Positions 1-64,000 of a stretch of 64,000 nt of DNA are shown piece by piece (position 1 is the first letter of the stretch; each line of letters starts with the position of its first letter). The stretch is taken from NCBI RefSeq assembly GCF_005405185.1, contig NZ_BJDO01000004.1, positions 1-64,000 of the forward strand. Reading direction: 5' to 3'. The position numbers were made by a program, and so were the translations under genes. Source of the DNA: Secundilactobacillus hailunensis (GTDB lineage Bacteria > Bacillota > Bacilli > Lactobacillales > Lactobacillaceae). The notes under the pieces were generated by a model. The model had not been told where the DNA came from. It did not search any database and saw only the letters and a list, made by a program, of their open reading frames with translations.

Positions 1-72
1 AAAGTATAACGCCTGGGAGACTAGGTGTCCTTTTTTTGCAAAAAAACAGGCCTAAGTTTCTCAGTGTTGAAC
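1..72. other. Dyad-rich DNA after a truncated gene
   Basis: This stretch lies just past the premature stop of the M20 hydrolase. It contains a perfect palindrome of seven T, GC, seven A at 32-47, flanked by further imperfect symmetry (CTAGGTGTCC against GGCCTAAG). An 8-bp inverted repeat, AGTGTTGA and TCAACACT, spans the stop codon at 63-84. It may be a terminator for the thi operon or the end of a mobile element that cut the gene. The window edge prevents a decision. Confidence 0.3.
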
Positions 73-1176
73 TTAATCAACACTAAAAAGCTTAGACCCA
101 TAACTATCATGACCAGCACCAGAGGCCATGATTTGAGAAGTCAGGCTTAACTGCTGTGCCAGCTGCTTATTTTGCGCCAGCAGATCTGAATCAAACGTCG
201 CGGGCAGATCTTTACCATAACGTTTTGAAGCACATTTGATTTGCGGATCGGCTTGGCGGTTGAGGGTTTCACCAATCAACTGCTCAAACTGATCCAACAG
301 GCGGTCGTCGGCGTGGCGCGCATCAATCGTAAATTGGATGGTTCCCGGAATGACGTTCGAAGTGTTGGGGGAGACCGTCAATTGACCAACCGTAAAAGCG
401 AGATTGGGACTCAGATGACGAGCAAGACCGTTTAACTGATAGATGATAGTAACTGCAGCTTGAAGGGCATCATGGCGGTCATTCATGGGGGTCGTTCCCG
501 CGTGATTAGACACGCCATGAACGGTGATTGACCAGCGTCTTTGACCCACGATACCAGAGACCAGTCCAACTGCAGCGTGCGTGTTAATCAGTCTGGGGCC
601 CTGTTCGATGTGGAGCTCAGTAAAGCTGATCGGTAATGCAGGCCGTTTAACCACGATGTTACTGATGGTTTGCAGCTGTTCAACGGCTTGACTACGGGCT
701 TGTTCAAAGCTAATGCCGTTTTGATCGGTTAACGGACCAACTGATTGGTGCAGGGCATAGTATTTGGAACCGCTGAAAGTGGTGTTAAAGCGACTGCCTT
801 CTTCCTCGCTGAAAGAGATCAGGCGCAGCGTGTGTCGGGGCGCACCAAAACGAGTTTTAAGCATGGTGATTGCTTGCAGACCACCGAGGACACCATATAA
901 ACCGTCGAATTTTCCGCCATTGCGCACTGTATCCATATGGGAACCCGTGGCAATGACGTGGTCGTCTTCACCAGGGAGATCCAAGTAGACGTTGCCGTAA
1001 TGATCGACCATAGCGGTTAAACCGGCTTGCTGACCAAATTGAATTAAGGCGGCTTGCGCCTTTACCCAGCTGGGCGAATAAACTAACCGGTTTTGACCCA
1101 CAGTTTTAGCGGAAAGCTGAATAATTTGCTGAAAATGACGTTCAAAGGTTACCCATTCGTCGGTCGCACGAATCAT
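73..1176 (-). CDS. M20-family amidohydrolase (allantoate/N-carbamoyl amino acid hydrolase type), C-terminally truncated
   Basis: Metal-dependent amidohydrolase of the AllC/HyuC branch of peptidase family M20, which cleaves N-carbamoyl or related amides. Visible motifs: TGSHMDTV with the His80 and Asp82 region, GGKFDG near 87-92, the acidic SFSEEEGSRF near 121-130, ELHIEQGP with His189, and the dimerisation-domain motif NHAGTTP near 224-230. The C-terminal metal motif GAGHD (His356) is present, but only about ten residues follow it, whereas family members (usually about 400-415 aa) continue about 40 residues. The protein has 367 aa and ends unnaturally, so it is probably truncated and perhaps inactive. 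Its ATG overlaps the thiG stop as ATGA, so it is the last gene of the thi operon. A salvage role (compare the M20-superfamily deformylase YlmB of Bacillus thiamine salvage) is an inference from position; the motifs favour the AllC group. Confidence 0.75.
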   Translation of the reverse strand: MIRATDEWVTFERHFQQIIQLSAKTVGQNRLVYSPSWVKAQAALIQFGQQAGLTAMVDHYGNVYLDLPGEDDHVIATGSHMDTVRNGGKFDGLYGVLGGLQAITMLKTRFGAPRHTLRLISFSEEEGSRFNTTFSGSKYYALHQSVGPLTDQNGISFEQARSQAVEQLQTISNIVVKRPALPISFTELHIEQGPRLINTHAAVGLVSGIVGQRRWSITVHGVSNHAGTTPMNDRHDALQAAVTIIYQLNGLARHLSPNLAFTVGQLTVSPNTSNVIPGTIQFTIDARHADDRLLDQFEQLIGETLNRQADPQIKCASKRYGKDLPATFDSDLLAQNKQLAQQLSLTSQIMASGAGHDSYGSKLFSVD

Positions 1177-1943
1177 TTGCTGACGCCAGTGAGTGGTGAA
1201 GAGGCCACTGCACCGCGCTCAATAATGCGGCCAGGACCAGCTAAATAAGCTTTACGGCCGGCTTCAACGCCTAAGCGGAAGGCCTCTGCCATTAACGGAA
1301 TGTTTTTCGCTGTAGCCATGGAGGTGTTGGCCATGATGGCATCAGCACCCATTTCCATCGCCTCAGCAGCTTCGCTAGGGCGGCCAATACCAGCATCAAT
1401 AATGATTGGCACATCAATTTCATCGATCAGTATTTGAATGAGCGCCTTTGTAGCTAACCCCTGGTTGGTCCCAATTGGTGCTGCTAAAGGCATGACAGTA
1501 GCGGCACCAGCGTCAACTAACTGGTGCGCGGTGTTTAAATCAGGTAAGATATAGGGCATGACGATGAAGCCTTCATTGGCCAGTACTTCAGTGGCTTTGA
1601 TGGTTTCGGCGTTGTCTGGCATCAAGTATTTCTTGTCGGGGACCACTTCGAGTTTAATAAAGTCACTGCCGCTGATTTCTCGCGCTAATCGGGCCGTGCG
1701 AATGGCTTCGTCAGCAGTGGTAGAACCCGAAGTGTTAGGCAAAATAGTGATCCCTTCTGGAATGTAATTCAGGATGTTTTCCTTAGCGGAATCGGTGCGG
1801 CGCAAAGCCATAGTAATGATTTGTGCCTTGGCCTGATTGATAGCTGAATCAATTAAATCATAGGAATATTTACCGGAACCGAGAATGAAACGTGACGTAA
1901 ACGTATGTCCACCAATTGTGAGCAGATCTGTTTTTTCTGACAT
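1173..1943 (-). CDS. thiG: Thiazole synthase ThiG
   Basis: ThiG is a TIM-barrel enzyme that condenses 1-deoxyxylulose 5-phosphate, dehydroglycine and sulfur from ThiS thiocarboxylate into the thiazole phosphate of thiamine. Visible: N-terminal GGHTFTSRFILGSGKY, the Schiff-base lysine in DFIKLEV (Lys97), and the phosphate-binding segments APIGTNQGL and DAGIGRPSEA in the second half. At 256 aa it is full length for the family. The ATG at 1943 follows a strong AGGAGG. It lies 12 bp after thiF and overlaps the M20 hydrolase by 4 bp, which indicates one transcript under the TPP riboswitch. No thiH or thiO, the source of dehydroglycine, is seen in the window. Confidence 0.93.
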   Translation of the reverse strand: MSEKTDLLTIGGHTFTSRFILGSGKYSYDLIDSAINQAKAQIITMALRRTDSAKENILNYIPEGITILPNTSGSTTADEAIRTARLAREISGSDFIKLEVVPDKKYLMPDNAETIKATEVLANEGFIVMPYILPDLNTAHQLVDAGAATVMPLAAPIGTNQGLATKALIQILIDEIDVPIIIDAGIGRPSEAAEAMEMGADAIMANTSMATAKNIPLMAEAFRLGVEAGRKAYLAGPGRIIERGAVASSPLTGVSK

Positions 1944-1955
1944 GTTATCTTCCTC

Positions 1956-2600
1956 CTAAATCTTTGTTTGACCTAAAATTAAACGCGTGATCATGTTGGC
2001 TTCATGACCCGCAGCAATCATGACTCTTGGTGCCATCAGACCCTCGGCACCAGCCGTCGTACCATCGCCTGCAATGTACAGGTTAGGGCGAACCTGTTTG
2101 GTGATGATCGAGTTTGAACTATGAATGCCAGCCATGCCGGTTGCCATCACCATTGGTTTATTTGGGAAAAATTCGCTAGCCGCATCCAATAACATTGCTT
2201 TAGCGCTGGGATTATCGAAAGCTTCGCAAATGATGTCTGCATCGCCGAAAATTTCGTCCACGTTATCGTGGTCAACCTTCTGTACCCGGGTCGTGATGGT
2301 GACAAACGGGTTGAATTCCTGCAGGTTTTGCTTCAATGCAGTGACTTTGTCCATGCCGACCTGACTGAGCTTAAACTGCTGGCGGTTTAAATTACTCAGC
2401 TCAACTTGGTCAAAATCGATGAGCGTTAAGTGACCGACGCCAATACGAGCCAGTGCAATGGCAATGTTGGAGCCCAGACCGCCGGCACCGGCGATGGCCA
2501 CGTGAGCAGCAGTTAAGCGGTCGGTGGAATCGGCAACGTTGCGGGCTTTCATGCCCTGATAGACGTCCTTGATGGCCATTCCTTGAATAGTTGGTTGCAT
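1956..2600 (-). CDS. thiF: ThiF-family sulfur-carrier adenylyltransferase
   Basis: E1-like enzyme that adenylates the C-terminus of ThiS so that it can be thiocarboxylated. The ATP-binding Rossmann motif GAGGLGS is near residues 39-45, followed by LIDFDQVELSNLNRQQF, which is diagnostic for the ThiF/MoeB/E1 family. The start at 2600 is chosen because AAGGAGG sits seven bases upstream; an earlier in-frame start at 2630 would overlap thiS and lacks a ribosome site. The protein has 214 aa, shorter than E. coli ThiF, and shows no CxxC zinc pairs, consistent with the short ThiF type of Firmicutes. It lies between thiS and thiG in one operon. Confidence 0.88.
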   Translation of the reverse strand: MQPTIQGMAIKDVYQGMKARNVADSTDRLTAAHVAIAGAGGLGSNIAIALARIGVGHLTLIDFDQVELSNLNRQQFKLSQVGMDKVTALKQNLQEFNPFVTITTRVQKVDHDNVDEIFGDADIICEAFDNPSAKAMLLDAASEFFPNKPMVMATGMAGIHSSNSIITKQVRPNLYIAGDGTTAGAEGLMAPRVMIAAGHEANMITRLILGQTKI

Positions 2601-2610
2601 AATGGCCTCC

Positions 2611-2811
2611 TTAACGACCGCCGCCGACAAACGAGATCAGTTCGAGTTTGTCGTCCGGTTTAATCAGCGTTTGCTCGTATTCGGGCCGGTGAATAATTGT
2701 CCCGTTTAATTCCACCACCACGTTATCAACGGGCGTTTTGCGCTGTTGTAAAAATGCCAGTAAATTTTGACCAGCAGCTTTAGCGAATGGCTCGCCGTTT
2801 ACAGTAACCAT
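2611..2811 (-). CDS. thiS: Sulfur carrier protein ThiS
   Basis: Ubiquitin-fold sulfur carrier of 66 aa for thiazole synthesis. It starts MVTVNGEPF and has the usual NGTIIHRPEY and DKLELISFVGGG tail. Canonical ThiS ends in Gly-Gly, whose carboxylate is activated by ThiF. Here the last codons read GGC GGC GGT CGT TAA, giving GGGR with one extra arginine. The ATG at 2811 follows a T7 run, and its AAAGGGG ribosome site is buried in the 3' arm of a perfect 10-bp hairpin. First gene of the thi operon, downstream of the TPP riboswitch. Confidence 0.87.
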   Translation of the reverse strand: MVTVNGEPFAKAAGQNLLAFLQQRKTPVDNVVVELNGTIIHRPEYEQTLIKPDDKLELISFVGGGR

Positions 2812-2850
2812 AAAAAAAGCCCCTTTCCGTTTGTCTCCGAGAAAGGGGCT
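2812..2850 (-). terminator. Hairpin that hides the thiS ribosome site
   Basis: On the minus strand the arms AGCCCCTTTC (2850-2841) and GAAAGGGGCT (2827-2818) form a perfect 10-bp stem with a 13-nt loop, followed by T7 and then directly by the thiS ATG. The structure has the form of an intrinsic terminator and also sequesters the AAAGGGG Shine-Dalgarno sequence. It is probably part of the TPP riboswitch expression platform. Confidence 0.65.
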
Positions 2851-2881
2851 GACGCGTTCAATTAAAAGCACTTATCTACAC

Positions 2882-2915
2882 AAAAAAGACTTTTCGTGCA
2901 GAAAAGCCTTTTGAC
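2882..2915 (-). terminator. Rho-independent terminator of the TPP riboswitch
   Basis: Minus-strand hairpin AAAAGGCTTTTC, loop TGCAC, GAAAAGTCTTTT (one G-U pair) followed by T residues, directly downstream of the TPP aptamer. It fits the usual terminating expression platform. A second hairpin follows at 2812-2850. Confidence 0.65.
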
Positions 2916-2931
2916 TTGATCGTTCAGTAAA

Positions 2932-3012
2932 AGTCGCTCTTCCTTCGGTAGTACAAACTACATCAGGTTCGATGGGTTTAATCTCAGCCAATCAGGCACC
3001 CCAGACGAACTA
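2932..3012 (-). promoter_or_regulatory. TPP riboswitch (THI element)
   Basis: Read on the minus strand, the conserved core is CTGGGGTGCC, then GGCTGAGA, ACCC, GAACCTGATGTAGTT and CCGAAGGAAG. These are the invariant blocks of the thiamine pyrophosphate aptamer. It stands upstream of thiS-thiF-thiG and reads away from thiE. TPP binding is expected to switch off the thi operon through the two hairpins that follow. The divergent thiE gene has no aptamer of its own. Confidence 0.93.
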
Positions 3013-3176
3013 ACGTTATTCAATTATGATTTGAGTCAGTTAATTGACTCATCGCTTATATTTATAAGCTAGAACGTTGCGGAAGTCAAGAGAAGAAAAT
3101 CAACGTGACAAGCGCCAGACTTTTCGTTAGACTGTTGGCGAGGTTTGAAAAAGGTTTGTGCGATCAGGAGGGAATT

Positions 3177-3809
3177 ATGAAAATCAGTAATCGGCCGCTT
3201 TACTTAGTCACGGATGCGTTAAATTATTCTGAGTCGGATTTTCTTAAACACGTTGAGTCAGCCTGTCAAGGCGGTGTTGATCTCGTGCAGTTACGCGAGA
3301 AAAAATTAACCAGCCTGCAGTATTTTCAACGGGCCTACGCCGTTAAGCAAATCACTGATCAGTTTCAAATACCGCTTATCATCGATGATCGATTAGATAT
3401 TGCTCAGGCGGTAGGGGCAGCCGGTGTGCACCTCGGTCAAAAAGATTTGCCGGTGGCCGTTGCTAGGGAGATTTTAGGCCCCCAGGCGATCATTGGTGCA
3501 ACTGCTAAGACGTTAAATCAGGCACAACTAGCGGTTGAGCAGGGGGCTGATTATCTTGGCACTGGCGCCATTTTTCCCACGCGAACCCACGTTGAGACCG
3601 TTCGGACCAGCGTGGAAACGTTAAAGCAAATCAAGCAGTCAGTTAGCGTGCCAGTTTACGCAATTGGCGGGTTAAACGCCGGTAACGTCGTAGCGGTTAA
3701 GCCAGCAGGTGTCGACGGTGTCGCGGTCGTTTCAGCCATTATGCGAGCAGTTGATCCACAATGTGCTGCACGTGAATTGCGGGATCAAATTTTGACTATT
3801 ATTGGGTGA
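3177..3809 (+). CDS. thiE: Thiamine-phosphate synthase ThiE
   Basis: Joins hydroxymethylpyrimidine diphosphate and thiazole phosphate to thiamine phosphate. TIM-barrel of 210 aa with the family blocks VQLREK, IIDDRLDIA, GVHLGQKDL, GATAKT, YLGTGAIFPT and AIGGL in order. The ATG at 3177 is preceded by AGGAGG; the open frame extends upstream to a GTG at 3105, but that segment has no family similarity and no ribosome site. It is transcribed away from the riboswitch-controlled thiSFG operon. The HMP branch enzymes (ThiC/ThiD) are not in the window. Confidence 0.93.
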   Translation: MKISNRPLYLVTDALNYSESDFLKHVESACQGGVDLVQLREKKLTSLQYFQRAYAVKQITDQFQIPLIIDDRLDIAQAVGAAGVHLGQKDLPVAVAREILGPQAIIGATAKTLNQAQLAVEQGADYLGTGAIFPTRTHVETVRTSVETLKQIKQSVSVPVYAIGGLNAGNVVAVKPAGVDGVAVVSAIMRAVDPQCAARELRDQILTIIG

Positions 3810-3816
3810 AAATTAC

Positions 3817-3868
3817 CGTATTATTGCATTATACAATTCTAAAATTGTATAATGCAATAATATGGTAT
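3817..3868 (+). repeat. Long AT-rich inverted repeat
   Basis: Two arms of 24 nt with one mismatch (ACCGTATTATTGCATTATAC... and its complement) are separated by the 4-nt loop CTAA, just after thiE. The right arm contains TATAAT and the left TTGCAT and TACAAT. There is no GC-rich stem or T-run, so it is a poor standard terminator. It could be an operator, a remnant of a small mobile element, or a weak thiE terminator. Confidence 0.5.
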
Positions 3869-3907
3869 AGCAGTAATTCTTAATGGCGATGGCAAAAATA
3901 CAAATTG

Positions 3908-4130
3908 CTAGTTAATCAAGCAATCATTATGGACTGGATTGACGTCAATCATTTGCAAATAACTAAGGCTTGGTAGCATTAATTCAGTCGTTAAATTTGA
4001 TTTATCTGTGGGTTCAAAATTACCATAATTAGTCATTTGGGAAAGGCTATATTGGAATTGAAAGTTTTGCCGAATTGGACATCAAAATCGGGGTCAATCG
4101 CTTGTGTAACCACTTGTTCGAGCTTTTATG
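3908..4130 (-). pseudogene. Possible gene remnant, family unknown
   Basis: The 374-bp gap before phoH has no intact gene. On the minus strand, two short open stretches in different frames abut: one near 4128-4045 translating to VTQAIDPDFDVQFGKTF, and one of 58 codons ending at 3908 containing SLSQMTNYGNFEPTDKSN. The protein-like composition and abutting frames suggest the 3' end of a decayed gene with a frameshift. I do not recognise the family, and chance open frames are possible. Confidence 0.25.
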
Positions 4131-4183
4131 ACGGGATTGTCGTATAATGGTCTAAGAAATCTAATTTAATGTAAAGGAGTCCA

Positions 4184-5155
4184 TTGTTTTTGGCTGAAAA
4201 TACGCAAACTGAAAAAGAATATATCTTAGCAAATCCGGAACAGGGAGTCGCTATTTTGGGCGCGCAGGATCAGTTCGTTTCGCTCTTAGAAGAAGGGTTA
4301 AACGTGACGATCCACCCCTTTGGTAATTCCATTAAAGTTTCCGGTGAACCATTCCAAGTGCAAAAGGCGATGGCGATTCTAAAAAACATGGATAAGTTGA
4401 TCCAGAAGGGTATTCAGCTGAATAGTGCCGATGTTATTAGCGCCATGAAGATGGCCGACAAAGGAACTTTGGAATACTTCTTGGATCTATATACGGAAAC
4501 TTTGATCAAGGATGCTAAGGGCCGTGCCGTCCGCGTTAAAAATTACGGGCAACGGCAGTACATTGACGCGATCAAGCACAACGATGTTACCTTTGGGGTT
4601 GGCCCGGCTGGGACCGGGAAAACCTATTTAGCAGTTGTTATGGCGATTGCGGCTTTAAAGCGCGGTGACGTTGAAAAAATCATTTTGACCCGGCCAGCCG
4701 TTGAAGCTGGCGAAAGCCTGGGCTTTTTACCTGGTGATCTAAAGGATAAGGTCGATCCTTATTTGCGGCCAATCTACGATGCGCTTTACGCGATTTTGGG
4801 TGCGGATCATACTAACCGGCTGATGGATCGCGGTGTGATTGAGATTGCTCCGTTGGCTTACATGCGTGGCCGAACGTTAGAAGGAGCTTTCGTGATCTTG
4901 GATGAAGCTCAAAATACGACCAATGCGCAAATGAAGATGTTTTTGACCCGACTGGGATTTGGTTCAAAAATGATTGTTAACGGTGATATCACCCAGATCG
5001 ATCTCCCACGTCATAGTCAAAGCGGGTTAGTACAAGCAACTCATATTTTAAAGGATGTTAACCACATTGATTTTGTCACGTTTACGTCGGATGACGTTGT
5101 TCGGCACCCTGTCGTGGCAGCAATTATTAACGCTTATGAAGCTGTGGAAAAATAA
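4184..5155 (+). CDS. phoH: PhoH family ATPase (PhoH-like/YbeZ)
   Basis: P-loop NTPase of the PhoH family, associated with RNA metabolism together with YbeY. Walker A GPAGTGKT at about 140-147, Walker B ILDEAQNT near 235, and an N-terminal KH-like segment. Length 323 aa is usual. The start is a TTG: either 4184 (4 nt after AAAGGAG) or 4190 (10 nt after it); the two give almost the same protein. A -10 TATAAT stands at 4143. First gene of the phoH-ybeY-dgkA-era-recO core cluster, 19 bp upstream of ybeY. Confidence 0.92.
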   Translation: MFLAENTQTEKEYILANPEQGVAILGAQDQFVSLLEEGLNVTIHPFGNSIKVSGEPFQVQKAMAILKNMDKLIQKGIQLNSADVISAMKMADKGTLEYFLDLYTETLIKDAKGRAVRVKNYGQRQYIDAIKHNDVTFGVGPAGTGKTYLAVVMAIAALKRGDVEKIILTRPAVEAGESLGFLPGDLKDKVDPYLRPIYDALYAILGADHTNRLMDRGVIEIAPLAYMRGRTLEGAFVILDEAQNTTNAQMKMFLTRLGFGSKMIVNGDITQIDLPRHSQSGLVQATHILKDVNHIDFVTFTSDDVVRHPVVAAIINAYEAVEK

Positions 5156-5174
5156 ATAAGGACGAGTATAAAAC

Positions 5175-5663
5175 ATGGATCTAGAAATTTATGATGAAAC
5201 TAAAGATGGCGTACCAGCAGAACACATTCAATTGGTGAAAGACGTTCTCGAATATGCCGGTAAATACATTAAACTTAAAGAAAACACCGAAATGTCAGTC
5301 ACGTTTGTGAATAACGACCGGATTCAAGAGATCAACCGTAAGTATCGAGACGTTGATCGGGCAACGGATGTCATCAGTTTTGCGATTGAAGACAGCAGTA
5401 ATGAAGACGATGAATTTCCAATCGTGATGGATGAAGAACTGGAAGCCGAAATTCCCGAAAACATTGGCGATATTTTTGTCTCAGTGGATAAAGTCGGCGA
5501 ACAAGCAGAGTATTTGGAACATTCTTACGAACGGGAACTGGGCTTTTTAGTCGTTCATGGGTTCCTCCATCTCAACGGGTATGACCACATGGAGCCAGCA
5601 GATGAAAAGGTAATGTTCAAATTACAAAGGGATATACTTGACGCTTATGGGCTTAAACGATAA
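5175..5663 (+). CDS. ybeY: Endoribonuclease YbeY (rRNA maturation factor)
   Basis: Zinc-dependent single-strand endoribonuclease that takes part in 16S rRNA 3' processing and ribosome quality control. The signature HGFLHLNGYDH is near residues 128-138, giving the three zinc-binding histidines His128, His132 and His138. Upstream conserved block: YRDVDRATDVISF. 162 aa, slightly longer than the enterobacterial form because of an acidic insert (DSSNEDDEF). Its 3' end overlaps the start region of dgkA, so the two are probably translationally coupled. Confidence 0.94.
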   Translation: MDLEIYDETKDGVPAEHIQLVKDVLEYAGKYIKLKENTEMSVTFVNNDRIQEINRKYRDVDRATDVISFAIEDSSNEDDEFPIVMDEELEAEIPENIGDIFVSVDKVGEQAEYLEHSYERELGFLVVHGFLHLNGYDHMEPADEKVMFKLQRDILDAYGLKR

Positions 5664-6048
5664 ACAAGTCAAAAAAAATAAAAATTTCTTTCAATCGCTG
5701 TTTCATGCGTTAAGCGGCATTTACAGCCTAGTTTCCACTGAGCGAAATTTTCGCAAGCACATTGTCATGGCGGTAATCGCTGTTTTGCTGGGAATTTGGC
5801 TGCAACTGACTGTCAATGAGTGGTTGTGGATCACCTTAGCCATCTTTGTGGTGGTGGTCGCGGAAGTGCTGAATACCGTCGTGGAATCGATCGTTGATTT
5901 GATCGTTGGCCCGCATTATCACAAAGAGGCTAAAAAAGCGAAAGATGTTGCTGCTGGTGGCGTTTTAATTGCGGCTTTTTTTGCTGTAGTGATCGGCTGC
6001 TTGATTTTTATTCCAGAACTCATGCAAGAATTTAACGTTCAATTTTAA
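5638..6048 (+). CDS. dgkA: Undecaprenol kinase / diacylglycerol kinase family membrane protein
   Basis: Small integral-membrane kinase; Gram-positive members phosphorylate undecaprenol for the lipid carrier pool of wall synthesis. Three hydrophobic helices are visible and the family signature AEVLNTVVESIVDL lies near residues 79-92. The likely start is TTG 5638 (7 nt after AAAGG) or ATG 5647; both lie inside the 3' end of ybeY. Length 133-136 aa fits the family. It is followed 26 bp later by era, a conserved neighbour. Confidence 0.87.
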   Translation: MTLMGLNDKQVKKNKNFFQSLFHALSGIYSLVSTERNFRKHIVMAVIAVLLGIWLQLTVNEWLWITLAIFVVVVAEVLNTVVESIVDLIVGPHYHKEAKKAKDVAAGGVLIAAFFAVVIGCLIFIPELMQEFNVQF

Positions 6049-6074
6049 CATTTAACTAATAGGGGGAAATAAAT

Positions 6075-6980
6075 TTGGACAATCCAAATTATCGTAGCGG
6101 TTTTGTGGCCATCGTTGGCCGGCCAAATGTCGGTAAGTCGACTTTGCTCAACCGAGTGGTGGGCCAAAAGGTCGCTATCATGTCCGACAAGCCACAAACC
6201 ACGCGTAACAAAATTCAGGGGATCTACACAACTAATGATGCCCAGATCGTTTTTATTGATACACCGGGGATTCATAAGCCGAAGAGTGAACTAGGGGACT
6301 ACATGATGAAATCAGCTTTATCTTCCCTTAACGAAGTTGATGCGGTGATCATGATGGTTAACGCTGAACAACGTCGCGGGGCGGGTGATAATTTCATTAT
6401 TGATCGGCTAAAGACCGTTAAAAAGCCGGTTTACTTAGTCGTTAATAAAATTGATCAGATTACCCCGGATGATTTATTGGTCGTAATCGATCAGTATAAG
6501 GATGCTTTAAAATGGCAAGAAGTGCTGCCAATATCCGCTTTGGAAGGCAATAACGTTGAGGAAATGCTTAACGAGCTAGTGGGTAAATTACCTCATGGCC
6601 CGCAATATTACCCAGATGATCAGGTCACGGACCATCCAGAACGGTTTATCGTTTCTGAATTAATTCGTGAAAAGATCTTCCAGTTGACCCGTCAGGAAAT
6701 TCCGCATTCAGTTGCGGTTGTGATTGAAAAGATGAAACGTCAAAATGAGCAGAAAGTTCATATTCAAGCGACTATCATCGTTGACCGACCAACTCAAAAG
6801 GACATTTTGATTGGTAAGGGCGGTTCGATGTTAAAGAAGATCGGGACATTAGCTCGTAAGGACATTGAAAACCTGCTGGGTGATAAAGTTTACCTAGAAC
6901 TGTGGGTCAAAGTTGTGCCTGGCTGGCGTGACAAATCTTCGGCACTGCAGTCATACGGGTATCGTAAAGACGACTACTAG
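6075..6980 (+). CDS. era: GTPase Era
   Basis: Essential GTPase that binds 16S rRNA near the anti-Shine-Dalgarno end and assists 30S assembly. G1 GRPNVGKS at 15-22, G2 region [10 protein letters not shown]3 DTPG at 62-65, G4 NKID near 124, and a C-terminal KH domain with [14 protein letters not shown]. 301 aa is standard. The start codon is TTG at 6075 behind AGGGGGA; no ATG is better placed. Its gene order with ybeY and recO is conserved in Firmicutes. Confidence 0.96.
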
Positions 6981-6994
6981 AATGTGGTGATACA

Positions 6995-7774
6995 ATGGCC
7001 GGACAACTCATGAATTTTCATGGCATTGTCATGTATCAAAAAGCATATCGTGAACGCGACATGCTGATTAAATTTTTTACGCAGGAAGCTGGCAAGCGGA
7101 TGTTTTTTATCCGCGGTGCTAAAAAGCGTGGTTTTAAAATGACTGCTGACTTACTGCCGTTTACGTATGGTGTATACGCGGGTGATATTCGTGAACCAGG
7201 GCTCTCATTTATCAATGCGGCTAAGGATACTGCCAATTTTACGAAAATCGGGCAGGACATTTCTAAAAATGCTTATGCGACTTATATTATGTCATTGCTA
7301 GATATGGCGATCCCTGATAATCAACTACTGGGCAGCTGGTATCCGCGGTTATTCCACGCGTTGTCCTTGATCAATGACGGACTGGATGAAGCCATTATTG
7401 CCAATATTTTTGAAGTGCAAATGATGAGCCTTTTTGGGGTAGAACCCAACCTCCGCCAATGTGTGATCTGCGGTCGGACGGATCTGCCGTTTGATTATTC
7501 TGAATCGTATGGGGGTCTCTTGTGTCAGGCGCACTGGCATTTGGATCCGAACCGGCTTGATTTAGATCAGCGGACAATTTATTATCTGCATCAGTTTTCA
7601 GCCGTTGATCTCACCAAGCTAAAAACTATCAGTGTGCATGAAGAGACCAAGCAGCATTTGCGGCGAGCACTGGACATGATTTATTCGGATACCATCGGTG
7701 TTTATCCCAGATCAAAACGGTTCATTGATCAAATGACGAAGTGGAAACCACTGGATAATTCTAAAAAAGAGTAA
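6995..7774 (+). CDS. recO: DNA repair protein RecO
   Basis: Recombination mediator that with RecR loads RecA onto SSB-coated DNA. N-terminal OB fold (IVMYQKAYRERDMLIKFFT) and a C-terminal helical domain with a zinc-binding cluster: CVICGR followed 20 residues later by LCQAHWH. 259 aa is normal. It follows era by 14 bp, with GTGGTG-type ribosome site spacing. The gene ends the core cluster at a strong hairpin (7778-7824). Confidence 0.94.
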   Translation: MAGQLMNFHGIVMYQKAYRERDMLIKFFTQEAGKRMFFIRGAKKRGFKMTADLLPFTYGVYAGDIREPGLSFINAAKDTANFTKIGQDISKNAYATYIMSLLDMAIPDNQLLGSWYPRLFHALSLINDGLDEAIIANIFEVQMMSLFGVEPNLRQCVICGRTDLPFDYSESYGGLLCQAHWHLDPNRLDLDQRTIYYLHQFSAVDLTKLKTISVHEETKQHLRRALDMIYSDTIGVYPRSKRFIDQMTKWKPLDNSKKE

Positions 7775-7777
7775 AAT

Positions 7778-7824
7778 AAAGCGTCTGCAATTCGGTTGAT
7801 AATTCAGCGAATTGCAGACGCTTT
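7778..7824. terminator. Bidirectional terminator between recO and SSADH 1
   Basis: Perfect 17-bp stem AAAGCGTCTGCAATTCG and its complement, with a 13-nt loop. It has T residues on the right for recO and A residues on the left, which serve the convergent aldehyde dehydrogenase gene. Confidence 0.85.
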
Positions 7825-7851
7825 AGTGTTTATTCTTAGAAACTAATTAAC

Positions 7852-9318
7852 CTATTTAGCTTTTGATGTCTTTTTGGCTTTTGGTGCATCTTTAGCTGTT
7901 GGTACATCGCCGGCAACCAGGCCACCAGCAACGTTATCCAAGTTTGGCTTATCAGCCTTAACGATCAATTGTTCGTTAGTGAAGGCCATTTCACCCATAT
8001 GGCTCATTTCACGGCCGTAACCGGAGAGCTTAACACCACCAAATGGTAATTCTGGCAAGCTGGCCATGAAGTTGTTGACGTAGACCATCCCAGTTTCGAT
8101 TTGAGTAGCCACTTCGGCACCGTGGTTGGCATCTCCAGCAAAGAGGATACCGCCCAAGCCATAAGGGTTATCATTGGCCACTTCAACGGCTTCTTTTTCA
8201 GAATGAACTTTATAAACAGTTGCAACCGGACCGAACATTTCTTCAGAGTAAGCTGGATTGTTCTTGTCAATGTCCGTTAAAATGGTCGGCATGAAGAATT
8301 GACCAGGTAAGTCAATTGGTTTGTTACCATAAGCGACTTTAGCACCAGCAGCAATGGCAGCATCTACTTGTTTTTGAAGCTTATTCTTAGCTTTCTTGGA
8401 GTTCATTGGTGCTAGTGAAGTTGCCGGATCTAGTGGATCGCCAGGAACGACTTTGCTGAAGTTCTTTTTGAGGTCCTCAACAAATTGGTCGTAGACGTTA
8501 TCCATGACAATGAACCGCTTTGATGAAGTGCAGACTTGACCAGCATTGTAAAGTCGAGCCCGCCAAGCAACGTTGTTTACATCGTCCATGTTGGCATCGC
8601 CGAGAACAACAAATGGATCCATACCACCTAATTCCATCGTGTTCTTTTTGAGGCTTTTACCAGCGGCTGCGGCAACGGAAGTCCCACCACGTTCGGAACC
8701 GGTCAGTGCGACACCTTGAACCCGTGGGTCTTTAATCGCTTCGGTTACTTGATCATATGTCAAGAAGAGATTGACTAAAGAACCCTTAGGAGCGCCGGCT
8801 TCAGCGACAATGTCCGCAAACATTTTGGCACTAGTTGGTGTATTGGAAGCGTGCTTTAGGATCATTGGATTACCAACCATAAAGTTTGGTGCAAAGACCC
8901 GCATGATTTGGTAGTACGGGAAGTTCCATGGTTCTACCAGCACGACGATACCAGTTGGTGAATGGTGAACTTCAGCTGTACCAGTGGCGATTGTATCGAT
9001 TTTTTCAGGGGCGAGCATTTCTTCTCCATGATCAGCAAACCAGTCAGCAATCATGGCAACTAGTTCCACTTCACCTTTAGATTCGCTAAGTAACTTACCC
9101 ATGTCAATGGTGCAGGCCCGGGCTAGTTCATCAGAATGCTCGCGTAACTTGGCAGCCACGTTGTGGAGGATCTTTGCCCGTTCAGCGATTGGCTGTTGCC
9201 GGTTTTTCTTATAGCGTGCATGGCCGGTTGCTAAGGCAGCCTGTAGTTCTTTTTCTGTTGCATTCGGATACTCTTTGACAACCTTATTATTGTAAGGATT
9301 GATTGTTGCATAAGCCAT
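7852..9318 (-). CDS. gabD: NAD(P)-dependent succinate-semialdehyde dehydrogenase, copy 1
   Basis: Aldehyde dehydrogenase superfamily enzyme that oxidises succinate semialdehyde or a related aldehyde to the acid. Catalytic residues are visible: Glu229 in NTMELGGMDPF and Cys263 in NAGQVCTSSKRF, plus the WNFPYYQ substrate-channel and GSERGG cofactor motifs. It is 488 aa because of a C-terminal Lys/Ala/Pro-rich tail (KDAPKAKKTSKAK) that is lacking in most family members and in the paralogue at 10464-11894. The two copies look about 85 percent identical by eye. A good cre site at 9432-9445 suggests CcpA control. The substrate is not certain from sequence. Confidence 0.88.
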   Translation of the reverse strand: MAYATINPYNNKVVKEYPNATEKELQAALATGHARYKKNRQQPIAERAKILHNVAAKLREHSDELARACTIDMGKLLSESKGEVELVAMIADWFADHGEEMLAPEKIDTIATGTAEVHHSPTGIVVLVEPWNFPYYQIMRVFAPNFMVGNPMILKHASNTPTSAKMFADIVAEAGAPKGSLVNLFLTYDQVTEAIKDPRVQGVALTGSERGGTSVAAAAGKSLKKNTMELGGMDPFVVLGDANMDDVNNVAWRARLYNAGQVCTSSKRFIVMDNVYDQFVEDLKKNFSKVVPGDPLDPATSLAPMNSKKAKNKLQKQVDAAIAAGAKVAYGNKPIDLPGQFFMPTILTDIDKNNPAYSEEMFGPVATVYKVHSEKEAVEVANDNPYGLGGILFAGDANHGAEVATQIETGMVYVNNFMASLPELPFGGVKLSGYGREMSHMGEMAFTNEQLIVKADKPNLDNVAGGLVAGDVPTAKDAPKAKKTSKAK

Positions 9319-9431
9319 AAATAATTTCTCCTTTTGGTTGGTAATAATTATAATAGATCAATTATTTAACCACTAACAGATGTCTGATACATCTTTGGTA
9401 CACCTTAACCGTAGTGCATTTTTAATATGTT

Positions 9432-9445
9432 TGCAAGCGCTTACG
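9432..9445. promoter_or_regulatory. cre site (CcpA operator) upstream of SSADH copy 1
   Basis: TGCAAGCGCTTACG closely fits the catabolite-responsive consensus TGWAARCGYTWWCW. It lies 114 bp upstream of the start of the minus-strand SSADH gene. No comparable site was seen upstream of copy 2. Confidence 0.6.
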
Positions 9446-9941
9446 TGTAAACTTCGCTTATAACTACAATGATTTTAAAAATACTATAATAGCGGGGACT
9501 TAATATATATTAAACGCTTTATTAATCATAGAATGTACATAGCTTATGATTAAATAAAGCTTATTTAAATATTATCAAAAATCTTATGTATTTATTAATT
9601 GGTATAGTTGATATTGAGTGGTTAGATAATTTTTCAATTTAAATCATTAGTCAATAGAAAATTCCGAAAGAGTCAGTAAATGGGATTATGACTTAATCCT
9701 ATATTGGTAAATATTTCAACTGAATTCTTAACTGAAGATGGTAAGAAAGGGGTTATTAGTTCAATACTTTAATATAGTCTAATCGCGCGCCAAAACTCAA
9801 ATTCCAGCCATTACCCCCGATAACTTTTAACCTTTAGTAGAATGATAGAAAAATATTCAGGATTCACTGAATGAAAGACTCCATATTGTTAGATAAATTG
9901 ACTTGTGAGTCTGTAACATAAGTTAAAAATCATGGTCTTCT

Positions 9942-9995
9942 AAAACAGAGTTTCAAGAAATCCAATCCGGATTTCTTGAAACTCTGTTTTTTTTG
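9942..9995 (+). terminator. Orphan strong terminator hairpin
   Basis: Perfect 22-bp stem (AAAACAGAGTTTCAAGAAAT... and complement), 5-nt loop AATCC, then eight T on the plus strand. No plus-strand gene precedes it within 2 kb, so it implies either an unannotated plus-strand RNA or a bidirectional stop for minus-strand transcripts coming from SSADH copy 2. Confidence 0.7.
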
Positions 9996-10077
9996 AAAGA
10001 ATCAAGGATTATCCCCTGAATTTCGTCATTTTTCGGTCAACATAACAGTTTTACCACTAGGCTACTTTAGTTCAGTA

Positions 10078-10372
10078 GACCGTTTGCGACAGCAACCCAA
10101 TCGTTACGTTGCTGAAAACATAGGATCTGAAATGCAGCGGAGTGAAACTGGCGAATCATGGTGAAGGTAGTTGTTAGTGAGCGTCTTTTGCTCACTTAAA
10201 ACTACGGGAGACGGCGGAAATCCTTTTCGGCGATTTTCCGAAAATAGTTCCAGAGCGACCCCACTATGAGTTGCCAGTTTCACGGAGCGGAATGAATCCT
10301 TATGTGCATTTCTGCAACATAGATTGATTGGGCTCCAGAAAACAGAGAACAGTATGTGAATCAACTAAGATA
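10078..10372. ncRNA. Structured element, candidate RNA or repeat of unknown family
   Basis: About 290 nt folds into nested pairings: outer CCCAATC with GATTGGG, a local hairpin CAGCAAC/GTTGCTG, a long-range 10-bp pair TGAAACTGGC with GCCAGTTTCA, an internal hairpin GTGAGC...GCTCAC flanked by GTAGTT/AACTAC, and a hairpin CGGAAATC/GATTTTCCG. Base composition differs from the AT-rich surroundings. It has no recognisable protein. It could be an intergenic repeat (MITE-like) or a noncoding RNA; the strand is unknown. Confidence 0.4.
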
Positions 10373-10463
10373 AAAACACTTCAAAAGATAAGACCGTCAA
10401 AAGTGAAATATGAAATCGAGGAAGCATTATATCACGACCTCGCTTCAATGCAGTTTTGATGCG

Positions 10464-11894
10464 TTACTTTTCTGGTGGAATGTCAGTTGCCACTAAACCA
10501 CCAGCAACGTTATCCAAGTTCGGCTTTTCAGTTTTTACGATGAGTTGCTCATTAGTGAAGGCCATTTCACCGATATGGCTCATTTCACGGCCATAACCGG
10601 ATAATTTGACCCCGCCGAATGGTAATTCTGGTAAGGTCACCATGAAATTGTTAACGAAGACCATCCCAGTTTCGATTTGAGCGGCTACTTCGGCTCCGTG
10701 GTCGGCATCACCAGCAAAGACGATGCCACCTAAACCATAAGGGTTATCATTTGCCAGTTCAATGGCTTCTTCTTCAGAGTGAACTTTGTAAACGGCAGCA
10801 ATTGGACCAAACATTTCTTCTGAGTAAGCCGGATTGTCCTTGTCAATGTCCGTTAAAATGGTCGGCTTGAAGAATTGACCTGGCAAATCAATAGGTTCGT
10901 TGCCATAAACCACTTTAGCACCAGCAGCAATCGCGTCGTCTAATTGTTTCTGTAATTTGTCCTTGGATTTTTTGGTGTTCATGGGTGCCAGTGAGGTACT
11001 AGGATCCAACGGGTCACCAGGGACAACCTGACTGAACTTTTCCTTCAAACTATCCACAAATTCATCGTAGACGTTATCCATGACGATAAATCGCTTGGAT
11101 GAGGTACATACTTGACCGGTGTTATAGAGTCGTGCTCGCCATGCGATATCCGCTACGTCATCCATATTGGCATCGCCTAGCACGATGAACGGGTCCATCC
11201 CACCAAGTTCCATGGTGTTTTTCTTCAAATTCTTGCCAGCTGCTTGCGCAACCGCAGTCCCACCACGTTCGGAACCGGTCAGCGCCACGCCTTGAACCCG
11301 TGGGTCTTCGATTGCTTCAGTAACTTGGTCATATGACAGAAAGAGGTTCACTAATGACCCAGCTGGGGCACCCGCTTCGGCTACTACGTCCGCAAACATT
11401 TTGGCACTCGTTGGGGTGTTAGCAGCGTGCTTTAAGATCATTGGGTTGCCAACGATAAAGTTTGGTGCGAAGACCCGCATGATTTGATAATAAGGGAAGT
11501 TCCACGGTTCTACCATCATCACGATACCGGTTGCTGAATGACGAATCTCAGCCGAGCCAGTCGCAATCGTATCTACCTTTTCAGGTGTCAGAATCTCTTC
11601 ACCGTGATCAGCGAACCAGTCAGCGATGATGGCGACCAGTTCAACTTCACCTTCGGATTCTCGCAGCAGCTTACCCATGTCAATGGTGCAGGCCCGGGCC
11701 AGTTCAGCGGAATGTTCGCGTAACTTGGCAGCTACATTGTGGAGAATCTTTGCCCGTTCAGCGATTGGTTGTTGCCGGTTTTGCTTATAGAGTGCGTGAC
11801 CAGTTGCTAAGGTCGTCTGTAATTCTTCATCAGTTGTAAAAGGATATTCTTTGACCACTTCATTATTGTAGGGATTGATCGTTGCATAAGCCAT
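10464..11894 (-). CDS. gabD: NAD(P)-dependent succinate-semialdehyde dehydrogenase, copy 2
   Basis: Close paralogue of the gene at 7852-9318, 476 aa, with the same catalytic Glu229 and Cys263 and the same motifs WNFPYYQ, GSERGG and NTGQVCTSSKRF. Differences cluster in surface positions, and the Lys-rich tail of copy 1 is missing; it stops soon after NVAGGLVATDIPPEK. The start ATG follows AAGGAGG. The two genes are in tandem on the minus strand but separated by 1.1 kb, so they are separately transcribed. An old duplication with divergent regulation is likely; whether substrates differ cannot be read from sequence. Confidence 0.87.
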   Translation of the reverse strand: MAYATINPYNNEVVKEYPFTTDEELQTTLATGHALYKQNRQQPIAERAKILHNVAAKLREHSAELARACTIDMGKLLRESEGEVELVAIIADWFADHGEEILTPEKVDTIATGSAEIRHSATGIVMMVEPWNFPYYQIMRVFAPNFIVGNPMILKHAANTPTSAKMFADVVAEAGAPAGSLVNLFLSYDQVTEAIEDPRVQGVALTGSERGGTAVAQAAGKNLKKNTMELGGMDPFIVLGDANMDDVADIAWRARLYNTGQVCTSSKRFIVMDNVYDEFVDSLKEKFSQVVPGDPLDPSTSLAPMNTKKSKDKLQKQLDDAIAAGAKVVYGNEPIDLPGQFFKPTILTDIDKDNPAYSEEMFGPIAAVYKVHSEEEAIELANDNPYGLGGIVFAGDADHGAEVAAQIETGMVFVNNFMVTLPELPFGGVKLSGYGREMSHIGEMAFTNEQLIVKTEKPNLDNVAGGLVATDIPPEK

Positions 11895-12243
11895 GACGTA
11901 ATGCCTCCTTAAAGGTTGTAAAAAAGAATCATAAAATAATTGGTTAGCTAGGGTCTACATCTTGATACAGATTGAGAATAGCCTGTTTTGAATCCGGTTA
12001 CAACGCTTTAGCTTGTGATTTTAGATACAATAATGCTTTAATATCAACGTTTATATGAAATACGTTATTCACAATATAAGCTATGTAAACATAACAATTA
12101 ATCATAATAATTTATTTTACATCGTAAACTATATAATTGGTATAGCTTAAAATTATGACGGTATTTAGTGAGCTTTAACGCACCCTCAACTACGATTTAC
12201 AGGTATAATCAGCCTCATAAGAGTAGTTAAGGGGGCTGTTAAA
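11895..12243. other. Divergent intergenic region between SSADH 2 and MFS gene
   Basis: AT-rich, no gene. It carries the AAGGAGG of SSADH copy 2 on the left. On the right it has a TATAAT at 12204-12209 and an AAGGGGG ribosome site for the MFS gene. No clear -35 pairs with this -10, and I see no cre or obvious operator. Confidence 0.5.
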
Positions 12244-13653
12244 ATGAATGAGGCAGAGCCACGGCGGTGGTGGATCCTAATTTCAATTGGTATTTTCGCG
12301 TTTATGAGTAATTTGGATTCCAGTATTGTTAACATTGCCATGCCAATCATGGCTAAGCAGCTGGCGATTCCTATGAACCAGATTGAATGGGTGGTTTCGA
12401 TTTATCTGATCGTCGTCAGTGCGTTATTGCTATTTTTCGGTAAATTGGGTGATATGTACGGTAAAATTAAGATCTTTCGTATTGGTACCGCTATTTTCAT
12501 TATTGGTTCCTTCATTTCTGGTCTTCAATGGACTTTTGAATTTCTGATGCTAGGCCGGGTAATTCAAGGAATCGGTTCAGCGATGACTTTATCCAACACT
12601 TACGGCATTACTACCGCAACATTTAGTTTAAAGGAGCGTGGCAAGGCCATGGGGCTAATTGGTACTTTCGTATCCTTTGGTGCTGTTGCTGGACCGGGTG
12701 TTGGTGGGCTAATTCTGTCACATTTTAGTTGGGGCTACATTTTTTGGATCAATGTGCCATTAGGAATTTTTGCCATTATTCTGGGTCAAATCGTATTGCC
12801 CAAGTCCACACCTGAATCAGCAGATAAGAAAATCGACTGGTCTGGATCGGTTTCTTTTGCCCTGTTGATTATTAGTCTGTTTTTAGCCATTTTCTGGGGG
12901 CAAGAGGTGGGCTATTTCACTGTTGTTCCGGTGATTGGGTACGTAATTGCATTGATATCGATTTTCTGGTTTATCCGTGCGGAGCGCCGAAGTACTACCC
13001 CATTAATACCGTTGAGTATTTTTAAAATCAAACCGTTCTCCTATGGGATCGGTGCCGCGATTTTAATTTTCTTATCGAATTTTTTCACCGTTGTGCTCAT
13101 GCCATTTTACTTGGAAGACGCTCGACAGTTAAGTGCTGGCCAAGCAGGTTTACTCATGATCATCTTTCCAGTAGTTACGATGATTGCCGGACCGATTGGC
13201 GGGGTGTTAGCTGATCGCTTTAATCCTGCTAAGATTGTCACGCTGGGATTAAGCACCGTTGCGGTTTCACAGTTAGGGTACTGGTTTTTAGACCTTCATA
13301 GTTCCCTTTGGGTCTATGGTATCATTACCGTGATCATGGCCACTGGTACCGGTTTATTTCAGTCGCCTAACAGCGACATCGTGATGTCAGTGGTGGACAA
13401 AGACCAGCTCGGCAGTGCCGGCAGCATTAACGCACTGGCGCGAAATATTGGCATGGTGTCTGGTACCGCGCTATCCACCACGGTGTTGTTTAACGTCATG
13501 AGTATGCTTGCTCACACTAAAGTCACCACTTATTTACCCACTCAGCCGGGTTTGTTTATTTCGGGGATGCACGTGGCCTTTACCGCGTCATTTATTCTCA
13601 TCGTGATGGCCATCTGGCTGTCGTTAAAACAGGGCCAGGTGAACTTAAAATAA
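12244..13653 (+). CDS. MFS transporter, DHA2 (EmrB/QacA) drug-exporter family
   Basis: Proton-coupled multidrug-type exporter in the cytoplasmic membrane. About 14 hydrophobic helices fit the DHA2 family. Motif A GKLGDMYGKIKIFR follows TM2, and motif C GAVAGPGVGGLI lies in TM5. The N-terminus FMSNLDSSIVNIAMP with the conserved TM1 Asp (D1 motif) is typical of EmrB/QacA. 469 aa is at the short end. It is a single gene with a purine-rich ribosome site (AAGGGGG) and no adjacent regulator. The substrate is unknown. Confidence 0.88.
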   Translation: MNEAEPRRWWILISIGIFAFMSNLDSSIVNIAMPIMAKQLAIPMNQIEWVVSIYLIVVSALLLFFGKLGDMYGKIKIFRIGTAIFIIGSFISGLQWTFEFLMLGRVIQGIGSAMTLSNTYGITTATFSLKERGKAMGLIGTFVSFGAVAGPGVGGLILSHFSWGYIFWINVPLGIFAIILGQIVLPKSTPESADKKIDWSGSVSFALLIISLFLAIFWGQEVGYFTVVPVIGYVIALISIFWFIRAERRSTTPLIPLSIFKIKPFSYGIGAAILIFLSNFFTVVLMPFYLEDARQLSAGQAGLLMIIFPVVTMIAGPIGGVLADRFNPAKIVTLGLSTVAVSQLGYWFLDLHSSLWVYGIITVIMATGTGLFQSPNSDIVMSVVDKDQLGSAGSINALARNIGMVSGTALSTTVLFNVMSMLAHTKVTTYLPTQPGLFISGMHVAFTASFILIVMAIWLSLKQGQVNLK

Positions 13654-13666
13654 TTCGCAATTCGGT

Positions 13667-13695
13667 TTGACTTTTATTTTGCAGACGCTTAAACT
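13667..13695 (+). promoter_or_regulatory. Promoter of the glyQS T-box transcript
   Basis: TTGACT at 13667-13672, 17-bp spacer, TAAACT at 13690-13695. It is placed directly upstream of the T-box leader. Confidence 0.5.
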
Positions 13696-13701
13696 TATGG
13701 A

Positions 13702-13916
13702 GAATTGAATAGTGATTGGCGATGACAAAAGAGGGTTGGTTTAACGCGAGACAGCGACTTCGGGATAGGTGTGAGCCGGAGTGAGCGTGAATCAATTGGC
13801 ACTTTTAGAGCTGATGCAAACGAAGCTGCTGGGGTCACCCCAGAAGTAGGGTGGAACCGCGAAAATAACTTTCGTCCCTACGTAAGTCTATCAGACTACG
13901 TTGGGACGTTTTTTTG
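13702..13916 (+). promoter_or_regulatory. Glycine T-box leader of glyQS
   Basis: tRNA-sensing leader. The T-box AGGGTGGAACCGCG is at 13848-13861. Its UGGA bulge pairs with UCCA, which fits the U73 discriminator of Gram-positive tRNA-Gly. A GGC glycine codon at 13798-13800 lies in the predicted specifier loop near the base of stem I. The terminator stem CGTCCC...GGGACG plus T7 is at 13873-13915. Uncharged tRNA-Gly would stabilise the antiterminator and allow glyQS transcription. Confidence 0.92.
13873..13916 (+). terminator. T-box attenuator terminator
   Basis: CGTCCC, ACGTAAGTCT, short loop, AGACTACGT and GGGACG form a long imperfect stem followed by seven T. It competes with the antiterminator that contains the T-box sequence. 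Confidence 0.85.
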
Positions 13917-13964
13917 TGCCCTGAAATTTGGCATCGCCACCATATATTAGGAGGATATTGGTTT

Positions 13965-14888
13965 ATGACCAAGAAATTGTCAATGCAACAAATCATCTTA
14001 ACCTTGCAGCAATATTGGTCCGCGCAAGGCTGCATGCTGATGCAGGCTTATGATACGGAAAAAGGTGCCGGGACTATGAGTCCTTACACCTTCTTACGGG
14101 CAATCGGTCCAGAACCTTGGAACGCGGCTTACGTGGAACCATCTAGACGGCCAGCTGATGGCCGGTATGCTGAAAACCCTAACCGGTTATATCAACATCA
14201 TCAGTTCCAAGTGGTGATGAAGCCTTCACCAGAAAATATTCAAGACCTTTATTTGAACAGTCTCAAAGAATTGGGTATCGATCCCTTGGAACACGATATT
14301 CGCTTCGTTGAAGATAACTGGGAAAACCCATCGATGGGCTGTGCCGGTGTTGGTTGGGAAGTTTGGCTGGACGGGATGGAAGTTTCGCAATTTACCTACT
14401 TCCAAATCGTTGGTGGCCTGGAAGTGGATCCGGTTACATCAGAAATCACTTACGGTCTTGAACGACTAGCTTCTTATATTCAAGACGTTGACAGCGTCTT
14501 CGACCTGGAATGGGGCGATGGCGTGCTGTACGGTGATATTTTCCGGGAACCAGAAATCGAACATTCCACATACGGATTTGAGAAGTCGAATCAAAAGATG
14601 CTTATGCAGATGTTTGACGACTACGAAGAAGAAGCCAAGAAGCAGATTGCTAACGGTCTGGTTCACCCCGCTTACGACTACATTTTGAAGTGTTCGCACA
14701 CCTTTAACCTGTTAGATGCACGTGGTGCGGTCTCCGTTACTGAAAGAGCCGGCTACCTGTCTCGGATTCGGCGGATGGCACACAGTGTTGCCAGAGCCTT
14801 CGTTGCTAAACGAAAGGAATTTGGCTTCCCGTTGATCAAGGATGAGAAAAAGCGCCAAGCACTATTAAAAGACGGGGAGGACAAATAA
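13965..14888 (+). CDS. glyQ: Glycyl-tRNA synthetase alpha subunit
   Basis: Catalytic subunit of the heterotetrameric bacterial glycyl-tRNA synthetase. The sequence [18 protein letters not shown] followed by [20 protein letters not shown] is the classic GlyQ N-terminus, and [18 protein letters not shown] follows. 307 aa is typical. The start at 13965 is set by AGGAGGA ten bases upstream; an upstream in-frame ATG at 13914 lies inside the terminator and is rejected. It overlaps glyS by the junction TAATG. Confidence 0.97.
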
Positions 14889-16960
14889 TGGCACATACAT
14901 TTTTACTTGAAATTGGGTTGGAAGAAATGCCCGCTCACGTGGTCACACCTTCCATCAAACAATTAGTTCAAAAAACCAAGAAGTACCTCAAAGAACAACG
15001 AATCAGCTTCGATGATATTACGCCGTTTTCAACACCACGCCGATTAGCCATTCAAATCAGCGGCTTAGCTGACAAACAGCCAGATATCGATAAAGAAGTT
15101 AAGGGTCCAGCTAAGAAGATCGCCTTAGACAAAGACGGCAACTGGTCAAAAGCGGCTCAAGGCTTTACTCGTGGCCAAGGTGTCACCGTTGACGATATCA
15201 CCTTCAAAGAATTGAAGGGTACCGACTACGTTTACGTTGAAAAACACATTGCTGGCCAATCGGTTGAAACCGTTCTGGCTGGTTTGAAGGATGTCGTGAC
15301 CGGCATGACCTTCCCAACCATGATGAAGTGGGGCAGCTATCACTTTGAATATATCCGCCCAATCAAATGGCTGGTAGCTTTACTTGATGATAAGGTCATT
15401 CCGTTCCAGATCCTCGACATTAAGACTGATCGCCAGACACGTGGTCACCGGTTCTTAGGGAAGACGATCGTTTTGAAAAATGCTACCGACTACGAAGACG
15501 CATTGACCAAAGAATTCGTAGTTGCTGACGCTAAGAAGCGAAAAGCCGAGATCAAGACACAAATCGAACAGATTGCGTCAGATAATAACTGGGTCATTAA
15601 ATTAAATCCAGATCTGTTAGAAGAAGTCACCAATTTGGTTGAATGGCCAACCGCCTTTACTGGCAGCTTTGATGAAAAGTACCTGACCATTCCCGATGAA
15701 GTACTGATCACCTCGATGCGTGACCACCAACGGTTCTTCTACGTGCTGGATCAAGATGGCAAGTTGTTGCCGCACTTCGTCTCCGTTCGTAATGGGAATG
15801 CCGATCACATTCAAAACGTGGTTGCTGGTAACGAACGAGTATTAGCTGCTCGTTTGTCAGATGCCATGTTCTTCTACCAAGAAGACCAAAAATTGACCAT
15901 TGATGACTACGTTGAAAAATTAAAGTCAGTTAGTTTCCATGACAAGATCAGTACGATGTATGAAAAGATGCAACGGGTAGCAGTGATTGCAGCTAATTTG
16001 GGTCAGAAACTTGGCTTAACGGATGCTCAGATCAAAGATGTCGTTCGGGCTGCTCACATTTACAAATTTGATCTAGTGACCGGTATGGTCGGTGAATTTG
16101 CCGAACTGCAAGGAGTCATGGGTGAGAAGTACGCCTTATTAAATGGCGAAAACCCAGTGGTCGCCCAAGCCATTCGCGAACACTATATGCCGATTTCTGC
16201 TGATGGTGACCTGCCTGAATCAACGGTTGGTGCGGTATTGGCCATTGCTGACAAATTAGACAGTATCTTGACCTTCTTTGCTGCTGGCATGATTCCAAGC
16301 GGTTCTAACGACCCGTACGCTTTGCGTCGTCAAGCTACTGGGATCGTCCGGATCGTTCGGACCAACAAGTGGCATCTTGACCAAGATATGGTGGACGCTG
16401 CTATTGATGCTGAAACCAGTGCTAACGTGGCACCTGACCTGGACCAAAAGGCACAAGTCAAAGCCGTTGGCGGTTTCTTGAAGGATCGGATCAAAGTTAC
16501 CTTGCTTGGCGAAAAGGTGAAGCACGATGTTGTTGATGCCGTCATTGGCGGACCCAACACTGATCTATTGGATAACTTCACCATTGCACAAGTGCTGAGT
16601 GATCATCAAAACGATGATCACTTCAAGGGGACTATCGAAGCTTTAACGCGGGTCTTGCGAATTGCCCAGAAAGCTGACAAGAGTAAGGTGACTGCTGTAG
16701 ATACCAGTTTATTTGACAACGACAGTGAACCAAAGTTGAAAGCTGCAGTGGATAAGGTCGCTCAACAAGCATCAGAACTGGATATTCCAGCTTACTATGA
16801 TGCCTTAGCAGCCTTGAAACCAGTCATTAACGATTACTTTGATGCCACGATGGTCATGGCCAAGGATGAAAAGGTTAAAAACAACCGTCTCAGTCAGTTG
16901 AGCCAGTTATCTGACTTGATCTTGCGGATGGGTGATCTGAACCAATTGATCGTTAAATAG
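14888..16960 (+). CDS. glyS: Glycyl-tRNA synthetase beta subunit
   Basis: tRNA-binding and accessory subunit of GlyRS. The N-terminal LLEIGLEEMPAHVV, the central RPIKWLVALLDD and the HD-like GMVGEFAELQGVMGEKYA blocks are visible. The C-terminal part carries an anticodon-binding-type domain. 690 aa is normal. The ATG shares a base with the glyQ stop, giving strict translational coupling. Both genes are under the T-box. Confidence 0.97.
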   Translation: MAHTFLLEIGLEEMPAHVVTPSIKQLVQKTKKYLKEQRISFDDITPFSTPRRLAIQISGLADKQPDIDKEVKGPAKKIALDKDGNWSKAAQGFTRGQGVTVDDITFKELKGTDYVYVEKHIAGQSVETVLAGLKDVVTGMTFPTMMKWGSYHFEYIRPIKWLVALLDDKVIPFQILDIKTDRQTRGHRFLGKTIVLKNATDYEDALTKEFVVADAKKRKAEIKTQIEQIASDNNWVIKLNPDLLEEVTNLVEWPTAFTGSFDEKYLTIPDEVLITSMRDHQRFFYVLDQDGKLLPHFVSVRNGNADHIQNVVAGNERVLAARLSDAMFFYQEDQKLTIDDYVEKLKSVSFHDKISTMYEKMQRVAVIAANLGQKLGLTDAQIKDVVRAAHIYKFDLVTGMVGEFAELQGVMGEKYALLNGENPVVAQAIREHYMPISADGDLPESTVGAVLAIADKLDSILTFFAAGMIPSGSNDPYALRRQATGIVRIVRTNKWHLDQDMVDAAIDAETSANVAPDLDQKAQVKAVGGFLKDRIKVTLLGEKVKHDVVDAVIGGPNTDLLDNFTIAQVLSDHQNDDHFKGTIEALTRVLRIAQKADKSKVTAVDTSLFDNDSEPKLKAAVDKVAQQASELDIPAYYDALAALKPVINDYFDATMVMAKDEKVKNNRLSQLSQLSDLILRMGDLNQLIVK

Positions 16961-17041
16961 TTAGTTGTAATGTAATTAACGTTCATTAAGGGTGACCCAA
17001 TTTAATTTCTTGGTACTTAGCGGGCTAGTCTGCTGAGTTAC

Positions 17042-17140
17042 TCGACAATGATGTTAAAAGTGATATAATTAAGTTACGCTATTAATGAAACTGAAATCAA
17101 ATACCAGCTTGAGCGGCGGAGGCTCAGGCTGGTTTTTTGT
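17042..17140 (+). ncRNA. Candidate small RNA with its own promoter and terminator
   Basis: TCGACA at 17042-17047, 16-bp spacer and TATAAT at 17064-17069 predict a start near 17076. A strong terminator (ACCAGCTTGAGC, 7-nt loop, GCTCAGGCTGGT, T6) ends at about 17138. The resulting transcript would be only about 60-65 nt and contains no gene with a ribosome site. Alternatively the hairpin simply terminates glyQS and the promoter match is fortuitous. Confidence 0.4.
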
Positions 17141-17188
17141 GTTGATTAATGAAATTTGAGACTCAGAACGGTTAATCTTCAAAATGGG

Positions 17189-17555
17189 CTAACAATGACT
17201 TTCCTTTTTTAGCTCTGTGATGCAGACGGTCATTGTTTCGCGATGAATGATTTTAAGCGCCTTAGTAGCAGTTTGTAAATCGCAGATTGGTTTTTTGAAC
17301 CAGTTGAAGATGAAGCCGGAGATTGCCCCAGCCAGATAGGATGAGTAGAGCTGTGTATTCACGGTAAAATGATCAGCGATTTCAGAAGAGCCCTTGAGGA
17401 CAGTGTCTTGAATTGTTTCGGTAAATTGCTTCAAAAATAAACCGTTATCTTGAAGAATAAGGGTCCGTAAAGAATTTTCATGGGCTGCAACACTGGCCAT
17501 GATACCTTCAGTATAGTCGTTGAGTATGGCATCAGTGGTTTGTTCAACCCGCTCA
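17189..17555 (-). pseudogene. TetR-family regulator, C-terminal remnant
   Basis: Only the ligand-binding half of a TetR-family repressor remains. Readable frame runs from about 17555 (VERVEQTTDAILNDYTEG) to the stop at 17189. It matches the TetR C-terminal type with conserved HFTVNTQLYSSYLAGAISG and FNWFKKPI. The helix-turn-helix N-terminus is missing, replaced by an in-frame stop and then DNA of another gene. A start at 17500 is formally open (103 aa), but such a protein could not bind DNA. Confidence 0.7.
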
Positions 17556-17771
17556 ACTCAGCTGGTTGAAAATGATCAAGAAAAGCCGACTAAAGAAGCC
17601 CTTACTGATAATGCGAAATTAATGGGTGGTACCAGTGGCATGCGGATCGGTATGCTGGAAGGTGACCTGGAACATGGTTACGTTTCAGTTGGTACTGGTA
17701 TCTCGGTGATTCACCAGATTCAGCCGGTTAAAGCCGTTGTTGATGAGATGATGGCGGATTATAAAGATTAA
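17556..17771 (+). pseudogene. Nitronate monooxygenase/FabK-like enzyme, C-terminal remnant
   Basis: About 70 residues, including KEALTDNAKLMGGTSGMRIG, EGDLEHGYVSVGTG and ISVIHQIQPVKAVVDEMM, match the C-terminus of FMN-dependent nitronate monooxygenase / enoyl-ACP reductase II-type proteins (normally over 300 aa). The catalytic and FMN domains are absent. The formal open frame from 17520 begins in the neighbouring TetR remnant read backwards, so its first dozen residues are not native. A terminator follows. Confidence 0.7.
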
Positions 17772-17791
17772 TTGAAAATTGAACTTAGATC

Positions 17792-17830
17792 AGCGCATTT
17801 GGGATGAATAATAGTCCAAATGCGCTTTTT
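17792..17830 (+). terminator. Terminator after the oxidoreductase remnant
   Basis: AGCGCATTTGG, 13-nt loop, CCAAATGCGCT, T5. It is the original terminator of the deleted gene. Confidence 0.8.
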
Positions 17831-17853
17831 AATTGTAGAAAAATCAATAAAAT

Positions 17854-17867
17854 TCAAAGCGTTTCCA
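17854..17867. promoter_or_regulatory. Possible cre site upstream of the nuclease gene
   Basis: On the minus strand TGGAAACGCTTTGA resembles the CcpA operator with one or two deviations. It lies about 50 bp upstream of the nuclease promoter. Confidence 0.3.
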
Positions 17868-17902
17868 TAAGTAAATCATTACGCTTTAAATCATATTTGT
17901 TA

Positions 17903-17940
17903 TTGACCCCAATATAGCGTGACTTGTATAATTAACAAGT
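17903..17940 (+). promoter_or_regulatory. Nuclease gene promoter with dyad over the -10
   Basis: TTGACC at 17903-17908, 18-bp spacer, TATAAT at 17927-17932. The inverted repeat ACTTGT-N7-ACAAGT (17922-17940) is centred on the -10, the layout of a repressor operator. Confidence 0.5.
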
Positions 17941-17991
17941 TACTAATTCTATAATAACGGATTATTACTAGTCTGTTGGGGAGAAGAGAAA

Positions 17992-18909
17992 ATGTCAAAA
18001 TTGTTCAAAACGGTACTGTCGTTGATCGTAGCGGTGACGATTTTAGCCGTCCCAGTAGGTGCTACTGGCGAACCAAGCAACGCTAATGCTGCAACTATGG
18101 TCTACGTGACGAAGACGGGTAAGCACTATTTTTATCACCGTCATAATCGTGGGCTAAACCGGGCGCGAAAAGTGTATCGGGTCAGTTTACAAAAAGCTAA
18201 GCATAGGGGCTTAACTTTAGCCGCAACGGATCAGGCAACCGCAACACATCATAAACGGACGCATCATCGCCGCATTAAGCGTCGAACCGTTGTCAAACGC
18301 GTACCTGTGAAGCACATTAAGCAGGCGAAAGCCAGTGCTTCTGGACTGCAAAAACTCAAGTATCACGGTCAGCAGATCGTGATTATTAATCATGATCTGC
18401 CGAAGTTAAATCGGTTGAGTATTAACAAGGGTGCTTGGCAGCATTATGGTAACTTGGACCGGTTGAACCGAGTCACTACCGCGGATGCCATGTTAAACAA
18501 ACGCCTGATGCCGCATACTGAGCGTCAAGCGTTATATGTTGATCCTACCGGCTGGCACAATAAACGCGGCCATGGTGGCTGGCTTTACAACCGGAGCCAT
18601 TTAATTGGTTATCAGCTGACGGGTCAAAACAATAACATGAAAAATCTCATGACCGGGACGCGTTCACTAAATGCGCCTGGTATGGAGAAGTACGAAAACC
18701 AAGTGGCCGGTTACTTACGAAGCAGTCGCTCACATTACGTGCGCTACGAGGTGAAACCGGTGTTTGCTGGCAATGATCTGTTAGCCAACGGTGTTCAAAT
18801 GCAGGGTGAGTCGATTGGCAGTCACGCAATTCGATTCAACGTCTATATCTTTAACGTTCAACCAGGATTCCGCTTGAATTATCGAACGGGTACCAGTAAA
18901 GCTGCCTGA
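17992..18909 (+). CDS. Secreted DNA/RNA non-specific endonuclease (EndA/NucA-like)
   Basis: Exported nuclease of the DNA/RNA non-specific endonuclease family (beta-beta-alpha metal fold). A Sec signal peptide covers about residues 1-34 (basic MSKLFK, hydrophobic core, ANAAT cleavage region). A strongly basic His/Arg/Lys-rich linker (about 85-112) follows and may bind nucleic acid or wall polymers. The active-site motif is NRSHLIGYQL with catalytic His203, followed by NNNMKNLMTGTRSLN carrying the metal-binding Asn. 305 aa. The variant NRSH in place of DRGH is frequent in lactobacilli. It could serve DNA uptake or nucleotide scavenging; no competence genes are adjacent. Confidence 0.88.
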   Translation: MSKLFKTVLSLIVAVTILAVPVGATGEPSNANAATMVYVTKTGKHYFYHRHNRGLNRARKVYRVSLQKAKHRGLTLAATDQATATHHKRTHHRRIKRRTVVKRVPVKHIKQAKASASGLQKLKYHGQQIVIINHDLPKLNRLSINKGAWQHYGNLDRLNRVTTADAMLNKRLMPHTERQALYVDPTGWHNKRGHGGWLYNRSHLIGYQLTGQNNNMKNLMTGTRSLNAPGMEKYENQVAGYLRSSRSHYVRYEVKPVFAGNDLLANGVQMQGESIGSHAIRFNVYIFNVQPGFRLNYRTGTSKAA

Positions 18910-18929
18910 TAGTTAAATTAAATAACTGT

Positions 18930-18977
18930 AAAAGCGCACTGATAAGGGTGAAATCACCGATTATCAGTGCGCTTTTT
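18930..18977. terminator. Bidirectional terminator between nuclease and small secreted protein
   Basis: 16-bp stem AAAAGCGCACTGATAA and complement, with flanking A and T runs on both sides, between convergent genes. Confidence 0.85.
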
Positions 18978-18995
18978 AGTTGCACATGAGTTTGG

Positions 18996-19337
18996 TTAAC
19001 GGTGCCATTTTTGCCAAGCACCAGAACCATCGTAAGTGTACATATAGCCATGTGAATATTTGAAGGCACCAATATCAGCCATGACTTCTGGTGTGTATCG
19101 GTTACCGTACTTAGAAACGTGCTTAAAATGGTAGTTAAGATTGTACCTATGGCCAGTCTTGCCTTGCTGAAGGTAGTGTTTAGTAAATTTCATTTTCCAA
19201 TGGTGACTATACCATGTGTGATGGAAGTGGGCTGGCATATTACTAATTATTTTCGCACTAGCAGTGGTTGGTGCAAAGGCGGTGCCACCCGCTAAACCAA
19301 TGCCGACAGCTAGAGCGGTTAAAAGCGATTTCTGCAT
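18996..19337 (-). CDS. Small secreted protein, function unknown
   Basis: About 113 aa with a clear Sec signal peptide: MQKSLLTALAVGIGLAGG, then a TASA-type cleavage site near residue 29. The mature part is rich in His, Tyr, Lys and aromatic residues (HFHHTWYSHHWKMK) and ends GSGAWQKWHR; no cysteine. The second ATG (19337) is preferred because AGGGGGA is seven bases upstream of it and abuts the first ATG. It faces the secreted nuclease convergently across a shared terminator. I do not recognise the family; similar short basic aromatic secreted proteins occur in lactobacilli. Confidence 0.65.
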   Translation of the reverse strand: MQKSLLTALAVGIGLAGGTAFAPTTASAKIISNMPAHFHHTWYSHHWKMKFTKHYLQQGKTGHRYNLNYHFKHVSKYGNRYTPEVMADIGAFKYSHGYMYTYDGSGAWQKWHR

Positions 19338-19547
19338 ATGCATTCCCCCTAATAAACTTTATGATACGCTAATCGATACATTAGTAAAAGAGTAAAATGA
19401 GTTAGTACAGTATCAGGTTTAACCAACATGTTCAATTCCTCGTTGACGGACTTGATTTTCAGTTATAGATAATTAGTATGAAAAGTAGCTTATTTCGCCA
19501 ATTGAACCCGTTTACGAATTGCAAAACGTTAAAGGAGGGCGCTAATT

Positions 19548-20954
19548 ATGAAAATTAGTACTACGAGTGGCATTGTAGCAGGTACCCAGCAAAACGGTCA
19601 TTATCGCTTCACTGGTATTCCGTTTGGAGAGGCTGAAAGATTCAAACGGCCGCAACCTTACCATAAAGGTGGCACCCAACCGGTCAACATCGAGCAGATT
19701 CAGCCACTTCAACCGTTAATGAAGGTGTCGCCAGAACAACTGAAAGACCCCATAGTGGCAATGTTTGCGCCGGCTGCGGATACCAAGGTTGGTGAAGAGT
19801 GTTTAAATCTGCGAGTGACAACACCGAACGTAAAGGGTAAATTGCCGGTAGTAATTGATATTTTTGGTGGTGGCTTCACGATGGGCGGTAATTCAATTAC
19901 ACCAACTATGAGATGGCTTGAGGACGCGCCGGTGGTTTACGTTGCGATTAATTACCGCGTCAGTATTCTGGGGTGGAGCTGTTTTCGTGAGGGCGACACC
20001 AATTGCGGGCTGTATGATCAGGCACTTGCGATTAAATGGGTCGTGTCTAACATTGCCCAATTTGGTGGTGATCCAGGCAAGATTACCCTGGTCGGCTCCT
20101 CAGCTGGTGCCAAGTCCATTTCCGCACTGATGGCTTCGAACTTTGACGTCATGGATCAAATTAAAAATGTTTGGACGGTCAGCGGTGCTTTTCAAACCAT
20201 TCGTGATATGAAAACAGCTCAAAAGATCAGTGAACGCTTCTTAACAACTAATGAATTGAGTAATGGAAGAGACTTACTAACAGCGACACCAGACACAATC
20301 ATCGCAGCCATCGCGAAATATAACGATCACGCGAATACCAACGATTTTGGTCCAGTGATTGATGAGGAAGCCATCAGCAGTAGTTGGCCAGATGTCTTGC
20401 AAGAGCGACTCAATTTGCATCCTTATGCTGTGGTGGTGTCATCCAGTAGTAACGAATATGGAATGCAGACGAAGATGGCTAAGGGCAATCCGGCAATTTT
20501 ACGACAATCAGCTAATGACCTTTTCGGCGAGAATGCAGATCTTGTGTTAAAAGGGACACAGACGGCAGCTGAAATGGGGCGTGCCATTGGCTATGCCATG
20601 TACCGCTTACCTGCGGACCGTGCCGCACAACGTTATGCGACTAACGCTAATACAACGGTATACAATTTACACGCCAGCGTCCTTGGTGGCACGCATACTT
20701 CGGATGCCTTATTGATGAATTTGGCGACTGCTCTTCCTGATTCACGGCCGTTAATTAAACAACTGCAAGCTGCGTTTTTGGCTTTTGTGCAGACGGGTAA
20801 ACCAACTTTGACCCCAGAAGTCCAGTTACAGTGGCCGGTTTATCGATCAGATAGTAAAAGAATTTTGCAGCTCAGTAACGCTGGCTTTTCAATTGATCGG
20901 TTGTCCAGTGAAATCACCGAAAATCCATTGCCGGTCCAAGCGTTGATTTTGTAA
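19548..20954 (+). CDS. Type B carboxylesterase (para-nitrobenzyl esterase family)
   Basis: Alpha/beta-hydrolase cleaving carboxylic esters. N-terminal GIPFGEAERFKRPQ is the family start block. The nucleophile is Ser185 in GSSAG, within GDPGKITLVGSSAG, a family hallmark. The oxyanion-hole stretch reads FGGGF (106-110), where HGGGF is usual. A candidate catalytic His lies in GGTHTSDALL near 383. 468 aa is somewhat shorter than the typical 490-540. No signal peptide, so probably cytoplasmic. AAAGGAGG precedes the ATG. It is a single-gene transcript ending at a hairpin shared with the next gene. Confidence 0.87.
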   Translation: MKISTTSGIVAGTQQNGHYRFTGIPFGEAERFKRPQPYHKGGTQPVNIEQIQPLQPLMKVSPEQLKDPIVAMFAPAADTKVGEECLNLRVTTPNVKGKLPVVIDIFGGGFTMGGNSITPTMRWLEDAPVVYVAINYRVSILGWSCFREGDTNCGLYDQALAIKWVVSNIAQFGGDPGKITLVGSSAGAKSISALMASNFDVMDQIKNVWTVSGAFQTIRDMKTAQKISERFLTTNELSNGRDLLTATPDTIIAAIAKYNDHANTNDFGPVIDEEAISSSWPDVLQERLNLHPYAVVVSSSSNEYGMQTKMAKGNPAILRQSANDLFGENADLVLKGTQTAAEMGRAIGYAMYRLPADRAAQRYATNANTTVYNLHASVLGGTHTSDALLMNLATALPDSRPLIKQLQAAFLAFVQTGKPTLTPEVQLQWPVYRSDSKRILQLSNAGFSIDRLSSEITENPLPVQALIL

Positions 20955-20997
20955 GTAATCAATGTTTTTCTGACGTAAAATCTAAAAATTCTGAATA

Positions 20998-21035
20998 AAA
21001 TATAGCGCTGATGAGCAATCATCAGCGCTATATTT
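20998..21035. terminator. Bidirectional terminator between esterase and MDR genes
   Basis: Perfect 16-bp stem AAATATAGCGCTGATG and complement with a 6-nt loop, between convergent genes. Confidence 0.8.
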
Positions 21036-21095
21036 GAAAATTGAGTTTACAATTTCTGATATTAATGAATAACCAATAAAATTTAACAAAGACCC

Positions 21096-21989
21096 CTAGA
21101 ATGCGACTAAAACTCGGCCACGACTATGCGTTTCCTTTGCAAAGTGCTGGGCCTTTTTTGTCTCGGCAATAGGAAAAGTGCGATTGATCAGCGGTTTGAG
21201 TTCGCCAGTAGCCAGCTGTTGAATAAACAGCCGGTAATCATCAGCATTAAAGTCGTCGTGAATGAACTTAAAGTTGGGCAGACCAGGATCTTTCATAATA
21301 ACGATTGAAGTTACGCTGGCGTTGGTGGTGTGTGTCACCAAGGTTTCCAACAAACCAACGATGCCGACAGTGTCAAGAATCAACGTCTTGCCGGTCAACT
21401 TTGGTAGCTGATCGCTGGTATAGGCGGTGAGGTTTGGCATCTGTGTGTTGAAATAGGCCAGACTTTCGGCCGTAACGACTGGATAAATCGGTTTTGATTC
21501 GCCGTGCAGCAGCTGTAGTAAGGTCAAACCAATCACTGAATTGGCGCCAGTCAATATGAGGTTATCAGCATCGCTACTGTCGATGAATTTCTTCAACGTC
21601 AGGGCTGTGCTGGCAGATAGCGCAGCAGCGGCTTCGTTGCTGACTGCATCTGGTAACGGAAACAGCCAGTCAGGATTGGTGGAGCGGACGTATTCACTAT
21701 ACGTACCGGCAGGGTTAATCACCAAAACGCGCTGGTTGAGTAAATGCTGATCACGGTTCTCACCGACTTCGACCACTAGGCCGGCACCTTGGATGCCAAT
21801 GATCCGTGGGAGCTGGGCTAAGTTTTCGTTGGTGGCGTGCTGATCAGATTCCAATTTCCAATCGGTTGGTGATACAGGTACAGTATTCATTTTGACGATG
21901 ACGCTATCAGCGGTTAGTTTAGGTTTTGAAACGGATTGGGCGGTGAGATCATCGATACCATTGAAGTTAGTTTGCATGATTGCCAGCAT
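21096..21989 (-). CDS. Medium-chain dehydrogenase/reductase, zinc-free quinone-oxidoreductase type
   Basis: NAD(P)H-dependent MDR family protein of 297 aa, shorter than the usual 310-340. N-terminal GroES-like part (VIVKMNTVPVSPTDWKLES, IIGIQGAGLVVEVG), a cofactor-domain segment LILTGANSVIGLTLLQ in place of the usual GxGxxG, and the C-terminal PLINRTFPIAETKKAQHFA block, which is typical of the family. The catalytic zinc cysteines are absent. The start ATG has AAGGAGT eight bases upstream. It has a good own promoter carrying two near-identical 20-bp operator-like repeats, so it is probably inducible, for example by an electrophile. Confidence 0.8.
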   Translation of the reverse strand: MLAIMQTNFNGIDDLTAQSVSKPKLTADSVIVKMNTVPVSPTDWKLESDQHATNENLAQLPRIIGIQGAGLVVEVGENRDQHLLNQRVLVINPAGTYSEYVRSTNPDWLFPLPDAVSNEAAAALSASTALTLKKFIDSSDADNLILTGANSVIGLTLLQLLHGESKPIYPVVTAESLAYFNTQMPNLTAYTSDQLPKLTGKTLILDTVGIVGLLETLVTHTTNASVTSIVIMKDPGLPNFKFIHDDFNADDYRLFIQQLATGELKPLINRTFPIAETKKAQHFAKETHSRGRVLVAF

Positions 21990-22019
21990 TTGGATTGACT
22001 CCTTTAATTGTGGATGTGA

Positions 22020-22069
22020 GATATTGTTTCCATGGCAACACTATACGCTGATACTGTTTCCGCGTCAAC
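22020..22069 (-). promoter_or_regulatory. MDR gene promoter with duplicated operator
   Basis: Minus-strand promoter TTGACG (22068-22063), 17-bp spacer, TATAGT (22045-22040). Two 20-bp direct repeats, GTTGACGCGGAAACAGTATC (22069-22050) and GTTGCCATGGAAACAATATC (22039-22020), start exactly 30 bp apart, one over the -35 and one over the transcription start. Each has dyad symmetry around the CC..GG centre. This is the layout of a repressor binding twice on one helix face. Confidence 0.65.
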
Positions 22070-22151
22070 AAAATTCAAATGAGGCTAACTATCTAAAAAA
22101 GGGGACGCTCCAGACCGTGTTCCAAAAACGTTTGGATAACTCAATTGCTAG

Positions 22152-22793
22152 TTAATTCAGTAATTTTGTCTGCAGATCTGCCACTGCTTCATAAATGTCC
22201 GCGTTGACTGTTTTGAGTGCATCCAATTGAACGCTTGATGACCACGCGGCTGAAAAACAGTGAACGTTAGCTGCCTGAGCGGCTTTAATATCACTGGTTG
22301 CATCACCAACGTAAGCCAGCTCGTTTGGTGCAAGGTGCTGTGTGGTCAGCAGGCTTTGAAGATTATCCGTCTTCACATTGCGTTCTGGCGAGCCAACCAA
22401 AATCGGCTTAAAGTAGCCCGTCAGTCCCAGCATTTTCAGCGAAATGTCACATGAACGCTGACCCTTACCGGTGAGCAGTGATATCTGGATGCCGTTATCT
22501 TTTAAGGCTTGAAGTAAATTTAGGACACCTGGAAACGGTTGCCGTAACGCTTGATGCGCTTGCTCATAAGCCTGATAAAAAACATCGGAAGCCGTATCTA
22601 GCGAAACGTTTGGTAGCAGTTTTTTGAGCATCCCTTGCTCATTGGTACCAAACGTGTCAAAGATCTGCTGGTCATCGATCACTTGGCCAGTAAGCTGCTT
22701 GACCGTGCTGTGAAACGACTTCAAAATTACTGGAAAAGTGTCCGCTAAAGTACCATCTAAATCAAAACTAATCATGCGATACATCATTTTCAC
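22152..22793 (-). CDS. HAD-superfamily hydrolase, phosphoglycolate phosphatase/PpaX type
   Basis: HAD subfamily IA phosphatase of 213 aa. Motif I FDLDGTLADT (nucleophile Asp and acid/base Asp), motif II LLTGKG, motif III lysine downstream, motif IV AYVGDATSDIKAA. The cap domain between motifs I and II is alpha-helical (LLPNVSLDTASDVFYQAYEQ). The open frame starts MKMMYRMISFD; any of the three ATGs is possible. Probable role: dephosphorylating a small metabolite such as phosphoglycolate or pyrophosphate; the exact substrate is not readable. Monocistronic. Confidence 0.8.
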   Translation of the reverse strand: MKMMYRMISFDLDGTLADTFPVILKSFHSTVKQLTGQVIDDQQIFDTFGTNEQGMLKKLLPNVSLDTASDVFYQAYEQAHQALRQPFPGVLNLLQALKDNGIQISLLTGKGQRSCDISLKMLGLTGYFKPILVGSPERNVKTDNLQSLLTTQHLAPNELAYVGDATSDIKAAQAANVHCFSAAWSSSVQLDALKTVNADIYEAVADLQTKLLN

Positions 22794-22941
22794 CCAACTT
22801 TCTAGAAAAAACTACTTATTAAATAATTATCAATTTTAGTATTGCACGCTAAGACGCTGTGTTCAAGGTGGCTGGAAATGAACTTTAGATACTAATCTTT
22901 TATTTTAGGAGTCAACTTCTGTTATGTTTTCAGACCCAATT

Positions 22942-22987
22942 AAAACAGCACGACAATCTTCCAAGTCTGGAAATTGTCGTGCTGCTT
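22942..22987 (-). terminator. Terminator of the GldA-like gene
   Basis: Stem AGCACGACAATTTCCA with AGCACGACAAT-CTTCCA complement (one bulge), followed by TTTT on the minus strand. Confidence 0.75.
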
Positions 22988-23024
22988 ATTTATAGTTTAG
23001 GAAAATATCTCTAATAATCAACGT

Positions 23025-24125
23025 CTATTCTTTAACGGTGGCTGTAATATCTTCAACCGTCAGCATAGCATTCTTAACTACTTCAGCCGTTATCGGTTCT
23101 TCAGTGGGGACAAAATGCATTTGCGTACTAGGATCCGCTGCGGCTGTGGCAATCTTTTCGATGTCGCTGTCGGTAATGTCACCAAGGTTCAAATCTGCCA
23201 AGTTAGTTGGCAGGCCGAGTTCATGGTAGAACGGTAGTAAGTCCCTAATGTTGTCGACTTTATTTTCGATGGCTAGTAGAACTAAGATTCCATAGGCAAC
23301 CTTAGCACCATGCAAATGTGGGGCCGTTGCTGGGAAAATAGTCAGGGCATCGTGGATGGCATGAGCGCCGGAAGCACGGCCGTAATCGTCACCCCAGCCA
23401 CCAACGGTACCAGCCATCACAATGATGGTTTCAGCGATTTGGCGCCAACGTGAGGTTAAACGGCCGGCTTTCATGTCTGCTACGGCACCGATGGAATTCT
23501 TCAACAAAACAGCTTTACAATTGTTGGCCATTTGCCGAGAGATGGTCAATGCCACCGTGTATTGGTCTGCGGGCAACTGTTCGAAGATCAATTCGGATTC
23601 ATAGAACTTAGCCAGTGTATCACCGATACCAGCGACGAAGTATTCGATTGGTGAGTTCAAGATGACCTTGGGATTTAACAGCATCAAATTAGCGGTTTCC
23701 AAGTAAATATCATGGTTAATGTGTTCGCCATTTTCCTTATAATGTACGGAAATGGCTGACCAAGGAGAACAGTTGCTGGCCAGTGTTGGGATTAAGACCA
23801 GGTAACGGTGGGTCCCAGTGGTGACGCTTTTAGAGGTATCCAAAACTTTTCCGCCACCAAGGCCGATGACCATGTCAACGTGATTATCGTCCGCAATCTG
23901 ACGGACGCGGTCAATCTCTTCAAAAGAACATTCACCGCCAAATGGCACGTCAACAACTTTGACATCGTCTGGCCAGGCTGGTAAATACGGTTGCGCTGCA
24001 GCTAATGATTTCTCGCCGTGCAGAAATAAGACGGTTCTCACCCTTAACTTGGCCATGAACCCTGGTAATTGTTCATAAGCCTTATTGTCTGAGATGTAGC
24101 GTTGTGGTCCACTTTGTGAAATCAT
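23025..24125 (-). CDS. Iron/zinc-containing glycerol-dehydrogenase-like alcohol dehydrogenase
   Basis: Member of the GldA branch of metal-dependent (family III) alcohol dehydrogenases, 366 aa. NAD-binding GLGGGKVLDTSK near 94-105. Metal ligands fit GIGDTLAKF (Asp), SGAHAIHDALT (His) and HLHGAKVAYG (His). Likely oxidises glycerol or a short diol, or reduces the matching ketone; in heterofermenters such enzymes regenerate NAD. It has its own strong promoter and a terminator, so it is monocistronic. The substrate is uncertain. Confidence 0.83.
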   Translation of the reverse strand: MISQSGPQRYISDNKAYEQLPGFMAKLRVRTVLFLHGEKSLAAAQPYLPAWPDDVKVVDVPFGGECSFEEIDRVRQIADDNHVDMVIGLGGGKVLDTSKSVTTGTHRYLVLIPTLASNCSPWSAISVHYKENGEHINHDIYLETANLMLLNPKVILNSPIEYFVAGIGDTLAKFYESELIFEQLPADQYTVALTISRQMANNCKAVLLKNSIGAVADMKAGRLTSRWRQIAETIIVMAGTVGGWGDDYGRASGAHAIHDALTIFPATAPHLHGAKVAYGILVLLAIENKVDNIRDLLPFYHELGLPTNLADLNLGDITDSDIEKIATAAADPSTQMHFVPTEEPITAEVVKNAMLTVEDITATVKE

Positions 24126-24216
24126 TGTCTTCAGTCCTTTTAGTTAGTCCGTCTATTAGACGAACATCAGTATGTATTTTAGCTGCACCTCGCTGGATGA
24201 CAGCTAATAAACAAAC

Positions 24217-24245
24217 ATTATCAGCTTGGGTAAATGAAATGTCAA
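24217..24245 (-). promoter_or_regulatory. Promoter of the GldA-like gene
   Basis: Minus-strand consensus TTGACA (24245-24240), 17-bp spacer, GATAAT (24222-24217). The start codon lies about 90 bp downstream. Confidence 0.7.
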
Positions 24246-24324
24246 GGCGTTTTTTAATCTATTTTTAATTTTTACTATAAAAGGACTGATTGGTAGCCAT
24301 AGCCAGAAAATTGATTGTTCTCAA

Positions 24325-24573
24325 TTATGAAACTTGCGTCTGAACAAAATATTTAGTGATCACGAACTGGTGGCGCTGATTAAAGTGGCCATAAACGGCA
24401 ATCTTAGATTGGGCGTGCGCGCGGTAGAAGAAATCCAGGGCGTGCGAAACGACAATGCAGTGCAAGGTTTGACTATCATCTGTTATGATAGGAACATACA
24501 GCATTACGGGGTCTGGTTTGATTAGCTTAGGTTCCGACTGAAGGGTCCCAGCTAAGTTAATGAAGTGGGTCAT
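24325..24573 (-). CDS. Small OB-fold-like protein (SSB-related?), LexA-box controlled
   Basis: 82 aa. The pattern INLAGTLQSEPKL, then VPIITDDSQTLHCIVVSHAL and IAVYGHFNQRHQFVITKYF, resembles the strand order of single-strand-DNA-binding OB folds (compare the GRLTRDPEL and VxGxL blocks of SSB), but it lacks the acidic C-terminal tail and most aromatic DNA contacts. Start ATG at 24573 follows AAGGCGGTG. Its promoter has a LexA-type box between -35 and -10, which points to a DNA-damage role. It stands divergently next to dnaG. The family assignment is tentative; it may be a Lactobacillaceae-specific protein. Confidence 0.55.
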   Translation of the reverse strand: MTHFINLAGTLQSEPKLIKPDPVMLYVPIITDDSQTLHCIVVSHALDFFYRAHAQSKIAVYGHFNQRHQFVITKYFVQTQVS

Positions 24574-24603
24574 TTAAAACACCGCCTTTTTAAAGTTAAA
24601 TTC

Positions 24604-24632
24604 ATTATACAAACATACGTTCGCTTAATCAA
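24604..24632 (-). promoter_or_regulatory. Promoter with LexA/DinR-type SOS box
   Basis: Minus-strand TTGATT (24632-24627), 17-bp spacer, TATAAT (24609-24604). The spacer contains CGAACGTATGTTTG (24623-24610), which matches 13 of 14 positions of the Gram-positive LexA consensus CGAACRNRYGTTYC and is nearly palindromic. Confidence 0.7.
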
Positions 24633-24677
24633 GCTAAATATCATACAGTTGATTAAGCACATACGCAGGCGTTTTAG

Positions 24678-24708
24678 TTGCACATATTTGCTTTGATTGG
24701 TATGATAT
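24678..24708 (+). promoter_or_regulatory. Possible dnaG-rpoD promoter
   Basis: TTGCAC, about 17 bp, TATGAT, upstream of dnaG with a leader of more than 100 nt. It is a moderate match; a TTGACA further down at about 24768 has no well-spaced -10. Confidence 0.3.
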
Positions 24709-24840
24709 AACTACGTACGCGGTAGATTGCAAAAAAGAAAGATAGTTAATGCTTATTAAACTTGTTTTGACAATCTGTCCGCAAGCTTCAAACGTTATAT
24801 TTACAGGTGATTTGGTAGTTAATCAAAGGGGGTTGCGCCG

Positions 24841-26688
24841 TTGGCGAGAATACCCGAACAGGTAATTGAACAAGTCCGCGATGCAACTGATATCGTGGAT
24901 TTTATTAGTCAGTACGTCCAATTGCAGAAGCAAGGGAAAAATTTCTTTGGTCTGTGTCCATTTCATGAGGAACGGACGCCTTCTTTTTCGGTCACTGAGG
25001 ATAAACAAATTTTTCACTGTTTCAGCTGCGGTCGCGGCGGCAACGTCTTCAAGTTCTTAATGGAGCTTGAAAACCTCAGCTTTCAAGAAGCGGTGGTCAA
25101 AGTTGCGGCATTTTCACACGTTTCGCTTGACGCACAGATCGTTAACGCGGCAACTGGTGAAGGTCAGCACGGCGACCCGCAGTCACCGACTAATCAGCTG
25201 ATCAGATTGCACCAGGATGCGACCAAGCTTTACACGCACATTTTAATGAACACCGAGATGGGTCAGCCAGCACTGGATTATTTGCATAAGCGCGGGTTGA
25301 CTGATCAAACCATTTCGGATTATGGTCTGGGGTTTGCACCAAGTAAGCAACTCTTAAAGCCGTTTTTCGAAACGCGCAAGATCGATTACCAGACATTACG
25401 GCATTCCGGGCTGTTTATTGAAAATTCGGATGGTGAACTGCGGGACCGGTTTGTTGACCGGATCATGTATCCCATCCGTAATCAGTCAGGTCAGGAGATT
25501 GCCTTTTCTGGCCGGATGCTGAACCAAACACCAGATCAGCCGAAGTATTTAAACAGTCCGGAAACCGAATTGTTTAATAAACGGAAAGTTTTGTTCAACT
25601 TTGATCTGGCTCGGGGCGCCGTGCGTAAGCAGGGTAACCTGATCTTGTTTGAAGGGTTCATGGATGTCATGTCAGCGCACCAATCCGGTGTGGATAATGG
25701 CGTGGCTTCCATGGGGACCAGTTTGACTGAGGAGCAGATCTATGCGATTCAGCGAATTACCAAGCGAATCTACGTTTGCTATGACGGTGATACTCCGGGG
25801 CAAAAGGCCACACAACGGGCGCTATCGATATTACGGGATAATTCCAGTTTAACCTTGGGCGTCATTCAGATGCCAGAGGGGATGGATCCCGATGAATATC
25901 GTCAAAAGTATGGTGAAGCTAAACTGGCCAATGCGCTGGAATCGGCTCGAGAAACGCCAGTCGCCTTTGAAATGCGGTACCTGAAAACACAATATGATGT
26001 GAATACCGATACTGGCAGGCTGCAATATTTAAACGATATTTTAGCCATTCTGGCAACGGTGAAGTCACCCGTTGAACAAGACGTTTATTTGACCCAATTA
26101 GCTGACAGTTTTCAACTTGAAAAGGCCAGTTTGCGACAGCAGTTAGCCATGGTCAAGCCGGCCCGTCAGACACCTGAAAGGTCAGCACCGCCAACTGTCA
26201 GAACTGGTCAAAGTCAACCGGCAACCCAGCAACAGCAGGTGGTGAAGCGCACGCCGATTGAAAAGGCGGAACGGGCGTTACTTTACCGAATGCTTCACGA
26301 CCACGATGTGTGGCTGCGAGTTACTGGTCTGCCAAATTTTAGTTTCGCCGACGATGATTATCAGTTAGTGTATACGCTGGCTCAGGGATATTTTGAAACC
26401 CACCAGAGTTATGCACCAGCCCAGTTCGTGGATTTCATTCACGATGATCATTTGCAGAATCTGGTGATCGATATTGAATCGATGCAGTTAAATGAAACAA
26501 CTAGCGAAGGTGAAATTGATGATTACATTCAGCTGATCATGAACGTGGCACCGTTAACGAAACAAATTGGTGAAACCGAACAGGCATTGCAAGAAGCACG
26601 ACGGCTGGGTGATAACGACCGCGTGCGCCAACTTGTGATTGAATACATTAAGCTACAACAACAAAAGCAGTCTCAAAAACAAGCTTAG
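24841..26688 (+). CDS. dnaG: DNA primase DnaG
   Basis: Synthesises RNA primers at the replication fork with DnaB. N-terminal CHC2 zinc site: Cys39, His42 ([11 protein letters not shown]), Cys60 and Cys63 ([10 protein letters not shown]). RNA-polymerase core with TOPRIM motifs [17 protein letters not shown] and [12 protein letters not shown]-terminal helicase-binding region follows a Gln/Pro-rich linker near 445-470. 615 aa is typical. TTG start at 24841 behind AAAGGGGG. Directly followed by rpoD (11 bp), the macromolecular-synthesis operon. Confidence 0.96.
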
Positions 26689-26699
26689 GGGGCTTTCTA

Positions 26700-27842
26700 A
26701 TGGCAAAACAAACAAAGAGTGCAAAGAGCACCAAGAGCAGCAAGACATTTGATCAAAAAGGTTACGATAAAGCTGTTAAGGACCTGGTGAAAGACTATAA
26801 GAAAAAGGGTCAAGTCACCTATGATGAACTCTCAGATAAAATTGCCTCACCATTTGGTTTAACTGCCAAGAAGATGGACGGTTTACTGGAAAAGGTCGAA
26901 GATGCTGGTATCAGTGTCGTTGATGAAAATGGTGATCCAGATTCACGTGCCGTTAAAGCTGCCAAGAAAGTTACTGCTAGTGAATTAAAGAATACTTCCG
27001 CACCATCCGGGGTCAAGATCAACGATCCCGTGCGGATGTACTTGAAGGAAATTGGCCGGGTTAAGCTATTAACTGCCGATGAAGAAGTTGCGTTAGCGCT
27101 GCGGATCGAACAGGGCGATGAAGATGCTAAGCAGGAACTGGCCGAAGCTAACTTACGTTTGGTGGTTTCCATTGCTAAGCGTTACGTGGGCCGTGGGATG
27201 CAGTTCTTGGATCTGATTCAAGAAGGTAACATGGGTCTGATGAAGGCCGTTGAGAAGTTCGATTACCGTAAAGGGTTTAAGTTCTCAACCTATGCCACAT
27301 GGTGGATTCGTCAAGCGATCACCCGTGCCATTGCTGACCAAGCCCGGACGATTCGGATTCCAGTTCACATGGTTGAAACTATCAACAAATTAATTCGAAT
27401 TCAACGTCAATTACTCCAAGACTTGGGTCGTGAACCTACGCCTGAAGAAATTGGTGCTGAAATGGATATGCCAACGGAAAAGGTTCGGGAGATCTTAAAG
27501 ATCGCGCAAGAACCCGTTTCCTTGGAAACCCCTATTGGTGAAGAGGACGACTCTCACTTGGGTGACTTTATTCAAGATGATGACGCCACTAGTCCTGCTG
27601 ACCATGCCGCTTACGAGCTGTTAAAAGAACAGCTTGAAAGCGTGCTGGATACGTTGACTGACCGTGAAGAAAACGTCTTGCGTCTTCGTTTCGGTTTGGA
27701 TGATGGTCGAACCCGCACCTTGGAAGAAGTCGGTAAAGTCTTCGGTGTTACCCGCGAACGAATTCGTCAAATCGAAGCTAAAGCCTTACGCAAGTTGCGT
27801 CACCCTTCACGTTCAAAGCAGTTGAAGGATTTCTTGGAATAA
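26700..27842 (+). CDS. rpoD: Primary RNA polymerase sigma factor RpoD (SigA)
   Basis: Housekeeping sigma-70 factor, 380 aa. Lys-rich N-terminus and region 1.1, then region 1.2 ([21 protein letters not shown]), region 2 ([18 protein letters not shown] and [15 protein letters not shown], which includes the -10 recognition helix), region 3 ([16 protein letters not shown]) and region 4.2 ([19 protein letters not shown], the -35 helix). RNA polymerase containing it would recognise the TTGACA/TATAAT promoters seen throughout the window. Cotranscribed with dnaG; long terminator hairpin downstream. Confidence 0.97.
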
Positions 27843-27871
27843 GATTAAAATTTATAATAGATTATAAGAAG

Positions 27872-27922
27872 AAAACACTCTGTTCATGGTCGAAAGCGAC
27901 TAGTGATCAGGGTGTTTTTTTA
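27872..27922 (+). terminator. Terminator of dnaG-rpoD
   Basis: AACACTCTG and CAGGGTGTT (one G-U pair) enclose an inner stem GTCG-AAAG-CGAC, followed by T7. Confidence 0.8.
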
Positions 27923-27972
27923 TGCTGTTGGTAAGCAATACGCCGGCAATGAAAAATTAACAACAGATAATC

Positions 27973-28001
27973 TTTACATGTGAAAACCGCTACATTATAA
28001 T
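27973..28001 (+). promoter_or_regulatory. Promoter of adhesin 1
   Basis: TTTACA (27973-27978), 17-bp spacer, TATAAT (27996-28001). It leaves a leader of about 170 nt before the ATG at 28180. The same TTTACA-N17-TAYAAT form precedes adhesins 2 and 3. Confidence 0.7.
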
Positions 28002-28179
28002 GAAGCCAATAGATGGGGGGCATCGTATAGGAGGAGTAATTTTTCAGAACAAGTAGGCGATTATGTTTAACTTATAGTTAATCCTGTTAATTATTGCTTG
28101 AATCTAAACAACTTAGACTTTAAATTGTTTTTAATAGATTAAATAACTAATTGGTAGACAGAATTAGGGGGTACCAGAA

Positions 28180-28755
28180 ATGGTAGGAAAAAATAATCAT
28201 AGTAGGACGATTAAGTCCAATCTAAAAGAGCATTATAAGGCGTATAAGGCTGGTACAAGGTGGATTTATGCTAGTTTAGCCAGCTTAGCGCTTGGAGCGG
28301 GATTATTGCTGGGGAGCAGTATAACCAGTTACGCTGACACTACAGCAGATAATACGCAACAATCAACTACAACAGAAGCCAATGCGACTTCAAACGCGGC
28401 AGCGAATACGCAAAACGCAGATACAGTGATGTTAAAAACGGACACAAATACTAATAATAGTGATAACGCTGCTAATTTAAAATTAAATGATGATTCGGCT
28501 TCTAATTCAAATGAAAATGAAAAGAACAGCACGGCCACGGATACTGGTAATCAAAGTGCTGTTCAAAAAACACCAACTACGGTCGGTAGTCCCGTTAACA
28601 ACACAGCTGCTGATTCAGCTAAACAAGTCAACACTGCAGATCAGAATACAGTCCAAAATGGACAGGTAGCTAACGGTGATTCTGCAAGTAGTGCGACAAG
28701 TGATCCAACTAAAACGGTTGCTACAACAGATCAACAAGTTGCAAAAAAACTTTAG
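28180..28755 (+). CDS. Adhesin 1, N-terminal part (signal peptide and low-complexity region), cut by a frame break
   Basis: First 191 codons of a giant LPxTG-type surface protein. Residues 1-53 form a KxYKxGKxW-type signal peptide: NLKEHYKAYKAGTRWIYASL, then LALGAGLLLGSSITSYA. The rest is a Ser/Thr/Asn-rich low-complexity stretch like the same part of adhesins 2 and 3. The frame ends GTT GCA AAA AAA CTT TAG. In the -1 frame the text continues ACT TTA GTT GAC CCA, giving TLVDPT, which is exactly what adhesin 3 has at this place (KTLVDPTNAQLKAAQASAAQ). So this is one gene split at an A7 tract (28743-28749). Unless slippage or frameshifting occurs, it yields only a short exported peptide. Confidence 0.8.
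   Translation: MVGKNNHSRTIKSNLKEHYKAYKAGTRWIYASLASLALGAGLLLGSSITSYADTTADNTQQSTTTEANATSNAAANTQNADTVMLKTDTNTNNSDNAANLKLNDDSASNSNENEKNSTATDTGNQSAVQKTPTTVGSPVNNTAADSAKQVNTADQNTVQNGQVANGDSASSATSDPTKTVATTDQQVAKKL
28743..28755 (+). other. Slippery A7 tract with immediate stop
   Basis: A7 at 28743-28749 followed by CTTTAG. The arrangement A AAA AAA C is a known slippery pattern for -1 ribosomal frameshifting; one extra A (replication or transcription slippage) would restore the frame equally well. The zero-frame stop follows within two codons. Confidence 0.65.
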
Positions 28756-28775
28756 TTGACCCAACGCAAGATCAG

Positions 28776-31700
28776 TTGGATGCTGCCAAAGCTAGTGCAG
28801 CACAGGTTTATGCCACAACTCATCAGCCACAGGAAATTGATGCGGTAGCGGATGATTCAGATACGGCTGCACCGCTGACAATTTCAGCCAATGCAGTCGG
28901 GTATGGTACAAATGCGCAAAGCCCGTTAACACTAACCTTACAGGTAAATGCTAACGCGGGCGATGTTTACAAGATTAATATTCCTGCGGATACATCGGTA
29001 TATACTTTTGATCGGGTAGTTCCATTAGCTAGTTCGATGGGAACTACAGTTACAGATAAGAACACTGATGGCTCACGCACGGTGACGGATACTTTTACTA
29101 CTAATTCAACAACAACTCAAGAGATTAGATTTAATTTGAGTAATAATGCTACCTATCAGCCAGCTGGCATGGCGGATGTAGGTAAGACAGTGGACAAGAC
29201 GATTACGTACTCGGTGAACGGGGTTGCTCAAGCGCCAATTACTTTTACCCAGCGGATTCAACCAACGACTAAGCTGTCAACAGTCTCATTGCTATATCCA
29301 GATTCACAGACCGTTAGCAAGATTTTACCTAACCAAAATTACGTTTTTGGTGTGAGTGTTAATGAAGCTGATGGTGTGCAAGATGATAGTTCAGCGACTG
29401 CTCGTGTTAATAGCGCAGATAACTATGGTGGATCTGAAATTAACATTCCAGTTCCAACAGGTTTTGTTTTAGATAGTAATAGTACAAATCAAATTAATGG
29501 GTTTGGTGATGGATCAACCATTACGCAACCTGGTGGCAAGGGAACTAATGTTATTATTAGTGTTCCTGAAAAGTCAGGTAATCAGGCGCTAGATAATGCA
29601 CCCGAATATAAAATCGTTGGGGCTTTTAATGTCGCTCAAACTACTACTGATCAGACGCTCACTGCTAATGGCAATGTGACATTTTCTCAAGTTATCAACT
29701 CGGATAGTGCACCACTAACTGATTCGGCCGATCCTTGGAATGTTACTATACTTTCGGCGAACGCTGATGCGACACAAGGTAGTAAAGCAACTGTTACTAG
29801 CAAAGGTAATTCTTCTATAGCTTCTGACAAGCTTGAGTTGAATCAGGATGCTAGCGATAGCCCTCAGTATCTCAATAGTTTTGGCTTTACGTTTAATTCA
29901 GCGGCTGAGGCCAACAATGCTAAGGTTACGATTAACGTTCCTAGTGGATTAGATGTCACCAGTATCACGACGCCAGTTCAGGGTATTAGTCCATCAAGTT
30001 ATATGCCAGATACGTCAAGTTGGGGTTACACTTTGACGCTCGCAGATGGAACAACTGAAACTGGGACTGTCAATGCAGGTGATACAGCCAAGGTAACAGG
30101 TAATTCTGCAATTAGAACAGCAGTATTTACTCCAAATAAATTGGCACCAGGATCATATACAAATGACTTGGGTAAAGCTAATAGTTTCAATGCAGCTGGT
30201 CAATTATCGACTACCTATGACAATGGAACAGCCGTTAAAAATGGCGATAAATTGACGTCTGCCATTGCTATAGCATTTGACACTAACGATGGACAAACCC
30301 AAATGGTCTCGGTGCCAACCACTCAAACGATTGTGGATGATGTGGCGTTAGGTCAAATTACCCTAATTACTAGAAGTAGTGCTCCAGGTAATTCTAGTGC
30401 TGGTACTCTTGAAACCCGGTATAACGATGGAGAGGGTCAAACCACAAATAAGATTTATGAACCAACTTTCTACTTTGTCATTCCTAAAGCAACGACTGTT
30501 GCATCGATTAATAGTCTTTATTGGTATACTGATCCTACTGCAAATCCTGCAACCACTGATTCGACGGGTGGATTATTAACAAAAGCCACTGGTGCCAAGG
30601 TTTCCAAATTTATTGCAGACAATGGTCAGACGGTGGTAAAAATTGATTATTCGGGAACTGGTACTACAGTTGATATGAGTCAGACGACTGGTTATTGGGG
30701 GGCAGTGACATTTGCTAATAACTCTGATGCTTTACCTGGCAAGTACCCATACTATGTATATATTGCTTCGCCAAAAACTAAACTGTTAAATGCTACGAAA
30801 CCGAAGGACTCCTCCTTTGTTGAAAATAATCCGAATGCGTACCTGATGAATGGTGAAGGCGAGAGTGGTACGGGTGATTGGACAATTGAGACTGCGAAGT
30901 CCTTCAATAATAGTTCGGTAGCACAGGGTAATCGAGATATTGATGCCGTAAAAAATGGTACAAGCGATGTTAATGGTGATGGTACTTTAAACTTTTACGA
31001 TTCTATTGTTAATACTTTGTTAGATGACGGAAAAGATCATAAGGCTAGTGTAGCAATTAACTTGCCAACAGAGGGTGTCAACGGCTCTCAATATACGTTT
31101 AAGCTCAATGATTCGACTGGTGTCGATGTGCCAGCTAATTACACTACTACAAATGGTGATGGTACTGCAATTAATCCGGTTATTTTGTATTCTACGCAAC
31201 TGCAACCGGTTACAGATACGGCTACTGCTCCAGATACTACAGGTTATGTGAACAATAACCAGGTTACTGACTGGTCTTCAATTCGGTCAATTATTGTTCA
31301 GATTGACGGAATTAAAACTAACACCTCAACAGGTAGAATCAAAATTAGCGGGACAACAGCAGGTGATTTTAAACAACAAGCTGGTAAAACCGGTTATCTG
31401 CAGACCATTTTCTATGGTGATAATAATGAAGCTAGTGTAGATTCGAAAACATCTATCAAAATCACAGGGGCTTCAACTGTTAAAACCCGTTATCACTACG
31501 TTGATGCTGACGGAGATGATCAGTACGTTGATCTGAATGATTTGAGCAAAACACTAAATGATGACGTGGATACATTTACGAATAATTATCCGACGCAGCT
31601 TTCGGGCTTTTCACTTACTGATCAGGCCTTAATCCCGACTGGTTATAGTCTTGTAACGGATGATTCAGGTAAAGTCACACCTACCATTGTTGATGGCACA

Positions 31701-33362
31701 AATAATGGTAAAGCTGAATTTGGTAAGACTGCACAATACTACTATGACGGCGATTATGTTCAGTATGAATTGGCTGATAATGCTAGTCTGAAGGTTACCT
31801 ATGTTGACACTGACAATAATAATGCCACTGTTGGGACACCAGAAATACTAGACGGCACGGTTGGCGAAACGGGTACTTACAACACTAAGGTACCAACTAA
31901 CTACGTGTTAGCACCTGGACAAAATGTTATCGTACCATATAAGTTCAGTACAGATACATCAGATAATCTCACAATCAAACTGGCACATAAGCATACAGCA
32001 GACGTACCCCAGGGGTTCAACAGCACCACAACTCGAACTATTACGGTGGTTGGTGTTGATGGGAAACAAACAGTAATCCAGCAACCTGTCAAATGGACAA
32101 CGGATACCGATCTTGTTACTGGTGTAACAACGTATACACCAAGCGAAAATTATTCTGACTACGTAACACCTGTAGTTGAAGGGTATACACCAACGTCACC
32201 AGATACACCGGCAATTACGAATGCTCCAACGACAACTATGCCGACTAATCCAGCTGATATTTTCATTACCTATACACCGAACAAACAAAATACGACTTTG
32301 GAATATGTGGATGATGATAATGGTGGTGCAGTTGTTGGGCAACTAACGACAATTTCTGGAGCTACCGATGGTATTGTTGGTTGGAATGCAAGCAATATTC
32401 CGGCGCACTATATCTTAGCTTCAGGTCAGCCTACCAGTGGGACGTATACTTTTAAGGCTGGCAATAATTCACCAATTCAGATTCATTTAAATCACAAACT
32501 TGATTACACTACCACCACTTCGACTCGGACGATTCACTATGTAGTAGATGATCCAAGCTTTACTGGCCAAGTGCCAGCACCAACGGTTCAAACGGTTACT
32601 TGGAAGGTTGTTACTGATGAAGTAACTGATCAGAGTGTGGCAACACCTCAAGGTGCTTATTATGAGCAGACGGTACCAAATCTGCCAGGCTACACTGCAA
32701 ATCCAAGTAAGGTTGATCAGCAGTTCTTTGGCAGCGTGGTTGCGCAAGACGTCCCAATGTATAACGAGGACGTCGTTGTTACTTACACGCCGCAGCTAAC
32801 TGGTCCCAAAAAAGGTGATGATGGTTCTGGAAATCAACCAGGTGGTAACCCGACTGGACCAACGACTGGGCTAACAACTGGAGATGAAACATCGACACCT
32901 GGTAAAGTCGTCACAAATACAACGACTCCTGGTAAAGGGACTAAAAAGACCACGAATCCAGGCACAGCGGTTAACAAACCAACAGCTCCTAAGGGGGTTA
33001 AAAAGACCACGAATCCAGGAACAGCAGTTAACAAAGCAACGACTCCTAATAAAGGGGTTACGAAGACCACGAGTTTAGGAGCAATAGTTCCAAGAACTAC
33101 TGCAAATAATGTGAACGGTTCGCAGTCATCACTCGGATCTAATACTAATGCTGGTACTGCTGAAACGTTAACAACTTCTGTAGCAGCAACTCAAAATGGT
33201 TCAGTTGCAGAAGGTCAATCTAATTCTTCGACTGTTAACCAGCAGAAGTTACCACAAACCAACGAACAGAGTCATTCAACAGTTGGTTTGGGCATCTTGG
33301 GCTTGTTGACCAGCGTGTTAGGCTTGGTTGGTCTGAAACGGCGTAAACGTAATGATGAGTAA
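28776..33362 (+). CDS. Adhesin 1, main part: MucBP-type LPQTN surface protein
   Basis: 1528 codons continuing the frame-broken gene; the coding frame actually runs from about 28750. About 950 residues of beta-rich adhesin repeats shared with its neighbours come first (for example VVKIDYSGTG and the VAINLP..G..GSQYTFKL blocks). A segment with TRYHYVDADGDDQYVDL follows, then mucin-binding-type modules (LKVTYVDTDNN, TLEYVDDDNGGAVVGQ) and Mub-type TRTITVVGVDG modules. A Pro/Gly/Thr stalk with about three 20-residue repeats containing KKTTNPGTAVNK comes next. The C-terminal sorting signal is KLPQTNE, a hydrophobic helix, and KRRKRNDE. A start at TTG 28776 would lack any signal peptide, so on its own this part could not be exported. 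Cell-wall anchored adhesin if the frame is restored. Confidence 0.82.
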   Translation: MDAAKASAAQVYATTHQPQEIDAVADDSDTAAPLTISANAVGYGTNAQSPLTLTLQVNANAGDVYKINIPADTSVYTFDRVVPLASSMGTTVTDKNTDGSRTVTDTFTTNSTTTQEIRFNLSNNATYQPAGMADVGKTVDKTITYSVNGVAQAPITFTQRIQPTTKLSTVSLLYPDSQTVSKILPNQNYVFGVSVNEADGVQDDSSATARVNSADNYGGSEINIPVPTGFVLDSNSTNQINGFGDGSTITQPGGKGTNVIISVPEKSGNQALDNAPEYKIVGAFNVAQTTTDQTLTANGNVTFSQVINSDSAPLTDSADPWNVTILSANADATQGSKATVTSKGNSSIASDKLELNQDASDSPQYLNSFGFTFNSAAEANNAKVTINVPSGLDVTSITTPVQGISPSSYMPDTSSWGYTLTLADGTTETGTVNAGDTAKVTGNSAIRTAVFTPNKLAPGSYTNDLGKANSFNAAGQLSTTYDNGTAVKNGDKLTSAIAIAFDTNDGQTQMVSVPTTQTIVDDVALGQITLITRSSAPGNSSAGTLETRYNDGEGQTTNKIYEPTFYFVIPKATTVASINSLYWYTDPTANPATTDSTGGLLTKATGAKVSKFIADNGQTVVKIDYSGTGTTVDMSQTTGYWGAVTFANNSDALPGKYPYYVYIASPKTKLLNATKPKDSSFVENNPNAYLMNGEGESGTGDWTIETAKSFNNSSVAQGNRDIDAVKNGTSDVNGDGTLNFYDSIVNTLLDDGKDHKASVAINLPTEGVNGSQYTFKLNDSTGVDVPANYTTTNGDGTAINPVILYSTQLQPVTDTATAPDTTGYVNNNQVTDWSSIRSIIVQIDGIKTNTSTGRIKISGTTAGDFKQQAGKTGYLQTIFYGDNNEASVDSKTSIKITGASTVKTRYHYVDADGDDQYVDLNDLSKTLNDDVDTFTNNYPTQLSGFSLTDQALIPTGYSLVTDDSGKVTPTIVDGTNNGKAEFGKTAQYYYDGDYVQYELADNASLKVTYVDTDNNNATVGTPEILDGTVGETGTYNTKVPTNYVLAPGQNVIVPYKFSTDTSDNLTIKLAHKHTADVPQGFNSTTTRTITVVGVDGKQTVIQQPVKWTTDTDLVTGVTTYTPSENYSDYVTPVVEGYTPTSPDTPAITNAPTTTMPTNPADIFITYTPNKQNTTLEYVDDDNGGAVVGQLTTISGATDGIVGWNASNIPAHYILASGQPTSGTYTFKAGNNSPIQIHLNHKLDYTTTTSTRTIHYVVDDPSFTGQVPAPTVQTVTWKVVTDEVTDQSVATPQGAYYEQTVPNLPGYTANPSKVDQQFFGSVVAQDVPMYNEDVVVTYTPQLTGPKKGDDGSGNQPGGNPTGPTTGLTTGDETSTPGKVVTNTTTPGKGTKKTTNPGTAVNKPTAPKGVKKTTNPGTAVNKATTPNKGVTKTTSLGAIVPRTTANNVNGSQSSLGSNTNAGTAETLTTSVAATQNGSVAEGQSNSSTVNQQKLPQTNEQSHSTVGLGILGLLTSVLGLVGLKRRKRNDE
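32918..33090 (+). repeat. In-frame stalk repeats of adhesin 1
   Basis: About three tandem units of roughly 60 bp encode variants of T-P-x-KG-x-KKTTNPGTAVNK; the first two are nearly identical and the third has drifted. They form the wall-spanning Pro/Thr/Gly stalk. Such repeats can expand and contract by recombination. Confidence 0.7.
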
Positions 33363-33418
33363 CTCAAGCATAGAAAAGTAATTTGAAATCTTTGTCAACG
33401 CAGGTTGATGAAGTATTT

Positions 33419-33459
33419 AAAGAAGATCAATTCATTGATGAATTGGTCTTCTTTTTTTA
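33419..33459 (+). terminator. Terminator of adhesin 1
   Basis: Stem AAAGAAGATCAATTC with GAATTGGTCTTCTTT (one G-U pair), short loop, T7. Confidence 0.85.
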
Positions 33460-33473
33460 TATCCTCATGATTT

Positions 33474-33487
33474 TGAAAACGCTTTTA
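33474..33487. promoter_or_regulatory. cre site upstream of adhesin 2
   Basis: TGAAAACGCTTTTA, the same 14-mer as the site upstream of pyk, lies 94 bp upstream of the adhesin 2 -35 box. A location upstream of the promoter is more compatible with CcpA activation than with roadblock repression. The corresponding region of adhesin 3 does not have it. Confidence 0.5.
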
Positions 33488-33580
33488 CCAATTATTTTGA
33501 ATCTAAATACCAGTGACTATTTCTTTAAATGATTAGAGAAATTTTCCAAAAAACTGGCAATCTAAACCGGATAATCGCCG

Positions 33581-33609
33581 TTTACAGGCAATATCTGCCG
33601 TTTTACAAT
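33581..33609 (+). promoter_or_regulatory. Promoter of adhesin 2
   Basis: TTTACA (33581-33586), 17-bp spacer, TACAAT (33604-33609). The surrounding 60 bp are visibly homologous to the adhesin 3 promoter, showing that promoter and gene were duplicated together. Confidence 0.7.
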
Positions 33610-33740
33610 TAATTTGTTTAGTAAAGGTGGTCAACAAATAGGAGTAGGACAGGGGCTTGAGTGACTAGCTGAACGTTATTAATTATTTTACTCAGAAGTC
33701 AGAAATTAACCGTTATTCACATACCGGGAGGGACCAGAAG

Positions 33741-36700
33741 ATGGTTGGTAAAAATAATAACATTAGGACTATAGAAACGAATTTGACGGAACACTATAAG
33801 GCATATAAGTCAGGCAAGCAGTGGATATATGTCAGCTTGGCGAGCGTTGCACTTGGTGCTGAACTGCTGCTTGGCGGTAATCTGTCTGCGTATGCGGATA
33901 CCGCAACATCGGCAACACCAACTGCGACTAACGTCAATGCATCTAATACATCAGCAGACGTTGCAAGTACCGCTGCCAATAAGACTGCTGTAAATACCGG
34001 CAGTTCTGCAAGTACCGCTGATAGCAAGACCAACATTAATACAGGTCATCAGCAAACAGCGACAAATTCCGGTGCAACGACGAGCAATGGGTCAGATTCA
34101 AATTTGAACACAACATCTAAGTTGGCGACGAATAATGATGCGCAATCAGCTGCAACGCAAACGCCCACTACAGTGCAGACACCTCAGACTAGGGGGCAAG
34201 CCCCCGAATCTGAAGCAACGTCAACTGCACCGCAGATTCAGACAAAACAGTCAAATAGTGACGTACCAGCGCCTGTTTCAAGAACTCAGGTAGCTGCGAG
34301 TGATCAGCAATTTAAGTCTGCTCAGACTTACGCTGCCGCTTTAGCGCCACAGAATTTAAAGACCGCTCAAATGGTGGCCACAGCGGATGCAACGTTAAAT
34401 CTTTCATCACCAGCAGTGGGTTATGGCAGTAACGCCAAAAGTCCGTTGACGGCGACCTTGAAGGTGACCGCTAAAGCGGGTGACGTCTACGTCATTTATA
34501 TTCCGGCTAACACGCCCGTATTCTCATACAGTTCAGTTCAGCCTTTGACGAGTACTGTCGGCACGACGATTGTGAGCCAGCATGCGAGTGGTGCGGCGTT
34601 TACGATTACGAATACCTTCAAAATTGATGCTGTGATCTCACAGGAAATTAAATTTAATTTGGCCAATAACTACGGGGCTACCGATACCATGGCAGACGTT
34701 GGCAAAACCGTTACCAAGACGATCGACTGGTCAGCAAATGGCGTAAAACAAACACCAGTGACCTTCACCCAAACGATTAAGCCGACCATTAATTTAACGC
34801 CAGTGGTGATGACTTATCCTAATCAAGAAAACATCCCAGAGGTCGTGCCTGATACGAATTATGTCTTTTCCATGAACGTGAATGAAGCTAACGGGGTGCT
34901 AGATAACGGGTATCAATCGGGGCGGGTCAACCGCGGTGATAATTTTGGCGGTTCAACGATCACGATTCCAGTTCCTGCTGGTTTTAAATTAGATGAGGGC
35001 AATACCCAAAAAATTAATGAATTCTCGGACAAGACCACGATTACTCAGCCTGGTGGTGCTGGCAGTGCGCTTATCATTAACGTGCCAGCAGGCAGTGGCG
35101 CTGAAAACTGGGAAGCTCAGGGCGGTTACCGTTTGGTGGGCTCCTTTGAGATAGCTCAACCGGAAACCGACACCGTTTATACGGCCGATGGTGCAACGAC
35201 CTTTAGCCAAATTATGAATGCCGATGGCGATAAGTTAACTGGCAGTGTGGCGCCTTGGACCGTGAAAATTCTGGGGGTCAATACCGGTGGTGGTAGTGTG
35301 GGTAATGGGGTTGCCGGCACGACCGCCCAAGCTTCCAAGACAAGTTTATTGCTGGATAACGACCCAACCAACGACCCATCATTTTTATCAAGCTTTGGTT
35401 TTTATTTAGATTCAATGACCGATACCAGCGGCGCTAAGATCACCATTACGATTCCGGATGGTCTGGATGCAACTGGTATTCAAACGCCGGCTTCGGCTGT
35501 GAACGCCCAAGTTTATCTGCCGGGAACCACTAGCTATCAATATACCTTAACGTTAGCGGACGGTACGACGGAGACTGGCAGCGTAAACGCTGGTGAAAAG
35601 GTGACTGCTGCTGATGGGTCAGCAATCAGGAAGGTGGTTTTGACACCGAACTACCTAGCCCCTGGTGCCAATACCTCCAGAACCGGTAATTTGAATCCTA
35701 ATAAGACACCAGCTGCACCGTATCAACGTTTTATCGTCGAGGGGCAATTAGCGCATCGCTATGATGATGGCCGAGCGGTTAAATCTGGCGACAAGTTAAT
35801 GTCAACGATCACGCTAGGTTTTGCTAATGAAACGCAGCCTCAAAAAGAGGCCACTTCAACCATTACCCAAGCGGTGGTCGATGCTGTTGCTCTAGCAATT
35901 GGTTACAAGCAAGAAAACAGTTCGACGCCCGGCGTTCAAGCGGCTGGCTACCTAGCTGTTCAGGGCGGGGAATACGGTCAAGTATCGAAACAAATTTTTG
36001 AGCCGACCTACTACTTTGTGATTCCTACAGCGACAACGGTAACCAACGTCACGGCTAAACCGGGCGCTAAGATCAGTACCTTTAAAGCTGATGATGGGCA
36101 TACGGTTGTTAAAATTGATTATTCGGGCACGGGAATCACAGTGAATACCGATGAGGCTGCCACAATTGGTCAGGTCAATTTAGCCAACAATCCCGATGCA
36201 CTGCCTGGCAATTACGCCTATCTGATGTATATCGCGTCACCGACCACGACGCTTTCAAATACGACTAAAGTTACTGATAAAACCTATACTGATGGCAATC
36301 CAGATGCTGTTTTGATGCAGGGCGGTGCTGGTGACTGGCAGATCGTCACCGCCAGTTCGTTTTATAATACGGCGCTGGCTCAGGGCAATACGAACAGTGA
36401 CCCAGTAACTCACGGGATTAGTGATGATAAGGGGAGCACAACGCTGACCTTCTACGATAACGTTGTGTATACCTCACTAGCAGAAGATGCCAAGAATTCC
36501 AATGCTGAAGTAGCAATCAATTTACCGACCATTGGTAAAAATGGGTCGCAGTACACCTTTAATCTGATGGGTCCAATCAAAGTGCCGACTCATTACACGG
36601 TCGTCAGCGGCACGGGGGCGCCAATGGATGCAACGGTTCTTTATAGCACCGACTTTCAAAAGGTGACTGGCGATGAAACGACACCGGATACGACCGGTTA

Positions 36701-38447
36701 CGTGTCCGCATCTGAAGTAATGGATTGGTCTAAGGTTCGCTCGGTTATCGTAAAAGTAAATGGCATTAAAGCCAATACGGCAACGGGCCGAATTGAACTA
36801 ACGGGGACGACTGCGCAGCCATTTGCTCAGCAGGCCGGTAAAACAGGCAATTTACAGACGGTCTTTTATGGCAATGGCGCCAAAGTCAGTCTGGGTTCCG
36901 ATAACGCGTCAATTAAAATTACGGGGACTTCCACGATCAAAGCGCGTTACCACTATGTAGATGCTAGCGGACAAGATCAGTACGTCTATCTAGATGATTT
37001 AAACCAGACATTAGCTGATAACGTGGATGAGTTTAAAAATAATTATCCAACTCAGCTAACTGGCTTCTCAGCAAAGGATAAGAGTCTCTTGCCGGCCGGT
37101 TATCAACTGGTCACGGATGCAACGGGCAACGTGACGCCGAAAATTATTGACGGTACTGGTAACGGTGCTGCCAAGTTTGGCACCGTGGCACAGGCTTCCT
37201 ACAATGGTGATTTTGTCCAATACGACTTGGTTGATCAGGCCAGTGCGCTGATGGAATACGTGGATGATGATAACGATGGGGCAATTGTTGGTACGCCAAC
37301 TCCCTTAACTGGGACGACAAATGGTACCGCCCACTGGGATACGGCCGGTCAGGTTCCTGCCAATTACGCGTTAGCAAAGGGGCAAGCTGCCAGCGGGACC
37401 TATACCTTTACGGCAGCGCCTAACCAAGTCCTCCAGATTCATCTGGTACATCAGTTAACCACTGGAACGGCAACCACTATCCGGACGATTACCTATATGA
37501 TTGCTAATGGGGATCGGTCCAAGACGCCTGCACCAGTCATTGAAACGATGAATTGGAAGACGGTCACGGATAAGGTGACGGGTATCAGTTATGCCGCACC
37601 GCTGAATGATTACGCGGCCGTTCCTAATCCGGTCATCGCTGGTTACACACCGCATAGTACCGTTAAACAGCTGACTGAAGGGCCAATGCTGACCAGCCAG
37701 TTATCAAAACTAAATATGAACGTGATCGTTCTTTATACGGCTGATAAGCAGACCGTGTCAATCACGTACGTCAACACGAAGACGGATCAGCCAATCAAGA
37801 CGATCGTGGTCACTGGCAAGACGGATGATCCAATCGTCGTCCCTGATCTACCGGGTTACACACTAGATAGAAGCGGTGACCCAACTAGCTTTGAACCGGG
37901 ACTGACTAAATTCAACGTACCGGCAACGCCAAATGAAGGATCGGGGAATACTGGTGGTGGGTCAGGTAATACTGGCACGACCACAACACCCGGCGATCCG
38001 GATACTGGCACGACACCTGATAATCCGGATACGACTACGACACCTGGTGAACCTGGTACGGCAACCACTCCTGATAATCCTGATATAGTTACGACGGTTG
38101 ATAATACGGGGACGGCAGTAGCTCCAGAAACACCAGCAACCTCACAGTCTGAAGGACAAGGGGTAGCCACTGGAAGTCAAACTTCTGGCGGTAATGTTAA
38201 AACTGAATCAACGGCTACTACTAAGGGTGTCAGCACTGAACAGGCGCCTGCACAAGCTGGTTTGGCAGTAACAACTAGTACGACTACCAAGGTGACCGGT
38301 CAAGCCAATGATTCGAAGACTAATTCTGGTAAATTACCGCAGACCAATGAACGCAATGATCAAGCAGCTGGTTTATCGCTGTTAGGATTAGTGACTGGTG
38401 TGCTTAGTCTGCTCGGAGTGAAACGGCGCAAACACGATAATGGTTAA
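33741..38447 (+). CDS. Adhesin 2: LPQTN-anchored mucin-binding-type surface protein
   Basis: 1568 aa, intact. Signal peptide of KxYKxGKxW type (HYKAYKSGKQWIYVSLAS, then LSAYADT). Residues about 55-210 are Ser/Thr/Asn/Gln low complexity. The shared adhesin core runs about 215-1150 (NVNEANGV, YFVIPTATTV, VVKIDYSGTG, LTFYDNVVY blocks and KARYHYVDASGQDQYVYL). It is followed by one MucBP-like unit (LMEYVDDDNDGAIVG), a Mub-type unit (TIRTITYMIANGD) and a TVSITYVNTKTD unit. The stalk is a Pro/Asp/Gly/Thr repeat (TTTPGDPDTGTTPDNPD). The sorting signal is KLPQTNE followed by a helix and KRRKHDNG. Ribosome site GGGAGG. Codon use is visibly richer in G/C-ending codons (ACG, GCG) than in adhesins 1 and 3. 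Confidence 0.9.
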   Translation: MVGKNNNIRTIETNLTEHYKAYKSGKQWIYVSLASVALGAELLLGGNLSAYADTATSATPTATNVNASNTSADVASTAANKTAVNTGSSASTADSKTNINTGHQQTATNSGATTSNGSDSNLNTTSKLATNNDAQSAATQTPTTVQTPQTRGQAPESEATSTAPQIQTKQSNSDVPAPVSRTQVAASDQQFKSAQTYAAALAPQNLKTAQMVATADATLNLSSPAVGYGSNAKSPLTATLKVTAKAGDVYVIYIPANTPVFSYSSVQPLTSTVGTTIVSQHASGAAFTITNTFKIDAVISQEIKFNLANNYGATDTMADVGKTVTKTIDWSANGVKQTPVTFTQTIKPTINLTPVVMTYPNQENIPEVVPDTNYVFSMNVNEANGVLDNGYQSGRVNRGDNFGGSTITIPVPAGFKLDEGNTQKINEFSDKTTITQPGGAGSALIINVPAGSGAENWEAQGGYRLVGSFEIAQPETDTVYTADGATTFSQIMNADGDKLTGSVAPWTVKILGVNTGGGSVGNGVAGTTAQASKTSLLLDNDPTNDPSFLSSFGFYLDSMTDTSGAKITITIPDGLDATGIQTPASAVNAQVYLPGTTSYQYTLTLADGTTETGSVNAGEKVTAADGSAIRKVVLTPNYLAPGANTSRTGNLNPNKTPAAPYQRFIVEGQLAHRYDDGRAVKSGDKLMSTITLGFANETQPQKEATSTITQAVVDAVALAIGYKQENSSTPGVQAAGYLAVQGGEYGQVSKQIFEPTYYFVIPTATTVTNVTAKPGAKISTFKADDGHTVVKIDYSGTGITVNTDEAATIGQVNLANNPDALPGNYAYLMYIASPTTTLSNTTKVTDKTYTDGNPDAVLMQGGAGDWQIVTASSFYNTALAQGNTNSDPVTHGISDDKGSTTLTFYDNVVYTSLAEDAKNSNAEVAINLPTIGKNGSQYTFNLMGPIKVPTHYTVVSGTGAPMDATVLYSTDFQKVTGDETTPDTTGYVSASEVMDWSKVRSVIVKVNGIKANTATGRIELTGTTAQPFAQQAGKTGNLQTVFYGNGAKVSLGSDNASIKITGTSTIKARYHYVDASGQDQYVYLDDLNQTLADNVDEFKNNYPTQLTGFSAKDKSLLPAGYQLVTDATGNVTPKIIDGTGNGAAKFGTVAQASYNGDFVQYDLVDQASALMEYVDDDNDGAIVGTPTPLTGTTNGTAHWDTAGQVPANYALAKGQAASGTYTFTAAPNQVLQIHLVHQLTTGTATTIRTITYMIANGDRSKTPAPVIETMNWKTVTDKVTGISYAAPLNDYAAVPNPVIAGYTPHSTVKQLTEGPMLTSQLSKLNMNVIVLYTADKQTVSITYVNTKTDQPIKTIVVTGKTDDPIVVPDLPGYTLDRSGDPTSFEPGLTKFNVPATPNEGSGNTGGGSGNTGTTTTPGDPDTGTTPDNPDTTTTPGEPGTATTPDNPDIVTTVDNTGTAVAPETPATSQSEGQGVATGSQTSGGNVKTESTATTKGVSTEQAPAQAGLAVTTSTTTKVTGQANDSKTNSGKLPQTNERNDQAAGLSLLGLVTGVLSLLGVKRRKHDNG

Positions 38448-38500
38448 AAATTAGTGGTAATCATTACCACGGTAACTAAAACGAATTTTTATTGATTAGA

Positions 38501-38558
38501 AAACCAGGGGTAGTTCATGATGTGATCATTGATCACCATGAACTACCCCTGGTTTTTT
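38501..38558 (+). terminator. Terminator of adhesin 2
   Basis: Very long stem: AAACCAGGGGTAGTTCATG and complement, continued by an inner GTGATC/GATCAC arm, then T6. Confidence 0.9.
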
Positions 38559-38666
38559 GCTTATTTTGAATGAATATTATCTAACCATTAATGGATATTA
38601 ATGTAAGCGTCACCATTTATTTTGATTTTTTTAAAAAGATTGACAATCTCAAACGTTGGATAGGTA

Positions 38667-38695
38667 TTTACAGGAAATATTTGCTGGCATACAAT
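38667..38695 (+). promoter_or_regulatory. Promoter of adhesin 3
   Basis: TTTACA (38667-38672), 17-bp spacer, TACAAT (38690-38695), homologous to the adhesin 2 promoter. The leader is about 165 nt, ending in CATACCAGGAGGGACCAG, almost the same as in front of adhesin 2. Confidence 0.7.
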
Positions 38696-38863
38696 GAAAT
38701 TGTTTAATAAATGGGGTTAACAATCAGACATACAGGATTACGGTTTAATAGTGATTTGCCGGTAATTTGATAAACGTGATTAACCCCCTTTACAGTCATG
38801 GCTCAATAGTTATCGGCAGGGGAAGCAGTTGTCAGTTATTCACATACCAGGAGGGACCAGATC

Positions 38864-41800
38864 ATGGTTGGTAAGAATAATAACATTAAAACGATAAAAA
38901 CAAATTTGAAAAAGCATTATAAGGCATATAAGGTTGGTAAGAGATGGCTATACGCCAGCATCGCCAGTTTTGCGCTTGGTGCTGGGCTGTTGCTCGGGGG
39001 CAACGCAACTGCCTATGCTGATACAACCACGCAAAATGATACAACACCGGTTGAATCTACCAATGTCGCTTCAACGAAGAGTTCTTCGGCTGCTTCAAGT
39101 ACAGATACGAATAAAGTGAGTTTACAAACAGCCAATAAGACAACTGATAATACTGATACAGCAGCTAAGAGTGCAGCAGATTCGAATTTAAGTACAACGC
39201 CCAAGGAAGCTGCGACTAATAATGGTCAAACTGTTAAAGTGCAGACGTCTAATACTGAAGTAAAAACACCTAATGCTAAAGTACAGACGCCGGCACCTCA
39301 AACTAAAGTGCAAGCGCCAAAAGCTGTAACTGCACCAACTACTAATACTAAAGCGGTAACAAACACGCCTAAAACTCAAACGGCTGATTCGGCGACTAAA
39401 TCAACACTGGCAACCCAGACGCCAACGACCAAAACCTTGGTCGATCCGACTAATGCACAGTTGAAGGCTGCTCAAGCCAGTGCTGCGCAGGTTTATGCGG
39501 CAACTTTGAAACCGCAAAAAGTTGCCGCAATCGGGGATCCGACAGCAGATGCAACTTTGACGCTATCGAAACCTGGAGTCGGGTATAAATCGGGTATAAA
39601 CGCAGACAACCCATTCGTGTTGACACTTAACGTTACGGCAAAAGCGAATGATAAATACATCATTAACATTCCAGCTAATACTGATGTGTATCAAATCGGT
39701 GAAGTTCAACCGTTACCAAGTGCGATTGGTACAACTACGCAAGTTAAAAATACCGATGGTACGCATACTATTACCGATACTTTCAAGATTGATAGTGTTA
39801 ATACGCAAACAATTAAGTTCGATGTTAACAATAATTCCTATGGACTAGGACATCCAATGGCGGACGCTGGCAAGACGGTTACGAAGACGATCACTTGGTC
39901 AGCTAATGGTGTTGACCAGAAGCCAGTGACCTTTACCCAGACGATTACACCGACTGTTAGTTTATCACCAGTAGTACAGACTTATCCTAGTGCAGAAAAA
40001 GTACCTCAAATATTACCCAATAAAGATTATGTATTTTCCATTAAAGTTAACGAACCGAATGGTATTTTAGATGATAGTGCACCGTCAAATTGGGTCAACA
40101 AGTCAGTCAATTATGGTGGTACAGCGATCACTGTTCCAGTACCCACTGATTTTAAGTTAAATGCTAATGATACTAAGGCTATCAACGGTTTTAGTGATAG
40201 TCAGACGATTACCCAACCAGGTGGTGCTGGAACGAATGTCATTATCTCAGCACCAGCAGGAACCGGCCTAGAACACTGGCAAAATGATGATTTGGGCTAT
40301 AAATTAATTGGGTCGTTTAACATGACACAACCAGCAACCGATACTGTGCTTACGGCTGCTAACCCCGTAAACTTCAAACAAGTCGTCAATTCAGATGGTC
40401 AAACTTTGACGGCTGTGGGCAATCCATGGACTGTTAAAATTCTTGGAGTTAATTCAGGTGGCAGTGACATTGGTAACGGGGAAACTGCAACGACTGCTGA
40501 GGCTTCAAACCAGAACTTGGTTTTGAGTAATGATCCAGCCGATAATCCGGCTTACCTGTCTTCATTTGGGTTTAAAGTAGATGCTATTAGTGATACAACG
40601 GGTGCCAAAATTACGATTAAAATTCCTAGTGGCCTTGATGCTACCAGTGTTCGGACACCTGATTCAGGCATTACCCCACATCTTTATCTTCCGGGAACAA
40701 CCAGTTATAACTACACACTTACTTTAGCTGATGGTTCAACTGAAACTGGCACAGTTGATGCTGGCCAAAAGATTACGCCTACAGCTGCATCAGCAATTAG
40801 GACCATCGTACTCACGCCGAATAGTCTCGCACCAGGTGCTAATACGTCTAAGGGAAGAGCTTCTAGTGATGTAACACCCGTATCGGATTCAGGAATGTTT
40901 GAAAGGTTTATCGTTGGTGGTCAACTGGCGCAAACTTATGATGACGGAACACCCGTTAAGACTGGTGATCAGTTCACTTCGACGATTGATTTAGCATATG
41001 CTGATCCAACACGACCTGGTAAGACGTTCTCTGCATCAACGACGCAAACAATTGTTGACGGTATTGCTAGAGGAGAAGCACACGAGGCTCAGACTAGTAC
41101 AACTCCTGGAGTAACAGATGCTGGTTCCTTACAACTAATTGGTGGTAACTACCAGCAAACAACCAGAAAGATTTTTGAACCGATTTATTACTTCGTTATT
41201 CCTACAGCGACTACCGTTACCGGCGTAAACGCAGCACCTGGCGCTAAAACTAGCAGTTTCAAAGCAGATGATGGCCGTACCATTGTTAAAATTGATTATT
41301 CTGGAACTGGAATAACGGTCGACACGGATGATGGTGCCAAGGACGGGCAAGTTAATTTGGCCAATAATCCCGATGCATTACCTGGAAAGTACCCTTACTT
41401 GATTTACATCGTTTCGCCAACGACTAAACTTTCAAATACAACTAAAATTGCAGATAAATCGTATGCTGAAGGCAGCGCCGACGCACTTAGGATGGAATTA
41501 TACGAAGGTGATTGGAATTGGGACATTGTTACCTCTAGTGCACTGTACGATGCATCGGTAGCAAAGGGTAATTTGGATATTGATCCAGTCTTTAATGGTA
41601 CTAGTGATGATAAGGGTGACCCAACGTTAACTTTTTATGATACCGTTTTGTACACCTCGCTAGAGAAGAATGCTAAAAACAGTAATGCTGAAGTTGCAAT
41701 TAACTTGCCAACACTTGGAGATGGCAGGGGTTCACAGTACACGTTTAACTTAACTGGTCCAATCACAGTACCAGCTAATTACACGTTGGCGAACGGAGTT

Positions 41801-42976
41801 GGGGACCCAATAAATGCGACAGTCCTTTATTCAACAGTGCCTCAGACAATCACTGGTAAAGAAACACAACCGGATGAAAGCGGTTATGTACCGGCTTCTG
41901 CAATTACTGATTGGGCTAAAGTTCGTTCAGTGATTGTGAAGATTCCAAATATGAAGGCTAATACCTCGACTGGTCGAATTGCCTTTACGGGGACCACTGA
42001 TTCCCAATTAAGTCCATTTAAGCTGCAGGCTGGTCACACGGGTTCTCTGCAGACAACCCTCTATGGTAATGGTGCTAAAGCCAGTGTTAATTCTAAGACT
42101 GCCAGTATTAAGATTACCGGTTCTTCAACGATTAAAGCACGGTATCACTATGTTGATGCTAATGGGCAAGATCAATACATTGATCTTGATGATTTAAGCC
42201 AGACGCTTAATGATAATACGGTTGAATTCAAAAAAGACGATTATCCAACAATGCTCTCTAAGTTCTCTGATCATGACAGTAAACTTATTCCAGTTGGGTA
42301 TCACTTAGTATTAGTACCTGGTACCACAGATGAAGTTGCACCTGCTATCAGAAATACTGACGATACTCAACCCGGTGCTGCTCAGTTCAACACTTGGACA
42401 AAATATAACTATGATGGTGATTTTGTTCAGTATGAATTAGTTAGCGATACGCCGACTAAAGAGACGTCAACCCCTGGCAAACCTGGCACCACTACGTCAC
42501 CTGATGAACCTGACACAACAGTTCCCCCAGTAACACCACAGACGCCACAAACGCCAGACAATACACCAACACAAGAAGTTACCGATACGCCAGTCACCTC
42601 GACCTCTGAGGGAACGGTAGTACCAGTGACAGACAATACGCCACAAAAAGGACAGGATGATGATACCACGACTGATTCAACTGATCACGGTCAAGTGGTT
42701 CCTGAAGCAACAACGAGTGGTGAAACTGATGAAACTAAAGTTGCACAGCCGCAAGCAACAGTTGGTTACGCTAGTGCAACTCAAAAGACAGCAGTTACTA
42801 CTAAGCAGTCTCAAACTAGTGCTACTGACCAGATCAATGATGTAAAGGCCAGCCAAGCCAAATTACCGCAAACTAGTGAACGAAATAACCAAGCAGTTAC
42901 CTTATCACTGTTAGGGTTAATGACTGGTATGCTGAGCCTGTTTGGATTGAAACGGCGTAAGCGTGATGATGATTAA
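38864..42976 (+). CDS. Adhesin 3: LPQTS-anchored surface protein without mucin-binding units
   Basis: 1370 aa, intact paralogue of adhesins 1 and 2. Signal peptide KxYKxGKxW type (HYKAYKVGKRWLYASIASF, ATAYADT). The low-complexity region is Thr/Ala/Lys-rich with quasi-repeats KVQTPAPQTKVQAP. The linker KTLVDPTNAQLKAAQASAAQ shows the frame adhesin 1 should have. The shared core ends with KARYHYVDANGQDQYIDL; directly after DGDFVQYEL the stalk starts (TSTPGKPGTTTSPDEPD), so the MucBP and Mub modules present in copies 1 and 2 are missing. Sorting signal KLPQTSE, hydrophobic helix, KRRKRDDD. Ribosome site GGAGGG. Confidence 0.9.
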   Translation: MVGKNNNIKTIKTNLKKHYKAYKVGKRWLYASIASFALGAGLLLGGNATAYADTTTQNDTTPVESTNVASTKSSSAASSTDTNKVSLQTANKTTDNTDTAAKSAADSNLSTTPKEAATNNGQTVKVQTSNTEVKTPNAKVQTPAPQTKVQAPKAVTAPTTNTKAVTNTPKTQTADSATKSTLATQTPTTKTLVDPTNAQLKAAQASAAQVYAATLKPQKVAAIGDPTADATLTLSKPGVGYKSGINADNPFVLTLNVTAKANDKYIINIPANTDVYQIGEVQPLPSAIGTTTQVKNTDGTHTITDTFKIDSVNTQTIKFDVNNNSYGLGHPMADAGKTVTKTITWSANGVDQKPVTFTQTITPTVSLSPVVQTYPSAEKVPQILPNKDYVFSIKVNEPNGILDDSAPSNWVNKSVNYGGTAITVPVPTDFKLNANDTKAINGFSDSQTITQPGGAGTNVIISAPAGTGLEHWQNDDLGYKLIGSFNMTQPATDTVLTAANPVNFKQVVNSDGQTLTAVGNPWTVKILGVNSGGSDIGNGETATTAEASNQNLVLSNDPADNPAYLSSFGFKVDAISDTTGAKITIKIPSGLDATSVRTPDSGITPHLYLPGTTSYNYTLTLADGSTETGTVDAGQKITPTAASAIRTIVLTPNSLAPGANTSKGRASSDVTPVSDSGMFERFIVGGQLAQTYDDGTPVKTGDQFTSTIDLAYADPTRPGKTFSASTTQTIVDGIARGEAHEAQTSTTPGVTDAGSLQLIGGNYQQTTRKIFEPIYYFVIPTATTVTGVNAAPGAKTSSFKADDGRTIVKIDYSGTGITVDTDDGAKDGQVNLANNPDALPGKYPYLIYIVSPTTKLSNTTKIADKSYAEGSADALRMELYEGDWNWDIVTSSALYDASVAKGNLDIDPVFNGTSDDKGDPTLTFYDTVLYTSLEKNAKNSNAEVAINLPTLGDGRGSQYTFNLTGPITVPANYTLANGVGDPINATVLYSTVPQTITGKETQPDESGYVPASAITDWAKVRSVIVKIPNMKANTSTGRIAFTGTTDSQLSPFKLQAGHTGSLQTTLYGNGAKASVNSKTASIKITGSSTIKARYHYVDANGQDQYIDLDDLSQTLNDNTVEFKKDDYPTMLSKFSDHDSKLIPVGYHLVLVPGTTDEVAPAIRNTDDTQPGAAQFNTWTKYNYDGDFVQYELVSDTPTKETSTPGKPGTTTSPDEPDTTVPPVTPQTPQTPDNTPTQEVTDTPVTSTSEGTVVPVTDNTPQKGQDDDTTTDSTDHGQVVPEATTSGETDETKVAQPQATVGYASATQKTAVTTKQSQTSATDQINDVKASQAKLPQTSERNNQAVTLSLLGLMTGMLSLFGLKRRKRDDD

Positions 42977-43044
42977 GTCACTGAATGAAGTTTAGTATCA
43001 GAATTATGGTAACGATTGATGACGAGTACTTGATAGAACAATGT

Positions 43045-43090
43045 AAAAGGGTGGGTCATGATGGAAAATCACCATGACTCACCCTTTTTT
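43045..43090 (+). terminator. Terminator of adhesin 3
   Basis: AAAAGGGTGGGTCATGATGG with CCATGACTCACCCTTTT (mismatches mostly G-U), loop AAAATCA, T-rich tail. Confidence 0.85.
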
Positions 43091-43116
43091 ATGACCAATT
43101 AAAACGGCGTGAAATG

Positions 43117-43146
43117 TTGTGCTAGGTTTGCCCTCTAGCCTATAAT
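43117..43146 (+). promoter_or_regulatory. Promoter of trmK-nif3
   Basis: TTGTGC (43117-43122), 18-bp spacer, TATAAT (43141-43146), about 38 bp before the trmK start. Confidence 0.5.
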
Positions 43147-43183
43147 AGAACTACGATTATTTATGAAAAGGAGCAACCAACCT

Positions 43184-43888
43184 ATGAATGGGACACACTT
43201 ATCCAACCGGTTACAGACCGTAGCTGATTTCGTAAAACCCGGTGCTCGTTTGGCCGATATTGGGTCAGACCACGCGTACCTGCCAGTGCATTTAGCTAAA
43301 CAGGGGGTTATTCAGGCCGCCGTTGCTGGCGAAGTCGTGAAGGGACCTTACCACAACGCCGTATCAGAAATTGATGGTGAGCAGTTAAACGCTGTGATCA
43401 CCGCCCGTTTAGCCGATGGGCTAGCAGCGATTCAGCCAGATGATCAGATCGACACGATCGTGATTGCCGGCATGGGCGGTACGCTGATCACTAATATTTT
43501 AGAGAGTGGCAAGGCGCATTTGACCCACCATGAACGGCTGATTTTACAGCCCAACGTGGGTGAAGATCATGTGCGGCGCTGGTTGCAGGATAATCACTAC
43601 CAGATCGTGGCGGAACGGATTTTAGCCGAAGACGGTCACATTTATGAAATTATCGTGGCGGATCCGGCAGAACACGCGGTTAAGTATTCTGCGGCGGAGC
43701 TTAAGTTTGGCCCGTTTCTGCTGCAAGAAAAGAGTCCCGTCTTAAAAACTAAATGGCGCAGTGAACAAACTCGCCTGCAGCAAGTTATTCAAACGATGAA
43801 ACAAGCTAAAAACGCGCCCGAAGCGAAAATTCAGGAGTTTGAACAGGAGTGTCAGCAAATTCAGGAGGTCATTTTAAATGAAGATTAG
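43184..43888 (+). CDS. trmK: tRNA (adenine22-N1)-methyltransferase TrmK
   Basis: SAM-dependent methyltransferase that makes m1A22 in bacterial tRNAs. Rossmann motif I ADIGSDHAYLPVHLAKQG near 25-42 and the downstream IDTIVIAGMGGTLI block are family signatures; LILQPNVGEDHVRRWL follows. A C-terminal coiled-coil segment (TRLQQVIQTMKQAKNAPEAK) is typical. Start at 43184 with AAAGGAG ten bases upstream; an ATG at 43163 precedes that ribosome site and is rejected. 234 aa. It overlaps nif3 by 11 bp, and in many Firmicutes the pair follows rpoD; here the adhesins intervene. Confidence 0.92.
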   Translation: MNGTHLSNRLQTVADFVKPGARLADIGSDHAYLPVHLAKQGVIQAAVAGEVVKGPYHNAVSEIDGEQLNAVITARLADGLAAIQPDDQIDTIVIAGMGGTLITNILESGKAHLTHHERLILQPNVGEDHVRRWLQDNHYQIVAERILAEDGHIYEIIVADPAEHAVKYSAAELKFGPFLLQEKSPVLKTKWRSEQTRLQQVIQTMKQAKNAPEAKIQEFEQECQQIQEVILNED

Positions 43889-44990
43889 AACATTGATCGA
43901 GCGTTTTGAACAGTTTGCACCCAAGTCGATTGCCGAACCCAAGGATCCGGTGGGGCTGCAGTTAGGCTCATTAGACGCTGATTTTCACAAGGTGCTCGTG
44001 ACACTGGATGTCAGACCAGAAGTAGTGGCTGAAGCAGTGAAGATTGGTGCTGACTTCATTTTTGCCCACCATCCTATGATGTTTCACCCGGCGAAGAACC
44101 TCGATTTGAGCGATCCGCAAAACCAGATGTACGCCACGTTACTGCAGCACCACATTACGGTGTATGCCGCGCACACGAATTTAGACAGTGCCAACGGCGG
44201 GATGAACGACTGGCTGGCTGATGCACTGGGCTTGACGGATACCGTTGGGATGGTCGATGGCGTCCGTGAGACCAATTACTTGCTGACGGTTCACGTGCAG
44301 TCGGTCTATGCGGATGCAATTCGGCTCGCTATGGTGGGTGCCGGGGCTGGTGATATGGCCCGTTATTCCGGTGCCAGCTTTGAATGGAGCGGCACCACCT
44401 GGTTCACACCGATGCAGGGAGCTAACCCAGAGCTGGGTCCCGTTGGTGAACGTAACAGCACCGAGGAATTGGCGCTTCAAGCACGGGTGCCAGCATCCAA
44501 ATTGCAGGCAGTGACGCAGGCAGTGAATGGTGTCTATCCTGGTGGTCATCCTGCTTTGGAGCTGACTAAGTTAGCCGATGAAGGCACGCAATATGCCATG
44601 GGCCGCATCGGCAATCTGCCAAAGCCAATGACGGTGCGGGAATTTGCCGAACACTGCAAGCAGGTCTTTCACGTTGCTGGTCTGCGGGTAGTGGCTGCTG
44701 ACATGGACCAATCGATTCAGCGCATTGCTGTCCTTGGCGGTGATGGCGGTAAATTCTTCAAGATTGCCCAGCAAAAGGGTGCCGATGCTTACGTGACTGG
44801 TGATGTGTATTATCATACCGGTCATGACATGATTGCCGCGCATTTCCCAGTGATCGATCCTGGCCATCACATTGAAAGTATCTGCAAGTCGCACCTTACC
44901 GAATTATTTGAACAGTGGCGGGATCAGAATAAGTGGCAGTTTGAGATTGTGCCATCAGCGTTAAATACGGACCCGTTCACGTTTATTTGA
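43878..44990 (+). CDS. Nif3-like dinuclear metal centre protein (YqfO family)
   Basis: NIF3/YqfO hexameric metal protein of 370 aa, with the inserted PII-like (CutA-type) middle domain found in Firmicutes. Metal-site segments: FAHHPMMFHPAK near 55-67, AHTNLDSANGGMND near 96-110, and C-terminal DPGHHIESICK. The insert is about residues 130-230 (YLLTVHVQSVYADAIRLAM, YPGGHPALEL). Precise biochemical activity is not established; some members have been called GTP cyclohydrolase 1 type 2. It overlaps trmK and is 14 bp from pepT. Confidence 0.9.
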   Translation: MKIRTLIERFEQFAPKSIAEPKDPVGLQLGSLDADFHKVLVTLDVRPEVVAEAVKIGADFIFAHHPMMFHPAKNLDLSDPQNQMYATLLQHHITVYAAHTNLDSANGGMNDWLADALGLTDTVGMVDGVRETNYLLTVHVQSVYADAIRLAMVGAGAGDMARYSGASFEWSGTTWFTPMQGANPELGPVGERNSTEELALQARVPASKLQAVTQAVNGVYPGGHPALELTKLADEGTQYAMGRIGNLPKPMTVREFAEHCKQVFHVAGLRVVAADMDQSIQRIAVLGGDGGKFFKIAQQKGADAYVTGDVYYHTGHDMIAAHFPVIDPGHHIESICKSHLTELFEQWRDQNKWQFEIVPSALNTDPFTFI

Positions 44991-45004
44991 AAGGATGATC
45001 ACTC

Positions 45005-46246
45005 ATGGATTACGAAAATCTGATTCCACGTTTTTTAAACTACGTTAAGATTGAGACCCGTTCAGATGAAGCAAGTAACACGGTGCCAACTACGCAAACG
45101 CAAGTTGACTTTCTAAAAACTTTAGCTAACGAAATGACGGAAATTGGATTAGCTGATATCCATGTTTCCAAACCCAGCGGTTACGTCTACGCTACGTTAC
45201 CTGCTAATACGGATACACCAGTTCCCACGATTGGGTTTATTGCCCACGTGGATACCGCGGACTTCAACGCCCACCACGTCAATCCGCAGATCGTTGAAAA
45301 TTGCGATGGGCATTCGGTGATCAAACTAGATTCAGCAGGTAAGTACCAATTAGATCCGAAAGTTTTTCCCAGTTTACAGAAATACCAGGGTCAAACCCTG
45401 ATCACCACCGATGGGTCAACTTTACTGGGGTCCGACGATAAATCCGGTGTGGCGGAGATCATCACGGCAATGCAATACCTGCTTGAGCATCCCGAAATCA
45501 AACACGGCACGATTAAAGTTGGTTTAGGCCCTGACGAAGAGATTGGGACTGGCGCTGATCATTTTGACGTGCAGGACTTTGGTGCTGACTTTGCGTATAC
45601 CGTGGATGGCGGACCTTTAGGACAGCTGGAATACGAAACTTTTAACGCCGCGGATGGTCGGGTCCACATTACGGGAACCAACGTGCACCCTGGCGATGCT
45701 AAGGACACCATGGTCAACGCTAACCAGCTGGCGATTGATTTTCACGATGCGCTGCCCGAACATGACCGCCCCGAAAAGACGGCCGGTCGGGAAGGCTTCT
45801 TCCACCTGTACAAAATAAGTGGGGATGTTGATACGGCTGATCTGGGCTACATCATCCGCGACCATGACCGGGAACGGTTTGAAGCGCGCAAGCAACTGTT
45901 TCAGGGCATCGCTGATCAGTTAAACGACCAGTACGGTGCCGGCACGGTTCAGGTCACGCTTAAGGACCAGTATTACAATATGCGTGAAATCCTCGAAAAG
46001 GACATGAGCGTGGTTGAACTGGCAAAACAGGCCATGATGGAACTGGGCATTAAACCAGATATTGCACCGATTCGCGGTGGGACGGATGGGTCTAAGCTCT
46101 CCTTCTTAGGCTTGCCAACTCCGAATATATTTGCTGGCGGTGAAAATATGCACGGTCGGTTTGAATACGTGTCAGAGCAGACCATGGCGCAAGCGACGGA
46201 CGTGATTTTGAAGATCATTGCTCTGAATTTAAAAAATAATCAGTGA
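45005..46246 (+). CDS. pepT: Peptidase T (tripeptide aminopeptidase)
   Basis: Cytoplasmic M20B zinc aminopeptidase releasing the N-terminal residue of tripeptides, part of casein- or peptide-derived amino-acid supply. Metal motifs: [10 protein letters not shown] near 77-86, [12 protein letters not shown] near 138-149, [14 protein letters not shown] near 176-189 (catalytic Glu), [16 protein letters not shown], and [16 protein letters not shown] with a C-terminal His. 413 aa is standard. AAAGGATGA-type ribosome site. Third gene after trmK-nif3; terminator at 46269-46311. Confidence 0.95.
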
Positions 46247-46268
46247 GCCGCGGGTTAAATGAATTCGC

Positions 46269-46311
46269 AAAAAGAGCTTTAGCGAATGACTAGTTTGCTA
46301 AAACTCTTTTT
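46269..46311 (+). terminator. Terminator of pepT
   Basis: AAAAGAGCTTTAGCGAA with TTTGCTAAAACTCTTTT, short loop, T-rich end. Confidence 0.8.
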
Positions 46312-46347
46312 AAACTCACAATAAATGATGGTAACGGAGGAAAACGG

Positions 46348-48468
46348 ATGACAGAATATGCCATTTTATGTGAAAAAGCCAGTGCTGCCAAGAACTTTGC
46401 CAGTGCGTTAGGCGGAACCAGCGGTGAATTTGAGGGGCATTCCTACAAAATCGTCCACTCTCACGGGCATCTAATGGCGTTTGTGGACCCTAAAGAACAG
46501 GTGCCAGACGATAAGGCAGCGCAGTATCGGTCATGGAAGCTGGAACATCTGCCTTGGCAGGTGGCCGATTTTAGTTGGGAAAAGCAGCCCATTATGGCGA
46601 AGAATCCCCGAACTGGCCGCAAAAAATCAACTAAATCAGATCTGACGGAGATCAAAAAGAACGTTAAAGACTGCGACGCACTGGTCATTGCGACCGATGT
46701 GGATCCTTCCGGTGAAGGTGAACTGCTGGCCTGGGAGATCATTAACGCCATTAAGTGGCGTAAACCGGTTAAGCGGCTGTATTTTGCCGACGAGGAAGCG
46801 CGGTCGATTCAAGCGGGCTTTCGGGACATTAAGCCCATTAGCAGCCAGCAGTCAGACGGCGATTATCTGAAATCGGATGCCCGCAGCAAGTGGGACTTCC
46901 TGTCCATGCAGCTGACCCGGATCGCCACCACGGTGACCAAACAGGCGGGCTATCCGGTGAAGGTCGTGCGGGAAGGCCGGTTGAAATCGTTGATGGTGCG
47001 CCACGTGCACGAACAGGCGACGTTGGTTAAGAATTATAAGCGCAAAGCCTTCTATGAAGTTAAATTTCAGGATAACGCCAAGCACGTTTTTGCCCGGCAG
47101 TTTAAGGATGATGAAACGGCAGCTAAGTGGCGCCACGCAGTCAAGGCGGATGCTGCCACGGAAATGGCGCAGTATCATAACAGTGCCATTACTAACGTGA
47201 AAACGGCTCGCCGGCATTCGGCACCGCCGAAATTGTTAGACCTGTCTAATCTAGCGTCAATTCTGGCGCCGAAAGGGTACAACGCTAAAGAAGTTTTAAG
47301 TACCTATCAAAAAATGTATGAGGCTAAGATCGTCAGCTATCCCCGGACGGATGACAGCAAGATTTCCATGGCGCAATTTTACCAGTTGCTGCCATTAGTC
47401 CCGGCGATTGCCAGGGTGGTCAACGTCGATCAAAGCTTATTGACGCACCGTAAACCACGGTTTACGCACGTGACAACTGGTAGTGTGGATCACGGGGCTA
47501 ACCGCCCTGGTGAAAAAGTACCGCCAACATTGGCCGGTTTGTCGAAGTATGGCAAGTCGGGACCGGCAATTTATTCGGTGGTGGCAAAGAACTACCTAGC
47601 TATGCTGGGAGAAGACTATCAATTTGACCACGTCACCGCTGAGCTAGCTGATTATCCCAGCTTTAAGACCGCTTTTAACGTTCCTGTGGCCCTAAATTAC
47701 AAGCTGATTTTTGATAGTTCCCGCCAGATCAGTGACGTGGATGAGACTCAGGGTGAAGCCCAAGGCCAACTGGGTCAAACCGCGGCACCGTTTATCTTTG
47801 AGGGTGCCAATAAGAAGCCGGTGAGACCAACCATGAAGTGGCTGATGAATTACCTGCAGCACTATAATATTGGGACTGGGGCGACTCGGGTCTCAACGCT
47901 GTCACAGATTACCGCTGGCACGACCGCGCTGATGAAGGAACGCCGAGGCGCATTGTCGCTGACGGATACGGGGACCATTTCCGCAATCCTGACTGAAGGA
48001 ACCATTATCAGCAGTACTAACGCGACCAAACGGCTGATGACACTTATGGATCAGGTGGGGTCATTTAAATTACACCCCGATGAACTGCTGACCACGGCAA
48101 CGCAGACGGTGACCCATGATTTACCGATCATGGTGAAAAATGCTGATAAACTGAAAGCCAGCCTGGGTGAACCAGAAAAATTGGTCAAGCACTACCCTAA
48201 GAAAGCCAAAACCGGTGGCCAGACTAGCACGGGTAAAGAAGTGAGCTTTAATCAGGTTTGGGGCGGTCACCGGTTTACCACCCAGGAAGTGGCTGATCTA
48301 TTGGCTGGCAAAGAAGTTCAGTTTCAGATCAAGACCAAGCGGGGCAAGCCCATGGCCGTGCATGGTAAATTAGCGCAGCAAACTTACCGGGGCCATAAAT
48401 TCTGGGGCTTTAAACCGGCGGATGACGTGTTTCAAAGACGGACCAAAAGTCGCCGAAAAGCCCGTTAA
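46348..48468 (+). CDS. topB: Type IA DNA topoisomerase (topoisomerase III-like)
   Basis: Single-strand passage topoisomerase that relaxes or decatenates DNA. N-terminal Toprim domain: AILCEKASAAKNFA, then ATDVDPSGEGELLAWEI near 113-129 carrying the acidic metal triad. The active-site tyrosine is in KIVSYPRTDDSKIS near 327-340. ARSKWDFLSMQLTRI is also family-typical. Zinc ribbons are absent, and the C-terminus is a basic region with a short KEVSFNQVWGGHRFTTQE module. 706 aa. It differs from the main TopA and resembles the TopB copies common in lactobacilli and in conjugative elements; no relaxase or conjugation genes flank it. Confidence 0.87.
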   Translation: MTEYAILCEKASAAKNFASALGGTSGEFEGHSYKIVHSHGHLMAFVDPKEQVPDDKAAQYRSWKLEHLPWQVADFSWEKQPIMAKNPRTGRKKSTKSDLTEIKKNVKDCDALVIATDVDPSGEGELLAWEIINAIKWRKPVKRLYFADEEARSIQAGFRDIKPISSQQSDGDYLKSDARSKWDFLSMQLTRIATTVTKQAGYPVKVVREGRLKSLMVRHVHEQATLVKNYKRKAFYEVKFQDNAKHVFARQFKDDETAAKWRHAVKADAATEMAQYHNSAITNVKTARRHSAPPKLLDLSNLASILAPKGYNAKEVLSTYQKMYEAKIVSYPRTDDSKISMAQFYQLLPLVPAIARVVNVDQSLLTHRKPRFTHVTTGSVDHGANRPGEKVPPTLAGLSKYGKSGPAIYSVVAKNYLAMLGEDYQFDHVTAELADYPSFKTAFNVPVALNYKLIFDSSRQISDVDETQGEAQGQLGQTAAPFIFEGANKKPVRPTMKWLMNYLQHYNIGTGATRVSTLSQITAGTTALMKERRGALSLTDTGTISAILTEGTIISSTNATKRLMTLMDQVGSFKLHPDELLTTATQTVTHDLPIMVKNADKLKASLGEPEKLVKHYPKKAKTGGQTSTGKEVSFNQVWGGHRFTTQEVADLLAGKEVQFQIKTKRGKPMAVHGKLAQQTYRGHKFWGFKPADDVFQRRTKSRRKAR

Positions 48469-48476
48469 AATAATTT

Positions 48477-48493
48477 GGTCAAATAAGGTCAAA
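48477..48493 (+). promoter_or_regulatory. CtsR operator of clpB
   Basis: GGTCAAATAAGGTCAAA is a heptad direct repeat matching the CtsR consensus for class III heat-shock genes, 86 bp upstream of the clpB ATG and near the promoter. Confidence 0.9.
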
Positions 48494-48578
48494 CTGTTTG
48501 TTATGGGACTGATTTATGCTAAAATAAATCCAGAAATTAATCACTTTAGGATAACCAGTAAAGGATGATGATCGTTTA

Positions 48579-51206
48579 ATGAATCCAGACATCTTAACGC
48601 AATCAGTGACGGATGCGATTGCGGAAGCACAGCAAATTGCCGTTAACCGTAAACAGCAGTCGATCGGTGTCTCACACCTATTTAAATTCTTAATTCAACC
48701 AGGTCAACTGGACCGGCAGATCTTTAGTGAACTGGGTCTTGATATCACGAAGTTAAATGCTGAATTAGACAGTGAAATTGATAAGATCAGTGAAGTCGAT
48801 GGAAACGTCACTTACGGGCAAAACCTGTCACCCGATCTATACCGGCTGCTGCAAAAGGGCGATGAAGTCCGTAAAGACTTAGGCGATGAATATATTGCCA
48901 GTGACACGCTGGTGATTGCCGTCGTTCAGATGAGCGGCAGCCGACTCGGTGACTATCTAACAGAACAGGGACTGACCCTGCAACAAGTTAAAAATAAGGT
49001 CACTGAAATTCGTGGGGGTGAAAAAATCACGTCAAAAAATCAAGAAGAGGGTTTTCAAGCCTTAGAGAAATACGGGACGGACTTAGTTAAGGCCATGCGC
49101 AGCGGCAAACGCGATCCGATTATTGGCCGGGATGACGAGATCATGACGGTCACCCGGATCCTGTCGCGGAAGACCAAAAATAACCCGGTTCTGATCGGGG
49201 AACCCGGGGTCGGTAAAACGGCGATTGTCGAAGGCTTGGCTCAACGAATCGCCCGTGGTGACGTACCGGAAAATTTGAAGAACAAATCGATTTTCTCACT
49301 GGACATGGGGTCCTTGATTGCCGGGGCGAAATACCGTGGTGAATTTGAGGAACGGCTGAAGTCCGTCTTAAAAGAAGTGAAGAAGTCCAACGGGGACATC
49401 ATCATGTTCATTGATGAAATTCACAACATTGTCGGTGCCGGTAAAACGGAAGGCAGCATGGATGCTGGGAACCTGTTAAAGCCGATGTTAGCCCGTGGCG
49501 AACTGCATTTAATCGGGGCTACGACCACTGATGAATACCGGAAGTACATGGAAAAGGACCGGGCACTTGAGCGCCGGTTCCAGAAAGTTCCTGTGGCAGA
49601 ACCGTCAGTTGAAGATACGGTCACCATTTTGCGGGGACTGCGGGAACGCTATGAAGTGCACCACGGCGTCCGAATTCACGATAATGCCTTAGTAGCGGCA
49701 GCTAAGTTGTCCGATCGCTACATTACGGACCGTTATTTGCCGGATAAGGCGTTAGACCTCGTCGACGAGGCCTCCGCTTCCATTCGGGTAGAAATGAATT
49801 CCGCACCCACTGAATTGGATCAAGCACGGCGGCAAATGATGCGGCTGCAAGTGGAAGAAGCGGCTTTAAAGCAGGAAACTGATGAAGCGTCACAAAACCG
49901 GCTGAAAGAAGTTCAAAAGAACTTGGCGGACGTGAAGGAAACCGTTGGCAGTTTGAACGCTCGCTGGGAAGACGAAAAGCAGTCCTTGGACGCCTTAAGT
50001 AAGAAAAAGCGGGAATTGGATAAAGCAAATCACGATTTAAACGAAGCCGAATCCCAGTATGATTTGGATAAGGCCGCGGTCTTACAGCACGGGACCTTTC
50101 CTCAACTGAAAAAAGAGTTGGCTGCAATGGAACAAAAGGACCATTCCGACGACTGGCTGGTTGAAGAATCGGTCACCGAAAAAGAAATCGCCGCGGTGGT
50201 TGCTAAAATGACCGGGATCCCCGTTAACCGCCTGGTAGCCACTGAACGGGAAAAACTGCTGCATCTAGCGGATAATCTACACAAACGGGTAATTGGTCAA
50301 GACGAAGCGGTTCAGGCCGTTTCGGACGCCGTTTTACGGTCACGGGCCGGTTTGCAGGATCCTAGCAAGCCTTTGGGGTCCTTCCTATTTCTCGGACCAA
50401 CTGGTGTCGGGAAAACCGAACTGGCAAAGGCCTTGGCAGAATCCCTGTTTGATTCAGAAAGCGAAATGATTCGGATTGATATGTCGGAATACATGGAAAA
50501 AGAATCCGTTTCGCGTTTAGTGGGGGCGGCTCCCGGCTATGTTGGTTACGAAGAAGGTGGCCAATTAACGGAAGCGGTTCGCCGGCACCCGTACTCCATT
50601 GTATTATTCGATGAAATTGAGAAGGCCCATCCCGACGTCTTTAACCTGTTGCTGCAGGTCTTAGACGATGGCCGATTAACGGATAGTCAGGGTCGGACGG
50701 TCAACTTTAAGAACACGTTGTTGATCATGACCTCTAATCTGGGTTCGGATATTTTGCTGGAAGGCACGGATGCGCAAGGCCAGATTTCAGACGATGCCAA
50801 AAAGCAGGTCGCTAGTCTACTGCAGCGGTCGTTTAAACCGGAGTTTTTAAACCGGATCGATGATACGATCATGTTTAAACCATTAACCATGAGTGACGTG
50901 GAGCAGATTGTTGGCAAACTGATTCAACGTCTGTCTGCTCGACTGGCAGAACAGCAGATCACGTTGACGATTACTTCAGAAGCAGCGCAGTGGTTAGCCA
51001 AGCGCGGTTATCTGCCAGCCTATGGAGCAAGACCGCTAGAGCGTACTATTACGAACGTGGTTGAGACGCCGTTGGCTAAACTGATCATTGGCGGCAAGGT
51101 CAGTGCCAATAGCACGGTTGAGCTGGCTTTAAATGATGCCGGTGATGGCTTGGTATTTAACACGAGTGCAACACCTAATAACGATGCTGTGAGTGAAAAA
51201 GCCTAA
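48579..51206 (+). CDS. clpB: Chaperone ATPase ClpB
   Basis: Hexameric HSP100 disaggregase working with DnaK. N-domain of about 145 residues, first AAA+ module with Walker A GEPGVGKT and Walker [18 protein letters not shown], a long M-domain coiled coil (about 405-525, rich in Glu, Lys, Gln), and a second AAA+ module with [16 protein letters not shown] and [19 protein letters not shown]. 875 aa is a little longer than the usual 860, the C-terminal tail being extended. No ClpP-binding IGF loop is expected in ClpB. Single gene under a CtsR box; terminator shared with the next gene. Confidence 0.97.
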
Positions 51207-51214
51207 CTGAAAAT

Positions 51215-51256
51215 AAAAAAGCGGCAGCCCCTGATTCAGGGACCACCGCTTTTTTA
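51215..51256. terminator. Bidirectional terminator between clpB and DUF2929 gene
   Basis: AAAAAAGCGG-CAGCCCCTGA and TCAGGGACCA-CCGCTTTTTT form a long hairpin with A and T runs, between convergent genes. Confidence 0.85.
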
Positions 51257-51262
51257 TAACCG

Positions 51263-51460
51263 TTAATTGTTGGTTTTTGTATCCGAATTTGAAACTAATT
51301 TAACACCGTTGGTAAAGATCAAAGCAGCAATGGTTGCTACGATGCCAATTTGCATTGGGACGTAGTTCATCAGCTCCAGTTGGCTACCGATGTAACCAAT
51401 GACTTCACCAAAGATGACTGCCCAAAAGATGACAACCAAGTTTGCTTCTAATATTTTCAT
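51263..51460 (-). CDS. Small two-helix membrane protein (DUF2929/YjzD-like)
   Basis: 65 aa with two predicted transmembrane helices: NLVVIFWAVIFGEVIGYIGS and VPMQIGIVATIAALIF separated by a short loop. This is the pattern of the YjzD/DUF2929 family of Firmicutes. The ATG at 51460 is used because the upstream GTG (51469) lies in the AGGTG ribosome site. The C-terminus is hydrophilic (NSDTKTNN). In many lactobacilli it sits next to dnaE as here. Function unknown. Confidence 0.75.
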   Translation of the reverse strand: MKILEANLVVIFWAVIFGEVIGYIGSQLELMNYVPMQIGIVATIAALIFTNGVKLVSNSDTKTNN

Positions 51461-51581
51461 TGTAGACACCTCGCAATCATCTGAAATTTTAGCATATTGT
51501 TGACCAAATTGAAAGCCTTCAATTGCGAGTCTCTGTTATAATAAAGAGCAGAATCTTAACGAGAAAGGAAGCCGAGAAGAC

Positions 51582-54500
51582 ATGACATTTGTCCCCTTAC
51601 AAGTCATTAGCAGCTACAGTCTGCTGCAGAGTACCAATCAACTGGACGAGCTGGTTAAAACGGCGGCTGATCGCGGTTATCAGGCATTGGCGCTGACCGA
51701 CCGTAACGTGATGTACGGGACGGTGGCATTTTATCAGACTTGTTTAAAATATAAGGTTCAGCCCGTTATCGGTTTAACGGTTGATTTAGCCGGCTTATTT
51801 GCCACGGAACAGACTTTTCCCATGGTTCTGCTGGCGAAGAATCAAGCCGGTTACCAGCATTTAATGGCGATTTCGTCGTTTCTGCAAACCCGCTCGGATC
51901 AGGAACCGGTGACGGTGGCACAAGTCCAGCAGTGGTTGCATGATTTGATGGTGATCTTACCCAGCGAAAGCGAACTGCAGTACTGGTTAGACCAGGGGCA
52001 GCAGGATAATGTGCACCAGTTATTGACCCGGTTAGGTCAAGTCGTGGATGCAGACAGCCTATTGATCGGCATCGCACCCACCCAGTCGCAAACGGTGCGC
52101 CAGCTGCTGACCAAGTTAGCGGCGGATGCCCGCGTGAAGGTTGTAGCATTGCCCGAAGTCCGTTATTTAGACGCCAATGACCGGTTTGCGGTGAGCGTGT
52201 TAAATGCGATCAAGGATGGCACGACCATCAGTAATTTGGCAGAAGCTAAGCAACAGACTGGTCAGTACTGGTTGCGGCCAGCCGCTGAATATACCAGTTT
52301 GTATGCGGATCTAGGCTTAAAAGCTGCTGCGGAACTAACGGCAACGGTAGCGAAAGCCTGTCAGATTCAGTTAAAGTTTCAGCACCCGCAATTGCCTCAA
52401 TTTCAGACACCGGATCAGCAATCTGCTAAGGCTTATTTATTGACCCAATGTCAAACGGGGCTGATCAACCGGCTGCAGGAAAATCACGTGACGGATGCCA
52501 TACCCTATCAACGGCGCTTAGATCATGAACTAGACGTCATTGACCGAATGGGCTTTAACGATTATTTTCTGATTGTCTGGGATGTTATGCAGTTTACAAA
52601 ACGTGCTGGGATCACCACTGGCCCTGGACGGGGGTCGGCTGCCGGGTCACTAGTAGCCTACGTGCTGGGCATTACGGATGTGGATCCATTGGAATATAAT
52701 CTGCTGTTCGAACGTTTCTTGAACGAAGAACGGGCGCAGATGCCAGATATCGATCTGGATATTCCGGATAACCGCCGGGAAGAAGTACTGGAATATGTTC
52801 ACCAAAAGTACGGTCATGAACGGGTCGGGCAGATCATTACTTTTGGCACATTAGCCACCAAACAGGCGATTCGTGACGTCGGTCGGGTATTTGGCTTACG
52901 ACCGTACGAATTAAGCGAATGGAGTAAAACGATTCCCAGCGTGCTGCATATTTCTCTGAAAGAAGCCTATGAACAGTCACAGCCACTGCGCAACATGGTG
53001 GCGGATTCTGCCACTAACAAATTATTATTTGAAACAGCGTCTAAACTAGAAGGATTGCCACGGCACTATTCGACCCATGCGGCCGGAATTGTGTTGAGTG
53101 ACAAGCCGTTAACGGACATCGTGCCGGTTCAAAACGGGTCGGAAACCATGTTAATGACCCAGTACACTAAGGACTACGTTGAACAGGTGGGTCTACTGAA
53201 AATGGATTTTCTGGGGCTGCGGAACCTGAGTTTATTAGCTGCTGCCTTGAAGTACGTTAAGGTTCAAACAGGGCACGAGTTAAATATCAGTCAGATCAAT
53301 TTGAATGACCAAGCAACCTTAGAACTGTTTCAAAAGGGTGATACCAATGGCGTGTTCCAGTTTGAATCTAGCGGGATCAAGAACGTTTTGAGACGGCTGC
53401 ATCCCGATTCCTTTGAACTCGTGGCAGCTGTTAACGCTTTATACCGGCCAGGGCCAATGGAAAATATTGACCACTTTATTAAGCGCCGGTTCAACCAGGA
53501 ACCCGTGACGTATCCGGATGAGTCTTTAAAGACCATTCTGGCACCCACGTATGGCATCATCGTATATCAAGAACAGGTCATGCAAGTGGCGTCAGCAATG
53601 GCCGGCTTTACACTGGGTCAAGCCGATTTACTGCGGCGGGCCATGAGTAAAAAGAAAAAGGCCACCATGGAAGCCATGCGCAAACGGTTTATTGATGGTG
53701 CAGTTGCCAAGGGGCATGAAGCGTCAGTTGCCCAAGCCACTTTTGACTATATTGACCGGTTTGCCAACTATGGCTTTAACCGCTCGCACGCCGTGGCTTA
53801 CAGTAAGATGGCGTTTGAATTAGCCTACCTAAAAGCCCATTATCCAGCGGCCTTCTTTACCGCGTTACTGAACTCCGTGTTAAATAACAGTGTTAAAACT
53901 AAGCTGTATTTGATGGAAGCTAAACGGCATCAGGTCACCGTCTTACCGCCCAATATCAATTACAGCGGCAGTTACTTCAGACTTGAAAAGGGCCAGATCA
54001 GGTTTGGTTTGGTCTCCATCAAAGGGATGCGACGAGACTTGCTGCAGAGCATTATGACTGAGCGGCAGACCAATGGGCGCTTCAAGTCGTTACACGAATT
54101 TTTGGTGCGGCTGGATTCTAAATGGCTAAAAGCGGACTTGATCGAAGGGCTGATCTATTCTGGTGCCTTTGACGATTTCGGTTATAACCGGGCGGAACTG
54201 ATTGCTAGTCTGCCGGAATTTCTCAGCAGCGTGGAACTGAGCGGTAACAGTGTGGATCTATTTGAAGTACTGGCACCTAAAATTAAACACCAGCCGGATT
54301 TTCCATTAAATGAACGGCTGGAAAAAGAAAACGAATACCTAGGCGCTTATCTGTCAGGGCACCCCGTTGAACAATTTACTGCATTAGCGCAGCAGCGCGG
54401 GGCAGTCACGATTGGTGATGTTAGTGTCGACCAGCACGTTACCCTAGTGGTCTACGTTACTCGGATTCGCACGATTCGCACCAAGCGCGGGGATCAAATG

Positions 54501-54950
54501 GCGTTTCTGACAGCCAGTGATCTAACGGGTGAGATCAGTATTACGGTCTTTCCTAACACCTACCGGCAGATTGCACCGTGGCTGGCCAAAGAGCAGGTGA
54601 TCTTAGTGACCGGTAAAACCGAGACTAACCGGGGCAGCATTCAAGTCGTCGCTGACTCGGTGGTGCAGGCAGCATCAATTAAGCCGGCGCAGTCGTCAGC
54701 TAAAGAGCTGCACGGTGACCGCTGGTTTTTGCGGTTAACGGCCACCGCGGATGAAACGGTTACGATGACTAAGCTAACCCAGTTTTTACAAGCCCACGCG
54801 GGACAAACGCCAGTGATCGTTTACCGGGTCAGCGATGACAGTAAACGGCTTTTAAGCCAGTCATTTTGGTTGCCAGCCAGTGAGCAATTAGTGAAACCAT
54901 TAGAGCAAATTTTGGGTGACCATAACGTCGTATTACAGGTCAAACCTTAA
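51582..54950 (+). CDS. dnaE: DNA polymerase III alpha subunit DnaE
   Basis: Gram-positive DnaE, which extends RNA primers before hand-over to PolC on the lagging strand. N-terminal PHP domain (VISSYSLLQSTNQLDELV, ALTDRNVMYG): the HxH metal ligands of active PHP domains are missing, so proofreading by this domain is unlikely. Palm domain: GPGRGSAAGSLVAY and the catalytic PDIDLDIPDNRR; fingers FNRSHAVAYSKMAFELAYLK. The C-terminal OB fold spans about 955-1040 (VTLVVYVTRIRTIRTKRGDQ). 1122 aa is normal. AAAGGAAG ribosome site. No pfkA between it and pyk. Confidence 0.96.
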   Translation: MTFVPLQVISSYSLLQSTNQLDELVKTAADRGYQALALTDRNVMYGTVAFYQTCLKYKVQPVIGLTVDLAGLFATEQTFPMVLLAKNQAGYQHLMAISSFLQTRSDQEPVTVAQVQQWLHDLMVILPSESELQYWLDQGQQDNVHQLLTRLGQVVDADSLLIGIAPTQSQTVRQLLTKLAADARVKVVALPEVRYLDANDRFAVSVLNAIKDGTTISNLAEAKQQTGQYWLRPAAEYTSLYADLGLKAAAELTATVAKACQIQLKFQHPQLPQFQTPDQQSAKAYLLTQCQTGLINRLQENHVTDAIPYQRRLDHELDVIDRMGFNDYFLIVWDVMQFTKRAGITTGPGRGSAAGSLVAYVLGITDVDPLEYNLLFERFLNEERAQMPDIDLDIPDNRREEVLEYVHQKYGHERVGQIITFGTLATKQAIRDVGRVFGLRPYELSEWSKTIPSVLHISLKEAYEQSQPLRNMVADSATNKLLFETASKLEGLPRHYSTHAAGIVLSDKPLTDIVPVQNGSETMLMTQYTKDYVEQVGLLKMDFLGLRNLSLLAAALKYVKVQTGHELNISQINLNDQATLELFQKGDTNGVFQFESSGIKNVLRRLHPDSFELVAAVNALYRPGPMENIDHFIKRRFNQEPVTYPDESLKTILAPTYGIIVYQEQVMQVASAMAGFTLGQADLLRRAMSKKKKATMEAMRKRFIDGAVAKGHEASVAQATFDYIDRFANYGFNRSHAVAYSKMAFELAYLKAHYPAAFFTALLNSVLNNSVKTKLYLMEAKRHQVTVLPPNINYSGSYFRLEKGQIRFGLVSIKGMRRDLLQSIMTERQTNGRFKSLHEFLVRLDSKWLKADLIEGLIYSGAFDDFGYNRAELIASLPEFLSSVELSGNSVDLFEVLAPKIKHQPDFPLNERLEKENEYLGAYLSGHPVEQFTALAQQRGAVTIGDVSVDQHVTLVVYVTRIRTIRTKRGDQMAFLTASDLTGEISITVFPNTYRQIAPWLAKEQVILVTGKTETNRGSIQVVADSVVQAASIKPAQSSAKELHGDRWFLRLTATADETVTMTKLTQFLQAHAGQTPVIVYRVSDDSKRLLSQSFWLPASEQLVKPLEQILGDHNVVLQVKP

Positions 54951-54983
54951 AATTGTTAGTTAAGATAATCTTAATAAAGGGCA

Positions 54984-54997
54984 TGAAAACGCTTTTA
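54984..54997. promoter_or_regulatory. cre site upstream of pyk
   Basis: TGAAAACGCTTTTA, a good CcpA operator, 162 bp upstream of the pyk ATG. Glycolytic pyk genes in lactic acid bacteria are known to be activated by CcpA from upstream cre sites. Confidence 0.65.
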
Positions 54998-55158
54998 TAC
55001 CGGAAATGTACAGTTTTTGGACAAACACCGCAGACATTAAATTTGAAAAGTGCTAAAATAACTTACGGATTCCAAATTGGACTGGTTTAAATGTGATAAC
55101 TGTCACAAGACAGCCAAGCGAATGAATTAGTCCTAAACTCAAAGGAGAGATTTTTCTT

Positions 55159-56916
55159 ATGAAGAAAACCAAGATCGTAAGTACCCTTGGTCCCGCTAGT
55201 ACTGATGTGGACACTATTGTTAAATTAATTGAATCCGGTGCAAATATTTTCCGGTTCAACTTTTCTCATGGTGACCATGAAGAACATTTAGACCGTTTAA
55301 ACAAGGTCCACGAAGCTGAAAAGATTACTGGTAAGACCGTTGGTATCATGCTTGATACTAAGGGTGCTGAAATTCGGACTACCGTTCAAAAAGATGGTAA
55401 GATCCAATATCACACTGGCGACAAGCTCCGGATTTCTATGGACGACTCCTTAGAAGGTGTTAAGGATAAGATCGCGGTCACATATCCTGGTTTATTTGAC
55501 GATGTTAGTGTTGGCGGTCACGTTTTATTCGATGATGGTCTGCTTGACATGGTCATTGATGAAAAGGACGATGCCAACAAAGAATTAGTTGGTACCATGC
55601 AAAACGATGGTATGCTCGGTTCACGTAAGGGTGTTAACGCACCTGGCGTTTCAATCAACTTACCAGGGATCACCGAAAAGGATTCTTCTGATATCCGCTT
55701 CGGTTTGGATCACGAAATCAACTTCATTGCCGCTTCATTCGTTCGTAAGCCACAAGATGTTATGGACATTCGTGAATTATTGGAAGAAAAGCACATGGAA
55801 CACGTCCAAATCTTCCCTAAGATCGAATCACAAGAAGGTATCGACAACTTTGACGATATCCTCAAGGTTTCTGATGGGTTGATGGTTGCTCGTGGTGACA
55901 TGGGTGTTGAAATTCCTACTGAAAACGTACCATTGGTACAAAAGCGTTTGATCCGGGCATGCAACAAGATTGGTAAGCCAGTTATTACTGCTACTCAAAT
56001 GTTGGATTCAATGCAAGAAAACCCACGTCCTACACGTGCCGAAGCATCTGATGTTGCTAACGCCGTCTTTGATGGTACTGATGCAACCATGCTTTCTGGT
56101 GAAAGTGCTAACGGTGAATACCCTGTAGAATCCGTTACTACTATGAACCGGATCGACATCAAGGCTGAAAATGCTTTGAAGGACTTTGGTACTGACCACA
56201 TGGACTTAGCTAATGCTGATGTTACTGAATCAATTGGTGCTTCAGTTGCCCGTGTTGCTAAGAGCTTGGGTGTTAAGACCATCGTTGCAGCTACTGAATC
56301 AGGTTACACTGCTCGGATGATCAGCAAGTACCGTCCAGATGCAAACATCTTGGCCGTTACTTTTGATGACCGTACTCGTCGTGGCTTGATGGTTAACTGG
56401 GGCGTTTACCCAATCGTTGCTGAAAAGCCAGCTAACACTGATGCTATGTTTGATTTAGCAGCTGCTAAAGCTGTTGAAACCGGCTTAGCTAAGGAAGGCG
56501 ACTTGATCTTGATCACTGCCGGTGTGCCCGTTGGCGAACGCGGTACGACTAACTTGATGAAAGTTCAATTGATCGGTTCAAAGTTAGTTCGCGGCCAAGG
56601 TGTCGGCGATGACACTGTGATTGGTAAAGCCGTTTTAGCAAGCAATGCCAAGGAAGCTAACTCTAAGACTACTGAAGGCAGCGTTTTGGTTGCTAAGAAC
56701 ACTGACAAGGACTACTTGCCAGCTATCGAAAAGGCCAGCGCCGTTATCGTTGAAAATGGCGGTTTAACTTCACACGCAGCCGTAGTTGGTATCTCAATGG
56801 GGATTCCAGTTATCGTTGGTGCTAAGGGTGCTTCAGAAAAGATCTCTGATGGCGAATTGATCACTGTTGACTCACGTCGCGGTGTCGTTTACCACGGTGC
56901 TTCAAACGCACTTTAA
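55159..56916 (+). CDS. pyk: Pyruvate kinase
   Basis: Converts phosphoenolpyruvate and ADP to pyruvate and ATP in the cytosol. Begins MKKTKIVSTLGPAS; active-site block MVARGDMGVEIP near 236-247 and KPVITATQMLDSM near 273-285. The Firmicutes-type C-terminal PEP-utilising extension is present with GGLTSHAAVVGISMG near 532-546, giving 585 aa. Codons are strongly biased toward abundant tRNAs, as expected for a highly expressed gene. It stands alone, with AAAGGAGA ribosome site, cre upstream and terminator downstream. pfkA, the usual partner in homofermenters, is absent. Confidence 0.97.
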   Translation: MKKTKIVSTLGPASTDVDTIVKLIESGANIFRFNFSHGDHEEHLDRLNKVHEAEKITGKTVGIMLDTKGAEIRTTVQKDGKIQYHTGDKLRISMDDSLEGVKDKIAVTYPGLFDDVSVGGHVLFDDGLLDMVIDEKDDANKELVGTMQNDGMLGSRKGVNAPGVSINLPGITEKDSSDIRFGLDHEINFIAASFVRKPQDVMDIRELLEEKHMEHVQIFPKIESQEGIDNFDDILKVSDGLMVARGDMGVEIPTENVPLVQKRLIRACNKIGKPVITATQMLDSMQENPRPTRAEASDVANAVFDGTDATMLSGESANGEYPVESVTTMNRIDIKAENALKDFGTDHMDLANADVTESIGASVARVAKSLGVKTIVAATESGYTARMISKYRPDANILAVTFDDRTRRGLMVNWGVYPIVAEKPANTDAMFDLAAAKAVETGLAKEGDLILITAGVPVGERGTTNLMKVQLIGSKLVRGQGVGDDTVIGKAVLASNAKEANSKTTEGSVLVAKNTDKDYLPAIEKASAVIVENGGLTSHAAVVGISMGIPVIVGAKGASEKISDGELITVDSRRGVVYHGASNAL

Positions 56917-56937
56917 TCATTTAATTGATTACAATTT

Positions 56938-56970
56938 AAAAAGTCTAGCCTGCGGGTTAGGCTTTTTTTT
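56938..56970 (+). terminator. Terminator of pyk
   Basis: AAAAGTCTAGCC and GGTTAGGCTTTT (G-U pair) with a 4-6 nt loop, then T8. Confidence 0.85.
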
Positions 56971-57097
56971 GGCTAAATGACGCAATTTAGTCATGCCAAT
57001 CTTGACCGTTGTCTGGAGAATAAACTACCACCGCAGAGCAATATGTGCGATAATACCAAGAGATATGCAATCCAAGAGAACGAACGGGGATACTAAA

Positions 57098-58006
57098 ATG
57101 AATAATGAATTAACGCAGTTACTTGGCCGAGTCATTAGCGGCGAAGTCACTGATGAAAATGACAAGGAATATTACGTCCAGACGAATGGCTTAACGTTTC
57201 GACTCGACAAGACTGAAATCGAAAAGCCCCTGAAGCTGGGTAGCCGCTTTAAAGGGTTTGCTTACGAAAACGAACAGCACCAACTGCAGATTACGCGAAA
57301 TGCGCCTAAAGTGCAGGTCGACCATTACGGTTTTGGTGAAGTGGTGCGGGTGCAGCACGGCTTAGGCGTGTTCGTCAATATCGGCTTACCTAATAAGGAC
57401 ATTGTGGTCTCGCTGGATAATTTACCGGAAATTAACGCGCTCTGGCCTCAACGCGGTGACCGGTTAATGCTGTCGATCACGCTGGATAAAAAGGGCCGGA
57501 TGTGGGGCGATCTCGGTGACGAAGCACTTTACCGGGTCATTGCTCAGCCAGTGACGACTAAGTTAGATAATAAAGACGTAGTGGTTACGGCTTACCGGCT
57601 GAAATTAACCGGTACCATGGTGCTGACCACTGACTATCATTTGGGCTTTATTCCTCCTGAAGAACGGGATCAGGAACCCCGCTTAGGCCAGCAATTAAAT
57701 GCCCGGGTCATTAGCCAATTTCCCGATGGCACGCTAAAAATCTCGTTACGGCCACGGGCTTATGAAGCCATTCCGGACGATGCTTTAATGTTACTAGCAA
57801 CCTTGCAGCATGCGCCAGAAGGTAAAGTAGCCTTTACAGACAAGAGTGCTCCTGAAGACATCAAAGATTACTTTGGTATCAGCAAGGGCCAATTTAAGCG
57901 GGCCGTGGGTCATCTCATGAAACAGCGGTTTGCTGAAGAACACGATGGCTATTTATGGTTGACTGAAGCGGGACGTGATCAAAATGAAAACGGACGAGCA
58001 GATTGA
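57098..58006 (+). CDS. cvfB: CvfB/YitL family S1 RNA-binding protein
   Basis: RNA-binding regulator with repeated S1-like OB folds; the S. aureus homologue CvfB affects virulence gene expression. 302 aa starting MNNELTQLLGRVISG. S1-like segments cover about 65-130 (YGFGEVVRVQHGLGVFVNIG) and 145-210 (LTGTMVLTTDYHLGFIPPEE), with a C-terminal winged-helix part (DYFGISKGQFKRAVGHLMKQ). The start at 57098 follows ACGGGGAT; the open frame upstream to 56993 has no family similarity. It overlaps xerD by 23 bp, heading the cvfB-xerD-ribT-scpAB-rluB cluster. Confidence 0.9.
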   Translation: MNNELTQLLGRVISGEVTDENDKEYYVQTNGLTFRLDKTEIEKPLKLGSRFKGFAYENEQHQLQITRNAPKVQVDHYGFGEVVRVQHGLGVFVNIGLPNKDIVVSLDNLPEINALWPQRGDRLMLSITLDKKGRMWGDLGDEALYRVIAQPVTTKLDNKDVVVTAYRLKLTGTMVLTTDYHLGFIPPEERDQEPRLGQQLNARVISQFPDGTLKISLRPRAYEAIPDDALMLLATLQHAPEGKVAFTDKSAPEDIKDYFGISKGQFKRAVGHLMKQRFAEEHDGYLWLTEAGRDQNENGRAD

Positions 58007-58877
58007 GGACTTTCTGCATGATCTCCGAATCGAACGGGGACTAGCCGCTAATACGATCAGTTCGTATCGGCTGGACCTAAAAGAGTTTCGGCAGTTCTTA
58101 GACCAGCAGCATATTACTGATCTGGCAAAAGTGGATCAATTAACGATCCTGAACTTTTTAAAGCAGCAGCAAACTTCTGGTAAAGCGCGCAACAGCGTCA
58201 CGCGAATGGTGTCGACTTTGCGGCACTTCTTTCAGTACCTCGTTGAAAATGATCAGCTGACGGTTGACCCAATGGCGGAGGTCAAAGCGCCGAAAAAGGG
58301 TCGGCCGTTGCCGCAAGTCTTGACGGTGGCTGAGGTTGAAGCGCTGTTAGCGGCACCGGATACCAGCAACAAGTATGGTATTCGCGACCGGGCAATTTTA
58401 GAAGTGATGTACGCTACGGGACTGCGGGTCAGTGAACTGGTCCATCTCAAGATGGGCGAGTTGCACCTGGAAATGGGGCTGATTCAGACACTGGGTAAGG
58501 GCAACAAGGAGCGGATCATCCCGATTGGTGACGTTGCTATTGACTGGATCAATCGGTACTTAAATCAAAGCCGACCAGTACTGCTGAAGCAGCGCACGTC
58601 GCCTTACCTTTTCTTAAACGCCCATGGCAGCGGGTTGAGCCGGCAAAGTATCTGGCAAAAGATTCAGCACTACGTCAGTGTGGCTGGAATTCGTAAGCAT
58701 GTGACGCCGCATACGCTGCGGCATTCATTTGCCACCCACATTCTGGAAAATGGTGCGGATCTGCGGATCGTTCAGGAGTTACTCGGCCATTCGGATATTT
58801 CGACAACGCAGATCTATACGCATATTTCTAAGAAGCACTTAACCGAAGTTTATCGTAAAGCTCATCCAAGGGCGTAA
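57984..58877 (+). CDS. xerD: Tyrosine recombinase XerD
   Basis: Site-specific recombinase that with XerC resolves chromosome dimers at dif. N-terminal SAM-like core-binding domain (1-85) and C-terminal catalytic domain. Catalytic residues: Arg in ATGLRVSEL, Lys in GKGNKERIIPI, His/Arg in HTLRHSFATH, His in LLGHSDISTTQIYTH with the nucleophile Tyr. 297 aa is the XerD length. The ATG at 57984 is used, ten bases after GGGA. Its placement with ribT and scpAB is conserved in lactobacilli and argues for the chromosomal Xer protein and not a phage integrase. Confidence 0.93.
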   Translation: MKTDEQIEDFLHDLRIERGLAANTISSYRLDLKEFRQFLDQQHITDLAKVDQLTILNFLKQQQTSGKARNSVTRMVSTLRHFFQYLVENDQLTVDPMAEVKAPKKGRPLPQVLTVAEVEALLAAPDTSNKYGIRDRAILEVMYATGLRVSELVHLKMGELHLEMGLIQTLGKGNKERIIPIGDVAIDWINRYLNQSRPVLLKQRTSPYLFLNAHGSGLSRQSIWQKIQHYVSVAGIRKHVTPHTLRHSFATHILENGADLRIVQELLGHSDISTTQIYTHISKKHLTEVYRKAHPRA

Positions 58878-58896
58878 CGTTTTGGGAGGAATCAAT

Positions 58897-59253
58897 TTGT
58901 TACTGAAATACCGAACTGATTATGAGAAAGTGGCAATGGGCTTGCTCTCGCTTGCGCCCGCGTTAAAAAAGATCGATCGTCTGCAGGCTGAACTGCAGTG
59001 GTATCAAGATAGCGATTCACGGCAGCTATTATTATGGAAAGATCTAAATCAGGACTTTTCCGGGGTCGTGGGTGTTGAATTACGGCCAAAGTTTGTCATT
59101 GTGCGCTTAATCGCCTTGATGCCAGCAGTCCGGAATCATAATCAGACCAACACGATCTTAACTGAATTACAGGATATGTATCCCAAGCAGCGCATTATGG
59201 GAACTCTAGAGACGACGAGTATCGTTGCTAAGTGGGAGGCTAGTCATGAGTGA
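58897..59253 (+). CDS. ribT: RibT-like protein
   Basis: 118 aa, resembling RibT, a GNAT-fold-like protein linked to the riboflavin locus in Bacillus; biochemical role unknown. Visible: LLKYRTDYEKVAMGLLS at the start, VVGVELRPKFVIVRLIAL in the middle and LQDMYPKQRIMGTLETT near the end. The TTG at 58897 is the start because GGGAGG sits seven bases before it; the earlier TTG at 58882 is upstream of that ribosome site. The stop overlaps the scpA start by 8 bp. Conserved between xerD and scpA in lactobacilli. Confidence 0.75.
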   Translation: MLLKYRTDYEKVAMGLLSLAPALKKIDRLQAELQWYQDSDSRQLLLWKDLNQDFSGVVGVELRPKFVIVRLIALMPAVRNHNQTNTILTELQDMYPKQRIMGTLETTSIVAKWEASHE

Positions 59254-60007
59254 AGCACCAGTTTTGATTCACGTGCAGAACTTTGAGGGACCGTTGGATC
59301 TGCTCTTACACTTGATCAAATCTTCATCCATCGATATTTATGACATTCCCATCGTGACTATTACTGATCAGTATATGACGGCTCTGCGGCAGATGCAGGA
59401 CCATCAGTTGGACGTGGCTGGCGATTACTTTGTTATGGCCGCCACACTCATGAAGATGAAGGCCAAACTGTTGCTGCCAGTGGAAGAAACACCTGCTGAA
59501 GAAGATGACGATGATGAACCGAGTTTAGCTGAGATGCAAGATGACCTGGTGACTCGGCTGGTGCAGTATCAGCGTTATCAACAAGCTGCCGGCTGGTTTA
59601 AACAGCAGGCGCTGGCACGGCAAAAATTTTATAGCCGGCCAGAAATGGCGGTGCCGGCTGGTGTGAAATTAGGCAAGTTGGCACCGGGCTTAACCACCGT
59701 TGATTTGCGACGGAGTCTGATCGGTTTGACGCAGCGCAAACGACAGCCAGAATTGCCAATGCGGCTGGTCCGCAGTGAACAGTACACCGTTAAAGGCCAG
59801 ATTCACACGCTGCGGTTTAAGCTCAGTCAAACGCGAGTGGCGGTGGCCTTTGGCGACTTGTTTGATCAACGGCCCAATAAGGAAGAACTGGTGACGACTT
59901 TTCTGGCGTTGCTGGAAATGACTAAGCAGCATGAAGTGGCCGTTGATCAGCCCAACCGGGTCATGCCGATCACCGTTAAACCGGCCAAATTGGGAGAAGA
60001 AAAATGA
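59246..60007 (+). CDS. scpA: Segregation and condensation protein A
   Basis: Kleisin subunit of the SMC-ScpAB condensin complex. N-terminal [24 protein letters not shown] (read in two parts: [12 protein letters not shown] and DIYDIPIV) is the kleisin signature. Central acidic linker EEDDDDEPS, and C-terminal winged helix that binds the SMC head. 253 aa. ATG at 59246 behind GGGAGG. It overlaps ribT and, by ATGA, scpB. Confidence 0.95.
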
Positions 60008-60591
60008 GTAGGATACAGCAATTAGAGGCGCTGCTGTTTGTCAGTGGCGAATCTGGACTGACGGTGACGGAACTGGCAACGTTGACCGATTCAATGGTGC
60101 CGGCAGTCAATCAGTCGTTAGTCAAATTGAATCAAAAATATGCCAGTGATCCAGATTCAGCACTGGTGATTTTAAAAAGTAACGAAACGGTTCGCTTGGC
60201 CACGAAAGAAAGTCTGGCAAATACCGTCAATCAGTACTTTGAGGCACCCAGTTCTACGGGCCTGTCTCAAGCGTCACTGGAAGTTTTGGCGATTATTGCG
60301 TATAATCAGCCCATTACCCGAATTGAAATCGATGAGATTCGGGGCGTCCAGAGTTCTGGCACTTTGAATAAGTTACTGCTGCGGCAGCTGATTGCCGAGT
60401 CCGGTCGTAAAAAGGGACCGGGACGGCCAAAGCTGTATCAGACCACAGACTACTTTATGGATTACTTTGGGCTCAAACAGTTGGCGGATCTACCGCCGCT
60501 GCCAGATGCGCAAACGCCGAGTGATGCAGAACAGAATAGCGATTTATTTTTAAAACGGTTTAACCAACAGATAAATGCGGAGGATAAATAG
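60004..60591 (+). CDS. scpB: Segregation and condensation protein B
   Basis: Dimeric winged-helix partner of ScpA. Typical start [20 protein letters not shown], then [20 protein letters not shown] and the [23 protein letters not shown] block (two motifs: GPGRPKLY and YFMDYFG). 195 aa. Overlaps scpA by 4 bp and lies 3 bp from rluB, so one transcript. Confidence 0.95.
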
Positions 60592-60594
60592 TAC

Positions 60595-61323
60595 ATGGAA
60601 CGATTGCAAAAAGTTATGGCCCACGCGGGGGTTGCTTCACGACGGAGTGCCGAAAAGATGATTACTGCTGGTCACGTTAAGGTGAACGGCAAAACGGTGA
60701 CTGAATTGGGCACCAAAGTCAGCAAGCACGATCATATTCTAGTAGATGAAATGCCCATTCAGACTGAAATGCCAGTTTACATTTTGATGAATAAGCCACG
60801 GCAGGTGGTTTCAACTGTCTCGGATGATAAGCACCGCAAGACGGTGATCGATCTACTGGATGATGAGATCAAAGAACGAGTCTATCCCGTGGGCCGGCTG
60901 GACTATGACACTACCGGTTTATTACTGCTGACTAACGATGGGGCCTTAGCGAACCAACTGACTCATCCCAAGTACGAAGTTGATAAATCGTACGTTGCTA
61001 AGGTGCAGGGTATTCCAACTAACGATGAATTAAAGCGTCTGCGCAAAGGTGTCAGCATCGATGGTAAGCAGACGTCACCAGCAAGGACTCGGTTGATGTC
61101 TAGCGACGAAGGCCGTAAGACGGCAATTGTCTCCATCACGATCCATGAAGGTAAAAACCACCAGATCAAGAAGATGCTGCAGGCAGTGGGTCACCCCGTA
61201 ATGAAGCTGAAACGGGAAACCTATGCGTTCTTAACGTTAAAGGGTGTTCAGCCCGGTGATTTTCGGGAACTGAACCCCGAAGAAGTTAAGGAGTTAAAGC
61301 GAGTGGCCAAACTGGACAATTAA
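60595..61323 (+). CDS. rluB: Ribosomal large-subunit pseudouridine synthase RluB
   Basis: RsuA/RluB-family enzyme making pseudouridine in 23S rRNA. N-terminal S4 domain (MERLQKVMAHAGVASRRSAE) and catalytic motif VGRLDYDTTGLLLLTNDG with the nucleophilic Asp near residue 103. GKNHQIKKMLQAVGHPV is also conserved. 242 aa. Directly follows scpB, as in most Firmicutes. Confidence 0.95.
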   Translation: MERLQKVMAHAGVASRRSAEKMITAGHVKVNGKTVTELGTKVSKHDHILVDEMPIQTEMPVYILMNKPRQVVSTVSDDKHRKTVIDLLDDEIKERVYPVGRLDYDTTGLLLLTNDGALANQLTHPKYEVDKSYVAKVQGIPTNDELKRLRKGVSIDGKQTSPARTRLMSSDEGRKTAIVSITIHEGKNHQIKKMLQAVGHPVMKLKRETYAFLTLKGVQPGDFRELNPEEVKELKRVAKLDN

Positions 61324-61380
61324 CTTGCTTTTTTGAAGTTTTCCCCGTACAATTGGGCTAAATAATTAAATAAGTGGTTC

Positions 61381-61495
61381 ATCTTCAGGGCAGGGTGTAA
61401 TTCCCGACCGGCGGTAACAGTCCGCGACCTACTCCTCGAGTAGTTGATTCGGTGTAATTCCGATACCGACAGTAAAGTCTGGTATAAAGAAGATT
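61381..61495 (+). promoter_or_regulatory. FMN riboswitch (RFN element)
   Basis: Conserved blocks in order: TCTTCAGGGCAGGGTG, AATTCCCGACCGGCGGT, AGTCCGCGACC, GGTGTAATTCCGATACCGAC, AGT.AAAGTCTGG and AGAAGAT. It is followed by a terminator and then ribU, so FMN should repress riboflavin uptake. Confidence 0.96.
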
Positions 61496-61516
61496 GGGTT
61501 AACACAAATTAGTGTC

Positions 61517-61561
61517 AAGCCGAATTAATTTTCCTCTGAAGGAGATTGATTCGGCTTTTTG
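61517..61561 (+). terminator. Attenuator of the FMN riboswitch
   Basis: AAGCCGAATTAATTTTCCTC pairs imperfectly with GAAGGAGATTGATTCGGCTT, followed by T5. Confidence 0.85.
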
Positions 61562-61609
61562 TTTGCGTTTTCATTTTTGAAGATGGCCAAGTTTTGGAGG
61601 GTATATCTA

Positions 61610-62197
61610 ATGGAACATAGTCAACCATTTAGCATTCGCCAGGTCGTTATCATGTCGTTGTTTGCTGGTATCTCGTTTTTGCTCTACTTTATTTCATTTC
61701 CCATATTACCGTTCGTCTCCTATATGAAGGTCGATTTTTCAGACATTCCGATTTTACTGGGGATGATCATGTTTGGTCCGCTGGGTGGGGTCATCATTGC
61801 AGCCATCAAAGGACTGCTGTACTGGATCATGACTGGTGTTGACGTGGCCAACTTTATTGGCGTTGGTTCAGGGTTCATCGCCTCAGTGAGCTTCATGCTG
61901 CCGATTTATTGGGTGTTAAAGTACGTACGTAAGTATAAGACGGTGACCCGTTTAATTTTAGCGGCCATTGCTGGGACGGTCAGTCTTTCAGTCATCATGG
62001 CGATACTGAACTCAACGATACTGATCCCAGTTTACATGGCAGTTCTGCACATGAAGATCACGATTCCGCTGTCGAAAATGTTACTATTTGGCGTGATTCC
62101 GTTCAACTTGATCAAGGGTGTGTTAGTTGGTGCGGTGTTCGTTTTAATAGCGGATCGCATGAAGACCTTTTTGCGCCAGCAATCGGATCTGCTCTAA
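61610..62197 (+). CDS. ribU: Riboflavin ECF transporter substrate-binding subunit RibU
   Basis: S component of the energy-coupling-factor riboflavin transporter; it works with the shared EcfA1/A2/T module encoded elsewhere. 195 aa with about six transmembrane helices. Typical segments: VIMSLFAGISFLLYFISFP, VKVDFSDIP-type loop (MKVDFSDIPILLG), FGPLGGVIIAAIKGLLYW. ATG at 61610 behind GGAGGG; the frame upstream to 61559 lies in the terminator. Control by the FMN riboswitch supports the substrate. No rib biosynthesis operon is adjacent. Confidence 0.95.
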   Translation: MEHSQPFSIRQVVIMSLFAGISFLLYFISFPILPFVSYMKVDFSDIPILLGMIMFGPLGGVIIAAIKGLLYWIMTGVDVANFIGVGSGFIASVSFMLPIYWVLKYVRKYKTVTRLILAAIAGTVSLSVIMAILNSTILIPVYMAVLHMKITIPLSKMLLFGVIPFNLIKGVLVGAVFVLIADRMKTFLRQQSDLL

Positions 62198-62235
62198 TAA
62201 AAATTAATTACTGTATGATATGAATAGGTAACGAT

Positions 62236-62263
62236 AGGGATGGCAATTGCGCCATCCTTTTTA
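62236..62263 (+). terminator. Terminator of ribU
   Basis: GGGATGGCAATTGCGCCATCC followed by T5; compact GC-rich stem. Confidence 0.8.
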
Positions 62264-62345
62264 TCTGCCGTTGGTTGCTACTAGACAGCTAAATTGCGGT
62301 GTGGGAGAATGAATGCAGCTAACAAAAACAGGGGGGATATCGACG

Positions 62346-63386
62346 ATGGATACAGCACAGCTCATTACTTTTTTATCACCGACAGCCCCAAGACGGCTGC
62401 GGGTGATTGAAAATATCTTGGTGGGCAAACGAACGGTTTCCACGCTTTACTGGGGTATGCGCTATCACCAATTGTCCTGGTTGGGTTACGAGAAAAGACT
62501 GACCCGAAACGTGATGGATCAGACGGCTTTAGAGCTCAAAAATAAGGGCTTAGTGACCGTTGAAGAGACCAACGCTCAGTTAACCGAACTGGGTGCGATT
62601 GAGCAGCAGCGACTGCTTAACAAGCACTACCAACCCAAATACTTGAACCTCCGATTGATCGTGGATGTTGAGGCCCTTTGGCAGCGGCTGCTGCTGGCGA
62701 CGCAGGTGGTTTCGGAGCAAGCTTACCAGAATAAGCACTATTATCCGTTGCAGGTGAGCTGGCAGGTCAAGCAGTTTGTTAAACGCTGGTTTCACCAGTT
62801 TTATTCAGACGACCTCCGAAAAGCGTTTCAGGACTTTTGGCAAACTTTTTTGTCACAGTTGCCCAATGATCAGGCATTGTTGATGAGTCGGCTATTAGTC
62901 GGCCATCAGCGTCCTGGTGAAACGCTAGTGCAGGTAGCCCATGATTTTGAGCTGACTGAATCAGAGGTGAGGGTGATGATCACCGATTTGATCTGTCAGT
63001 TGGCTAAAGTGATTGCTCATACTGAAACTGCCAGCCTAAGATCGTTATTGGCGGGTTTGAGCCGGTCATTGATCAGTACCAGCGCACAGCAGACCCTGAA
63101 CAGCTTTATGGCGGGAAAATCATTAGAGGTCATCAGTCATCAGCGCCAGCTTAAGCTAAGTACGGTGCGGGAGCATTTACTGGAAGCGGCCATTATGCTG
63201 CCACCCGAGCAGTTTGATTTTCAGCGGATCTTACCGGCGCAATTAGTGACACAGATGCTGGCGCGGTTAGCAAAGACACCGCTTGATCAGTGGCAATTTA
63301 CGCAAGTAGCGGATCTGTCAGTGGAATTCTGGCAGTTTCGGCTGCTGGAAATCTTAAGGAGTAAACAAACGGATGATAAGTACTGA
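62346..63386 (+). CDS. YpbB-like helix-turn-helix protein (RecQ partner)
   Basis: 346 aa, resembling Bacillus YpbB, encoded next to recQ in Firmicutes. The N-terminal part is helical (RRLRVIENILVGKRTVSTLYW); the C-terminus (SFMAGKSLEVISHQRQLKLSTVREHLLEA) carries the HTH_40-type module also found at the end of RecQ helicases. The ATG at 62346 follows a GGGGGG run; an earlier ATG at 62313 is possible but lies before the ribosome site. It overlaps recQ by 14 bp, so the two are coupled. Biochemical role is not established; a link to RecQ-dependent repair is inferred from context. Confidence 0.8.
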   Translation: MDTAQLITFLSPTAPRRLRVIENILVGKRTVSTLYWGMRYHQLSWLGYEKRLTRNVMDQTALELKNKGLVTVEETNAQLTELGAIEQQRLLNKHYQPKYLNLRLIVDVEALWQRLLLATQVVSEQAYQNKHYYPLQVSWQVKQFVKRWFHQFYSDDLRKAFQDFWQTFLSQLPNDQALLMSRLLVGHQRPGETLVQVAHDFELTESEVRVMITDLICQLAKVIAHTETASLRSLLAGLSRSLISTSAQQTLNSFMAGKSLEVISHQRQLKLSTVREHLLEAAIMLPPEQFDFQRILPAQLVTQMLARLAKTPLDQWQFTQVADLSVEFWQFRLLEILRSKQTDDKY

Positions 63387-64000
63387 ACAACTCTATCAGA
63401 CCCTTCAAAAACGGTTTGGCTTCAGTCATTTTCGGGCTGGCCAACTGGAAGCTCTGACCGCCTTAACGGCCGGACAAAATACATTAGCCGTATTGCCCAC
63501 AGGTGCGGGAAAGACCCTCATTTATGAGCTCTACGGAGCGGCGACCCAGCAGTTAGTGCTGATCGTGTCGCCCTTGATCTCGCTGATGCAAGATCAGGTG
63601 ACGACCCTCAACGTAAAGGGTGAAAAGCGGGCAGCTGCCTTGACTTCTCTCATGACTTATCCAGAAAAGAACTGGGTTTTACAGCATTTGACGGCGTACC
63701 GGTTCCTATTTGTGTCACCGGAAATGCTGAGCCAAGACGCAGTACTCAGTGCGCTGCAAAATGTCTCGCTAGGGTTACTAGTCGTGGATGAAGCACACTG
63801 CATCTCCACGTGGGGACCAGATTTTCGGCCAGAATACCTGTTATTAGGCCAAATTAGGCATCAGTTAAATGACCCGCTGACATTGATGACCACAGCCACG
63901 GCGACTCAGCACGTTAAAACCGATATTAAGCAAAAATTACAGCTTCCGGATGCTACTGAAGTGGTTTTACCGATCGACCGGCAGAATATTTTTCTGGACG
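63373..64000 (+). CDS. recQ: ATP-dependent DNA helicase RecQ (5' part, runs off the window)
   Basis: 3'-5' helicase acting in recombination and repair. About 209 codons are in the window. They open MISTEQLYQTLQKRFGFSHF, then motif 0 FRAGQLEAL, Walker A LPTGAGKT, motif Ia LIVSPLISLMQDQV, motif II VVDEAHCISTWGPDFRPEYL and motif III MTTATAT. The start ATG at 63373 overlaps ypbB and is preceded by AAGGAGTAAACAAACGG. Helicase lobe 2 and RQC/HRDC domains lie beyond the edge. Confidence 0.94.
   Translation, partial: MISTEQLYQTLQKRFGFSHFRAGQLEALTALTAGQNTLAVLPTGAGKTLIYELYGAATQQLVLIVSPLISLMQDQVTTLNVKGEKRAAALTSLMTYPEKNWVLQHLTAYRFLFVSPEMLSQDAVLSALQNVSLGLLVVDEAHCISTWGPDFRPEYLLLGQIRHQLNDPLTLMTTATATQHVKTDIKQKLQLPDATEVVLPIDRQNIFLD

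What the first reader, a model, noticed from the sequence alone, without database searches (positions are those of the whole stretch)
28735..28760. A7 slippery tract splits a giant adhesin exactly where a -1 shift restores homology
The zero frame reads GTT GCA AAA AAA CTT TAG. Reading in the -1 frame after the A tract gives TLVDPT, identical to adhesin 3 at the same place, and then 1.5 kb of intact adhesin. A AAA AAA C is a classic slippery pattern, and the stop follows two codons later. Three explanations are open: phase variation by A7/A8 slippage in replication, transcriptional slippage, or programmed -1 frameshifting. The downstream 4.6 kb shows no further decay, which argues for recent loss or continuing function. 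A simple sequencing error in the homopolymer is also possible.
Basis: partly seen in the sequence, partly recalled or inferred. Interest (0 to 1): 0.75.

Follow-up and report, generated by a model that had tools for sequence, protein, structure and literature searches.

The report
Adhesin gene broken at A-run
A large cell-wall adhesin gene in a silage-type lactic acid bacterium is split at a run of adenines, most likely a recent off-mutation by ordinary copying slippage, with no clear sign of a dedicated frameshifting signal.

Summary
At 28743-28749 an A7 run lies in the linker of the first of three tandem KxYKxGKxW/LPxTG adhesins (genus Secundilactobacillus). The N-terminal frame stops at TAG 28753-28755; the other frame continues as TLVDPT and is open to the wall anchor at 33362. 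Linker composition places the lesion in 28743-28755. Alignment to S. silagei alone cannot tell this from a place about 15 nt upstream. S. silagei has an intact ortholog with an eight-A run there.

The lesion looks recent: no other break downstream, and dN/dS over the first 567 body codons resembles intact homologs. Among 82 S. silagei ORFs with hits on two contigs (about 96 kb covered), this is the only frame split in the window's genome. That argues against pervasive homopolymer error, but only 12 long A/T runs were tested, so error at this site stays possible.

Programmed frameshifting is poorly supported: the heptamer comes with the run, the downstream fold is ordinary, and 22 of 24 intact homologs lack the run. 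Phase variation is untested.

The site is also the edge of a mosaic block relative to S. silagei, and other adhesins of the genus are broken at other places.

Best reading: a slippage-made OFF allele, ordinary in kind.

The parts
26700..27842 (+). RpoD (sigma factor) gene, left border of the adhesin island
   Evidence: NCBIfam RpoD equivalog; a match in 15 of 15 genus genomes
28167..28171 (+). G5 run at the Shine-Dalgarno position of adhesin 1 (G6 in S. silagei)
   Evidence: sequence, alignment, survey
28180..28755 (+). adhesin 1, N-terminal open frame: KxYKxGKxW signal peptide plus S/T/N/A-rich linker, 191 aa, ends at TAG
   Evidence: PF19258 E 7.7e-11
28743..28749 (+). A7 run at the frame change (lesion placed in 28743-28755 by linker composition; alignment alone allows about 28727 onward)
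28753..28755 (+). TAG stop in the N-terminal frame
28749..33362 (+). adhesin 1, body and C-terminal part in the other frame, TLVDPT... to LPxTG anchor, no further stop
   Evidence: dN/dS of its first 567 codons like intact homologs
28729..33130 (+). mosaic block: mostly 49-76% DNA identity to S. silagei per 100-nt window, between flanks of about 90% (left edge sharp near 28728; right edge approximate; a stretch at 32523-32822 is 80-85%)
33741..38447 (+). adhesin 2, open frame of 1568 aa
38864..42976 (+). adhesin 3, open frame of 1370 aa, carries TLVDPT
43878..44990 (+). Nif3-like gene, right border of the adhesin island
   Evidence: NCBIfam YbgI_SA1388; a match in 15 of 15 genus genomes

Best explanation
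Adhesin 1 is a recently active, sortase-anchored surface protein gene whose reading frame was lost by a one-base length change in an A run in its linker. The likeliest cause is slipped-strand mispairing during replication. In the sequenced isolate the gene is OFF: translation would give a 191-aa secreted fragment (signal peptide plus linker) without adhesive body or wall anchor. The A_AAA_AAA heptamer is the run itself seen in phase, so some low-level ribosomal or transcriptional leak into the long frame is expected, but it is not a designed product. Shown: the anatomy, the intact sister ortholog with a run one longer, the open body with normal constraint over the part measured, and no other frame break in the compared neighbourhood. 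Inferred: the exact place of the lesion (from linker composition), replication slippage as the cause, and the OFF state in the living cell. Open: whether the allele reverts often enough to count as phase variation.
For: The zero frame keeps linker-type composition up to the run: 24 intact linkers of 3544 residues hold no Cys and 0.31% Arg. The five codons before the two Lys codons of the run read DQQVA in the zero frame (natural log-odds against a uniform background +2.2) and RSTSC in the other frame (-4.9). The S. silagei ortholog is one open frame of 2264 codons and has eight As at the homologous place. Of 27 homologous adhesin genes found in the genus, 24 are open from the signal peptide into the body, and none of the other 26 is broken at this site. 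Over its first 567 codons the body has dN/dS 0.125 against its nearest relative, versus 0.123-0.144 for the four intact pairs measured within its clade, and it is closer to each of five outgroups than that intact relative is. Among 37+45 S. silagei ORFs with hits on contigs C4 and C7, adhesin 1 is the only frame split found in this genome. An S. silagei adhesin paralog is broken by an 8-bp insertion that forms a tandem repeat, so a slippage-type lesion hit this family elsewhere.
Against: Alignment to S. silagei does not place the lesion in the run: the aligner put the one-base gap at 28728/28729, and scoring each position gives 55 matches for 28727-28731 against 54 for the run. The placement rests on composition. 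That alternative place is also the mosaic edge. The comparison covered about 96 kb and 12 of the 40 coding A/T runs of 7 or more on the two contigs, so the case against sequencing error is limited. dS of the main pair is 1.3, so dN/dS is rough. No reads and no second strain of the species were available. A7-A8 is short for a contingency tract.
Confidence: 0.65

Rival explanations
1. Sequencing or assembly error in the homopolymer; the gene is intact in the organism.
For: One-base length difference at a homopolymer; single draft genome of 154 contigs; no other decay in the body. PMC3711429 (passages) holds that singleton frame-shifted genes are likely indel mutations or sequencing errors, and its authors expected those singletons that BLASTp validated to be sequencing errors.
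Against: No other frame split in this genome among 82 S. silagei ORFs with hits on two contigs; 11 other coding A/T runs of 7 or more lie in the compared parts without a detected break. This is a small sample. A7 is not long for present-day short reads (general knowledge; the platform is unknown).
Confidence: 0.17
2. True reversible phase variation: the run length switches in the population and turns adhesin 1 on and off. (This overlaps the main reading.)
For: Run length is 7 here and 8 in S. silagei at the same place. Large surface adhesins are typical phase-variable products (PMC3711429, passages). B. breve pili switch by replication slippage at an intragenic G tract (PMC9187656, passages). 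The G run at the ribosome-binding site also differs between the two species (5 versus 6).
Against: The run is short. Of 24 intact homologs only S. silagei A1 (A8) and G006_C11 (A6) have an A run of 6 or more at the site. Of 12 other broken-looking adhesin genes that could be read, 11 have no run of 6 or more near the end of the N-frame; all 12 come from two genomes of lower quality. No population data.
Confidence: 0.2
3. The frame was lost by an out-of-register recombination join when the adhesin body was exchanged, at or just before the A run.
For: Identity to S. silagei drops from about 90% to 72% and below within one 100-nt window of the run, and the one-base gap fits the edge of the divergent stretch at 28727-28731 as well as the run. 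The body clusters with an adhesin of another species (G001_C63, support 100/99) and S. silagei's with G006_C11 (100/100).
Against: The zero frame continues as linker through the 14 divergent nt before the run, while the other frame there reads RSTSC. Which of the two species exchanged its body is unknown. An old out-of-frame exchange would have left decay, and no further stop is seen.
Confidence: 0.12
4. Programmed -1 ribosomal frameshifting or functional transcriptional slippage at the run makes the full-length adhesin.
For: A_AAA_AAA is in phase for -1. Two small hairpins follow, the 51-nt stretch folding at -14.1 kcal/mol. Transcriptional insertions rise with A/T run length (PMC5574713, passages). 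PMC1088944 (passages) notes that slippage may be productive on eight As, and on shorter runs in some bacteria.
Against: The fold is ordinary: z 0.41 over 101 nt and -1.38 over 51 nt; adhesin 3 folds as well (-14.8) without a slippery run. By eye no Shine-Dalgarno-like stretch precedes the run. In E. coli, heptamers without stimulators gave at most 10 times their non-shifty control, whose mean was 0.055% (PMC4066793, section 17). Selection against transcriptional slippage becomes evident at nine As/Ts in a large proportion of genomes (PMC1088944, passages). The arrangement is not conserved.
Confidence: 0.04

Closest known systems
Replication-slippage ON/OFF switch of sortase-dependent pili in Bifidobacterium breve (PMC9187656, passages seen)
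   Same: Homopolymer inside the coding region of a surface-protein gene of a Gram-positive commensal; run length decides whether two frames join.
   Different: G10-G11 tracts with measured population variation and similar tracts across the genus; here a short A run, a single genome, no recurrence found.
Slipped-strand mispairing phase variation of bacterial surface proteins (general class, described in PMC3711429, passages seen)
   Same: Frame change at or beside a poly-A/T run of 7 or more in an exposed protein.
   Different: No evidence of switching or of conservation of the tract.
S. aureus mapW and IS-element frames with A8-A9 transcriptional slippage (PMC1088944, passages seen)
   Same: Two open frames meeting at an A run.
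   Different: Run shorter here; not preserved in homologs; no product known.
dnaX / IS-type programmed -1 frameshifting (PMC4066793, section 17 and passages seen)
   Same: In-phase A_AAA_AAA heptamer with the continuation in the -1 frame.
   Different: No stimulator that stands out and no conserved arrangement.

Membership tests
KxYKxGKxW-type, LPxTG-anchored surface adhesin | KxYKxGKxW signal peptide | tested here: met
   PF19258 E 7.7e-11, 42.2 bits over cut-off; TIGR03715
KxYKxGKxW-type, LPxTG-anchored surface adhesin | C-terminal LPxTG anchor, in the second frame | tested here: met
   PF00746 22.5 bits over cut-off; TIGR01167
KxYKxGKxW-type, LPxTG-anchored surface adhesin | adhesive function | not testable with these tools
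   no solved relative of adhesin 3 at E 0.01 (adhesins 1 and 2 not searched); a MucBP_2 domain only in adhesin 2
Phase-variable (contingency) locus | repeat tract in coding DNA at the frame change | tested here: met
   A7 at 28743-28749; that the lesion is in it rests on composition
Phase-variable (contingency) locus | tract conserved in orthologs | tested here: not met
   A run of 6 or more at the site in 2 of 24 intact homologs
Phase-variable (contingency) locus | length variants in one population | not testable with these tools
   one genome per species; no reads
Programmed -1 ribosomal frameshifting | in-phase X_XXY_YYZ heptamer | tested here: met
   A_AAA_AAA in phase; also in 3 other places in 179 kb coding
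Programmed -1 ribosomal frameshifting | downstream structure or upstream SD stimulator | tested here: inconclusive
   weak hairpins, z 0.41 and -1.38; pseudoknots not tested; no SD-like stretch upstream by eye
Programmed -1 ribosomal frameshifting | conserved arrangement in homologs | tested here: not met
   none of the other 26 homologous genes breaks at this site
Transcriptional slippage site | A/T run of about 8-9 or more | tested here: not met
   run is 7; length from PMC1088944, which allows shorter runs in some bacteria

The most novel reading that the evidence does not exclude
Secundilactobacillus adhesin genes may carry two homopolymer dials: an A run in the linker of this gene (7 here, 8 in S. 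silagei) and a G5-G7 run used as the Shine-Dalgarno sequence of many family members (5 here, 6 in S. silagei). Slippage at either would switch or tune a bank of giant adhesins in silage bacteria. The A-run site also coincides with the edge of a mosaic block, so switching and module exchange may meet at one place.
Probability: 0.08. Interest if true: 0.5.

Novelty: new member of a known kind. Interest (0 to 1): 0.25.

Why it matters
As a run-length OFF mutation it is ordinary, but it shows how surface adhesins of food-type lactobacilli are gained, exchanged and silenced: a variable island between rpoD and the nif3-like gene, a mosaic body, and frame loss in more than one member. If length variants were found in single cultures, it would be a simple, measurable phase-variation model in a fermentation organism.

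Tried and rejected
Programmed frameshifting: folds of 101 and 51 nt downstream, and of the same 51 nt in 18 of the 27 adhesin genes, the window's own included, gave nothing special. The hairpin CCAAC/GTTGG also forms in G001_C67, which has no slippery run, so it probably follows the coding sequence (DPTxxQL).

Pervasive sequencing error: a first census used a 50% identity threshold and missed adhesin 1 itself; it was repeated at 40%, which found it. One search used 119+120 S. silagei ORFs of 80 aa or more, of which 37+45 had hits. A check made while revising the report showed that these hits cover about 96 kb of the 202 kb of C4 and C7 and 12 of the 40 coding A/T runs of 7 or more. In the reverse direction three splits were listed. 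One is the real C10 adhesin break in S. silagei. One (A_56993) looks like a start extended into a leader. One (A_10104) is a small ORF in DNA that looks non-coding. The last two were dropped after reading alignments.

Placing the lesion by alignment: not decisive. Gap at 28727-28731 gives 55 matches, in the run 54.

Genus-wide A-tract switching: short KxYKxGKxW frames were fetched and read. One search read 15: adhesin 1 and 14 others. G013:C45 ran off its contig, and G000:C40 lies near a contig end without a second frame. Of the remaining 12 (5 from G009, 7 from G013), 11 had no run of 6 or more near the end of the N-frame and one (G013:C73) had G6; in three (G013:C15, G009:C9, G009:C2) the next part is in the same frame, so a stop and not a shift ends the first. 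Both genomes have lower completeness (91, 93%) and higher contamination (8, 7%), so these breaks may reflect the assemblies. The list was cut, so the survey is incomplete. Three fetched loci (L152, L154, L155) were not read.

Plasmid collection: no match to 28000-33400. Family-wide DNA search with 28728-30300 (397 genomes, drawn from a larger group) found nothing closer than G001 (75% DNA identity).

Literature: no paper in the library holds both Secundilactobacillus and adhesin or Secundilactobacillus and frameshift. The Lactobacillus or lactobacilli searches on phase variation, frameshift and homopolymers listed no lactobacillar homopolymer switch that I recognised; for these I saw titles and abstract starts only, and passages of PMC9187656. 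This covers only the open-licence PMC library.

Full report
What is there. The window lies on contig C4 of a 2.7-Mb draft genome of 154 contigs. Its nearest held relative, G011, has a contig of the same length (147457) as Secundilactobacillus silagei JCM 19001 NZ_BCMG01000009.1, and G010 one like S. pentosiphilus. The window is therefore from a Secundilactobacillus species close to S. silagei: the long syntenic blocks are 85-92% identical. The species name was not determined. Three adhesin genes stand in tandem between rpoD (26700-27842) and a nif3-like gene (43878-44990). Both border genes have a match in 15 of 15 genus genomes. In G014, G006, G010, G003, G012 and G011 they lie 6-18 kb apart with one or more adhesins between. 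In G007, G013, G009, G002, G004, G005 and G008 they lie 0.8-1.4 kb apart. In G001 they are on different contigs. It is a variable adhesin island.

The break. Adhesin 1 starts at 28180 with a KxYKxGKxW signal peptide, runs through an S/T/N/A-rich linker, reaches GCA AAA AAA CTT TAG and stops after 191 aa. The continuation TLVDPT... is open in the other frame to 33362 and ends in an LPxTG anchor. Adhesin 3 has the same TLVDPT; adhesin 2 does not.

Where exactly the lesion is. The linkers of 24 intact homologs (3544 residues) contain no Cys and 0.31% Arg. The window's zero frame fits that composition up to the run, while the other frame has stops, Cys and Arg. This places the lesion in 28743-28755. 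Alignment to S. silagei does not decide: the aligner put the one-base gap at 28728/28729, in front of 14 nt that do not resemble S. silagei, and trying each position gives 55 matches at 28727-28731 and 54 within the run. S. silagei has eight As where the window has seven, and its frame is open over 2264 codons.

Homologs. One search listed 28 matches in 13 of 15 genomes; two are pieces of one gene, so 27 genes. Of these, 24 are open from the signal peptide into the body (in G013_C4 the frame opens inside the signal peptide, so its start was not seen). The three broken ones are the window's adhesin 1, an S. silagei paralog on C10 that breaks some 30 codons after the homologous site, and G009_C2, which has an in-frame stop before the site and a second break in the body. 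Only S. silagei A1 (A8) and G006_C11 (A6) of the 24 have an A run of 6 or more at the site.

How old, and is it real. The second frame shows no stop over 4.6 kb. Over its first 567 codons dN/dS is 0.125 against G001_C63, compared with 0.123, 0.133, 0.138 and 0.144 for four intact pairs within the same clade. Other pairs ranged from 0.084 to 0.206, one pair was saturated, and the adhesin 1 linker against S. silagei gave 0.379. dS of the main pairs is 1.3 or more, so the values are rough. Adhesin 1 is closer to each of five outgroups than G001_C63 is. This does not separate a very recent loss from continuing function or from an error in the record. A frame census of contigs C4 and C7 against S. 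silagei C9 and C10 found one split in this genome, adhesin 1, among 37+45 S. silagei ORFs with hits. The hits cover about 96 of 202 kb and 12 of 40 coding A/T runs of 7 or more, so homopolymer errors do not look pervasive but the sample is small. In the reverse direction the one real split lies in the S. silagei C10 adhesin: an 8-bp insertion that makes a tandem repeat; every other internal indel in the aligned part of that gene is a multiple of three.

Mosaic. From 26500 to 28667 the window is 89-99% identical to S. silagei per 100-nt window. Identity then falls to 79 and 72% across the site and mostly to 49-76% until about 33119, apart from 80-85% at 32523-32822, and returns to 86-96% from 33120. 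Adhesins 2 and 3 are mostly 80-99% identical throughout, apart from a linker patch (33895-34091, 60-62%) and about 500 nt absent from the window in adhesin 2, and 68-74% at 42188-42387 in adhesin 3. In a tree of the first 585 aa (at most) of 25 bodies, the window's adhesin 1 pairs with G001_C63 (100/99) and S. silagei's with G006_C11 (100/100), while adhesins 2 and 3 pair with their S. silagei counterparts. One of the two lineages has probably exchanged the body of adhesin 1; which one is not settled. That the frame lesion sits at the edge of the exchanged block is either coincidence, the edge being where linker meets body, or a sign that the join made the lesion. The linker-like zero frame through the last 14 divergent nt speaks for a lesion in the run.

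Mechanism. A run-length mutation by slipped-strand mispairing explains the observations with the fewest assumptions. The slippery heptamer is not independent evidence, since an A7 run in this phase is A_AAA_AAA by itself; three other in-phase copies occur in 179 kb of coding sequence. No stimulator stands out: the RNA fold is near the shuffled mean over 101 nt (z 0.41), and over 51 nt 22 of 200 shuffles fold as well (z -1.38). Adhesin 3 folds to -14.8 kcal/mol in the same place, against -14.1 for adhesin 1; the other 16 of 18 genes folded lie between -12.8 and -1.7. Published E. coli data give at most ten times a control of mean 0.055% for heptamers without stimulators (PMC4066793, section 17), and selection against transcriptional slippage becomes evident at nine As or Ts in a large proportion of genomes, though shorter runs may slip in some bacteria (PMC1088944, passages). 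A small leak is likely, a designed product unlikely.

Phase variation. The closest precedent found is the intragenic G-tract switch of Bifidobacterium breve pili (PMC9187656, passages). The present case lacks what defines a contingency locus: the tract is not conserved and no length variants could be looked for. Twelve other broken-looking adhesin genes could be read, all from G009 and G013, two genomes of lower quality; 11 have no run of 6 or more near the end of the N-frame.

A side result of some interest. Of 52 distinct KxYKxGKxW gene starts in the fetched loci, 29 have a G run of 5 or more in the 22 nt before the start codon and 10 have 6 or 7, against 17 and 1 of 296 non-adhesin ORFs picked by the same rule. 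The rows are related, one is from another genus, some are from broken genes, and at least two (L038, L140) have a wrongly chosen start, so this is a lead only. The window's adhesin 1 has G5 and S. silagei's has G6 there.

Verdict. The best reading is a recent, slippage-made OFF allele of one of three tandem adhesins, confidence 0.65. Reversible switching within that is possible (0.2, overlapping the main reading), record error 0.17, recombination join 0.12, programmed recoding 0.04.

Noticed in passing
28167-28171 and starts of related adhesins in fetched loci: Many KxYKxGKxW adhesin genes have a G5-G7 run at the Shine-Dalgarno position (29 of 52 with G5 or more; 10 of 52 with G6 or more) versus 17 and 1 of 296 other ORFs; length differs between orthologs (G5 here, G6 in S. 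silagei).
   Followed up: partly
26700-44990: Variable adhesin island between rpoD and a nif3-like gene: up to three adhesins found between them, and only 0.8-1.4 kb between the border genes in seven of 15 genomes.
   Followed up: partly
28729-33130: Body of adhesin 1 is a mosaic block of mostly 49-76% identity to S. silagei inside flanks of about 90%.
   Followed up: yes
L072 (G011:C10 70000-84000), near contig position 73370: S. silagei adhesin paralog broken by an 8-bp insertion forming a tandem repeat; the window genome's counterpart on C7 is open.
   Followed up: partly
L073 (G009:C2): Adhesin with an in-frame stop and a later frame change, an older-looking pseudogene.
   Followed up: no
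5671-5678: A8 run near the start of an open ORF (5638-6048) directly after the ORF 5175-5663; a coding A8 also lies in S. silagei at C9:91032, probably the same place (not aligned).
   Followed up: no
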